Below are positions 1 to 40,707 of a stretch of 40,707 nucleotides of DNA, piece by piece. Made by a program: the position numbers and the translations under genes. Location: the IMG/VR virus record IMGVR_UViG_3300021197_000726, positions 1-40,707 of that record; one strand, written 5' to 3'. Below the pieces are notes generated by a model. It saw only the letters and a list, made by a program, of their open reading frames with translations, was not told the DNA's origin and did no database searches. This DNA comes from a virus. How positions within the stretch are numbered: the stretch's first letter is position 1; every line of letters starts with the position of its first letter.

Positions 1-408
1 GCGACAAGGTTAAATATAAACAATACACCCGATGGTTATCAAGTTTCTAATATGGTTGGTGTTGCTCATAATGTTTTCGAGCCTCTTAGAGAATATGTAG
101 GAGGTCCTATAAAGATTACAAGTATGTTCCGCTCTGAAAAATTAAACTCTGTTTTAGGGGGAAGTTCTAGGTCGCAACACTGTGAGGGTAGAGCGATGGA
201 CCTGGATGACACTTTTGGGCATAAAACAAATGCGGAGATGTATGAGTTTATAAAAAACAATTTAAATTTTGACCAGCTTATATGGGAGTTTGGAGATGAG
301 ACTAATCCAGACTGGATTCATGTTAGCTATATATCAGAAGATGAAAACAGAAAAAGATGTTTAATAGCTGATAAAGTTAATGGCAAAACATTATATAGGG
401 TGGCATGA
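1..408 (+). CDS. M15-family peptidase / endolysin (5' partial)
   Basis: The reading frame is open from the first base, so the gene starts before the window; the ATG at 52 is internal to the domain. It encodes a zinc peptidase of the Peptidase_M15_3 type (D-Ala-D-Ala carboxypeptidase-like), which cuts peptidoglycan cross-bridges. Counting from base 1, the predicted zinc ligands are H60 and D67 (SQHCEGRAMDLD) and H107 (WIH). The preceding GGPIKITSMFRS stretch is the usual family core. The domain normally has about 120-140 residues, so little is missing. The stop overlaps the start of the holin-like gene in an ATGA junction, which makes a lysis pair. It is probably the phage endolysin, but virion-associated use in cell entry cannot be excluded. 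Confidence 0.85.
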   Translation, partial: ATRLNINNTPDGYQVSNMVGVAHNVFEPLREYVGGPIKITSMFRSEKLNSVLGGSSRSQHCEGRAMDLDDTFGHKTNAEMYEFIKNNLNFDQLIWEFGDETNPDWIHVSYISEDENRKRCLIADKVNGKTLYRVA

Positions 409-827
409 GCAAAACTAAAAAACCATTTAAAGAAACGGGCGTAGGAAAATTCCTTATTGAAAAAGCTCCTTCAATACTTGGAATAGTAGGTGATGCTTTT
501 TTGCCGGGAAATGTTATATCAGAGCTTATATCTGGAAACAGTCAGCTATCAGAAGCAGACAAACAAATAGCTCTTGAGAAATTAAAACTAGAGCGTGCTG
601 AGATAGATGGGGTAACTAGAAGGTGGGTCTCCGACTCCAGAAGTCAAAGCTGGCTAGCTAGAAATGTAAGACCTTTAACATTGGTTACTTTAGTTGGAGC
701 ATATGTAGGTGGATGGTATATGGGATTAGATACTTCCGATACAGCCTCGCTTTTAACATGGGTTCTCTGCGGATACTTCGGAGCAAGAACGGCAGATAAG
801 ATAGGAGTAAAATTTCCAGGCAAATAA
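405..827 (+). CDS. Holin-like membrane protein (GTA/3TM holin type)
   Basis: This 140-residue protein has an N-terminal hydrophobic stretch (about 21-41), a charged helical middle (50-72, rich in K and E), and two C-terminal hydrophobic segments (about 91-107 and 113-128) introduced by the RNVRPLT motif. This layout, with an Arg-Pro just before the first strong membrane segment, fits the three-TM holin families of phages and gene transfer agents. Holins permeabilise the inner membrane so that the endolysin reaches the wall. The ATG overlaps the peptidase stop by four bases, so the two genes are probably translationally coupled. The holin call rests on topology and neighbour, not on a catalytic motif. 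Confidence 0.65.
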   Translation: MSKTKKPFKETGVGKFLIEKAPSILGIVGDAFLPGNVISELISGNSQLSEADKQIALEKLKLERAEIDGVTRRWVSDSRSQSWLARNVRPLTLVTLVGAYVGGWYMGLDTSDTASLLTWVLCGYFGARTADKIGVKFPGK

Positions 828-831
828 TCGT

Positions 832-839
832 TATATTTG
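832..839 (+). promoter_or_regulatory. Bacteroidetes-type -7 element TATATTTG
   Basis: A perfect TAnnTTTG match lies in the 31-base gap after the lysis pair, 19 bases before the ATG at 859. No clear -33 TTG is visible at the usual distance, so this may be a weak or activator-dependent promoter for the small genes and terminase that follow. Confidence 0.5.
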
Positions 840-858
840 TATTAATAAATTTAATACA

Positions 859-1083
859 ATGGATATTAGAAAGATATCAATAGGTCCAGACTATAAGTCT
901 AGCGCAATGCACTATATTGTAGGACAAGAAATTTTAGGAGGCTCACACAGCATTCACTTAATAAAGCAAGACGAAAAAAAAGGCTCAATAAAAATATGGA
1001 TTCAAAAAAAAGATGAAATATTTTTATGGAAAGAATTTAATCCTACCATGCCAATTGCTGTAGAATATAATATAAATTTTTAA
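859..1083 (+). CDS. Small hypothetical protein
   Basis: The 74-residue product is charged and probably beta-rich, with alternating hydrophobic residues around SIKIWIQKKDEIFLWKEF. No membrane segment or signal peptide is visible and I do not recognise the family. It follows a TAnnTTTG promoter element, and its TAA overlaps the next ATG by one base (TAATG), so it belongs to the same operon as the GroES-like gene and terminase. Function unknown. Confidence 0.65.
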   Translation: MDIRKISIGPDYKSSAMHYIVGQEILGGSHSIHLIKQDEKKGSIKIWIQKKDEIFLWKEFNPTMPIAVEYNINF

Positions 1084-1646
1084 TGAGGTCTCCTTTTTAT
1101 TTTATAGTAAAACCTGTAAAGGGTAAAAGATATAATAATTCAAAAGAGATAGGCGGCATAGATTTTATAACTAGCACTTCAGAAGAAAACCATATAGCGT
1201 CTAACAGAGAGGCTATTGTTGTTTCTACTCCTTTAGGATATGATGGAGATATAGAGGCGGGAGATATATTATTAGTGCACCATAATGTTTTTAAGTTTTA
1301 TAATGACATGAAGGGTCGTCAAAAAAGCGGTAAAAGTTTTTTTATAAATGATTTGTTTTTTGTAGACAATCAACAATTTTATATGTACAATAAAAACAAT
1401 AAGTGGCAGTGTCATGATAAGTATTGTTTTGTAGAGCCAATACCAGTTACTGAGTCTTACATACATAAACCTTTTGCTGAAGAACCACTTATGGGTAAAA
1501 TGAAATATATAAATAAAACATTACAAGATAATGGTATAAAAGAAGGTGACTTAGTTACTTTTAGACCAGATACGGAATATGAGTTTAATGTTGAGGGCGA
1601 AAAATTATATAGAATGTTTGACCATCACATTACAATGGTATTGTGA
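1083..1646 (+). CDS. GroES-like (co-chaperonin fold) protein, tentative
   Basis: This 187-residue protein has two regions that read like halves of a GroES-type beta-barrel. Near residues 46-70 (VVSTPLGYDG, then AGDILLVHHNVFK) a Gly-Asp turn precedes a hydrophobic strand. Near 150-187 there is IKEGDLVTF followed by FNVEGEKLYRM. Phages such as T4 (gp31) encode GroES substitutes that let host GroEL fold the capsid protein, and the gene sits just upstream of the packaging and capsid genes. The similarity is by pattern only, the typical GroES mobile loop is not obvious, and the protein is longer than GroES (about 95 residues). It could be an unrelated beta-rich protein. Confidence 0.45.
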   Translation: MRSPFYFIVKPVKGKRYNNSKEIGGIDFITSTSEENHIASNREAIVVSTPLGYDGDIEAGDILLVHHNVFKFYNDMKGRQKSGKSFFINDLFFVDNQQFYMYNKNNKWQCHDKYCFVEPIPVTESYIHKPFAEEPLMGKMKYINKTLQDNGIKEGDLVTFRPDTEYEFNVEGEKLYRMFDHHITMVL

Positions 1647-1783
1647 AACACTCAATTAAATGCAGTCAATGTGATAAAACATTTGCTGGAGGATTTGAAT
1701 ATAGAATGCATTGGGAAAAGTACCATTTAAAAAACGCTTTAAAAAAAAATGAGTTCAGAAGAATTAAAGAAAAAAATAATTGA
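1643..1783 (+). CDS. 46-residue C2H2 zinc-finger protein
   Basis: A short frame starts at GTG 1643, overlapping the previous stop (GTGA), and ends at TGA 1781-1783. Residues 5-28 form one classical C2H2 finger: C7-x2-C10, F14 four residues after the second Cys, then H23-x4-H28 (spacing C-x2-C-x12-H-x4-H). A Lys/Arg-rich tail follows (LKNALKKNEFRRIKEK). The GTGA coupling and complete ligand set argue that it is real despite its length. It overlaps the next gene by 35 bases. It may bind nucleic acid, perhaps the packaging site or an operator; that role is inference. Such fingers are typical of eukaryotes but do occur in some phage and bacterial proteins. Confidence 0.6.
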   Translation: MKHSIKCSQCDKTFAGGFEYRMHWEKYHLKNALKKNEFRRIKEKNN

Positions 1784-2030
1784 AGCAGGAAGAAAAGCTG
1801 TAGAGCAGCTTATTAAGGTTGCTAAGGAAGATATTATTAAGCACGACCCAGAAGATGAGTTGGCAGCAGATAGATTAAAAAATGCAGCAGCTACAAAAAA
1901 ACTAGCGGTATTTGATGCTTTTGATATTTTAAATAAGATAGATGCTGAACAAGAAAACATTAATATATCTAACAGTACCGACTCTAAGGTAGAAACAAAA
2001 CAAGGATTTGCAGAAAGACGCTCAAGATAG
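1749..2030 (+). CDS. Putative terminase small subunit
   Basis: The 93-residue, mainly helical, charged protein (SSEELKKKIIEAGRKAVEQL, then ELAADRLKNAAATKKLAVFDAFDIL) lies directly before and overlaps the terminase large-subunit gene by 23 bases. Small terminase subunits recognise the packaging site and recruit the large subunit. No helix-turn-helix can be assigned by eye with certainty, so the call comes mainly from position, size and helical content. The ATG follows a run of A residues rather than a Shine-Dalgarno sequence, as elsewhere in this genome. Confidence 0.5.
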   Translation: MSSEELKKKIIEAGRKAVEQLIKVAKEDIIKHDPEDELAADRLKNAAATKKLAVFDAFDILNKIDAEQENINISNSTDSKVETKQGFAERRSR

Positions 2031-4254
2031 TATATATAGGGTATTAAAAGAATACATACCTAAAGGAGTTTTAGCTAATAAAAACAGAGGTAAAACTTGG
2101 GAGTATGGTTATAACGAAAAGTATGACTTTATATGTATCTCTAAAAACGGAAAGGTGGGAGATGTTGTAGAAATATCAGGACTAAAAATAGGTCTTCCGT
2201 TAGCACCTAAAAAACCTTTTAGCCGTTCTGCAACTAAGTCGGAACAGTATTGGGAGCGTGAAGAATTTCCAAAAGAACTTTTTAAAATACAGTCTATATT
2301 TCAGTGGAATGAAATGCCTTCATTGTTTAAATCTAAATGGGTAGACTATATAGAGTCTGAGTTTGACAGAAGAGAAGAGGGACATTGGTTTTTAAACAAT
2401 GGTACGCCTACTTATATTACTGGCGCTCATTATATGTATTTACAGTGGTCTACTATTGATGTAGGCTATCCAGACTATAGAGAAGCTAATAGAATTTTTT
2501 ATATTTTTTGGGAAGCAAGCAGAGCAGACAAAAGAAGTTTTGGAATGGTCTATTTAAAAATAAGACGTTCTGGATTTTCTTTTATGGGGTCTTCAGAGTG
2601 TGTAAACACAGGAACACTTGCTAAAGACTCAAGAGTCGGTATACTATCTAAGACAGGTTCAGATTCCAAAAAAATGTTTACAGATAAAGTAGTGCCTATA
2701 TCTAATAGGCTACCATTCTTTTTTAAACCTATTCAGGATGGTATGGATAAGCCCAAGACTGAACTTGCGTTTAGAATACCAGCCTCTAAGATTACTAAAA
2801 AAAATATGTATGAAGTAGTGGATAATGAATTAACTGGATTAGATACCACTATTGATTGGAAAAACACAGATGACAACTCTTACGATGGTGAAAAGCTTTT
2901 ACTTCTTGTTCATGATGAGAGCGGTAAATGGATAAAACCAAATAACATTCTTAATAACTGGAGGGTTACTAAAACTTGTTTAAGGCTAGGTAGTAAGATT
3001 ATTGGCAAGTGCTTAATGGGGTCTACCTCTAATGCATTAGACAAGGGTGGTAATAATTTTAAAAAACTGTATGAGGATTCAGATGTAAACAAAAGAAACG
3101 CCAACGGACAAACAAAAAGTGGTATGTACTCCTTGTTTATTCCTATGGAAATGAATATGGAGGGATTTATAGATATATATGGACAGCCTGTTCTTAGAGT
3201 TCCTAAAGAAAAACGTAAAGGTGTTGATGGTGAGTGGATTACAAATGGGGCTATAAACTATTGGGAGGCTGAGGTAGACTCCTTGAAGCACGATGCTGAC
3301 GCTCTTAATGAATTTTATCGACAGTTTCCTAGAACAGAGTCTCACGCATTTAGAGATGAAAGTAAATCATCACTATTCAACCTTACTAAAATATACCAGC
3401 AGATAGATTATAATGACTCGCTTATTATGCAGCACCATTTAACACGAGGTAAGTTTTATTGGGAGAATGGTATAAAAGATACTAAGGTAATTTTTAGTCC
3501 TGATAAAAAAGGACGCTTTTTAATAGGATGGGTTCCTTCAAAAAATTTACAAAATAGAGTAATAAAAAGAAACGGATTGCATTATCCAGGGAATGAGCAT
3601 ATTGGTGCGTTTGGTTGTGACTCGTATGATATATCAGGAACTGTAGGTGGAGGTGGCTCTAATGGAGCGCTTCATGGCATGACAACTTTTAGCATGGAAG
3701 AAGCTCCAGCAAATGAGTTTTTTTTACAGTATGTAGCTAGACCACAAACAGCTGAGATATTTTTTGAAGAGGTACTTATGGCCTGCGTATTTTATGGAAT
3801 GCCTATCCTTGTAGAAAATAATAAACCTAGATTGTTATACCATTTTAAAAATAGAGGCTATAGACCTTTTTCTATAAACAGACCAGATAAACATAAGTCA
3901 AAACTTTCAAAAAGTGAAAAAGAGCTGGGTGGTATTCCAAACAGTTCTGAAGATGTAAAACAGTCACACGCTGCTGCAATAGAATCATACATAGAAAAAA
4001 ATGTAGGATTAGATTTAGAAGGCACATTTAGAGAACAAAACGAGATGGGCAATATGCTCTTTACCAGGACATTAGAAGACTGGGCTAAGTTTGATATAAA
4101 CAACAGAACTAAGTTTGATGCCAGTATTAGTTCTGGACTAGCAATTATGGCAACACAAAAGCATATGTACCAGGTAGAGAAAAAACAATCAAAAATAAAC
4201 CTTAACTTTGCCAGGTATACAAATAAGGGAACTTTAAGTGAATTAATTAGATAG
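2008..4254 (+). CDS. terL: Terminase large subunit (ATPase-nuclease)
   Basis: This is the packaging motor, which pumps DNA into the prohead and cuts it. The N-terminal ATPase domain has a variant Walker A-type segment KIRRSGFS (184-191) and a Walker B strand LLLLVHDE (297-304; D303, E304). The C-terminal RNase H-like nuclease domain begins around FGCDSYD (D538 a likely metal ligand), with acidic and basic residues near VLMACVFYGMPILVENNKPR. At 748 residues it is long for the family because of an N-terminal extension of about 100 residues. The only start available after the in-frame stop at 1990-1992 is TTG 2008, inside the end of the small-subunit gene. The portal ATG follows its stop with no gap. 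Confidence 0.9.
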   Translation: MQKDAQDSIYRVLKEYIPKGVLANKNRGKTWEYGYNEKYDFICISKNGKVGDVVEISGLKIGLPLAPKKPFSRSATKSEQYWEREEFPKELFKIQSIFQWNEMPSLFKSKWVDYIESEFDRREEGHWFLNNGTPTYITGAHYMYLQWSTIDVGYPDYREANRIFYIFWEASRADKRSFGMVYLKIRRSGFSFMGSSECVNTGTLAKDSRVGILSKTGSDSKKMFTDKVVPISNRLPFFFKPIQDGMDKPKTELAFRIPASKITKKNMYEVVDNELTGLDTTIDWKNTDDNSYDGEKLLLLVHDESGKWIKPNNILNNWRVTKTCLRLGSKIIGKCLMGSTSNALDKGGNNFKKLYEDSDVNKRNANGQTKSGMYSLFIPMEMNMEGFIDIYGQPVLRVPKEKRKGVDGEWITNGAINYWEAEVDSLKHDADALNEFYRQFPRTESHAFRDESKSSLFNLTKIYQQIDYNDSLIMQHHLTRGKFYWENGIKDTKVIFSPDKKGRFLIGWVPSKNLQNRVIKRNGLHYPGNEHIGAFGCDSYDISGTVGGGGSNGALHGMTTFSMEEAPANEFFLQYVARPQTAEIFFEEVLMACVFYGMPILVENNKPRLLYHFKNRGYRPFSINRPDKHKSKLSKSEKELGGIPNSSEDVKQSHAAAIESYIEKNVGLDLEGTFREQNEMGNMLFTRTLEDWAKFDINNRTKFDASISSGLAIMATQKHMYQVEKKQSKINLNFARYTNKGTLSELIR

Positions 4255-6690
4255 ATGAAGGATGTTACAATAGACATTGCATCTACAGGCTTTCCAAGTC
4301 AATTTGTCTCAGACGCTGAAAAAGCTACAGACGAATTTGGTTTACAGATAGGACAAGCTATTCAGTACGAATGGTTTAAAAAAGATGGAAACCAGTGTAG
4401 ATATTATAATCAATGGCGGGACTTTCACAGACTGCGATTATATGCTAGGGGCGAGCAGTCCATAGCCAAATACAAAAACGAATTAGCAATTGATGGAGAC
4501 TTGTCTTATCTAAATTTAGACTGGACTCCTGTGCCTATACTTCCAAAGTTTGTTGACATTGTGGTCAATGGAATGCAAGACAGAGAGTTTAAGGTTAAAG
4601 CTTATGCTCAAGACGCATTATCTCAAGCTAAAAGAAGCAAGTATCAAGATATGATAGAGGGTCAGATGGCCGCTAAAGATATTCTTACTACTATACAGGA
4701 GCAGACAGGGGTAGACCCTTTTATAATGGACCCTGATGATTTGCCCTCTTCTGATGAGGAGCTTTCACTTTATATGAACCTCAACTATAAACCTGCAATA
4801 GAGATAGCAGAAGAAGAAGCGGTAGATACTATGTTTTCAGAAAATCATTATGATGATATTCGTAAACAAATAGACTATGACTCTACAGTTATAGGGATGT
4901 CTGTAGCTAAACACGAATTTTTACCCGGTGCTGGAGTTCAAATATCTTATGTAGACCCAGCTAATGTTGTGTATAGCTATACTGAAGACCCACACTTTAA
5001 AGATTGTTTTTATTGGGGTGAAATTAAAACATTGCCTATAGGCGAGTTATTAAAGATTGACCCTAGTCTTACTCGTGAAGATTTAGAAGAAATATCTAAA
5101 TATAGTCAGAGCTGGTATGATTATTATAATGTAGCTCAGTTTTATGAGAATGATATTTTTTATAGAGATACTTGTACTCTAATGTATTTTAATTATAAGA
5201 CCACTAAAAAAATGGTCTATAAAAAAAGAATACTTGAAGGTGGTGGCTCTAAGATAATAGAAAAAGATGACACTTTTAATCCTCCACAAGAAATGATGGA
5301 AGATGGAAAGTTTGAAAAAATAGAAAAAACTATTGATGTATGGTATGATGGTGTAATGGTCATGGGTACTAATATTATTCTCAAGTGGGAACTAGCTGAA
5401 AATATGGTTAGACCTAAGTCATCATCACAGCACGCTTTACCAAATTATGTTGCCGTAGCACCAAGAATGTATAAAGGAGTTATTGAGTCTTTAGTAAGAC
5501 GAATGATTCCTTTTGCTGATTTAATACAGATGACTCATTTAAAATTACAACAGGTTATAGCTAGAACTGTACCTGATGGGGTTTATATTGATGCAGATGG
5601 TATTAATGAAGTGGATTTGGGAACAGGTGCGGCATATGACCCATCTGACGCATTAAGATTATACTTTCAAACAGGTAGTGTAGTCGGTAGAAGTTATACT
5701 CAAGAAGGAGAGTACAATCAAGGTAAAATACCTATACAGCAGCTCACAAGCAATTCAGGCGCTTCTAAGACACAAATGCTTATAGCTAATTATAACCACT
5801 ACTTAGATATGATTCGTGGTGTAACAGGCTTAAATGAAGCGAGAGACGGTTCTACGCCTTCTCCTGAAGCTTTAGTAGGTGTTCAAAAACTAGCAGCGCT
5901 AAACTCAAACACTGCAACTAGACATATATTAGACGGAAGTCTTTATATATATCGTTCATTAGCAGAGGCTTTAACTTATAGAGTAGCTGATATTTTAGAG
6001 TACTCAGATTTTAAAGAAGACTTTATAAATAAAATTGGCAAGTACAATGTAAGTATACTAGGTGAAATATCTGACTTGTATATATATGACTTTGGAGTAT
6101 TCATAGAACTTTCTCCAGACGAAGAGCAAAAAGCTATGCTTGAACAGAACATACAAATGGCTTTATCTAAACAAGATATTAATCTTGAAGATGCTATTGA
6201 TATTCGTGAGATAAAAAACTTGAAGCTAGCTAATCAATTATTAAAAGTTAAGAGACTTGCTAAACAAGAGCGTGATGAAAAGATGGCTATGCAAAAGCAA
6301 GCCATGACAGCTCAACAACAGCTCAAGTCTCAAGAGATGGCATCTCAAGTAGCTATGCAAAAGATAGAGTTAGAGACTCAATCTAAGATGAAAGTTAAGC
6401 AAGCTGAAATAGCTTTTGAAATAGAAAAACAAAAAGCGGAGGCACAGCTTAAGTCTCAATTAATGCAACAAGAGTTTGATTACAATATTCAACTTCGCAA
6501 CACAAGCGAACAGGCCCTAGCTTTTAGAGAGGGTGAAAGAGAACAAGCCAAGAGTGACAGAATTAGTCAACAAAATACTGAGCAGTCTAAATTAATTACA
6601 CAACGTAAAAATAATTTACCTCCTCAAAACTTTGAGTCTAATGAAGATAGTCTTGATGGCTTTGATTTATCAGAGTTTTCACCTCGATAA
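4255..6690 (+). CDS. Portal (head-tail connector) protein
   Basis: This 811-residue portal protein forms the dodecameric ring for DNA entry and exit and the docking site for terminase. Position right after TerL (the ATG directly abuts its TAG), length, and the mixed alpha/beta N-terminal half (QWRDFHRLRLYARGEQ; VPILPKFVDIVVNG) fit podovirus-type portals. A region near 425-545 (LVRRMIPFADLIQMTHLKLQ; MIRGVTGLNEARDGSTPSPE) resembles the portal stem and tunnel-loop area. Residues about 670-770 are a long Gln/Lys-rich coiled coil (barrel-like extension), and the tail is acidic. Portals of P22 and related phages also carry C-terminal helical barrels. Confidence 0.85.
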   Translation: MKDVTIDIASTGFPSQFVSDAEKATDEFGLQIGQAIQYEWFKKDGNQCRYYNQWRDFHRLRLYARGEQSIAKYKNELAIDGDLSYLNLDWTPVPILPKFVDIVVNGMQDREFKVKAYAQDALSQAKRSKYQDMIEGQMAAKDILTTIQEQTGVDPFIMDPDDLPSSDEELSLYMNLNYKPAIEIAEEEAVDTMFSENHYDDIRKQIDYDSTVIGMSVAKHEFLPGAGVQISYVDPANVVYSYTEDPHFKDCFYWGEIKTLPIGELLKIDPSLTREDLEEISKYSQSWYDYYNVAQFYENDIFYRDTCTLMYFNYKTTKKMVYKKRILEGGGSKIIEKDDTFNPPQEMMEDGKFEKIEKTIDVWYDGVMVMGTNIILKWELAENMVRPKSSSQHALPNYVAVAPRMYKGVIESLVRRMIPFADLIQMTHLKLQQVIARTVPDGVYIDADGINEVDLGTGAAYDPSDALRLYFQTGSVVGRSYTQEGEYNQGKIPIQQLTSNSGASKTQMLIANYNHYLDMIRGVTGLNEARDGSTPSPEALVGVQKLAALNSNTATRHILDGSLYIYRSLAEALTYRVADILEYSDFKEDFINKIGKYNVSILGEISDLYIYDFGVFIELSPDEEQKAMLEQNIQMALSKQDINLEDAIDIREIKNLKLANQLLKVKRLAKQERDEKMAMQKQAMTAQQQLKSQEMASQVAMQKIELETQSKMKVKQAEIAFEIEKQKAEAQLKSQLMQQEFDYNIQLRNTSEQALAFREGEREQAKSDRISQQNTEQSKLITQRKNNLPPQNFESNEDSLDGFDLSEFSPR

Positions 6691-6709
6691 TGAGCGTTAA
6701 TATTTTAAC

Positions 6710-6717
6710 TAAATTTG
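6710..6717 (+). promoter_or_regulatory. Bacteroidetes-type -7 element TAAATTTG
   Basis: A perfect TAnnTTTG sits in the 45-base gap between portal and scaffold-like gene, 18 bases before the ATG at 6736. It would add transcription for scaffold and major capsid protein, which are needed in high amount. No -33 TTG is evident. Confidence 0.5.
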
Positions 6718-6735
6718 TAACTTAAATTAAATTAA

Positions 6736-7893
6736 ATGGAATTAAAAGTAAGAGCGGTAGAAGCCGTTGAAGAAAAATCAGTACAAGAAGTTGAACAAGA
6801 ACTTCTTGATAAGCATGAGGAAAAGTTTAGTGACTCTGATGAGACCACAAAAGAAACTCCTCAAGTAAAAATGGACTTTGCGGAAGAAGGTAGCGATAAC
6901 GCTACTACTGAAGCAAAAGAAACTTCTGAAGAAAAACCAGAGCCAGTTCAAGAACCAGCCGAGTTATCAGAAGAAGACGTTCTTTCATATATTGGAAAAA
7001 GATACGGTAAGGAAATTAATTCATTAGATGAATTAAGTGCAGCAAGAGAAGAAGCTGAAGAGCTTCCTGAAGATGTTGCATCCTACTTTAAGTATAAAAA
7101 AGAAACAGGAAGAGGTATTGAAGACTATGTAAGATTACAAAAAGACTTTAGTGCTATGAATCCTGATGCTTTGCTAAGAGAGTATTTAACAATTACAGAA
7201 GGCGAAGGTTTAGACCCAGAAGACATAGATTCTCTAATGGAGGATTTTTCTTATGATGAAGAACTAGATGACGAAGCTGTAGTTAAAAAAACTAAACTAG
7301 CAAAAAAGAAAACTATTGCTAAAGCAAAGAAGTTTTTTAATGAGCAAAAAGAATTATACAAGCAGCCCCTTGAGTCGAGACCGGCTGCTGATTCTCAGAG
7401 CAACAATGAAGAACTTCAAGAGTATAGGCAATATTTAGAATCTGTTAAAACTCAACAACAGGAAAGTGAGGTTAAACGTAATTGGTTTTTAAAAGAATCC
7501 GATAAAGTTTTTACTGAAGATTTCAAAGGTTTTGATTTCGTGCTTGACGACAAAACAGTAACCTTCTCTCCCGGTGATGCGCAGACAATTAAGAAAAATC
7601 AAGAGACTCCGATGAACTTTATTAATAAGTACTTGGATGATAAGGGTTTAATTAGTGACGCTGCCGGATACCATAGAGCTTTATCAATTGCAATGAATCC
7701 TGACAAATTTGCTAAGTTCTTTTATGAACAAGGCAAGTCTGAAGCTACGGAAGATGTAATACGCAAAACTAAGAATATAAATATGACTGAGCGTAAAACA
7801 CCTGAAATAACTAATAAGGGAGGATTTCAAGTTAAGTCAGTTAACCCTGATTCGGGACGAGGCTTAAAAATAAGAAGTATTAAACGAAAATAA
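6736..7893 (+). CDS. Capsid scaffold / assembly protein
   Basis: The 385-residue protein is very acidic and helical: its first 90 residues are rich in E, D, T and S (disordered), followed by coiled-coil segments around 190-245, with a basic C-terminus ending in RGLKIRSIKRK. An acidic helical protein with a basic tail directly before the major capsid gene is the usual signature of a podovirus scaffold, which shapes the prohead and leaves before DNA entry; the basic end would bind capsid protein. The gap to the capsid ATG is only 19 bases. No protease motif is visible, so processing during maturation is not predicted. Confidence 0.75.
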   Translation: MELKVRAVEAVEEKSVQEVEQELLDKHEEKFSDSDETTKETPQVKMDFAEEGSDNATTEAKETSEEKPEPVQEPAELSEEDVLSYIGKRYGKEINSLDELSAAREEAEELPEDVASYFKYKKETGRGIEDYVRLQKDFSAMNPDALLREYLTITEGEGLDPEDIDSLMEDFSYDEELDDEAVVKKTKLAKKKTIAKAKKFFNEQKELYKQPLESRPAADSQSNNEELQEYRQYLESVKTQQQESEVKRNWFLKESDKVFTEDFKGFDFVLDDKTVTFSPGDAQTIKKNQETPMNFINKYLDDKGLISDAAGYHRALSIAMNPDKFAKFFYEQGKSEATEDVIRKTKNINMTERKTPEITNKGGFQVKSVNPDSGRGLKIRSIKRK

Positions 7894-7912
7894 ATTTTAA
7901 AAATTAATTATT

Positions 7913-9334
7913 ATGGCAGGAGCAGTTCAAGCAACCCCTGGGTTTGCTTTACAACCGAGTGCAGAACAGGTGCCTTTGGCAACTAACTACATTACAAACT
8001 TTGATTTCTTAAATCAGTATTTACCTGATACTTATGAAAAAGAGTTTGAGCGATATGGAAATCGTACAATCGCATCTTTCTTACGTTTAGTAGGAGCAGA
8101 GATGCCATCTAACTCTGACCTTATCAAATGGGCGGAGCAAGGAAGATTACACACTAAATACATTAACTGTGCTTCAGGAGCAGCAGCAGCAGCTGATACA
8201 GCTACTATTACTGTAAGTGATGCGCTAGTACCTGGTACTGGAAGCATTGCAATTAGAGTAGGACAGACTGTTGTTATCTCTGATAATGCAGGAAGTGGAA
8301 TGAACAAAGGTATTGTTACTGCTGTGAACACAGCAGCTGGTACTTTTGATGTAGCTTATTATGAAGCAGCTGGACAAGTTGGTGGTACTGGACTTACAAG
8401 AACAGTATTCATCTATGGTTCTGAATTTAAAAAAGGAACTAATGGAATGGTAGGCTCATTAGAAGCTGATGACGTTATCTTTGATAACTCTCCAATTATC
8501 ATCAAAGACAAATACGCTGTAAGCGGGTCTGACATGGCGCAAATTGGATGGGTAGAAGTAACTACTGAAAACGGAGCATCTGGATACTTATGGTATCTTA
8601 AATCAGAGCACGAAACTCGTCTACGTTTTGACGACTATTTAGAAACAGCAATGATTGAAGCTGTACCAGCAGAAGCTGCGTCAGGAGCAATTGCTGCTAC
8701 AGGAGATGTAGGGAACAAAGGTTCTGAAGGTATCTTCTATGTAGTTGAGAATCGTGGAAATGTGTGGGGCGGTGGAAACCCAGCTGCACTAGCTGACTTT
8801 GATGCAGTTATTTCAAGACTTGATAAGCAAGGTTCTATTGAAGAAAATGTAATTTTCGTTGATAGAGAATTTAGCTTTGATATTGATGATATGTTAGCAG
8901 CTCAAAACTCTTATGGAGCTGGTGGAACATCTTATGGTTTATTTGACAATGACAAAGACATGGCATTAAACCTTGGATTCACTGGATTCCGTAGAGGATA
9001 TGACTTCTACAAGTCTGACTGGAAATACTTAAATGACCCAACTATGCGTGGTGGTTTACCTACAGGAGCTAACTCAGGCCGTGTAAACGGACTATTAGTA
9101 CCAGCTGGTTCAACTACAGTATACGACCAGATTTTAGGGAAGAATGCGAAGAGACCATTCCTTCATGTTCGATACAGAGCTTCTGAAACTGAAGACAGAC
9201 GTTACAAAACTTGGATTACAGGTTCTGCTGGCGGTGCTGCAACTTCAAGCTTAGATGCTATGGAAGTTCACTTTTTGTCTGAGAGAGCTGTATGTACTTT
9301 AGGTGCAAACAACTTCTTCTTATTCCAAGAGTAA
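7913..9334 (+). CDS. Major capsid protein
   Basis: This 473-residue protein has the expected position (after portal and scaffold), regular codon use and a strong terminator behind it. The N-terminal part (TNYITNFDFLNQYLPDTYEK, then GNRTIASFLRLVGAEM) resembles capsid N-arms. Residues about 85-170 look like a small beta-rich insertion (VSDALVPGTGSIAIRVGQTV and following), suggesting a surface domain on the HK97-like core. Later segments (EENVIFVDREFSFDIDDMLA; NLGFTGFRRGYDFYKSDWKYL) fit the A- and P-domains. It is the main shell subunit. The leader is AT-rich with an AATTTTAAAAATT stretch and no Shine-Dalgarno. Confidence 0.85.
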   Translation: MAGAVQATPGFALQPSAEQVPLATNYITNFDFLNQYLPDTYEKEFERYGNRTIASFLRLVGAEMPSNSDLIKWAEQGRLHTKYINCASGAAAAADTATITVSDALVPGTGSIAIRVGQTVVISDNAGSGMNKGIVTAVNTAAGTFDVAYYEAAGQVGGTGLTRTVFIYGSEFKKGTNGMVGSLEADDVIFDNSPIIIKDKYAVSGSDMAQIGWVEVTTENGASGYLWYLKSEHETRLRFDDYLETAMIEAVPAEAASGAIAATGDVGNKGSEGIFYVVENRGNVWGGGNPAALADFDAVISRLDKQGSIEENVIFVDREFSFDIDDMLAAQNSYGAGGTSYGLFDNDKDMALNLGFTGFRRGYDFYKSDWKYLNDPTMRGGLPTGANSGRVNGLLVPAGSTTVYDQILGKNAKRPFLHVRYRASETEDRRYKTWITGSAGGAATSSLDAMEVHFLSERAVCTLGANNFFLFQE

Positions 9335-9344
9335 TATTTTTACC

Positions 9345-9374
9345 AAGGGAGGTTTAACCGCCTCCCTTTTTTTT
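9345..9374 (+). terminator. Rho-independent terminator after major capsid gene
   Basis: An 8-bp perfect stem AAGGGAGG / CCTCCCTT (9345-9352 with 9361-9368) encloses an 8-base loop and runs into a T-tract up to 9374. It starts 10 bases after the capsid stop and probably limits transcription into the tail genes. Confidence 0.9.
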
Positions 9375-9397
9375 AAATCAAATTAAATTTATATATA

Positions 9398-10144
9398 ATG
9401 AAAAAAAACGCATTAGTAGACAAGGTCTACAAACTTACTAGAGATAGAGCCCCAATATCTTTTTTATTACCTTCTGGTGGCTCAAGAAGACAACCCTTAT
9501 TACATTTTGATGAAGACAAAGGAATCAACCGAGTGTTGAGATATTCTCCTAACCAAAAATCTTGTTTTGAAGATGAGCAAGATGGACAGGTAGTTAGAGA
9601 GCCTATTGACTTTATGGATGGGTTTTTAAGAGTTCCAAAAAACAATCCTGTGCTACAAGAGTTCTTGTATTACCATCCCTTAAACGGTAAAAAGTTTGTT
9701 GAGGTGAATGAAGAAAAAGATGCAGCAGCAGAGATTGAACAATTAAATATAGAAGCGGATGCACTTATTGAGGCTAGAAAACTTTCTGTAGACCAAGTTG
9801 AAACCATATCCAGAGTTTTACTTGGAAAAAACACAGAGCAAATGAGTACCGCAGAACTTCGTAGAGACATATTAATTTTTGTTAAGCGTGACCCACATAC
9901 ATTTTTAAAAATGATTAACGACCCTATGTTAAAATTACAATCTAATGTACAGTTGTTTTTTGATAAGGGATTATTGTCATTTAGGAATAAACAAAAAGAA
10001 GTATGGTTTAACACATCTACTAATAAAAAGAAGATGTTAACTGTGCCTTTTGGAGAAGACCCAATGTATATTGTGTCCTCATATCTACAAAGCGATGATG
10101 GTATAGAGTCTTTGAAGATGTTAGAAAAATTGCTAGAAGATTAG
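9398..10144 (+). CDS. Hypothetical protein between capsid and connector genes
   Basis: The 248-residue protein has a basic, beta-like N-terminal part (VYKLTRDRAPISFLLPSGG), a helical acidic middle (NEEKDAAAEIEQLNIEADAL) and a compact helical C-terminal half including LSVDQVETISRVLLGK and ELRRDILIFVKRDPHTFLKM. No catalytic motif is recognised. It is flanked by terminators on both sides, so it forms its own transcription unit; the closest promoter-like string is TAAATTTA, one base off the -7 element, just before the ATG. Its place suggests a virion or head-completion protein, but function is unknown. Confidence 0.6.
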   Translation: MKKNALVDKVYKLTRDRAPISFLLPSGGSRRQPLLHFDEDKGINRVLRYSPNQKSCFEDEQDGQVVREPIDFMDGFLRVPKNNPVLQEFLYYHPLNGKKFVEVNEEKDAAAEIEQLNIEADALIEARKLSVDQVETISRVLLGKNTEQMSTAELRRDILIFVKRDPHTFLKMINDPMLKLQSNVQLFFDKGLLSFRNKQKEVWFNTSTNKKKMLTVPFGEDPMYIVSSYLQSDDGIESLKMLEKLLED

Positions 10145-10155
10145 CGATTGCAGAG

Positions 10156-10187
10156 AGAGGTCAAAAATAATTGACCTCTTTTTTTTT
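10156..10187 (+). terminator. Rho-independent terminator
   Basis: A 9-bp perfect stem AGAGGTCAA / TTGACCTCT (10156-10164 with 10171-10179) with a 6-base loop is followed by a run of nine T residues (10179-10187). It ends the unit containing the gene at 9398. Its 3' arm also supplies the TTG of the next promoter. Confidence 0.92.
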
Positions 10188-10198
10188 GCTTATCTTTG
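10171..10198 (+). promoter_or_regulatory. Bacteroidetes sigma-70-type promoter for tail genes
   Basis: TTG (10171-10173), 17 bases, then TATCTTTG (10191-10198) fits the Bacteroidetes -33/-7 consensus (TTG ... TAnnTTTG). Transcription would begin near 10204, just before the ATG at 10213. The -33 element lies in the 3' arm of the preceding terminator, so termination and re-initiation are packed into about 45 bases. Confidence 0.65.
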
Positions 10199-10212
10199 TA
10201 AAAAAGAAAGCG

Positions 10213-11172
10213 ATGATAAACGCTGTTAGAAATACAGTTCTTGCTATCCTTAACAAGAATAATTACGGGTACATCTCTCCATCGGATTTTAATCTATTTG
10301 CTAAACAAGCACAGCTAGATATTTTTGATGAATATTTTATAGCTTATAATAATCAGATTAATAAAGAAAACGGTAGAGTATCAGGTACAGGATATGCTGA
10401 TATTAATAAGGGATATGAAGAAGTTATAGATACTTTTTCTGTTACAGCAAGTTTATCTCATAGTGTGTTAAGTGAATATAGTGTTCCTACACCAGCTACA
10501 ACTGGCTCAGATTATTATTTATTAAACAAGGTTTTGATATATAGTTTAGTAACCTCATCCGGAGTTACAACGTCTACCGGAGGAGGAAACACACAGTTAA
10601 TAGATTCTACTGCTACGTTTCAGACTGACGGAGTAGCAGCGGGAGATGTTGTGTCTGTTATACTAGCTAATTCAGTAGTGACAAATTTAAAAGTTGTTTC
10701 TGTAACTAATCAAACCACACTTGTAGTCAATGTGGCATCATTAACTACAGCAAATATAACATATGCAATTTATAAAAAAGTAAATTTAAAAAATGAAGCA
10801 GAGCAGGTAAACCATAGTAAAATTACTATGCTTAATAAATCTATGCTTACTGCTCCAAATATTACTTTTCCTGCATACACACAAGAAGGCTCAATTTTAA
10901 CACTGCACCCTGACACTGTGTCTACTATAGGAAGAGTAGTTTGTCAATATATAAGATACCCTAAAGACCCTAAATGGACATATGTTTCATTGACAGGAGG
11001 AGAGCCTATCTTTGACCAGTCTCAATCAGATTACCAGGACTTTGAGCTTCCTCCAGATGACGTAAATAATTTGGTTGCTAGAATACTGCAATATGCTGGA
11101 ATGTCTATACGAGAAATAGCTACAGTACAATTTGGGCAATCAATAGAACAACAAGAAAACCAAGAACAATAG
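10213..11172 (+). CDS. Putative head-tail connector / virion structural protein
   Basis: I start this gene at ATG 10213 (319 residues). An upstream in-frame TTG at 10171 lies inside the terminator and promoter and would not be transcribed as a start. The N-terminal part (MINAVRNTVLAILNKNNYGY; LFAKQAQLDIFDEYF) is helical, and the middle (about 115-185) is a beta-rich stretch with many S, T and V that looks like an inserted Ig-like or beta-sandwich domain. It precedes a gp11-like protein and the long stabilization protein, so a connector or tail-ring role is likely by synteny. The stop is followed by the next ATG after one base. Confidence 0.55.
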   Translation: MINAVRNTVLAILNKNNYGYISPSDFNLFAKQAQLDIFDEYFIAYNNQINKENGRVSGTGYADINKGYEEVIDTFSVTASLSHSVLSEYSVPTPATTGSDYYLLNKVLIYSLVTSSGVTTSTGGGNTQLIDSTATFQTDGVAAGDVVSVILANSVVTNLKVVSVTNQTTLVVNVASLTTANITYAIYKKVNLKNEAEQVNHSKITMLNKSMLTAPNITFPAYTQEGSILTLHPDTVSTIGRVVCQYIRYPKDPKWTYVSLTGGEPIFDQSQSDYQDFELPPDDVNNLVARILQYAGMSIREIATVQFGQSIEQQENQEQ

Positions 11173-11173
11173 G

Positions 11174-12091
11174 ATGGCATATTTATCACAATATCAATAT
11201 TACGAAAATGCAGGCACTGCACCTACTAATAAGAATTGGGGGTCGTATCAATATGTAAGCTTGGAAGATATAGTAAATAATTTTCAGTTAATGTATTCTG
11301 GAAATCATTCTTTAGTTAATAACGAAGAAAGATTTAAAATATTGTTTCATGCAAAGCGTGGTATACAAGAATTAAATTACGATGCATTTATGGAGGTAAA
11401 AGCATTAGAGTTGACAGTTTTTGACAACTTAACTTTTGTGCTGCCTAGTGACTATGTAAACTGGATTCGTATTTCATTATACAAAGATGGATGGCTTAGA
11501 CCTTTAAATGAGAACATTCAAGTTAACTCTGCTCAGTCTTATTTACAAGGAGCTGGAGGCACGCTAACATTTAATGCTGACGGCACGGTAATAACTGATG
11601 AATCTACTTTAGATACAGAAAGAAAAAATGGTCAACAAAACAGTATTTATCTTAATCAAGAAAATGCAGCCGACCAAGTAGCATTAGATTCTGAATCTAA
11701 CTGGTATGCAGATTATACTATTGGAGCTCGTTATGGTTTAAATACAGAAACCGCAAACTTTAACCCTACATTTAGAATAGATAAAAAAGCAGGGGTTATT
11801 AATTTTGATTCCACTATGCTTAATGAAAACTGTGTATTAGAATACATCTCTGACGGAATGGAAGGTGGAGATGATTCTCAAGTATCGGTTAACAAACTTT
11901 TTGAAGATTATGTTTATGCTTACATTGAGTATGCAATTTTAAATAGCAAGTTCAATGTTCAAGAATATATTATTAATAGAGCTAGAAAAAGAAAAACAGC
12001 TTTACTTAGAAACGCAAAAATTAGATTAAGCAATATTCATCCAGGTAGATTATTAATGAATCTAAGAGGAGAGAATAAGTGGATTAAATAA
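11174..12091 (+). CDS. Tail tubular / adaptor protein (T7 gp11-like)
   Basis: The 305-residue protein has the pattern seen in podovirus adaptor proteins: an N-terminal helical bundle with ERFKILFHAKRGIQELNYDA, a beta segment ending in the typical LPSDYVNWIRIS, a variable middle, and a C-terminal helical part (LFEDYVYAYIEYAILNSKF; ARKRKTALLRNAKIRL). Such proteins (T7 gp11, P22 gp4-like) join the portal to the tail nozzle. It is linked to its neighbours by one-base gaps, and the next gene is the presumed nozzle/stabilization protein, as expected for a gp11-gp12 pair. Assignment is by pattern and gene order. Confidence 0.65.
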   Translation: MAYLSQYQYYENAGTAPTNKNWGSYQYVSLEDIVNNFQLMYSGNHSLVNNEERFKILFHAKRGIQELNYDAFMEVKALELTVFDNLTFVLPSDYVNWIRISLYKDGWLRPLNENIQVNSAQSYLQGAGGTLTFNADGTVITDESTLDTERKNGQQNSIYLNQENAADQVALDSESNWYADYTIGARYGLNTETANFNPTFRIDKKAGVINFDSTMLNENCVLEYISDGMEGGDDSQVSVNKLFEDYVYAYIEYAILNSKFNVQEYIINRARKRKTALLRNAKIRLSNIHPGRLLMNLRGENKWIK

Positions 12092-12092
12092 G

Positions 12093-15000
12093 ATGGCAAA
12101 CATTCAAAGAAATTTTATCGCTGGCCGTATGAACAAAAGCCTTGACGAAAGGCTTGTTCCGAATGGTGAGTATATTGATGCTTTAAACGTAAGGCTAGGC
12201 TCTACAGAAGGTTCTGAAGTTGGTTCAGTTGAAAATTCAAAAGGAAATACATCTTTAAGCACTTTAATGTTTAACGATGTTGAATTAAGTAATAACGCCA
12301 GGTGTGTAGGCGCTTACGAAGACGGAGCAAATGAAACTATATATTGGTTTGTGCATGACCCATCTTTTCCATCAGGCTCTACAAGTAAGTTAGATTTAAT
12401 TGTATCTTATAATACAAATGATAATTCAATAACATATCATGTTATTAGTATTAATGACGGAACTAATTTAAATACTACTTTAAATTTTAGCACTTATCAT
12501 TTAATAACCGGTGTTAATTTAATAGATAATAAACTTTTATATTTTACGGACAATTTAAATCCTCCACGATACATAAATGTAAACAGAAGGTATAGTGTTC
12601 CGGTAAATAATTTAGATAGTTTTAGTGCAGAATCTATTTTAGTAATAAAAAGACCTCCCATTGAGTCTCCTACAATTCAAACAATTAATGTTTCAGGTCA
12701 AGAAGATGATTTTTTAGAAGAAAGATTTATATCATTTGCTTATAGATATAAATATGCTGACAATCAATATTCTGCAACTTCACAGTTTAGCGAGGAAGCG
12801 TTTACTCCGAGCTCATTTAATTTTAGCTACAATAGTTATTTAAATGAAGGAATGCAAAATACTAAGAATGCTGCAATTATTACTTTTAATTCAGGAAGTT
12901 CATTGGTTGAGGGTATACAATTATTGTTTAAAGAATCTACAACTAATAATATAAAAGTTATAGAGTATTTAGATAAAAGTAATCTAGGATATTCAAACAA
13001 TACTAACTACACTTATACGTTTGATAACAGTCAAATATTTACATTATTGCCTGATTCAGAATTACTGAGGCTTTATGATAATGTTCCTTTAATAGCTAAA
13101 TCCCAAACTTTAATGGGTAACAGGCTTATGTACGGAAATTATAAAGATGGATATAATTTAACTGATAAGTTTGAAGAAGATATAAGGTTAGAATTTTCAG
13201 CAGGTATTAATTCAACAGTAATAGATATTTCTGATTTGTTAGATTCTACAGGAGCAGGGAATTATACATACGGACCAACTCCCGTAACTGTAAATGATTG
13301 TGTAGTCTATTTTGATTTATCTAATCAAAATGGAACTACATTAGAATTAAATGCTGGCTCAAGTATTACATTAGATTTTAATATCCAGCATAGTCAATTT
13401 ACTGGAACTACGCCTACTTCACAAACAGTAAGCACTAGCATAGTGTTTGATTACACTCTTCCCACAAATTTCAATAATGTATATGGTTTAGCAACAAGTA
13501 CCGATTTTATTGAAAAAATAGGAACTGTAGCTAATATTCAAACCGTCACTAATGCTTGCAACGGTTCTACTTTAACTGACCAGGTTAATTGCGCATTGCC
13601 TTCTACTCTTGGAACATATACTAAAACAGCAAGTGGTATAACTGCTTCAGGACAACCTATAAATATAATAGCCTCTCCAGCAAGCAATACAATTGGACTG
13701 CAAATTATAGCTATGAATTATGTAGACGGTGCTAACAATTCGTATGAGTTTTATTCTGTTAATAGTGCTGTCGCTTCTTTTTCTACTGCAAATTCTCCAA
13801 AAAGTTTACATAGCAATAGAGGGTATGAAATAGGTATAGTGTATATGGATAATTTTAATAGAGCTTCTACAGCTTTAGTGAGTCCTAATAATTCTGTACA
13901 TATTCCTTGTTCTAGCTCAATAAATAAAAACGATATAAGAGCGACAATACCAAGTCAGCAATTAGCTCCTAGCTGGGCAACTCGCTATAAGTTTGTAATA
14001 AAGCCCTCAGAATCTACTTATGATACTATATATACAAGTATTTATTTTGAAGACCCTCTAACTAATTCAACATATTTTTTATTAGAGGGTGAGAACGCTA
14101 ATAAAGTAGAAGAAGGAGATAGATACTTTGTAAAGTCTGATAGCAATGGTCCTATACTAAGATGCGTAGAAGCTACTGTTTTAGAGAAAGAAGTAAAATC
14201 AGCAGATTTTTTAAAAGATGCTTCCGGAGCTGCCATTACTTCTCCATCTGGAACATACATGAAAATTAACCCAAATAATTTTTCTACTGTTCGTGGTGAT
14301 AATGATATTATAACTCCGGGTTCAGACACGGCGATTCAAAATAGTGCAAATAATTTTCCTATACTTTCATACCCCATGAATCTAGCTGACCCAGCAAATC
14401 CTACTCAGTTTTTAGATTATGATGTTCCTGCGGGCAGTAGAATTGTTATATCTATAAGACAAGAGAGATTAGGTGTTGGTAAAGGTAATGCAAAGTGTGA
14501 AAGAAGAATAAGCACATTAAATGTAGAGTTTGTGTCATCTACTACTTATTCAAATATGCAGGATTGGTGGAATGGAGACAACGCTCAAGTAGCATTAGAC
14601 GATGCAATTACAGAAGTCGGAGGAAACACGGGAAGCATATTAAATGTATATGAATCAGCTCCAGCCACTTCTAAAACTGATATATCAACTGCTGAAAGCA
14701 CAAATTATTATAAATTTTATAGAGAACAAAATCCTGCTGGAGGAGATGGAGAGTTATCATTACTTATTACAGGTACTGTAAGATGTGGAGGCACATTGTC
14801 AAGAGCAAAAAGACGCTCTACAGTTACAGCGGATATACAAATATATAGAGCCGATTCTATTTTAGTATTTGAAACACAACCTACTGATGCGCTTCCTAAT
14901 GTATGGTATGAAAACCACTTATCTTTTCCTATAAGTGCAGACGGAATGCATACAGGCAATGTTCAGACTCAAACATCTAGTCAATCAGCTATTATAGACA

Positions 15001-17315
15001 CAGAGTTTTCTAACTGTTATGTGTTTGGAAATGGAGTAGAAAGTTATAAAATATTAGACTCTATAACTGGTAAAACTAAAAACTTAGGAGAGCGTGTTAC
15101 TTCAACATCCAATATGAATTATAAGGAAGAACACCGTTTTGCCGACATAACTTATAGTGGAGTATATAATGATGAAACCAACGTAAATAAACTTAATGAG
15201 TTTAATTTAGGGCTTCTTAATTTTAAACCACTAGAAGAGTCTTATGGACCTATTCAATTATTAGATGGTAGAAAAACAGATATACTTACTTTACAAGAAG
15301 ATAGAATATCTTATGTATTAACAGGTAAAAATTTATTAAGCGATTCTACGGGTGGAGGAGCAGTAACATCTGTTCCGGAAGTTTTAGGAACTCAAATAGC
15401 TAGAATAGAAGAGTATGGTGTTAGTGAAAATCCTGAAAGTTATTCATCATGGGGGCCTAATAAATATTTTACTGATGCAAAAAGAGGTGCTGTAATAAAT
15501 CTAGTTGGCAGCTCAATGAGAGACGAACAGCTTCGGGTTATTTCAGAAGCTGGAATGAGAGGATGGTTTAGGGATTTATTTATACAAACTTTTAATACTC
15601 AAAAAATAGGTGGATTTGACCCTTATATGAATGAGTATGTATTGCATTCAAATGTTCAGCTACCTATAGTGTCAGAAGATTGTTTTCAATGCAACACTAC
15701 AAGAGATTTAACAATTTTACCAGGGCAAACTGTAAGTTATTGCGTGGAGTTAGGTGATTTATTAGGTCTAGTTAATATAGATTTTGTAATACCTTTTCAA
15801 GGTTTTGATAATATTGTTACTGAATCTAGTCAAAATACAGTAACTGAAACAAACAGTAACGATATAGTTTCTGAAACTACAATAAGCGGAGTAGGATACA
15901 CTATTACAGCGGTTTACAATAGCGTATCTCACACTACCGGCGTGGTGTTTCAAGACGGTACATTGACTTTTAATAAAAATGTTGTTACTACAGATACTGT
16001 TCAAATAAATATATCACACGATAGCTTATCAGCTCAAACAATAGATGTTACTGCTGGCTGTCCTCAGGCTGCAACCATGACTGTATTTAATGTTTCAATA
16101 ACCAGTAATGCTGATGCGTCTCAAAGAATTACAAATATATATAGGTGGAGTGACGGCGGGTTTAATTCACCACCTAAAAACACATCTGTTACTTTTGGAA
16201 ATAGTACTACTAATCCTATAGTGTCACAATATTTACAAGAAGCAGGGCAGCAAGGAGGAGGGTTTATTCCGGGAGATGGAGCAATAGTTTCTATTATAAG
16301 TAAAAAAGAATCTACTGATGATTTTGTATTTGACCCATCTAAAAATAAATTTAGATATCTTAGAACTGGAACTTTTTACGATAATAATGGTACTGACATA
16401 AACGCTTTGTTGGCGGCATCAACTAATGTTACTCCTATATCAAGTCAAACTAACCCAGACCAATATTCAGCAAGTTTTACTTTGCCTGCTGGCGGTAATT
16501 TTTTATATTTAATTTGGGACTATAGACAGTCTAATTCACAAAAACTTTGTTATTCAACAACAAGCACTACAGATGCTTGTACAGGGTGTACTTTTCCACC
16601 TACACCTGTTCCGACAGCTCCAGTACCGGTAACACCAGTATATCGATGGTTAATTGAACCAGGAACGGGTAGCTCTACAAGCCCTACATCGTGTCCCTCA
16701 GCCTCTGTAGCTCTTTATAGTTTTTCTAGTTCGTTTGCTACTACATATGCTAATAGCACATTCTTCTATACAGATGCAGCATTAACAACAATATTTCAAG
16801 GAGGAAATAATTATTTTGGAGTAAGAGAGCCTAATCAAGGTTATGGACAGTCACAGGGAATTTTTAGAATGACAGATTTAGGAACAGCTTCTAATATAGA
16901 TACAGCTGGGGTTTGTAATCCAAATCCAACGCCTGTGCCTGTGCCTGTGCCTGTGCCAGCGCCAGTAGCGCCTAGCCCTGTGCCTGTACCTACAACTCCT
17001 GTACCAGCGCCAACAACAAGCACCACGGCATTTACTATGACAAGTATTAATGTATATTGGAGCAGTTATTTAGATGCTTGCGTTAATGGGCCTAGCTCTT
17101 CGACACAAACCTATTATCATAGTGGTAGCGGTGCGTGTCCAGTGGGCGCAGATTACATTTATACAGATGCGGCAGGAACAACCTTATTAAGCAGTGTTAC
17201 TAATACATTTGGTAAAGTGTGGTTTATTCCGCCTAGTGTTTGTTTACCAAATGGGAAAGCTGTAGAAATAAGTCCAGGCTCAGGTTATATTTATGGAGAA
17301 GGTATTTGTAATTAA
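12093..17315 (+). CDS. Tail stabilization / nozzle protein with C-terminal adhesin modules
   Basis: This 1740-residue protein begins with FIAGRMNKSLDERLVPNGEY and DALNVRLGSTEGSEVGSVEN, the hallmark start of the tail stabilization (gp12-like nozzle) proteins of crAss-like and flavobacterial podoviruses. The core continues to about residue 1190 (LQEDRISYVLTGKNLL; RGWFRDLFIQTFNTQKIGGF). From about 1190 it carries beta-rich modules, then a Cys-containing adhesin module (FFYTDAALTTIFQGGNNYF), a Pro-rich linker at about 1609-1643 made of VP/AP/SP/TP pairs, and a second adhesin module (YIYTDAAGTTLL). It is probably both structural tail component and receptor binder. The Pro-rich linker is a candidate substrate for the hydroxylase encoded downstream. 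Confidence 0.75.
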   Translation: MANIQRNFIAGRMNKSLDERLVPNGEYIDALNVRLGSTEGSEVGSVENSKGNTSLSTLMFNDVELSNNARCVGAYEDGANETIYWFVHDPSFPSGSTSKLDLIVSYNTNDNSITYHVISINDGTNLNTTLNFSTYHLITGVNLIDNKLLYFTDNLNPPRYINVNRRYSVPVNNLDSFSAESILVIKRPPIESPTIQTINVSGQEDDFLEERFISFAYRYKYADNQYSATSQFSEEAFTPSSFNFSYNSYLNEGMQNTKNAAIITFNSGSSLVEGIQLLFKESTTNNIKVIEYLDKSNLGYSNNTNYTYTFDNSQIFTLLPDSELLRLYDNVPLIAKSQTLMGNRLMYGNYKDGYNLTDKFEEDIRLEFSAGINSTVIDISDLLDSTGAGNYTYGPTPVTVNDCVVYFDLSNQNGTTLELNAGSSITLDFNIQHSQFTGTTPTSQTVSTSIVFDYTLPTNFNNVYGLATSTDFIEKIGTVANIQTVTNACNGSTLTDQVNCALPSTLGTYTKTASGITASGQPINIIASPASNTIGLQIIAMNYVDGANNSYEFYSVNSAVASFSTANSPKSLHSNRGYEIGIVYMDNFNRASTALVSPNNSVHIPCSSSINKNDIRATIPSQQLAPSWATRYKFVIKPSESTYDTIYTSIYFEDPLTNSTYFLLEGENANKVEEGDRYFVKSDSNGPILRCVEATVLEKEVKSADFLKDASGAAITSPSGTYMKINPNNFSTVRGDNDIITPGSDTAIQNSANNFPILSYPMNLADPANPTQFLDYDVPAGSRIVISIRQERLGVGKGNAKCERRISTLNVEFVSSTTYSNMQDWWNGDNAQVALDDAITEVGGNTGSILNVYESAPATSKTDISTAESTNYYKFYREQNPAGGDGELSLLITGTVRCGGTLSRAKRRSTVTADIQIYRADSILVFETQPTDALPNVWYENHLSFPISADGMHTGNVQTQTSSQSAIIDTEFSNCYVFGNGVESYKILDSITGKTKNLGERVTSTSNMNYKEEHRFADITYSGVYNDETNVNKLNEFNLGLLNFKPLEESYGPIQLLDGRKTDILTLQEDRISYVLTGKNLLSDSTGGGAVTSVPEVLGTQIARIEEYGVSENPESYSSWGPNKYFTDAKRGAVINLVGSSMRDEQLRVISEAGMRGWFRDLFIQTFNTQKIGGFDPYMNEYVLHSNVQLPIVSEDCFQCNTTRDLTILPGQTVSYCVELGDLLGLVNIDFVIPFQGFDNIVTESSQNTVTETNSNDIVSETTISGVGYTITAVYNSVSHTTGVVFQDGTLTFNKNVVTTDTVQINISHDSLSAQTIDVTAGCPQAATMTVFNVSITSNADASQRITNIYRWSDGGFNSPPKNTSVTFGNSTTNPIVSQYLQEAGQQGGGFIPGDGAIVSIISKKESTDDFVFDPSKNKFRYLRTGTFYDNNGTDINALLAASTNVTPISSQTNPDQYSASFTLPAGGNFLYLIWDYRQSNSQKLCYSTTSTTDACTGCTFPPTPVPTAPVPVTPVYRWLIEPGTGSSTSPTSCPSASVALYSFSSSFATTYANSTFFYTDAALTTIFQGGNNYFGVREPNQGYGQSQGIFRMTDLGTASNIDTAGVCNPNPTPVPVPVPVPAPVAPSPVPVPTTPVPAPTTSTTAFTMTSINVYWSSYLDACVNGPSSSTQTYYHSGSGACPVGADYIYTDAAGTTLLSSVTNTFGKVWFIPPSVCLPNGKAVEISPGSGYIYGEGICN

Positions 17316-17324
17316 TTTTAAAAA

Positions 17325-18002
17325 ATGGCAACACTAGCAACATATTATTTTGATACAGCAAGTTTTACAAACGCAACAACGATTTATGATGATGCGAATT
17401 TATCAACTATATCACAAAACGGATGGTATTCCGATGACAGTATTGTAAGGCAACAAATAAGCGGAGTTTTAATGGCGGGGCAATCGTGTAGTGTTCCTAC
17501 TCCTGTGCCAACGCCTACAGCACCAATACCTGTGCCTGTACCTGCTCCAGCTCCAGCTCCTGTTGCTCCTAGTCCTGTGCCTAGTCCTGTAGCGCCTGTA
17601 GCGCCTAGCCCTAGTCCCACCCCTACTCCTAGTCCTGTAGCGCCTGTAGCGCCTAGCCCTAGTCCTGTACCTAGTCCAGTGCCTACAGCTCCGGTGCCTG
17701 CTCCTATTGTACCTCCTAGTCCAACGCCAGTTCCAGTAGCCCCTAGTCCTGCTCCAGTAGCGCCTAGTCCTGTTCCAGCCCCAGTGGTTCAATGCTATAA
17801 TTTATATGTGCAAAAAAGCAGTTCTACTGTGTGTTCAGGTAGTTATGGAAATTATTTCTTTAACGCCTCCAGTTTAAGCTCTGCTACTACTGCATATGCT
17901 AATAGTAGTTGTAATTCAAATGCTAGTGCTGGATATTATACGCAAGGTCTTACATATAAATATTGGAATGGTTCAAGTTTTACATTGACAGGAAGTTGTT
18001 AA
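17325..18002 (+). CDS. Pro-rich fibre/adhesin with AGP-like linker
   Basis: The 225-residue protein has three parts. Residues 1-55 form a small module (TYYFDTASFTNATTIYDDAN, ending in Cys) like those at the end of the stabilization protein. Residues 57-153 are almost entirely Pro alternating with V, A, S or T, a spacing that forms polyproline II helices and resembles plant arabinogalactan-protein glycomodules. Residues 154-225 are a second Cys- and Ser-rich module. There is no signal peptide, so it is probably a virion protein. The gene starts 9 bases after the stabilization gene and directly precedes the modification cassette. The DNA encoding the linker is GC-richer and repetitive. Fibre function is inferred from composition and context. 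Confidence 0.7.
   Translation: MATLATYYFDTASFTNATTIYDDANLSTISQNGWYSDDSIVRQQISGVLMAGQSCSVPTPVPTPTAPIPVPVPAPAPAPVAPSPVPSPVAPVAPSPSPTPTPSPVAPVAPSPSPVPSPVPTAPVPAPIVPPSPTPVPVAPSPAPVAPSPVPAPVVQCYNLYVQKSSSTVCSGSYGNYFFNASSLSSATTAYANSSCNSNASAGYYTQGLTYKYWNGSSFTLTGSC
17580..17665 (+). repeat. 48-bp-period direct repeat in Pro-rich linker
   Basis: Two identical 38-base copies (17580-17617 and 17628-17665) lie 48 bases apart, encoding a 16-residue unit of the PSPVAPVAPSPSP type. Such in-frame repeats can expand or contract by slippage or recombination, changing linker length. Confidence 0.85.
17670..17692 (+). repeat. 23-bp repeat shared with the downstream fibre gene
   Basis: The 23 bases encoding PSPVPTAP here occur again, identically and in the same orientation, at 22251-22273 and 22278-22300 in the second fibre gene. 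These copies bracket the whole modification cassette and could support recombination between the two fibre genes. Confidence 0.85.
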
Positions 18003-18020
18003 ATTTAATTAAATATAATT

Positions 18021-18620
18021 ATGATGCTAATAAAAGAAGAGAGGAAGTATGTTCCGTATGACCCTAGTCCACTACAGCCAATTACTAGAGCAACCAAAAA
18101 AGGTTTTCAAGTATTAGATGTGCCTCCAGCGGTATATAGTATACTTGTTGATTTTTATGACAGAGCTCAGTTTCAAGAAGAAAATTATCCAGGGAAGGAG
18201 GCTTATTCAAAACAAGTAAGTTTTTTACAAGACATAAATCAACACCAAGATAAAGTAAATTTTATAAAATCAACCATGCTTGATTTACATCAAGAGTGGT
18301 GTCAAAGAGATTTAAACCCAGCTGTAGTTTATGGCGTAAGAAGTTATAGCAATAACACCATTTTTAATGCGCATTTTGACAGACAAGATACCCATCATGT
18401 TGCTTCTAGTATTACTCTTGGAAAAGATGCTCCTTGGAATTTAAATATTCAAGACCATGATAATCAGTGGTGGGGAGTAGATGTTGAACCCGGTCAAATG
18501 ATTATGTTTGAATCTGGATGCTGTATGCACGGAAGATTGGATAATTATCAAGGGACTTACTTTGACAATATATACACACACTTTACTTACGCAGAACCGT
18601 TTACTCCTTATGAAGGATAG
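18021..18620 (+). CDS. Fe(II)/2-oxoglutarate oxygenase, prolyl-4-hydroxylase-like
   Basis: The 199-residue protein has a double-stranded beta-helix core with the iron-binding triad HxD...H: H118 and D120 (NAHFDRQD) and H170 (CCMHGRLDNYQG), followed by YFDNIYTHF. Spacing, and the VYGVRSYSNNT strand before HxD, resemble the P4H-type 2OG-FeII_Oxy group, enzymes that hydroxylate side chains with O2 and 2-oxoglutarate. A basic residue at the usual 2-oxoglutarate position after the distal His is not obvious; R172 might serve. It follows the Pro-rich fibre gene by 18 bases, making that fibre the natural candidate substrate (inference). Start may be ATG 18021 or the adjacent ATG 18024. It overlaps the glycosyltransferase gene by 11 bases. 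Confidence 0.75.
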   Translation: MMLIKEERKYVPYDPSPLQPITRATKKGFQVLDVPPAVYSILVDFYDRAQFQEENYPGKEAYSKQVSFLQDINQHQDKVNFIKSTMLDLHQEWCQRDLNPAVVYGVRSYSNNTIFNAHFDRQDTHHVASSITLGKDAPWNLNIQDHDNQWWGVDVEPGQMIMFESGCCMHGRLDNYQGTYFDNIYTHFTYAEPFTPYEG

Positions 18621-19674
18621 ATATATATCTTTTGATTGGTGGTGGGGTGGTTTTAATAATATTCGGATGTGCTATGAGATGGTTGGAGCTATGTCATATG
18701 TTTCAGGAAGAAAAATTATATTACCTCCTCCAGGGTATTGTTTATTTTTAGCAGAGCATCACGACAAAAAAACTTTTTGGGATATTTGGGAAATACTAGA
18801 TAAAAAAGCGTTTACAGATAATTTTGATTGTATCGATTATAAAGATACTGACCTTGTAAAATATTCTTCAGAGATACAAAACTATGATGGTATATGTAAA
18901 GACATTAAATGTGTAATGTTTAACGATACAGACATAAACTGGGGTCCTCAAAAGTTTATAGGTAAAGGTCTTATATACCATAGTATAGAAGATATAAATC
19001 ACTTTAACGAATTTAATTGTGACAACAGAGAATTTTTATATGATATTATGTGTGAAGATAAAATCATACATTTTCCTAGAAATTTATTGGGACATTTTGG
19101 ATACCATGTATATCCTCCTAACGACAACGCAAGAAGGATAATACAGCAAAAAGTAAAAGATGGTATAAAGTTTAGAGAAGAGTTTTTTGTACAGTCAAAA
19201 AAACTTATGCCTGGCGACTATGACGCTGTGCATATAAGAAGAGGAGATTTTAAATATACACAAACACAATGGACAGAAGACCTTTACAAGAATCTTGAAG
19301 CATTATTAGATGGAAGTGTCAGAAAATCAGTACCTTTATACATAGCAACTGATGAACCTGACTTATCAATGTTTGATTTTTTAAAAGAAAAATATAATAC
19401 TATTTTTTTAAAAGACTTAACACAGTCTAGCAAAAGCCATGAGTTAGTTTTAGACACTATTATATGCGCCAATGCTAAAAACTTTTATGGCTCTAGGATG
19501 TCTACATATAGTGATTACATAAATATAGTTAGAGGCTACAATGGTGAAATAGACCATCACAGAAAGTCTTTAAACTTTGACAGAAAACAAATTCAATACA
19601 ATAAATACCCTTGGGAATCAGAGCCCTACAACTGGCAAGACCTTTGGGGTGAATTATATTATGGCAAAATTTAA
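18610..19674 (+). CDS. O-fucosyltransferase-like GT-B glycosyltransferase
   Basis: Residues follow the O-FucT / GT23-like pattern: an N-terminal GGFNNIR (13-19) with SGRKIILPP behind it, the nucleotide-sugar motif HIRRGDF (H208, R210, R211, D213), and FYGSRMSTYS (292-301) near the C-terminus. Protein O-fucosyltransferases and NodZ use GDP-fucose and share the HxRRGD motif. I start at ATG 18610 (354 residues) because MKDRYISFDWWWGGF is the natural beginning of the fold; a longer frame from 18508 would overlap the oxygenase by 113 bases. The start overlaps the oxygenase end by 11 bases. Sugar and acceptor cannot be read from sequence; a hydroxylated or Ser/Thr-containing fibre is one possibility, a glycan another. 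Confidence 0.75.
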   Translation: MKDRYISFDWWWGGFNNIRMCYEMVGAMSYVSGRKIILPPPGYCLFLAEHHDKKTFWDIWEILDKKAFTDNFDCIDYKDTDLVKYSSEIQNYDGICKDIKCVMFNDTDINWGPQKFIGKGLIYHSIEDINHFNEFNCDNREFLYDIMCEDKIIHFPRNLLGHFGYHVYPPNDNARRIIQQKVKDGIKFREEFFVQSKKLMPGDYDAVHIRRGDFKYTQTQWTEDLYKNLEALLDGSVRKSVPLYIATDEPDLSMFDFLKEKYNTIFLKDLTQSSKSHELVLDTIICANAKNFYGSRMSTYSDYINIVRGYNGEIDHHRKSLNFDRKQIQYNKYPWESEPYNWQDLWGELYYGKI

Positions 19675-21121
19675 TTTAGGAATACACGGGTCTCATAATG
19701 CAGCAATAGCTCTATCTTATGGAGGAGACATTCTTGAGGTAATAGAATTAGAAAGATGGGTGCAAATAAAAAATGCAGCATTTTTTTATTACCATCCCAT
19801 ACTTAACCCTATTGAAGTTTTAAATGAAATATTAGATTACTTTGAATTAAAACACGGGGCAAAAGAATATGATTATGCTATGACAAACTCTTGGCCTCAA
19901 GAACACAATAAAGATTTAAGAGCTGCTAATGTATTGTATGTTCCACATCATGAAGCACACGCTTGTAATGTAATGTATCATTCAGAGGCTAAGGAATCTT
20001 TAATTGTTTCTTTTGATGGAGGTTCTGATAATGGTCATTTTAATATATATTTAGGTGAGAAAGGACAACATCCTCAACTTATACATCAATCAGAAAAAGA
20101 TTTATGTGTTCCTTACGCTGCTTTAGGGCATTATATGGGAGACATAACAAGAGAAAGGGATTGGTGGTTTGGTAATTTAACTTATGCCGGTAAAGCTATG
20201 GGGCTATCATCATATGGAAAAAGAGATGATGAAATGTTTGGTTATGTAACTCGTTTATATGATATGAGTAACAGCAACGAGATAGATAAAGCTCATAAAA
20301 ATTGGTCAGAAATGTTTTGTGGTTGTCATCAAAAAGATGAAAAATCTAAAGACCTTGCCTATGCTAATCAGTATATGTTTGAAAAAAAGTTTGCAGATAT
20401 TGCATTGCCTTTTATATTTAAATATCCAGATAGAGAAATACAGTTTGCTGGCGGCGGCGCTATGAATATATTAAACAATACCACATATAAAGCTTTTGTT
20501 TCTCCTAACTCAGATGATAGAGGTATAGCATTAGGGTGTTTATTAAGTTTAATTAAACCTTCTGAGCCTATAGACAGCACTTACTTAGGCTCTGAACCAT
20601 ACGATGATATACCTGAAGGTAAAGATATAAGTGTAGGCGAAGTGTCTCAAATGTTATTACAGGGTAAAATAATAGGATTAATACAAGGACGAGCAGAACA
20701 CGGTGCTAGAGCTTTAGGAAATCGCTCTATACTTTGCACACCCAAACAAGGAGTAAAAGAAAGATTAAACTCAGAGGTAAAAAATAGAGAGTGGTTTAGA
20801 CCTTTTGCCGGAGTGTGTAGAGAAGAAGATGCCCGTCAATATTTTAAGTCTTATGGCAGGCACAGGTGGATGACTCACAATGTAAAAGTAAAAGATAGTC
20901 GGTTTCCTGGAATAACTCATGTAGATAAAACTTGTAGGCTTCAAACAGTTACTGAAAAACAAAATAAATTTATATATGATTTGCTAGAGTATCACCCTGT
21001 ATTATTAAATACCTCTTTTAATATTCAAGGCAAACCAATATTAAACACTTATAAAGAAGCTATGTGGATGAAAGAAAACACAGGAGTAGATGAAGTAATA
21101 ACCAATAAATATATATTATAA
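19661..21121 (+). CDS. Carbamoyltransferase (NodU/TobZ/HypF-C family)
   Basis: The 486-residue protein contains the full set of family motifs: LGIHGSHNAA (N-terminal), the metal-binding HHEAHA (H96, H97, H100), FDGG, GKAMGLSSYG, GGGAMN, the carbamoyl-adenylate site GRAEHGARALGNRS (343-356), REWFRPF, HVDKTCRLQTV and LLNTSFN. These enzymes move carbamoyl from carbamoyl phosphate, via carbamoyl-AMP, to a hydroxyl, typically of a sugar (Nod factor, tobramycin). I use ATG 19661, which overlaps the glycosyltransferase by 14 bases; an earlier frame from 19577 adds residues unlike the family. It probably decorates the sugar added by the preceding enzyme (inference). Confidence 0.92.
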   Translation: MAKFNLGIHGSHNAAIALSYGGDILEVIELERWVQIKNAAFFYYHPILNPIEVLNEILDYFELKHGAKEYDYAMTNSWPQEHNKDLRAANVLYVPHHEAHACNVMYHSEAKESLIVSFDGGSDNGHFNIYLGEKGQHPQLIHQSEKDLCVPYAALGHYMGDITRERDWWFGNLTYAGKAMGLSSYGKRDDEMFGYVTRLYDMSNSNEIDKAHKNWSEMFCGCHQKDEKSKDLAYANQYMFEKKFADIALPFIFKYPDREIQFAGGGAMNILNNTTYKAFVSPNSDDRGIALGCLLSLIKPSEPIDSTYLGSEPYDDIPEGKDISVGEVSQMLLQGKIIGLIQGRAEHGARALGNRSILCTPKQGVKERLNSEVKNREWFRPFAGVCREEDARQYFKSYGRHRWMTHNVKVKDSRFPGITHVDKTCRLQTVTEKQNKFIYDLLEYHPVLLNTSFNIQGKPILNTYKEAMWMKENTGVDEVITNKYIL

Positions 21122-21663
21122 TGTTAAAAAAAATAAAATTAGATTATGATTGGAGTTATTTTTTACCTCCAATGCAAGATTATTCAGTTCATAAAGGAAC
21201 TTGTTTGGCGCATCAGCTTGATGAGCTAACAGACATACACGAAGAGTATGGGCTAGGAGAAACGTATACTAAAGATAATACTGTAATTCAGCAGCTATGG
21301 TACACAGACAAACAGGTAGATTTTAAAGACTTAGGAAAACAAACTGGAATGGAAGTAATTACTATCTCTAGTATATTACAGCCTCCAGGAAATACAATTG
21401 CTTTACATAGAGATACTTTTTTTCAAATAAACAAAAGGTTTCCTGATGACAAGAGAACAAAGGTAAGGGCTAATATATATCTTGAGCCTTGGAAAGTTGG
21501 ACATATGTTACAGTACAAATCTGAAGAAGATAATATTTGGAAAACATCCGATAATTGGAACGCTGGAGATGGCTATATATGGGATTCTAAACCGCTTCAT
21601 TTATCAGCAAATGCAGGTATGAAAGACAAGTATACTCTTCAGATATCAGGCTTCTTGCTCTAA
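21121..21663 (+). CDS. Fe(II)/2-oxoglutarate oxygenase, aspartyl/asparaginyl hydroxylase-like
   Basis: The 180-residue protein carries a complete 2-oxoglutarate oxygenase site: H96 and D98 (ALHRDTF), distal H160 (KPLHLSANAG) and K170 ten residues further, at the usual position for binding the 2-oxoglutarate carboxylate. R116 in RANIYLEPW and the HLSANAG string resemble the Asp/Asn beta-hydroxylase branch, different from the oxygenase at 18021. TAATG joins it to the carbamoyltransferase gene, so it is the last gene of the cassette. Substrate unknown: it could hydroxylate a fibre residue or oxidise the sugar or nucleotide sugar. Confidence 0.75.
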   Translation: MLKKIKLDYDWSYFLPPMQDYSVHKGTCLAHQLDELTDIHEEYGLGETYTKDNTVIQQLWYTDKQVDFKDLGKQTGMEVITISSILQPPGNTIALHRDTFFQINKRFPDDKRTKVRANIYLEPWKVGHMLQYKSEEDNIWKTSDNWNAGDGYIWDSKPLHLSANAGMKDKYTLQISGFLL

Positions 21664-21693
21664 AAGATGCAAGCAATTAAATTTGTAAATTTG
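21655..21693 (+). promoter_or_regulatory. Tandem -7 elements with a -33 TTG
   Basis: TTG at 21655-21657, 20 bases, then TAAATTTG (21678-21685) directly followed by a second TAAATTTG (21686-21693). Both match the Bacteroidetes -7 consensus. They precede the fibre gene at 21711 by 17-25 bases and separate its expression from the modification cassette. Confidence 0.65.
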
Positions 21694-21710
21694 TAGTTAA
21701 ATAAATCCGT

Positions 21711-23543
21711 ATGGCTTTTTATTATGAATTTACTCGCTGTGATGATTCTAGCATAAAAAATGATTGGACGTTTCCAGGGAATCCTCAGCTAAACATTTTT
21801 GATGTATATTCTATATATGGATATTGTTGGCAAGTAACAGCTTTAAGAAATAGCGGACAACAAGTAGTGTCCAGTGCCTACTATGGGTTAAATGGTTGTT
21901 CTCAATGTACAGCCCCTACACCCGCACCATCGGCTACGCCTCCTACTTCTTATTTATGGCAATTTAATCAAGTTCAAGGAAATGGTAGTTTTGTAAAACC
22001 TACCTCTTGTACTAATTGTCCAGTAACTGTATATTCTGATGTAAATAGTTATAGCAATGTGGTATGCGGTACACAGCACTTTTGGTTAGATGCAAGTCTT
22101 ACTACTCCATTTATAGGAAGCAATCAGTTTTATATAGCTACTCCTGGCAGTACTCCTGCTACAGGAACAGGAATGCTTTTAATTGAAAATAACGGCACAG
22201 TAACAAACAAATACGACTGCAATGGAGCTAATATATGTTTTGGTCCAGCGCCTAGTCCAGTGCCTACAGCTCCATCCCCTAGTCCAGTGCCTACAGCTCC
22301 AGTACCTTCTCCTGTACCAGCACCTGTAGGTCCAAGCCAACCTGAATATTGTTTACAATCTACAAATGCGGTAACTATAGAAAATATTGGAGGAATAAAT
22401 AAATATGTATTTGGAGGTAATTATGGCTTATATGGTAGTGGAACAGGAATTTTTGTTTTTACAAGCGTTCCGTCTTCACATCCTATAGCTTTTCAAAATT
22501 ATGGTAAAACATCTACAATAGATTATGAAGGTCAATTTAGTGTAGGAACTAAAACTGGACAAGACGGAAACACCTATGAATATTTTTATGGAGATGTAAC
22601 GCTTACGGTTACCGGAGCTTACGGTGTTATTGGTTATGAGTGTTATTATCATGGATACATGGGTGGACAAAACAATTTAATGTATGATAATGTTATTTGC
22701 CCAAACTTACAGCCGCCAATTATACCACCTCAAGGAGACCCTTCACTTCAATACACTTTAACTTATAGTGACACAGCAAAAGGCTGGCCTTCGTTTTATT
22801 CTTACTTCCCAGATTGGATGATAGGAATGAATAATTACTTTTATTCTTTTAAAGGAGGTAACTTATTTAGACACAATACCAATGAATTAAGAAACAATTA
22901 TTATAATGTTCAGTATAATTCAACATTAACAAGTGTGTTTAATGATATGCCATTAGAAAATAAATTATTTAAAACTATAAATTTAGAATCAGATAAGGCT
23001 TGGTCTGTAACCTTAGATAGTGACATACAAACTGATGCAAGCATAGATTATACATGGTTTGAAAAGAAAGAAGGGGCGTGGTTTGCTTTTGTAAGAAACA
23101 ATGGAACACTTCCAGCTCAGACAAAAGAATACCCTATGCGCTCAGTAAATGGTATAGGCAGAAGCACTTCGGTAAGTGTAGTAGGAACGAGCACTATAAT
23201 TAATTTTGCAACAGACCCTTTAATAGCTATTGGCAGCGACCTTAGTGTTGGCGACATTATATACTTTGCGCCTCCTCCATATAGCGCAGTAGAAATGGCT
23301 GGTCAAGTAACGGCAATAAACATAGACTTACAAAACAATACCAACAACATTGTTATTGATAATTCTATAACTGGAGCAGTAGCTATATCCCTACAGGATG
23401 GGTTTATAATGTACATTAAGAATCAGCAAGCTGAATCAAATGGAGTATTAGGACATTACTGCTTGTTTACAATAACAAATACAGATAGCACAGCTACGGA
23501 ACTATTTGCTGTAGAGTCTGAAGTAATGAAAAGCTATCCCTAA
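21711..23543 (+). CDS. Mosaic tail fibre with cupredoxin-like and tail-tip domains
   Basis: The 610-residue protein is modular. Residues 1-66 are a small Cys-rich module. After a short Pro-rich linker, residues 80-170 are an adhesin module (HFWLDASLTTPFIGSNQFYI). Residues 178-209 are a second Pro-rich linker. Residues 215-330 form a cupredoxin-like domain with a plausible type-1 copper ligand set: H257, C311, H314 and M317 (ECYYHGYMGG). Residues 345-610 contain FPDWMIGMNNYFYSFKGGNL, a block I associate with the C-terminal part of stabilization proteins in related phages. It has its own tandem promoter. It is probably a tail-tip or receptor-binding protein. Related cupredoxin-like domains with a C-x2-H-x2-M string occur in marine phage structural proteins. 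Confidence 0.7.
   Translation: MAFYYEFTRCDDSSIKNDWTFPGNPQLNIFDVYSIYGYCWQVTALRNSGQQVVSSAYYGLNGCSQCTAPTPAPSATPPTSYLWQFNQVQGNGSFVKPTSCTNCPVTVYSDVNSYSNVVCGTQHFWLDASLTTPFIGSNQFYIATPGSTPATGTGMLLIENNGTVTNKYDCNGANICFGPAPSPVPTAPSPSPVPTAPVPSPVPAPVGPSQPEYCLQSTNAVTIENIGGINKYVFGGNYGLYGSGTGIFVFTSVPSSHPIAFQNYGKTSTIDYEGQFSVGTKTGQDGNTYEYFYGDVTLTVTGAYGVIGYECYYHGYMGGQNNLMYDNVICPNLQPPIIPPQGDPSLQYTLTYSDTAKGWPSFYSYFPDWMIGMNNYFYSFKGGNLFRHNTNELRNNYYNVQYNSTLTSVFNDMPLENKLFKTINLESDKAWSVTLDSDIQTDASIDYTWFEKKEGAWFAFVRNNGTLPAQTKEYPMRSVNGIGRSTSVSVVGTSTIINFATDPLIAIGSDLSVGDIIYFAPPPYSAVEMAGQVTAINIDLQNNTNNIVIDNSITGAVAISLQDGFIMYIKNQQAESNGVLGHYCLFTITNTDSTATELFAVESEVMKSYP
22251..22300 (+). repeat. 27-bp-period direct repeat in Pro-rich linker
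   Basis: Two identical 23-base copies (22251-22273 and 22278-22300) encode PSPVPTAP twice. The same 23-mer is found at 17670-17692 in the upstream fibre gene. Confidence 0.85.
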
Positions 23544-23549
23544 AATTAG

Positions 23550-23557
23550 TATCTTTG
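23550..23557 (+). promoter_or_regulatory. Bacteroidetes-type -7 element TATCTTTG
   Basis: A perfect TAnnTTTG lies in the 21-base gap, ending only 7 bases before the ATG at 23565. A start of transcription 5-7 bases downstream would give an almost leaderless mRNA for the acetyltransferase and ejection-protein genes. No -33 TTG is seen at normal distance. Confidence 0.5.
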
Positions 23558-23564
23558 TAGGTGA

Positions 23565-23975
23565 ATGAAATTAAATATTAGACCACTTGAAGAGTCTGAC
23601 TATGAGCAGATTTTAGTAGGTTGGTGGAAAGATTGGAAATGGGAAGCACCTGTTAAAGATTTTTTACCAGATGAAGGTAAAGGTGGTTTAATAGTTTATG
23701 ATGAAAAAATACCTGTTTGTGCAGGATTTATATATATGACAAATTCAAAAGTAGCTTGGGTAGATTGGATTATTTCTAACAAAGATTATACTGATAGAGC
23801 CAACAGGAAGGCTGCTTTAGTTTTGTTGATTGACGCTCTTACTAGAGTAGCGCAAAGCGCAGGAAACAAATTCACATACGCTCTTATAAAACACGATGGT
23901 CTTATTAAAACATATGAAGAGCTGGGTTATATTCAAGGAGATAGCTACACTAAAGAAATGATAAAAGTATTATAA
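23565..23975 (+). CDS. GNAT-like acetyltransferase
   Basis: The 136-residue protein shows the GNAT outline: an N-terminal strand (LNIRPLEESDYEQI), a central beta pair (GGLIVYDEKIPVCAGFIYMT), the motif-A region with a helix (DRANRKAALVLLIDALTRVA) that would bind acetyl-CoA although the R/Q-x-x-G-x-G/A loop is degenerate, and the typical end TYEELGY. GNAT proteins acetylate amines of proteins or small molecules. It opens the unit of internal virion proteins with a one-base gap to the next gene. Target unknown; host proteins or virion proteins are both possible. Confidence 0.7.
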   Translation: MKLNIRPLEESDYEQILVGWWKDWKWEAPVKDFLPDEGKGGLIVYDEKIPVCAGFIYMTNSKVAWVDWIISNKDYTDRANRKAALVLLIDALTRVAQSAGNKFTYALIKHDGLIKTYEELGYIQGDSYTKEMIKVL

Positions 23976-23976
23976 C

Positions 23977-24828
23977 ATGGGAGTAATTACAGGAACAGCA
24001 GTAACTGTGGGCCTAACAGCAGCAAAAATTGCAACAGCTGCAAAAATTGCAGCAGCAGCAGGCACAGCCACAGCTTCGTTTGTAAAAGCAAAACAACAAA
24101 ATAAAGCACAACAAAAAGCAGAACGAGCTGCTGATGAAGCATTAGCTGATGCTAGGAAAAGATTAGATGTAAACTACTTGGAGGGGCTGTCAATACCTAA
24201 AGAGGCTTACGAGTTAGAGCGTGAGGCTTTACTGTCTTCAGGAGCTCAAGCTTTACAAGCAGGTGCTGAAGGAGAAACCAGGGGGGTAGCTGCTACTGCT
24301 GGTAGAGTTCAAATGGCACAACAACAAGGTCAACGAAGAGTTGCTTCCGCCATGGGGCAAGAGCTTTTTGGTTTACAAAAATTAGCAGCGGGAGAAGACG
24401 CTAGGTTGGCTAGTATGCAAGCAGGCCTTAGTTTAAAAGAAGTTGAAGGTCAACAAGAGGCCGCTATGTTGGCTCAGATAAGAGCAGAGCAGCAAAGTCA
24501 AAGAGGAATTGAGGCTGTAGGTGAAGGTGTTAAAATGGCCGGGGCGGCTCTTCCAGAATATTTTGCTACGCCAGAAACAGCTGCTGTAAACAAACTAACC
24601 AGACAGTTTAATAGAGCACAAAGAAAAGGAGATATAAGCGGAACAATGACAATAGGAGAGTTTGGAAATCTCAACCCTGTTATACCAAATTTTGACCAAT
24701 CTTTAGCTGATGCATATGGCAGTAATTATACAGATTTATCTTCAGTAGGATATGACAATCCGAGAGATTTTTTTAGCGGCATGAGTCCATTCGAACAAAA
24801 ACAATATTTTAGAAATAGAAGAAAATAA
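23977..24828 (+). CDS. Internal virion / ejection protein, Ala-rich
   Basis: The 283-residue protein begins with a hydrophobic, Ala-rich stretch (about 1-37) that could insert in a membrane, followed by long Gln/Ala/Glu-rich helices (40-190) and a shorter C-terminal tail. This composition and position before two larger helical proteins match the small ejection protein of podoviruses (compare T7 gp14), which enters the host envelope during infection to help form a DNA channel. No enzymatic motif is visible. The call rests on composition and gene order. Confidence 0.6.
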   Translation: MGVITGTAVTVGLTAAKIATAAKIAAAAGTATASFVKAKQQNKAQQKAERAADEALADARKRLDVNYLEGLSIPKEAYELEREALLSSGAQALQAGAEGETRGVAATAGRVQMAQQQGQRRVASAMGQELFGLQKLAAGEDARLASMQAGLSLKEVEGQQEAAMLAQIRAEQQSQRGIEAVGEGVKMAGAALPEYFATPETAAVNKLTRQFNRAQRKGDISGTMTIGEFGNLNPVIPNFDQSLADAYGSNYTDLSSVGYDNPRDFFSGMSPFEQKQYFRNRRK

Positions 24829-24837
24829 TAGTATTTT

Positions 24838-26757
24838 ATGGCTACAAAAATAGGATTTAAAGCACAGCCATTAATTGACTCTGGAGGAGTAGATTGGTTA
24901 TCAGTCAGTAAAGACGTTGTTAAAACACTTACACTACAGGAAGAGGCTAGAGAAGCTACTCGTGTTAAAGAGCAAGAAAATTATGCTGCTGACATGAAAA
25001 AAATGGTGGAAACACCATTAGGCAAAGATGCTGAAGCAAATGAATGGCTTACCAATGGTATTAATTCTATAACCGGGTCTGCCGGTATGAACAACAAACT
25101 ATGGAAGTCGGGAGCTTTAAGCACCAAAGACTATATGCGTAATCGTGCTAACAGAACACAAGGAACGGATTTAGTTTTATCAGCTTTTAAAACATATAAT
25201 GAAAACTATGATGCTGTAATGGATGGCATTGCTGATGGCACATTGGCAAAAGAAAAAATGTTGTATTTAAGAGCACAAGCGGAGAGTATGTTTGATTTTG
25301 GAAAAACAGGCATATACATCAACCCTTTAACCTCAGAAGTTAATGTAGCTAAAAAAGAATTAGTAGATGGCGCTTATGTAATGAGCGACAATCCTAATGA
25401 ATTTTTAAATGCAAGTGAGCTTATGCAGGCAGCATCATCTATGTATAATAGTTTTGATGCTAACAAAGCAGCTGCTTCATTAGCTGAAAGTGTGGGACAG
25501 CGACTAATAAGAGATGGGTTTGGAAACACCATTGAATCAGCATATATGGCTGTTACGAATGCTGATAAAGACACAAAAGCTAAAATAAAACAAGCAAGAC
25601 TAGACCAAGTTAGAGGCATCCTTGATGATGAAAAAGCAGGTACATATTTAACAGATACACTAAATGAGGGCTTTTCTTTTACAAAAAACCCAGATGAAGC
25701 TCGTACAGTAGACGGAAAAATGTCTAAAATGATTTTACTAAATCAAGATGGCTCAACCACTTTAAGTAAAGAACAGATGGACTATGCTGTAGATAAGTTT
25801 GACACGCTGCTAGAAGTGTATTTACCTAAAGAGAAAAAAGCTCCTTTAGCCCCTAAACCTTCAGGCCTTACTGCTACGGAAAGAACAGCTCAGCAAGAGG
25901 GAGAGATAGGTTTTGGTTTAGCTTTAGACCTTACATCTGGAGGTAGTATTGCAGGAGAGTCTTTAGAAAAAATTAAAGCTAACAACAATGCTATAGATAA
26001 TGTTTACGAAACAGAGACTTCGTATGTTATTCAATACAGAGACGGGAGCGAAGACAAGACTATCAATAAAATAATGAGAGATGGTGTAGAGGCAAGAGAA
26101 GAAACTGCTGTTTCTTTAATGGCTGCTGTTAATCCTAACTACGATGCAACTAAAGCAGAAACCGCTAAGCAAAGATATTTAAAGTCTAACACGATAGGAG
26201 AGAGAAAAGAAAAAGGTTTGTTTGGAAAAAGAACCGCAATATCAACTGAAAACTCTAGCACATATCAAACTAAATCAGAGGTAGCTAAAAAAGAGCAGGG
26301 TGTTTCTATTTCAGAACAAATTGAAAATATAAAAGACCCTGATGTGGATAAGACTAATAAAGTTAATGATATTGTGAAAGATATATTTCCTCTTCCTGGA
26401 ACAGAGTCTATAATGAATAAAATAGAAGTTAGTGGAGTTGGAAGTACATTTGGTAAAGATGTTTTAAAAATTAAACTACCTACAGAATTAACGCCTTTCG
26501 TTAAAGATTTGTCAGGAGTTACTACCGATGGAAATAATATAACATTTAACTATGATGACAAAGAAGACAATGCTACATTAAGAAATGTTATTGACGGAAT
26601 CATAGCGGGTATGTATGATATATATAATAAATTAGACGCAAGAAAAACCCCTGAGGATAACCCTGATGCTGTGCCTCCTGAAGCAGGAACGACAACAGGA
26701 ACGACAACAGCAACAACATCTACAGTAAAAACTCCTGGAGAATTAGACCCTACATAG
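24838..26757 (+). CDS. Internal virion protein (middle ejection protein)
   Basis: The 639-residue, mostly helical protein shows no membrane segment and no recognised catalytic site. The C-terminus (about 600-639) is a Pro/Thr-rich low-complexity tail (TTTGTTTATTSTVKTPG). It lies between the Ala-rich protein and the giant 2126-residue protein with 9-base and 1-base spacing, a layout like T7 gp14-gp15-gp16. It is probably packaged in the head and ejected with DNA, but homology cannot be judged without a profile search. Confidence 0.55.
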   Translation: MATKIGFKAQPLIDSGGVDWLSVSKDVVKTLTLQEEAREATRVKEQENYAADMKKMVETPLGKDAEANEWLTNGINSITGSAGMNNKLWKSGALSTKDYMRNRANRTQGTDLVLSAFKTYNENYDAVMDGIADGTLAKEKMLYLRAQAESMFDFGKTGIYINPLTSEVNVAKKELVDGAYVMSDNPNEFLNASELMQAASSMYNSFDANKAAASLAESVGQRLIRDGFGNTIESAYMAVTNADKDTKAKIKQARLDQVRGILDDEKAGTYLTDTLNEGFSFTKNPDEARTVDGKMSKMILLNQDGSTTLSKEQMDYAVDKFDTLLEVYLPKEKKAPLAPKPSGLTATERTAQQEGEIGFGLALDLTSGGSIAGESLEKIKANNNAIDNVYETETSYVIQYRDGSEDKTINKIMRDGVEAREETAVSLMAAVNPNYDATKAETAKQRYLKSNTIGERKEKGLFGKRTAISTENSSTYQTKSEVAKKEQGVSISEQIENIKDPDVDKTNKVNDIVKDIFPLPGTESIMNKIEVSGVGSTFGKDVLKIKLPTELTPFVKDLSGVTTDGNNITFNYDDKEDNATLRNVIDGIIAGMYDIYNKLDARKTPEDNPDAVPPEAGTTTGTTTATTSTVKTPGELDPT

Positions 26758-26758
26758 T

Positions 26759-29700
26759 ATGGAAGAAATACAAAAGTTATATGATGTTTTAGTTAGAGAC
26801 GGATATTATACTAAAACTTTAGACGAGTTTAATGTTCAGTTTCAAGACCCTACATACCAGGATAAAGTTTTTAATGCTGTCTCTCGTGATGGACTATACA
26901 CAAAAAACAAAGAGTCTTTTTTAAAACAATACGGTTTAAAAAAAAAAGAAGATACGGAATTGCCATCGCAGGTTGGTTCTTTGGTGCAACCAGAACCTGT
27001 TGAAGAAGATAGCGAAGCTTTTAAAAAGTTTAAAGCAAATGCATTGGAAATGGCAAGTGGCATCGCTAGAATACCAATGCTTGTTGCTGAAAACGCAATA
27101 AACGCAGCCACCGCTTTTAACCCTGAGCTGCAATCTTATCTTGATGAATTACCTTTAGAAGAAAGAGAAAATTTTATTTCCAGCATAGCTAATGCTCAAG
27201 GAGGAGTTATGGGAATAACTGAAGCTTCAAATGAGGCTGCTAGAAAATTTAAACAAAGTGCTGAGGAGATACAAGAAACGGTTACTCAATACGATACAGG
27301 AATAACTGAAGATATATTTTCAGAGAACGTAGTTAGAGGCCTTAGTCGTTTACTAGACGAAGTTGTAGGCACAGCACCGTCTTTGGCTTTAGCTTTTATT
27401 CCAGGTGGTATTGGAGTTATTGGAGCGGGTAGTGCGGCGGAAAAAAGTAGAGCCTTACAAGAAAAGGGAGAAGATTTAGATTATAAAACTTTTATAAACG
27501 CAGTAGGCTCAGGAACTGCTGAAGGGATTTTTGAAAACTATACTAGAAAATTAATACCTAAAAGTATATTTAAACAGCTCGTAGGAAAAACAAAAGACCA
27601 GGCTTTAGTAACTGCAAAAAAAATTAGTAATTCTTTATTAAAAGGTTTTGGAATTGAAGGAGGTTCAGAGACGGCAACTTTACTGTCACAAAAAATGCTT
27701 GATGCTTTTGTTACTGGAGATGAAGAAGCGTTTGTAAATATTGTTGGTGAAACTTTAGATACATTTTTAATAGGAGGTGCTGTTGGCGCTCCTTTAAATA
27801 CATTGTCTCCTGGAATAAGAGCGATATCTCAAAAAAGGCGTAAGAATAAACTTAATAAAATTATAGATAAATCTAAGTACAAAGATATAACAGAAGCTTT
27901 TAAAATAGAAAAAGGCAAGCCCACTGTGGAACTAGACCGGCTTGAAATAATATCTTCGCCAGACAGTAGGCTCTTTTTAGAAGGTACACTGGCTAAACAA
28001 GTAAAAAATAACATTCTTAGTGAGGGGGAAGCTAAAGCAATATTAGAAGCGTATGATAATGCCGCATCATTAGTGTATGAAACTTCAGACCTAGATATAT
28101 CTCAAGACAAAAAAGTTGAGGCTATGCTTTTGGTTGATGAAAAAAGAAAGCTTGAAAACTTAATTGCAGGTAAAGACCAGGCGTTGTCAAAAAAAGAAAG
28201 AAACCGTATTGATGAAATTAATGATAGACTTGAAGAGATTAGTCTTGAAGGTGGAGTTGAGCTTTCTATTAAAGAAGCCACAAAAGAAGATGCAATTAAG
28301 GCATTGCAGGAAGAAGGTATTACTGAGCCTTCTGAAAAAGATATACTAGAAAAATTAGATGAATTAACTAAACAAGAAAAAGATGCCATTCAGAAGCCAG
28401 GCTCAAAGAAGGTGGATGTATCAAAATCTACCGAAGATAGCACAAAAGTGGGAGAAGGAGACAAGCCAATCTCAAAGCCTACCGACAAGGATACACCCCA
28501 AAAATTACAGGAAGAAGGGGTCATTGTTGAGGACCAGAAGGTTGAGAGAAAAACTTTAGACTTCGCCCCAAGAAATATAACATTAAAAAAACCCGTAAAG
28601 CAGGGTGATAATGAGGTTTTATTGGGAAGGGATGCGGAACTTGAGGTTGAGGTAATAGAGCGTAAACTAAATAAAGCTAAGGAAAAGGGAACAAATCCTA
28701 AACAGGTCGTAGCTGATTTACAGAGAAGATTAGCTTTAGAGGCAAATGATGCTGAGTTTTTTGCAGATTACATTGAAAACTTTTTGGCAGGAAGAGTAAC
28801 TACCCCATTTTCAGAGTGGAGAAAAGGAGAAAAGACAGAATCTTTTAAAACCAAAAGAATAAAAATTACTGAACCTTTTACCATAGGAACAGTTCAGGTT
28901 TTATTTAATGAAGATGGCTCTATAAAAAGTATTATCAACAAGAGAACTAACAAAGAAGTTGCTCCTTCTACTAGGCCAAAATATGAAAAGATAATACTTG
29001 AAAAGGTTATAGATATAGATGCTGGAGAAAAAGCTCCTATTATTGAGGGTATAAAGGAAGAAGAAGGCCCTAGTTATATAGCAGATAATAGTAACAATGT
29101 CAGAGAGATAGCAGAAACAATACGCACTGAAGAAGATAGAATTAAGAAAAACAAAGAATTACAATCAACTTTAATTGAAGAGCAAGATTTAAATAATTTA
29201 CTTGGTTTAGAGTTTACTTCAAAAAGCTGGGAAAGATTAACTGGAAAAACTCCTAAACAGTCTAAAATAGAAAAGGTTTGGATTAATGATTCTTTTGATG
29301 TTATGGGTCAGCCTGAAGGTTTGTCATTAGAAGATGGCTGGCTGTCACGATTTGCAAAACAAGATGAGTTGCCTGTAGATACAAGCGAAAGATTAAAGTC
29401 TTTAGGAATTACAGTAGAAGAAGTAATTCAATTTATAAAACAAAATAACACTGATGCTAAAATAAAAAAAGCTAAGAAAAAAATAAAATCCACTCCTAAA
29501 ACCCCTTCAATTATAGAGTTGGAAGTAAAGTTTGAGGAACTTACGGGAGCAAAGCCAACGCCTGCTAATATTGATTTAGTGGTTGGTATTGAAGAGGGAA
29601 GAGTCCCTGTTGAATTATTAAAGTTGCAGGAGCAGCAAAAGCTTTCACAACCAGCGATAGATGAAAAGGGTGAGGCAGTTGAAGGCGGAGCGTTTGGTAA

Positions 29701-32700
29701 AAAGAAAGGGCCTTCTGCTGAAAAACTTACAGCACCGCCTAAAAAAGAAATAACAGTTGATGAAGCTAAAGCTCTTAAAGACCAGATTAGATTGGAAGCT
29801 AGAGCGGCAAGAGAAGCTAAGATTGATATTAAAAAGAAACGAGCGCAGATAAAAGAATTTATAAAAGGTATTAAAAGCAAAGCGCAAATAACAACCACTC
29901 AAGCTTTTGTCTTGACCAACAAAATAAATAGCTTAAACGTAGACAATGAAGTTAAGGTAGAGGAGTTTATTGAATATGCAGATAAAATTTTAAGAAATGC
30001 TGAGCTGGCAGAAAAAATTAAAAACGCAAATGAGTTAAGAAAGAAAGCAAAGCAAAACATTAAAAATAAAATAGGAACGGCTAAAGATTTATTTCCTGCG
30101 CTAGAGTCTTTATTTAATATAAATATAAATCAAATACCATTAAATAAAATTGATTCTTACCTGTCATTAGCAAAAGCTTTTGGGGCTACAAAATCTGTTC
30201 TTACATTACCTGAAAAAGGTTTAGCGCTCCAACAAGCAGATGAATTATTAAACTCTATAGAGGAAAAGGTTGAAAAAGAATCAAAGAAGCCTCGTAAGAA
30301 AAAGAAATACAACTTAAAAAAAGAAATAAAAAATATAATATCTAATAGAATTGTAGTTCCTTCTTTAATAAAGCCTGAAAAAGTTCTTGCCGATTATCTT
30401 AATTCTTTATCTAAAGAAGATATTGAGGGGCTAGTCACCGAAAAGGATGGTAAGAAAAACTACAGCCAGGTAGAAAAACTAAAAAATGTTTTATCAAATA
30501 TAGAGAATGGGTATTTTCCTAAAGCTGGTGCTGACTTAGTCACCTCTATAGAGGCAAGCCGTAAAAATAAAATAATTGCACCTGCCGTAGGTAAAATAAA
30601 ATTTAATGTGTTAGAGCAGGGGGTTGAAAGAGCTATTGCAAAAGTAAAAACTTTATTCGGCAGGTCTGGGGTAAGAGATGTTATAGGAAAACAAATAGGA
30701 GCTGCTCCGTTAACAAACATAGACGAGGCTTTAGGCAACTTTAACAAGAAAGACATTGCTCGTGAAACTTTTGATTATCTAGCTTCTGAATATTCTAAGT
30801 ATGAAGTTGCTTTAGGAAAAATTGACAACATACTTTCTGAGGCTGAAGCTTTATTGACTCAGGGGAAGAGAGGTAGATTCTCTAAAAGATTATTAAACCA
30901 ATCTATCAAAGCCAAGTACAAGATAATGGCTTATCAATTGCAAAGAGAGTTTGAATCAAATAATGGTAAAAAAGGCACTGCATCTGCGCTAGATTTTATA
31001 AACGCAACTGTTGATGCTATAAAATCTGAAGAACAAAATTTTCTTAAAGATAATGACGTTAAAATATTAGAAGAAATAAAAAAAGAGTTTACTGTTGAAG
31101 GAAAGATTGATAATGATAAAATACTAAACAGCTTAACTCCTAGAGAAAAGAAAGCCTTAAATTTAATTGACCAAGCTAATCAGTCTCTAGCAGAAAAAGC
31201 ATTGTTTACTTCAGGAGTGCTGAGGGGTAATAGGGTTAACTTGTTTTCCAATTATGTTCACCATGATGTTATCATGAAGAACGAAGATGATGTTAAAAAA
31301 ATGCTTAACAATAAAAGAGAAAGGATGACCAAGCCTTCTACAAAGTCAAAAACTTTACTCGAGCGTACACCGGGAGCGAAGCCTATTAGTTTTGACCCTA
31401 TATCTTCAGCAGGCAGAGCGGCAAAGGAAACCTTACTAGACTTTCACATGACTATGCCTATTAGGATTGTAAATAAAACCTTATCAAATGTTATAGAAAC
31501 AATAGAGTCTGACCCTAATTCAACAAAGCTGCAAAAAGGAACAGCTAAAGCTATTAAGGATGCTTTTGAAGAAATAAACTCAATTATATTTGATAATACA
31601 TACCAAGAGATAGGAGTTGCAGATAAGTTTTTAGACAAAGCTAAAAAGTTAGGATACTATGCTGCGCTCGCTTCTTTGCCTAGAGCAGGAGCTGAGTTAG
31701 GAAGTAACCTTTCATTTGCTTTATTATCAAATCCACAAGGCTTGGCTACCGGAATTAAAAACTATGGAAAATATTCTATGGGTGCTGAGGGTGCTGAAGT
31801 TTTGGATGCCATAGGAAGTAGTCAAACTTTAAAATTATATAACAAAGAGGCTTTAACAGGTAAGTTGGCGGATACTAATTTGTATGAAAGAGGTAAGGAT
31901 AAAAGAGGTAAAGCTGTAAATCCAGTGTCTGAAACAATAAATTATTTGTATAATAATTTACCGATTATAAAAGGTCCGGTAGAAGCAACTAGGGTGATAT
32001 CAGAAAATTTAATATCTACTCCTGATAAAGCTATATCAAGGCCTTTATACTTTGATACTTTCGTAAGGGCATTTGCCGAAGCTACTAAAAAATCTGGAAA
32101 AGAAATAAAATTAACTTCAAAAGATTTTAAAAACATAGATGATTTTGTTGCCAAATATCCTGATGAAATAAAAGAAGCAAGAGAAAAGGCTGACGATGAA
32201 AATATTAGAATGGCTACTACGGTTAATCCTTATAGTGGAATCTTAAAATTACAACCTAAAAAAGGAGACAAAACATGGGTTAAAGTATATAAACAGGCTA
32301 ATGGATATATGGCTAGGTTTACTTTATTTGAGTACTCTACTTTCAGAAAAGCAGTTAGGGCTTTGTATACAGATGGGGAAATAAGTAAAGGTCAAGGCGC
32401 TGGTCTTATTGCTGGGTCAGTAGCTCGTATGACATCTTACATGATACTATATCAATTTTTAAGCAATATGTTTGATACAGTGATGGGAGGTATTTTCGGT
32501 TTAGATGTAGAAGAAGAAGAGGATGGGTTAGAAAATCAACTAATGAGACAGTTAGTGGGAACTGGTTCTACGCTAATATTACGAAGGAGCGTAGGAAACG
32601 TACCTGCTATACCCATATCTTTATTAATAGAATATCTTAACGAACAATATGGTGAAGATTTAAGAAGCGGAGAGGAATATGATGAGTTTGAAAACTCACT

Positions 32701-33139
32701 TGTGTTTAGTCAAATTGGACTTAATGAATTAAGAAAAAGCAAAGCTGAGGTTATTGGAACTAAAGCTTTATTAGGACCATATACCCCTTTAGCTAGAAGC
32801 ATTTCTAGGGGCGTTAAAGTGGCGCAGGGATTAACGGGTTCTGCAAAAGAAGAAACTAAGCAGAAGTATATGGATGAACTAACCTTGAGAATGGCGATTG
32901 AGGCTGCTGGTAATGTAGGTTTATTGCCTTTTTACAAAGATGTAAGAAGGATACTTCTAAAAGATATGTTCAAGGACAAGCCTAAAGAATCTAAAAAAGG
33001 AAGTAAGTATACTGAAAAAGACTTTAAAAATGCTAAAGGTAATCCTGCTAAACAAAAATACATAAGACAAAGAATTAACTTACAGAAAAAACAAGGAAAG
33101 TCTACAGGTTCTCGGCCTCTTCCAGGTGTTAAAAAATAG
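26759..33139 (+). CDS. Giant internal virion (ejection) protein
   Basis: The product has 2126 residues. The N-terminus holds two related units (about 9-27 and 39-58), each with a VxRDGxYTK core. A Gly-rich hydrophobic segment lies near 210-230, long Lys/Glu-rich helical and disordered parts fill 370-1250, and a hydrophobic C-terminal segment occurs near 1880-1915 (MTSYMILYQFLSNMFDTVMG). Very long helical proteins at the end of the late region are typical of podovirus ejection proteins (T7 gp16 has about 1300 residues). I see no lysozyme or transglycosylase site and no RNA polymerase catalytic string. It is probably injected with DNA to span the envelope. Confidence 0.6.
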   Translation: MEEIQKLYDVLVRDGYYTKTLDEFNVQFQDPTYQDKVFNAVSRDGLYTKNKESFLKQYGLKKKEDTELPSQVGSLVQPEPVEEDSEAFKKFKANALEMASGIARIPMLVAENAINAATAFNPELQSYLDELPLEERENFISSIANAQGGVMGITEASNEAARKFKQSAEEIQETVTQYDTGITEDIFSENVVRGLSRLLDEVVGTAPSLALAFIPGGIGVIGAGSAAEKSRALQEKGEDLDYKTFINAVGSGTAEGIFENYTRKLIPKSIFKQLVGKTKDQALVTAKKISNSLLKGFGIEGGSETATLLSQKMLDAFVTGDEEAFVNIVGETLDTFLIGGAVGAPLNTLSPGIRAISQKRRKNKLNKIIDKSKYKDITEAFKIEKGKPTVELDRLEIISSPDSRLFLEGTLAKQVKNNILSEGEAKAILEAYDNAASLVYETSDLDISQDKKVEAMLLVDEKRKLENLIAGKDQALSKKERNRIDEINDRLEEISLEGGVELSIKEATKEDAIKALQEEGITEPSEKDILEKLDELTKQEKDAIQKPGSKKVDVSKSTEDSTKVGEGDKPISKPTDKDTPQKLQEEGVIVEDQKVERKTLDFAPRNITLKKPVKQGDNEVLLGRDAELEVEVIERKLNKAKEKGTNPKQVVADLQRRLALEANDAEFFADYIENFLAGRVTTPFSEWRKGEKTESFKTKRIKITEPFTIGTVQVLFNEDGSIKSIINKRTNKEVAPSTRPKYEKIILEKVIDIDAGEKAPIIEGIKEEEGPSYIADNSNNVREIAETIRTEEDRIKKNKELQSTLIEEQDLNNLLGLEFTSKSWERLTGKTPKQSKIEKVWINDSFDVMGQPEGLSLEDGWLSRFAKQDELPVDTSERLKSLGITVEEVIQFIKQNNTDAKIKKAKKKIKSTPKTPSIIELEVKFEELTGAKPTPANIDLVVGIEEGRVPVELLKLQEQQKLSQPAIDEKGEAVEGGAFGKKKGPSAEKLTAPPKKEITVDEAKALKDQIRLEARAAREAKIDIKKKRAQIKEFIKGIKSKAQITTTQAFVLTNKINSLNVDNEVKVEEFIEYADKILRNAELAEKIKNANELRKKAKQNIKNKIGTAKDLFPALESLFNININQIPLNKIDSYLSLAKAFGATKSVLTLPEKGLALQQADELLNSIEEKVEKESKKPRKKKKYNLKKEIKNIISNRIVVPSLIKPEKVLADYLNSLSKEDIEGLVTEKDGKKNYSQVEKLKNVLSNIENGYFPKAGADLVTSIEASRKNKIIAPAVGKIKFNVLEQGVERAIAKVKTLFGRSGVRDVIGKQIGAAPLTNIDEALGNFNKKDIARETFDYLASEYSKYEVALGKIDNILSEAEALLTQGKRGRFSKRLLNQSIKAKYKIMAYQLQREFESNNGKKGTASALDFINATVDAIKSEEQNFLKDNDVKILEEIKKEFTVEGKIDNDKILNSLTPREKKALNLIDQANQSLAEKALFTSGVLRGNRVNLFSNYVHHDVIMKNEDDVKKMLNNKRERMTKPSTKSKTLLERTPGAKPISFDPISSAGRAAKETLLDFHMTMPIRIVNKTLSNVIETIESDPNSTKLQKGTAKAIKDAFEEINSIIFDNTYQEIGVADKFLDKAKKLGYYAALASLPRAGAELGSNLSFALLSNPQGLATGIKNYGKYSMGAEGAEVLDAIGSSQTLKLYNKEALTGKLADTNLYERGKDKRGKAVNPVSETINYLYNNLPIIKGPVEATRVISENLISTPDKAISRPLYFDTFVRAFAEATKKSGKEIKLTSKDFKNIDDFVAKYPDEIKEAREKADDENIRMATTVNPYSGILKLQPKKGDKTWVKVYKQANGYMARFTLFEYSTFRKAVRALYTDGEISKGQGAGLIAGSVARMTSYMILYQFLSNMFDTVMGGIFGLDVEEEEDGLENQLMRQLVGTGSTLILRRSVGNVPAIPISLLIEYLNEQYGEDLRSGEEYDEFENSLVFSQIGLNELRKSKAEVIGTKALLGPYTPLARSISRGVKVAQGLTGSAKEETKQKYMDELTLRMAIEAAGNVGLLPFYKDVRRILLKDMFKDKPKESKKGSKYTEKDFKNAKGNPAKQKYIRQRINLQKKQGKSTGSRPLPGVKK

Positions 33140-33212
33140 CTCTATAAATTAAATAGCACAGCAGACCGTTGATTAGGAATGCTATAGCGAAGTTTAGTTT
33201 AGGGTCTGACAT
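33129..33212 (-). CDS. 27-residue single-TM microprotein (candidate)
   Basis: A short frame starts at ATG 33212, inside the end of the nuclease gene, and runs to TAA at 33129. The peptide has a polar start (MSDPKLN) and one hydrophobic helix (FAIAFLINGLLCYLIYRAIF). It fills the only sizeable gap between the two convergent gene blocks. Phage microproteins with one membrane helix are common (inhibitors, holin partners), but a frame this short could be chance. Confidence 0.35.
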   Translation of the reverse strand: MSDPKLNFAIAFLINGLLCYLIYRAIF

Positions 33213-33579
33213 ATTTAAAAAGTTTTTTATTATCAAAGGATAGCATGAGCTCTTCTTCTTCTGACCAGAGTGCTCTACCCACCAGTCCTTCTATAGGAAG
33301 ATAGTAGATACCATCTATACATGACCATATCATTACTGCGTGTAGTCGCTTGTCACGAAGCTTTATAATTTTGCGAGCTTCAACCAGTAGCGGGAATGAA
33401 TCTTTCATCTCCGTGTCCAGGACTTTTACTTCTGCGTATCCGACTACAGCTCCGGTCTCTCCTTGTATTCTAAAGTCTACATCGTCTATGCCGAGCTTTC
33501 TGTAAGTTCCTCCTAATCTTCTCAAGTAAAGCTCTATAGCTTTTTTTTCTTTGTTTATGTCTTGGTCTTGTTCAAACAT
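33199..33579 (-). CDS. PD-(D/E)XK nuclease-like protein
   Basis: The 126-residue protein shows the pattern of a small PD-(D/E)XK nuclease: a helix with E residues (KEKKAIELYLRRLGG), then DDVDFRI with D35, and the strand YAEVKVL giving E50-x-K52. A following helix (PLLVEARKIIKLR) completes the fold. Such enzymes act as Holliday-junction resolvases, repair or host-DNA-degrading nucleases. Its ATG overlaps the metallophosphoesterase stop by one base (TAATG), so it is the last main gene of the minus-strand operon. Exact substrate unknown. Confidence 0.6.
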   Translation of the reverse strand: MFEQDQDINKEKKAIELYLRRLGGTYRKLGIDDVDFRIQGETGAVVGYAEVKVLDTEMKDSFPLLVEARKIIKLRDKRLHAVMIWSCIDGIYYLPIEGLVGRALWSEEEELMLSFDNKKLFKYVRP

Positions 33580-34295
33580 TATAAATCCATTAGACAGTTT
33601 ATAGCTGTGTGCCCTCCTAGTATCACAGCGTTTCCTATGGCTTGCTTTTTAAAGTGCCTTGCATATGCCGCAGCATATGACGTTCCGTCTAAACCGCATC
33701 CCACCTGAGTCCCGAAGATACGAAAATTTCTTCCAACCATCCACTCTGTATAGGCTTGCGTATGGATATGTCCTTGAACCGTGCTCATCATATCGTTCTT
33801 TGCTTTTGTACGAGCTGTGCCGCCTTCGCCGTGTAGGTATTGTACATTGTCATATACCACCCGTTCGCTCCAGTTCCAGTTCGTTCCCAATACCTCGTTG
33901 TATGATTTAATCCAAGCGCTGGGTATGTCTGATGTCTGTGCCTTACGCATACACATCCTGTCGTGATTTCCAATTATTACATCAGCCACTGGAAAAGCAT
34001 TCTTCCAGTCAGCCACTACCTCTATAGCGTGTAGGAGCTCCTCGCCGCCCGAATACCCGTCTGTGTCTGTCTCATGGTAGCTCGTATAGTGGTTGTCAAT
34101 TATGTCTCCTATAAAGATTACTTGATTGCACAGGTGTTTTGCATAAGTCTCCTGGCAAAACTCCAGATATCCATCTAACTGAAACGGAGCGTGTATGTCT
34201 CCGATTACAAGTATGCGTCTCTCTTTGGTGTTTAGATTATCGTAAGCTATTTTTTTATCTCCGCTTAACCTTGGTCTAAAATCTTTATAACTCAT
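33579..34295 (-). CDS. Calcineurin-like metallophosphoesterase
   Basis: The 238-residue protein has all metallophosphoesterase signature motifs in order: GDIHAP (32-37), GDIIDNH (63-69), GNHD (109-112) and GHIH (175-178); H156 in LHGEGG is probably another ligand. These bind two metal ions and hydrolyse phosphomono- or diesters, including nucleic acids (compare SbcD/Mre11) or cyclic nucleotides. It lies between a small gene and a PD-(D/E)XK-like nuclease in the replication operon, which suggests DNA processing, though cleavage of a cyclic-nucleotide defence signal is also thinkable. No regulatory domain is attached. Confidence 0.85.
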   Translation of the reverse strand: MSYKDFRPRLSGDKKIAYDNLNTKERRILVIGDIHAPFQLDGYLEFCQETYAKHLCNQVIFIGDIIDNHYTSYHETDTDGYSGGEELLHAIEVVADWKNAFPVADVIIGNHDRMCMRKAQTSDIPSAWIKSYNEVLGTNWNWSERVVYDNVQYLHGEGGTARTKAKNDMMSTVQGHIHTQAYTEWMVGRNFRIFGTQVGCGLDGTSYAAAYARHFKKQAIGNAVILGGHTAINCLMDL

Positions 34296-34467
34296 CCTGA
34301 ACTGATTCTAAAATTAATTTAAGTTTCTTTATCAGGGTTTGAACATCTGCTTTTAGAGAGTCAAAGTCCTTGTCCACTAAATGTTCGTAGATTGAGTTGG
34401 AAGAGTCGTGAACATCATCCATTATAAAGTTGATGTTTTGGATTCTCTTATTCTCCAGAGATTTCAT
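34285..34467 (-). CDS. Small helical hypothetical protein
   Basis: The 60-residue product is acidic at first and then helical (LVDKDFDSLKADVQTLIKKL), probably a coiled coil. Its stop overlaps the metallophosphoesterase start by 11 bases, which suggests coupled translation. No known family is recognised. Confidence 0.55.
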   Translation of the reverse strand: MKSLENKRIQNINFIMDDVHDSSNSIYEHLVDKDFDSLKADVQTLIKKLKLILESVQDEL

Positions 34468-34477
34468 ACGTCATAAT

Positions 34478-34708
34478 TTAATCCATCGCTTGAATTAGCT
34501 TTGTACCTAATTCAGGATTTATTTGTTTTATGGCGTAATAAATTTTCCTAGAGTTACGTTTTACAATTTTTCTGTCAGTCTTAGTTGTTTCGATTCCCAT
34601 GTTGGTATACATATCTGCATCGAGTTCTAAAAGTCTGTCGATTTTTTTCTTTTTCGTGCAGGTAGTACATTCAACAATGTGAGGAATATTTTCAATACTA
34701 AATTCCAT
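34478..34708 (-). CDS. Small hypothetical protein with a CxxC motif
   Basis: The 76-residue protein has one C14-x2-C17 pair (VECTTCTKKKK) that could take part in metal binding if dimeric, a central part with ELDADMYTNMGIE, and a basic segment (DRKIVKRNSRKIYYAIK) that could touch nucleic acid. It lies downstream of the DnaA-like gene with an AT-rich 39-base gap. A regulatory role is possible but not shown. Confidence 0.55.
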   Translation of the reverse strand: MEFSIENIPHIVECTTCTKKKKIDRLLELDADMYTNMGIETTKTDRKIVKRNSRKIYYAIKQINPELGTKLIQAMD

Positions 34709-34747
34709 AACATAAATATTTGGTTTTATAAAGTTATGAAAAATATT

Positions 34748-35263
34748 TTATATATTATTGGTTTCTAGTTCATTAAATATTCTATAGGTCTTTGGAGCAT
34801 TCTTTTTAAGCTTATGTAATAAAAATCTATACCTTCCTCTGAGGGCTCGGTACTTAGATTCCATCTCCTCACATTTCTTTTTATGTAACACTTCTTGTTC
34901 TATTATTTTTTCTTTTATATCTTCATACGCCACCTCGTACATTTCTTTTTCAGTCTTTGTTCTGCCAAAAGCTTCGGGGTTCATCTCTATTAAGAAGTCT
35001 GTTTTTTTCTCTATTGATTCATAGATGCTTTTAAGATTAGTATCGTAAAGCATCCAATCTTTAAAATTCTTTATAGAGTGTATTACTGTAGCGTGGTTCT
35101 TGTCTAGTGTTTTAGAAATGCTTTGAAGACTCATTCTTCCCTTGTCCCTAAGAAGCATATAGTATACAGCTCTCGCCTCCACATATTTTCTTCTTCTAGT
35201 TTTTCTTATTAATTGTAAATTAAATTCTTTTTCTACTAAATTTTTAATTAATTCTACACACAT
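34748..35263 (-). CDS. Stand-alone DnaA domain IV-like protein with coiled coil
   Basis: Residues 1-75 match the DNA-binding domain IV of the replication initiator DnaA: YVEARAVYYMLL corresponds to the basic/helical part and NHATVIHSI (56-64) to the DnaA signature usually reading DHTTVxHA. No AAA+ domain is present. Residues about 110-160 form a charged coiled coil (DIKEKIIEQEVLHKKKCEEM). It could bind DnaA-box-like sites in the phage or host origin, acting as initiator, competitor or repressor (inference). It is embedded in the replication gene block, with a one-base gap to its upstream neighbour. Confidence 0.75.
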   Translation of the reverse strand: MCVELIKNLVEKEFNLQLIRKTRRRKYVEARAVYYMLLRDKGRMSLQSISKTLDKNHATVIHSIKNFKDWMLYDTNLKSIYESIEKKTDFLIEMNPEAFGRTKTEKEMYEVAYEDIKEKIIEQEVLHKKKCEEMESKYRALRGRYRFLLHKLKKNAPKTYRIFNELETNNI

Positions 35264-35264
35264 T

Positions 35265-35576
35265 TTATATGATTTTATTTAAGTTATATAAGTCTAGGTA
35301 TTCATCAGATGATATTTTAATCAACTGAAAAAAATATGGGGCATCTAATTCTTCATAGATGTACCTCATGGCAAAAAACAGGGGCTTATTTCCTTTTAGT
35401 ACACCGCCTATAATTTGTGAGCGGTGGTTTTTTCTTTCTAATAAGGGAATACATTTCTGAATTTGTTGTATCATTCGAGTGGCATTTACTAGTGATAGAG
35501 AATCTATCGTTTCAATAACTGCTTCATCTAACTCATAAAACCTGTCAGCCTCTGTATACTTCTGTAATAAATCCAT
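35265..35576 (-). CDS. Small helical hypothetical protein
   Basis: The 103-residue, probably all-helical protein (DRFYELDEAVIETIDSLSLV; ATRMIQQIQKCIPLLERK) has no recognised motif. Its start overlaps the VRR-NUC gene by 32 bases, and the DnaA-like gene follows after one base, so it is co-expressed with both. Function unknown. Confidence 0.55.
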   Translation of the reverse strand: MDLLQKYTEADRFYELDEAVIETIDSLSLVNATRMIQQIQKCIPLLERKNHRSQIIGGVLKGNKPLFFAMRYIYEELDAPYFFQLIKISSDEYLDLYNLNKII

Positions 35577-35784
35577 GTTCTTTTAATTCTTTTAATCGGT
35601 ACTCTTGTAAAGGAGAGACCTTACCCTTTTTTGTTTTTACTTCACTAAAGATTACATTACAGTTAGGCGGTATCCCAATTAAGTCTGGTATACCATTCTT
35701 ATTTGTCTTAATTAATTTAAGAACATAGTAGCCATCTGCTTCCAGTTCTTTTATTCTTTTTGACTGAATCTGTTGCTCAGTCAT
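35545..35784 (-). CDS. VRR-NUC domain nuclease
   Basis: The 79-residue protein is a minimal VRR-NUC domain: an N-terminal helix, GIPDLIGI with D34, FSEVK with E48 and K50, and GKVSPLQEYRLKEL with Q60. This arrangement is seen in many phage-encoded small nucleases and in the FAN1 family, which cut branched or flap DNA. It probably resolves replication or recombination intermediates. It overlaps the upstream nuclease gene by four bases (ATGA). Confidence 0.85.
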   Translation of the reverse strand: MTEQQIQSKRIKELEADGYYVLKLIKTNKNGIPDLIGIPPNCNVIFSEVKTKKGKVSPLQEYRLKELKEHGFITEVYRG

Positions 35785-36161
35785 AATTCAATTTTAAAAT
35801 TCCTTAATATTTCTTCAACTTTATTTTTTACAGAGCCGCTTCTATCATACCAATTCCCTTGATAATAAAGTTTATAAACCTCACACTTGTCTAAAGGAAT
35901 GTCTGTGGTTTCATCATCGTGCTCATGATGAGCAAAGATAATAAAAGATTTGCCAGTGTGCCAACTATCACAAAGCCTCTCTAATAATAGTTTTTGTCCC
36001 AAAGCCATGTCTGAGCCTTTGCGTTTTACTTCGCCAAGTATCAAAACTTCGTTCTTAAATTCTAAAACAAAATCAATGTCAGTAGGGTGTATTTTTCCCC
36101 ACTCTACACCCTCAAAATCTACACCTTGTTTTGCTTGATTACTATTTCTTATGAGTCCCAT
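35781..36161 (-). CDS. PD-(D/E)XK nuclease, HTH-free short type
   Basis: The 126-residue protein has GVDFEGVEWGKIHPTDIDFV with D28/D30, the strand LILGEVKRKG with E44 and K46, and GQKLLLERL with Q56: a clear PD-(D/E)XK core. It resembles short phage endonuclease-like proteins annotated as hypothetical in many Bacteroidetes phages. With the VRR-NUC next to it and a third nuclease-like gene at 33199, it forms a nuclease-rich operon. It may process replication intermediates or degrade host DNA. It begins two bases after the SF2 helicase gene. Confidence 0.65.
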   Translation of the reverse strand: MGLIRNSNQAKQGVDFEGVEWGKIHPTDIDFVLEFKNEVLILGEVKRKGSDMALGQKLLLERLCDSWHTGKSFIIFAHHEHDDETTDIPLDKCEVYKLYYQGNWYDRSGSVKNKVEEILRNFKIEL

Positions 36162-36163
36162 GA

Positions 36164-37399
36164 TTATAAATTTAATAAATCTTTTCTAAAATGTGATAGG
36201 GTATAATCTTTTTTATCCGTTACTGCTTTGTATATTTTCTTTTCTATACCACCTCTACTAAATATCCAGTACACATCATTCTCTAATCTTTCTTTAGTTG
36301 TCATCCTGTCTTTGCTCTGCCAGTAACTGGTTGCACTAAAAGCAATGTTGTAATACACTAAACAGTCTGCTTGTTTTAAGCTTATTCCTTCTCTTCCACT
36401 TACAATTTGAAGAGCTATGCTTTTACTGGTCTCTTCAAACTCACTAAGCTCTGTGGTCAGCTCATCTCCATAGACCTCCTTTAGAGCCTTCAGCTCGGCT
36501 TTAAACACATAAAAGATACCTACCTTCGTGTTTTTAAATTTAGAGCGTATAAACTTAGCTTTTGAGTAGTCAAGTATGTCTGAGTTTCCGCTCTCAAATT
36601 TTATAGTTCCTGAATAAAGCTGATGAAGTTTCATCATAAGCTTTACTGGAGTGTCTGCCAGTATAACCTCCCTCTTTCCTTCAATGACTAATTTCTTTTT
36701 TAACTCGCTGGCTAATTCATAAGTAGTCTTTTCCATCTCTACCTCTAGTACTTTTTCAGTAGTCTTTACCTTAAACCCTGCCTCTTTTTGTGAGTACGCA
36801 ATAGTATATGGCTTCATCGCATCCATAATAGTTGGAAGACCATGAGAGTAATCTCTTATCTGCATTCCGTTGATGGGTTTGATTTTTATGTCTATATACT
36901 TGTGAGCAAACTTATAGAAATTGGTATACTCTTTAAATGGGTTGTTGGGAATGCCATATACTTGATGATACATCTGACTGTATGATTCAGGAGTTGGCGT
37001 ACCAGACATTAGTATAACATTTGCTTTGCTTTTTATTATACGCATCTTTACATCTCTAGCACGCTTACTGGGCTTTTGTAGCTTACCCATTGAATGTGCC
37101 TCATCTACAATTATTAAATCCCAATCTAAATCATAAGACACCTTGTGCAGGCTTTCATAATTTATAGTATGTAAAAAATAAGTTGGTCTTAACATATCAT
37201 AGTCCCTGTCAATAGATGATATGGCTTTCTTTTTGGTAATAAACAAAACCTTCTGTGCTTTAAGTTCTATTCCAATAGATAGAGCCGTAAGGGTTTTTCC
37301 TGTACGCACCTCCATTGCTAAGTAAACAAAACCATTCTGCTTTATTACCTCAGTCGCCTTGTTTACTATACGCTCTTGATAGTCTCTTAGTTGTATCAT
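36164..37399 (-). CDS. SF2 DEAD/SNF2-type helicase
   Basis: The 411-residue protein has the superfamily 2 motifs: QLRDYQ (Q-like), Walker A VRTGKT (31-36), DEAH (99-102), SGTPTP (132-137), and C-terminal VSGREGISL and QSKDRMTTKER (motifs V and VI). The motif VI arginines and the layout suit the SNF2/DEAD-like phage helicases used in replication, recombination or chromatin-like remodelling of bound proteins. The ATG is preceded by the AT-rich AAATTTT leader. It sits between the primase-helicase and the nuclease genes. Confidence 0.88.
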   Translation of the reverse strand: MIQLRDYQERIVNKATEVIKQNGFVYLAMEVRTGKTLTALSIGIELKAQKVLFITKKKAISSIDRDYDMLRPTYFLHTINYESLHKVSYDLDWDLIIVDEAHSMGKLQKPSKRARDVKMRIIKSKANVILMSGTPTPESYSQMYHQVYGIPNNPFKEYTNFYKFAHKYIDIKIKPINGMQIRDYSHGLPTIMDAMKPYTIAYSQKEAGFKVKTTEKVLEVEMEKTTYELASELKKKLVIEGKREVILADTPVKLMMKLHQLYSGTIKFESGNSDILDYSKAKFIRSKFKNTKVGIFYVFKAELKALKEVYGDELTTELSEFEETSKSIALQIVSGREGISLKQADCLVYYNIAFSATSYWQSKDRMTTKERLENDVYWIFSRGGIEKKIYKAVTDKKDYTLSHFRKDLLNL

Positions 37400-37589
37400 A
37401 AAATTTAATTTTTGCTCTTAATGTTGTAATCTTAACTACTTTGTCCCACTCTTTTTTAGATTTAAAATGCCTAAACATATCCATAAGGACCTCATCATTT
37501 AAATCTGCATTAGGGTTGTGCATAAAATAAGTATTGCTAAAGTCTTTCAGCAAAACATCATTAAATATTATGTCGTAGGAGTTACGCAT
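37350..37589 (-). CDS. Small hypothetical protein
   Basis: I use ATG 37589 (79 residues). A TTG at 37613 overlaps the primase-helicase stop (TTGA) and would add eight residues. The protein is helical and charged, with a basic C-terminal half (RHFKSKKEWDKVVKITTLRA). Its end overlaps the SF2 helicase start by 50 bases. No family recognised; a helicase or primase accessory role would be a guess. Confidence 0.5.
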   Translation of the reverse strand: MRNSYDIIFNDVLLKDFSNTYFMHNPNADLNDEVLMDMFRHFKSKKEWDKVVKITTLRAKIKFYDTTKRLSRAYSKQGD

Positions 37590-37609
37590 CGCTATGTCTA
37601 TATAAAATT

Positions 37610-40027
37610 TCAAAACTCAATAGATTGCTGAGGAACAATTTCCTCAATAGGTTTTAAAATTATCCACTTGCCCGATGCATCTCTTCCGTGTTTAGGGTTT
37701 ACTCCATCTTTAAATAAACAGTAAGATATAAGCCATCTATAAAAACGAGTCCTTGAAATAGAATACTTTGCCCTTGGAGCGTAGTCTGGGTATTCAATCA
37801 CAAACTCCTCGTACAAGGTCTGCATACTAACCCTACCTCCATCAACAAAGTTTCTGTTGGGCACTGCACCATCTATAAGACCACACCACTCTATAAAATC
37901 ATGGCAAGTCTCTGCTGATAACTGTCTTACTTTTAAATTAACAAACTTACTTTTTATAAGTCCTTTGTTTAAAAACAGTTGCAAGCAGTCTATCATGTAG
38001 TTATCAAACTGAGACCACTCTTCAGTATCCCAATCAGTAAAAAACATTTTACCAAACTCATCGTGAGGAACGAATTTTTCGTGATAGTGTTGGTGTAATT
38101 CGAGTTCCCACTTTCTTCTAGCAAATGAATTACCTGCACCCTTGATAGCATAGTTGGTTGTTATTATAATTTTGGGAGACTTCTCAAATGGAATTGTAAT
38201 CGCATCTTTGTTTTTCTTTTCTAAAGTTAGCCCCTCTGTTATGACACTAAATAGTTTTTCAAAATCAAAGTATTTTTTTACATCATCAAAAGCTATTATC
38301 TGTGTGTCTGCTGACACTAACTGATATGCGAAAGCACGCTCAAAGGTAAAGTCTTTTCCGTTGATAGTAATTAACTTTTTCATATGCCCTAATGCATTTT
38401 TAAATACACCTTTGCCCGTTCCCCCTTCAGGGTTGTCTGATATTATCTCATCATTTAAAATTACGGCAGGGCAGTAGGACATATTCTTATGACCATGCAA
38501 CAAGAATCCAATAGTTGACTCCATCGATGTGGTTCTACTACTGTCCTTGTAACAAATATTATTTATAAATGTTTTGTAATCTGATTTGTCTACCCTCTCT
38601 CTTTTAAAATTCCTGTCTATAATTCTGTCTTTCCAAACGTAGCCTCCCAAATCTAGGTAGTCAATTGCCTTGACTTCTTTCTTGGTTACTCGTACTGCAC
38701 AGTTGTTATAATACAAGTAACTTGCAAATGGACTGTCCTCTATAAAAAGAATATCAATCGTTCCCAGCAGGGTAAGAAACTCTTCTCTGAAGAATCTTGT
38801 TTGGTCTGCAAAGTAGTTGTATACGCTGATGTCATCAAAAGATTTAAGATGCTCGAGTATAAAGTCTTTTATTTCCTTCTCACTTGTATGGTCTATAAGG
38901 TTGTTAGTAACCTTAACAAAGATGTATGTCTTACTTCCTTCGGGACAGTACTTGTAAAACCCGTGGTCTTCTAAAAATTCTTTAAACACATAGTGTATAA
39001 TTTTTATTACACCCTTTTCGCTCTTGTTCCAAAACTTCATCTCCTTGTTCTCTTCATCTGCTCTTACAAGAACAGAATCGATAACCTCTTCCTCTATGTC
39101 TAGTCTTGTGAGTTGAGTTCGTATCTCTGATTTAGTTACACCTCTTTTTAGTTTTTGTTTTATCTCGGAGATAGCCTCATCATCCTCATAGTATTTACTA
39201 TTAAATTTAGATACGTTCTGATAAGCTGAAGTTATGGTCTGGTCTATCTCGGATAATGTAAAATCACTAGACTGATATTGATTACATATGTACTGTGCTA
39301 GGTTTTTATTAATGCCATAGTCATTAAACGCCATAGCTAACACATACACATTATGGTTTCTCTGCCCTTCTACCATTGGATGTTTCTTGTTCCACCACTT
39401 CACAAGTATGTCTACAATTTTGTTTTCATCTGTGATTGGAATGGTTGGTTGGTCTTTAGCTACAGACACTTCTCTGTACTCTGCCTCCTCTAAAGTTTCC
39501 CAAATGGTTGAGTTCTCGTTTACATATATTAGAGGGTCGTATGATTCATAACATACCCTGCTGATGTTTTTACTTGTCTTGTCAAAGTGATTGGAGTTGT
39601 AATACTTTTCTAAAGATTGAAAGTATTTGACATGGTTCTCTGCATCGTTTGGAATCTTAACAATAGTTTTAAGACCATTACCACTAGGAGATATGAAGCA
39701 AGCAAAAGTGTACTTGTCCTTCATCATTTTTTCCTTGTCTTGAATCATGTCCTTTTGTTTTGCATATCCATCAAAGTCTAGGCATATAAGTCCACTGTGT
39801 TCAAGCAGGGAGTTGTCAGCACGCTTTGAAAACTTCCCACTGAAGCAGATGCTAACTAATTTTTGTTTCAAAGAATTACGCTCTGATTTGTTTTTTTCTT
39901 TTCTGATTTGTGTTACAAGTTCTTTTGACTTGCCTTCCCTTATTCTGTCTAGCACTAGGGTTACATCTCTGTGATGTGGTGTCTGTGTATTAAGAATATC
40001 CTGGAAGATAGTGATGGTTCGTGTCAT
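37610..40027 (-). CDS. Primase-helicase (AEP-like + D5/SF3-like ATPase)
   Basis: The 805-residue protein joins two replicative activities. The N-terminal domain is of the BT4734/VirE-N kind related to archaeo-eukaryotic primases: LICLDFDG with D84/D86, SPSGNGLK (113-120) and SKNISRVCYESYDP (152-165). After a linker (about 200-440), the C-terminal AAA+/SF3-like ATPase has Walker A NPEGGTGKG (532-540), Walker B IIAFDDV (D581, D582) and sensor-type IIITTN. It would lay primers and unwind the phage genome. The start overlaps the preceding small membrane frame by ATGA. It opens the replication block visible here. Confidence 0.88.
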   Translation of the reverse strand: MTRTITIFQDILNTQTPHHRDVTLVLDRIREGKSKELVTQIRKEKNKSERNSLKQKLVSICFSGKFSKRADNSLLEHSGLICLDFDGYAKQKDMIQDKEKMMKDKYTFACFISPSGNGLKTIVKIPNDAENHVKYFQSLEKYYNSNHFDKTSKNISRVCYESYDPLIYVNENSTIWETLEEAEYREVSVAKDQPTIPITDENKIVDILVKWWNKKHPMVEGQRNHNVYVLAMAFNDYGINKNLAQYICNQYQSSDFTLSEIDQTITSAYQNVSKFNSKYYEDDEAISEIKQKLKRGVTKSEIRTQLTRLDIEEEVIDSVLVRADEENKEMKFWNKSEKGVIKIIHYVFKEFLEDHGFYKYCPEGSKTYIFVKVTNNLIDHTSEKEIKDFILEHLKSFDDISVYNYFADQTRFFREEFLTLLGTIDILFIEDSPFASYLYYNNCAVRVTKKEVKAIDYLDLGGYVWKDRIIDRNFKRERVDKSDYKTFINNICYKDSSRTTSMESTIGFLLHGHKNMSYCPAVILNDEIISDNPEGGTGKGVFKNALGHMKKLITINGKDFTFERAFAYQLVSADTQIIAFDDVKKYFDFEKLFSVITEGLTLEKKNKDAITIPFEKSPKIIITTNYAIKGAGNSFARRKWELELHQHYHEKFVPHDEFGKMFFTDWDTEEWSQFDNYMIDCLQLFLNKGLIKSKFVNLKVRQLSAETCHDFIEWCGLIDGAVPNRNFVDGGRVSMQTLYEEFVIEYPDYAPRAKYSISRTRFYRWLISYCLFKDGVNPKHGRDASGKWIILKPIEEIVPQQSIEF

Positions 40028-40167
40028 TGATGTGTCGTTTTTATGTTGATTGAAGCCTTAGTCAGTAAGGGATTGTTGAAAATGTTGATTATTTCTTTAT
40101 ATATATAGAATAATAAATAATTAATAATAAAATATATATATAGTATAGAGATAATTATTTTTAGCAT
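40024..40167 (-). CDS. Possible small membrane protein
   Basis: The 47-residue frame from ATG 40167 has one strongly hydrophobic stretch (IIISILYIYFIINYLLFYIY) and a polar tail; its stop overlaps the primase ATG (ATGA). A longer frame from 40212 would start inside a terminator and is less likely. The DNA is extremely AT-rich, and AT-rich DNA readily codes for I/Y/F/L runs, so it may be non-coding leader instead. Confidence 0.3.
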   Translation of the reverse strand: MLKIIISILYIYFIINYLLFYIYKEIINIFNNPLLTKASINIKTTHQ

Positions 40168-40176
40168 AACATTAGA
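40075..40176 (-). other. AT-rich tract upstream of primase gene (promoter or origin candidate)
   Basis: About 100 bases consist almost only of A and T with several TATATA runs, placed between a terminator and the primase-helicase start. Such tracts suit a promoter UP-region or a DNA-unwinding element of an origin. I find no TAnnTTTG on the minus strand here and no clear iterons. Confidence 0.4.
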
Positions 40177-40179
40177 GCC

Positions 40180-40206
40180 AAAAAAAGGGGAGTAGCGACC
40201 TCCCCT
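40180..40206 (-). terminator. Rho-independent terminator (minus strand)
   Basis: On the minus strand, GGGGAG and CTCCCC (positions 40205-40200 and 40192-40187) form a perfect stem, extended by one A-T pair, with a 7-base loop, followed by a T-run (40186-40180). It begins 17 bases after the stop of the gene at 40223-40480 and separates it from the primase unit. Confidence 0.9.
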
Positions 40207-40222
40207 GTTCAAGGGCTATAAA

Positions 40223-40480
40223 CTAAAATCCTAAATCATCCGTTACAGGTTGACTAGCTTGTTTAGTTTTAGGTTCAAATGTATCTAGTTCAGTGTAATA
40301 CTTTCCAGACTTAGCTACCTTAGTCTGGGTGTTTACCCATCCATTCTTTGCATTAGCTTGCAAGAATTTAGTAAACTCTTCTACCTTGTATGATTGGTTT
40401 ATAATCACAAAGTCGGGAGCGTTCTCGTTTCTTTTGCTGATTAATCCATCAGCAAATACTTTCTCTTTTTGTTCAGTCAT
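40223..40480 (-). CDS. Small SSB-like replication protein
   Basis: The 85-residue protein has a beta-rich middle (NAPDFVIINQSYKVEEFTKF; NGWVNTQTKVAKSGKYYTEL), a low-complexity linker (KTKQASQPV) and ends in DDLGF, which resembles the acidic tip of single-stranded DNA-binding proteins (DDxPF-like) that contacts partner proteins. It is much shorter than typical SSB (about 170 residues), and an OB fold is not certain. Its location before the primase-helicase supports a role in ssDNA binding. A terminator follows directly. The leader is AT-rich with TTTTTAAAATTT. Confidence 0.5.
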   Translation of the reverse strand: MTEQKEKVFADGLISKRNENAPDFVIINQSYKVEEFTKFLQANAKNGWVNTQTKVAKSGKYYTELDTFEPKTKQASQPVTDDLGF

Positions 40481-40497
40481 AATATAAATTTTAAAAA

Positions 40498-40707
40498 TTA
40501 AATAGGCGTGTTTATAATATAGTTATCTATATTATCTTGTGAGTCAGGAGCAAACCACTTCTCGTAGGATGCTACTGCTTGTCCGACCTTCTCTTCAGCA
40601 AGACCCATAGAGTTCTCGCTGACAGGAAATATTCCTAGGTCGTAATATCTGTTTCCGTGTCTATCATACTTCTTGGTCTTGCCTGTTACTAAAAATATTA
40701 CAGGCTT
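40498..40707 (-). CDS. Hypothetical protein, C-terminal part (runs off window)
   Basis: An open frame on the minus strand covers the window's right edge to TAA at 40498-40500, giving the last 69 residues. It reads VIFLVTGKTKKYDRHGNRYY and later EEKVGQAVASYEKWFAPDSQ. No family is recognised from this piece; it probably belongs to the replication block because it ends 17 bases before the SSB-like gene. Confidence 0.6.
   Translation of the reverse strand, partial: KPVIFLVTGKTKKYDRHGNRYYDLGIFPVSENSMGLAEEKVGQAVASYEKWFAPDSQDNIDNYIINTPI

Follow-up and report, generated by a model that had tools for sequence, protein, structure and literature searches.

What would two putative oxygenases, a glycosyltransferase and a carbamoyltransferase do among the tail-tip genes of a crAss-like phage? 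The question is raised by IMGVR_UViG_3300021197_000726, an incomplete record of a crAss-like virus of bacteria, and the stretch analysed here, all 40.7 kb of it, is referred to below as the window. The ORFs of the cassette region, from position 12093 to 23543, all lie on the + strand and are overlapping or closely spaced; we name each gene by its first position. The series starts with a large muzzle/nozzle-type tail-tip structural protein of 1740 aa (12093–17315, +), followed by a small tail-tip protein of 225 aa (17325–18002, +). Behind these lie ox1, a putative Fe(II)/2OG prolyl hydroxylase (18021–18620, +), an O-fucosyltransferase-like glycosyltransferase (O-FucT; 18610–19674, +, with ATG 18610 as the better start codon), a TobZ/NodU-type O-carbamoyltransferase (19661–21121, +, with ATG 19661 as the better start codon), ox2, a putative second Fe(II)/2OG oxygenase (21121–21663, +), and a muzzle C-terminal-domain protein with a Pro-rich N-terminal extension (21711–23543, +). 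The gene that follows (23565–23975, +) matches phrog_17252 and is weakly acetyltransferase-like; it is probably not part of the cassette, since relatives have it downstream whether or not they carry the cassette. Our observations concern gene content and linkers, homology and catalytic motifs, co-occurrence, the swapping of glycosyltransferases and the fusion of enzymes; we consider it likely that the cassette post-translationally modifies the phage's own tail-tip proteins, by formation of hydroxyproline (Hyp), then addition of a sugar, then carbamoylation, although no such modification has been shown.

The candidate substrates can be placed with some precision. The 21711 product contains the crassvirus muzzle C-terminal domain crAss_MUZ_C (PF25729; 58.6 bits against a cut-off of 27, E 8e-16), whereas the 12093 product is a virion structural protein by its match to phrog_14478 (E 8e-226), and profile comparison aligns its N-terminus with gp44, the muzzle protein of PhicrAss001 (hhalign E 9e-6, probability 83%). 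The muzzle of that phage is a hexamer at the tail tip, an assembly of roughly 1 MDa (PMC10172136). These matches, together with the location of the PhicrAss001 muzzle, identify the Pro-rich proteins as tail-tip proteins, so that the label "tail fibres" given in the first-pass annotation should be replaced by muzzle components. The conserved core of the 12093 product comprises residues 1–1486, which are 47% identical to MW202828, a complete genome from Manatee Spring, and 30% identical to Cellulophaga phage phi19:3. Homology ends at residue 1486, and residues 1487–1740 consist of two Pro-rich linkers plus small domains; with the core stopping at 1486 and the linkers beginning at 1501, the linkers are added segments. 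They are FPPTPVPTAPVPVTP (16593–16637, +) and NPNPTPVPVPVPVPAPVAPSPVPVPTTPVPAP (16917–17012, +). In the 17325 product the linker, an (XP)n run of AP, SP, TP and VP pairs and a putative substrate, takes up 97 residues (17493–17783, +), and the 21711 product has one Pro-rich linker at 21912–21944 (+) and another, GPAPSPVPTAPSPSPVPTAPVPSPVPAPVGPSQP, at 22242–22343 (+). The AP/SP/TP/VP linkers previously described for these three genes are thus all present, and they are supported by residue shuffling, as the observed Pro-dense length was reached by 0 of 2000 shuffles for each of the three carriers. These are also the only Pro-dense ORFs of the window. Because Pro and Ala each use four synonymous codons in the 17325 linker, it is not the result of simple DNA slippage.

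The window carriers meet the Pro-rich XP-repeat criterion of hydroxyproline-rich glycoproteins. In every phage tabulated, Pro accounts for 33–49% of linker residues while Ser+Thr is variable, dropping to about 9% in one O-FucT-type phage with VP/IP/AP repeats; the linkers of locus L265 are VP/IP repeats with little Ser/Thr. The persistence of Pro where Ser+Thr is this low favours hydroxyproline as the natural acceptor, if a glycosyltransferase acts on the linkers. There are trends between linker residue type and glycosyltransferase (Thr-rich with GT60, Val/Ala-rich with O-FucT), and matching the two gave no clean rule across the phages tabulated.

Neither 18021 nor 21121 has a family match in Pfam, NCBIfam or PDB searches. 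For ox1, an iron triad (H118/D120/H170) is evident, with HxD...H kept in 48–49 of 49 homologs and HxE in one, and the top Foldseek folds for its AF2 model (pLDDT 86) are P. putida P4H, PHD2 and Dictyostelium PHD. The TM-scores against prolyl hydroxylases are just 0.5–0.6, and other DSBH enzymes also match, ranked below. In most relatives, ox1 forms the C-terminal half of a 380–390 aa protein of which the N-terminal half is a true P4H, as judged by PF13640 (5e-16) and by PDB P4H structures (E 1e-30; B. anthracis P4H, Chlamydomonas P4H-1 (3gze), human collagen P4H and PBCV-1 5c5t), and the catalytic residues H92, D94, H161 and K171 are invariant in these fused oxygenases. PF13640 combined with HxD...H...K, the criterion for a prolyl 4-hydroxylase of the collagen/plant type, is satisfied by the fused oxygenases of relatives and not by 18021, in which we found neither a PF13640 match nor a Lys corresponding to the P4H catalytic set. 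In addition, a possibly 2OG-binding Arg of most relatives corresponds to Asp in window-type ox1. The 18021 product is hence "P4H-like", as first annotated, by fold and fusion only, and not a classical P4H; we regard it as a putative prolyl hydroxylase with inferred activity. A classical P4H (PF13640) is present on 0 of 5 window-type contigs, some of them near genome length, so that ox1 or ox2 would have to carry out the hydroxylation in this type. Loci with ox1 alone keep HPAT or GT60 and have no P4H on their contigs, which are partial; by inference, this suggests that ox1 alone may suffice. As for ox2, the ORF is as previously proposed, its HxD...H...K pattern is invariant in six homologs, and it co-occurs with the O-FucT plus carbamoyltransferase module. 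Without a family or PDB match, its assignment as a second Fe(II)/2OG oxygenase stays putative and is inferred from the motif only.

The remaining two enzymes of the earlier annotation are confirmed by Pfam. The O-FucT matches PF10250 (E 4e-11, 43.4 bits against a curated cut-off of 31.5) and, in the PDB, POFUT2 (6e-11), and it contains the motif HxRRxDF. Both the N- and C-terminal TobZ/NodU domains are present in the carbamoyltransferase (PF16861, E 1.9e-47; PF02543, E 1.8e-10), which has TobZ and GdmN as PDB matches and is fused to O-FucT in other phages. Characterised O-FucTs use Ser/Thr as acceptor, not Hyp, and no GDP-fucose genes were noted in the partial window.

Among relatives, the glycosyltransferase slot has four alternative fillings: an HPAT-like enzyme (PF23452), a radical SAM protein plus a PF11397 GlcNAc-transferase, a GT32-like enzyme, or O-FucT plus carbamoyltransferase and ox2. 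For the HPAT-like enzymes, 12 of 22 members match PF23452 at E≤0.01 (best 4e-12; 30.7 against 23.9 bits for L026), the DxD residues D105/D107 are invariant, and an AF2 model (pLDDT 95.5) gives GT-A-type structural matches; no HPAT-like enzyme was found in the bacterial and archaeal genomes searched. The PF11397/GT60 GlcNAc enzyme scores 121.8 bits against a cut-off of 21 (E 6e-35). HPAT and PF11397 are unrelated families that do not resemble each other, and both are absent from the window and found in relatives only. Characterised members of both families glycosylate hydroxyproline. HPAT is presented as a hydroxyproline glycosyltransferase in PMC8012813. The pair of P4H and PF11397 is found in four loci (L018, L021, L027 and L029), with ox1 only in L024. 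On the tree we count at least 13 switches of glycosyltransferase module class, through which linkers and oxygenase are retained, and this swapping suggests an exposed sugar under changing selection. Enzymes of the cassette are moreover fused to each other, as P4H+ox1 (142 ORFs), O-FucT+ox1, O-FucT+GT60 and O-FucT+carbamoyltransferase.

Do cassette and linkers occur together, as a survey of related phages proposed in the first-pass annotation would reveal? In a first set of 80 loci, fetched by the muzzle domain alone and without using the enzymes, Pro-rich tail-tip proteins are present with ox1 wherever the contig is long enough, and none are present without ox1. Enlarging the set with loci found with the enzymes gave 95 muzzle-bearing representatives, 52 with cassette and linkers, 42 with neither, 0 with the cassette but no linkers and 1 scored as Pro-only. 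That one row, L226, first taken for linkers without cassette, was rejected as mis-scored, its muzzle match being spurious and its locus containing the cassette. A cassette lacking any Pro-rich protein had been named in advance as grounds for refutation; no crAss-like relative provides one, but cyanophage loci, described below, do so locally. At the level of single genes, core tail-tip ORFs are Pro-rich in 95 of 136 cases with the cassette versus 0 of 120 without. Of 139 non-core genes immediately next to cassette genes, 29 are Pro-rich, compared with 8/765 further away and 0/350 in cassette-free loci; the loci of this neighbour count were selected by enzymes, which makes the within-locus contrast the fair comparison. 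A total of 80 of the 308 P4H-ox1 matches were examined. Fisher tests on the per-gene counts ignore relatedness, and on the muzzle tree the association amounts to about 1–2 changes (independent origins) within crAss-like phages, with only two pairs available for an independent-pairs test, too few to reach significance. Despite a perfect association, the crAss-like data alone are few independent observations. The syntenic MW202828 has orthologs of 12093, 17325 and 21711 in the same order, all of them Pro-free (267 aa for that of 21711), and lacks the four enzyme genes; neither the XP pattern nor ox1 was found in this record.

Beyond the crAss-like phages, the enzyme combination follows Pro-rich genes in the siphophage-like contigs L105 and L190, where it adjoins a tape-measure-like gene, in the large myovirus-like contigs L102, L154 and L252, and in L103, L233 and L260. 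With their Pro-rich parts masked, the carriers form about eight sequence groups. One locus, L100, encodes P4H-ox1, HPAT and GT60, yet no Pro-dense gene was found in the 16 kb examined. P4H homologs of Erwinia, Salmonella and Microcystis phages were rejected as cassettes, having no Pro-rich neighbour. The notion that a linker implies a cassette was likewise dropped: cassette-like genes lie near only about 6 of 80 viral loci chosen by (A/S/T/P)-P repeats, and linkers of the same type are frequent in phages without a recognisable cassette. No Pro-rich gene was found near cyanophage-type O-FucT+ox1 loci. Synechococcus phage S-SCSM1 has homologs of ox1 (29%), O-FucT (33%) and carbamoyltransferase (39%) together in a single region, where they are surrounded by GDP-fucose and other glycosyltransferase genes and lie away from tail genes. 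It also encodes two Pro-rich annotated virion proteins, distant from the cassette; this was the sole whole cyanophage genome scanned, and there is no cassette-free comparison. The published reading of its oxygenase, O-FucT and carbamoyltransferase genes is host metabolism and cell wall, and mass spectrometry of its virions detected 45 proteins (PMC9602691). On balance, we lean towards the view that unrelated phage lineages make Hyp-rich glycoproteins, with HPAT, GT60, O-FucT and GT32 interchanging as a variable sugar coat.

In the pathway we propose, ox1, in relatives with its fused classical P4H domain, would hydroxylate prolines of the (XP)n linkers, and the glycosyltransferase of the slot, O-FucT-like in the window, would attach a sugar to the hydroxyproline. 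The carbamoyltransferase, perhaps with ox2 performing a further hydroxylation, may then cap the sugar. For the window phage, hydroxyproline, fucose on Hyp and carbamoylation are each inferred, without any chemistry to demonstrate them. We predict as the outcome a polyproline-II rod coated with glycans that would join small tail-tip domains and be stiff and protease-resistant, with an exchangeable sugar coat. Glycosylated hydroxyproline-rich helices of algae make extended filaments (PMC11015965), which makes stiff, protected spokes between the tail-tip domains likely. Possibly, the cassette serves as an arms-race module, its sugar coat aiding receptor or defence evasion.

The enzymes and linkers could also be connected differently, or not at all. 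The glycosyltransferases might act on linker Ser/Thr (or on sugars), with the oxygenases hydroxylating some other target, for example a sugar or another residue. Such a scheme would agree with the Ser/Thr acceptors of characterised O-FucTs, with the TP/SP pairs in most linkers and with a window ox1 that is not a classical P4H, and it cannot be dismissed; we nevertheless find it unlikely, as relatives of the HPAT and PF11397/GT60 enzymes are known to use hydroxyproline as acceptor, most relatives carry a P4H domain, and some linkers, such as the VP/IP repeats of L265, are poor in Ser/Thr. A reading in which recombination has spread the linkers as ordinary flexible spacers, with the enzymes hitch-hiking in the same tail-tip module, is very hard to reconcile with the recurrence of the combination on unrelated carriers and in unrelated phage types, with the repeated replacement of the glycosyltransferase and with the specific use of P4H and Hyp-glycosyltransferase families, even if Pro-rich linkers are common without a cassette and independent events within crAss-like phages are few.

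The genes might instead form an auxiliary-metabolism or surface-modification set, directed at host polysaccharides or 2-oxoglutarate metabolism, for which the position in a tail operon would be incidental. Cyanophage oxygenases and fucosyltransferases are currently read in this way, as host-metabolism or surface genes (PMC9602691), and the surroundings of the S-SCSM1-like cassette, among GDP-fucose and glycosyltransferase genes and remote from the tail genes, agree with that published interpretation. We consider it improbable, given that in crAss-like phages the cassette is flanked by tail-tip genes, that in other phages Pro-rich tail genes immediately precede it, that cassette presence and linkers agree gene by gene, and that S-SCSM1 too encodes Pro-rich annotated virion proteins. 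The inference originally drawn from this locus, that the phage hydroxylates and O-glycosylates Pro-rich proteins of its own, is supported by the co-occurrence, by the P4H domain and by two Hyp-glycosyltransferase families, with the modification itself unshown.

Few unexplained genes are as common in marine phages as those for 2OG oxygenases, prolyl-hydroxylase-like ones included. A wide occurrence of prolyl-hydroxylase-like structures in these phages has been noted (PMC12774648); the viral role of such oxygenases has been called cryptic (PMC9301287) and is stated not to have been specifically investigated (PMC9602691). The cassette offers a concrete, testable substrate for the prolyl-hydroxylase-like genes and would explain their frequency. 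If modification of tail-tip proteins is confirmed, hydroxyproline O-glycosylation extends to bacterial viruses, the tail surface would carry a sugar coat that is exchanged through gene swapping, and compact cytoplasmic enzymes may serve the production of Hyp-rich glycoproteins in bacteria. No description of a phage hydroxyproline or P4H-glycosyltransferase tail system was found in the literature searched, which excluded subscription papers and preprints, and we know of no earlier prokaryotic hydroxyproline O-glycosylation system. The chemistry and the enzyme families are already known from eukaryotes; it is the phage system itself that is not described in the literature searched.

Known examples of hydroxyproline O-glycosylation come from plants, algae and slime moulds. 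In the Skp1 system of Dictyostelium and Toxoplasma, a cytoplasmic P4H acts first and a PF11397-family GlcNAc-transferase then modifies the hydroxyproline, which is the same pair as in L018, L021, L027 and L029; the Skp1 target is one proline of a globular protein, whereas the phage target is a repetitive tail-protein linker. With the Hyp-rich glycoproteins of plants and algae (arabinogalactan proteins, extensins and the Chlamydomonas mastigoneme; PMC11015965), the phage system has (XP)n modules in common, the phage P4H domain matches Cr-P4H-1 (3gze), and an HPAT-family enzyme is present in phage relatives. It differs in that the targets are virion proteins, presumably synthesised in the cytoplasm of bacteria with no secretory pathway involved, and in that the window has O-FucT and carbamoyltransferase where plants and algae use HPAT. 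A prolyl 4-hydroxylase has been described for the chlorovirus PBCV-1 (Eriksson et al. 1999, pmid 10428773, cited in PMC9301287; structure 5c5t). As proposed here, this is a virus-encoded P4H for viral proteins, and 5c5t matches the phage P4H domain; PBCV-1 infects an alga, unlike the phage carriers of the cassette. To our knowledge, no linked Hyp-glycosyltransferase cassette is known for PBCV-1. S-SCSM1 shares homologs of ox1, O-FucT and carbamoyltransferase as well as Pro-rich annotated virion proteins with the window phage, but its cassette is far from the Pro-rich genes. Finally, the PhicrAss001 muzzle gp44 (PMC10172136) has counterparts in the window for its C-terminal domain and, by a match, for its N-terminus; in the window clade, the muzzle differs in being divided among several proteins, to which Pro-rich segments are added.

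In viral loci from other phages, the O-FucT-type glycosyltransferase is fused within one gene to ox1 (the putative Fe(II)/2OG oxygenase), a GT60-like domain or a carbamoyltransferase (L248:815-2632; L222:8317-10251; L221:11244-13814; L230:1897-4458). A GT60-type glycosyltransferase is accompanied elsewhere by a radical SAM/SPASM enzyme (L018:7171-8079), which may point to an additional modification of peptide or sugar, and a GT60-like gene lies immediately downstream of that for a poly-Pro protein (L260:6556-7260) which, judged by eye, contains a Hint/intein-like segment.

On large contigs from phages, one of 287 kb (L154:9383-10837) and one of 42 kb (L150:9383-10840), a domain like the HPAT glycosyltransferase (PF23452) is preceded by an N-terminal segment that by eye resembles an SGNH hydrolase. 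In two other loci the HPAT gene adjoins genes for a DegT-family aminotransferase and a GNAT acetyltransferase (L026:7660-9299, assigned by Pfam; L100:6866-8556, assigned by eye), which suggests an acylated amino sugar. On a further large phage contig (L126), an HPAT-like gene (10001-10831) is close to a collagen-like (GPQ) fibre gene (14909-18115) on the opposite strand.

Within the window, the tail-tip proteins (16593-23543) have in common a small repeated domain, located between the Pro-rich linkers and with a motif like YxDxxLTTxF, that may also link carriers in other phages. On the minus strand, opposite to the tail genes, lie replication genes for DnaA-C-like and BT4734/DUF5906 primase-like proteins and for a helicase (34748-35263 and 36164-40027). 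Finally, the Synechococcus phage S-SCSM1 (MK867354.2, 23462-31273) encodes a 2603-residue protein, annotated as a virion protein, with an (RP/QP/NP)n stretch of more than 100 residues.
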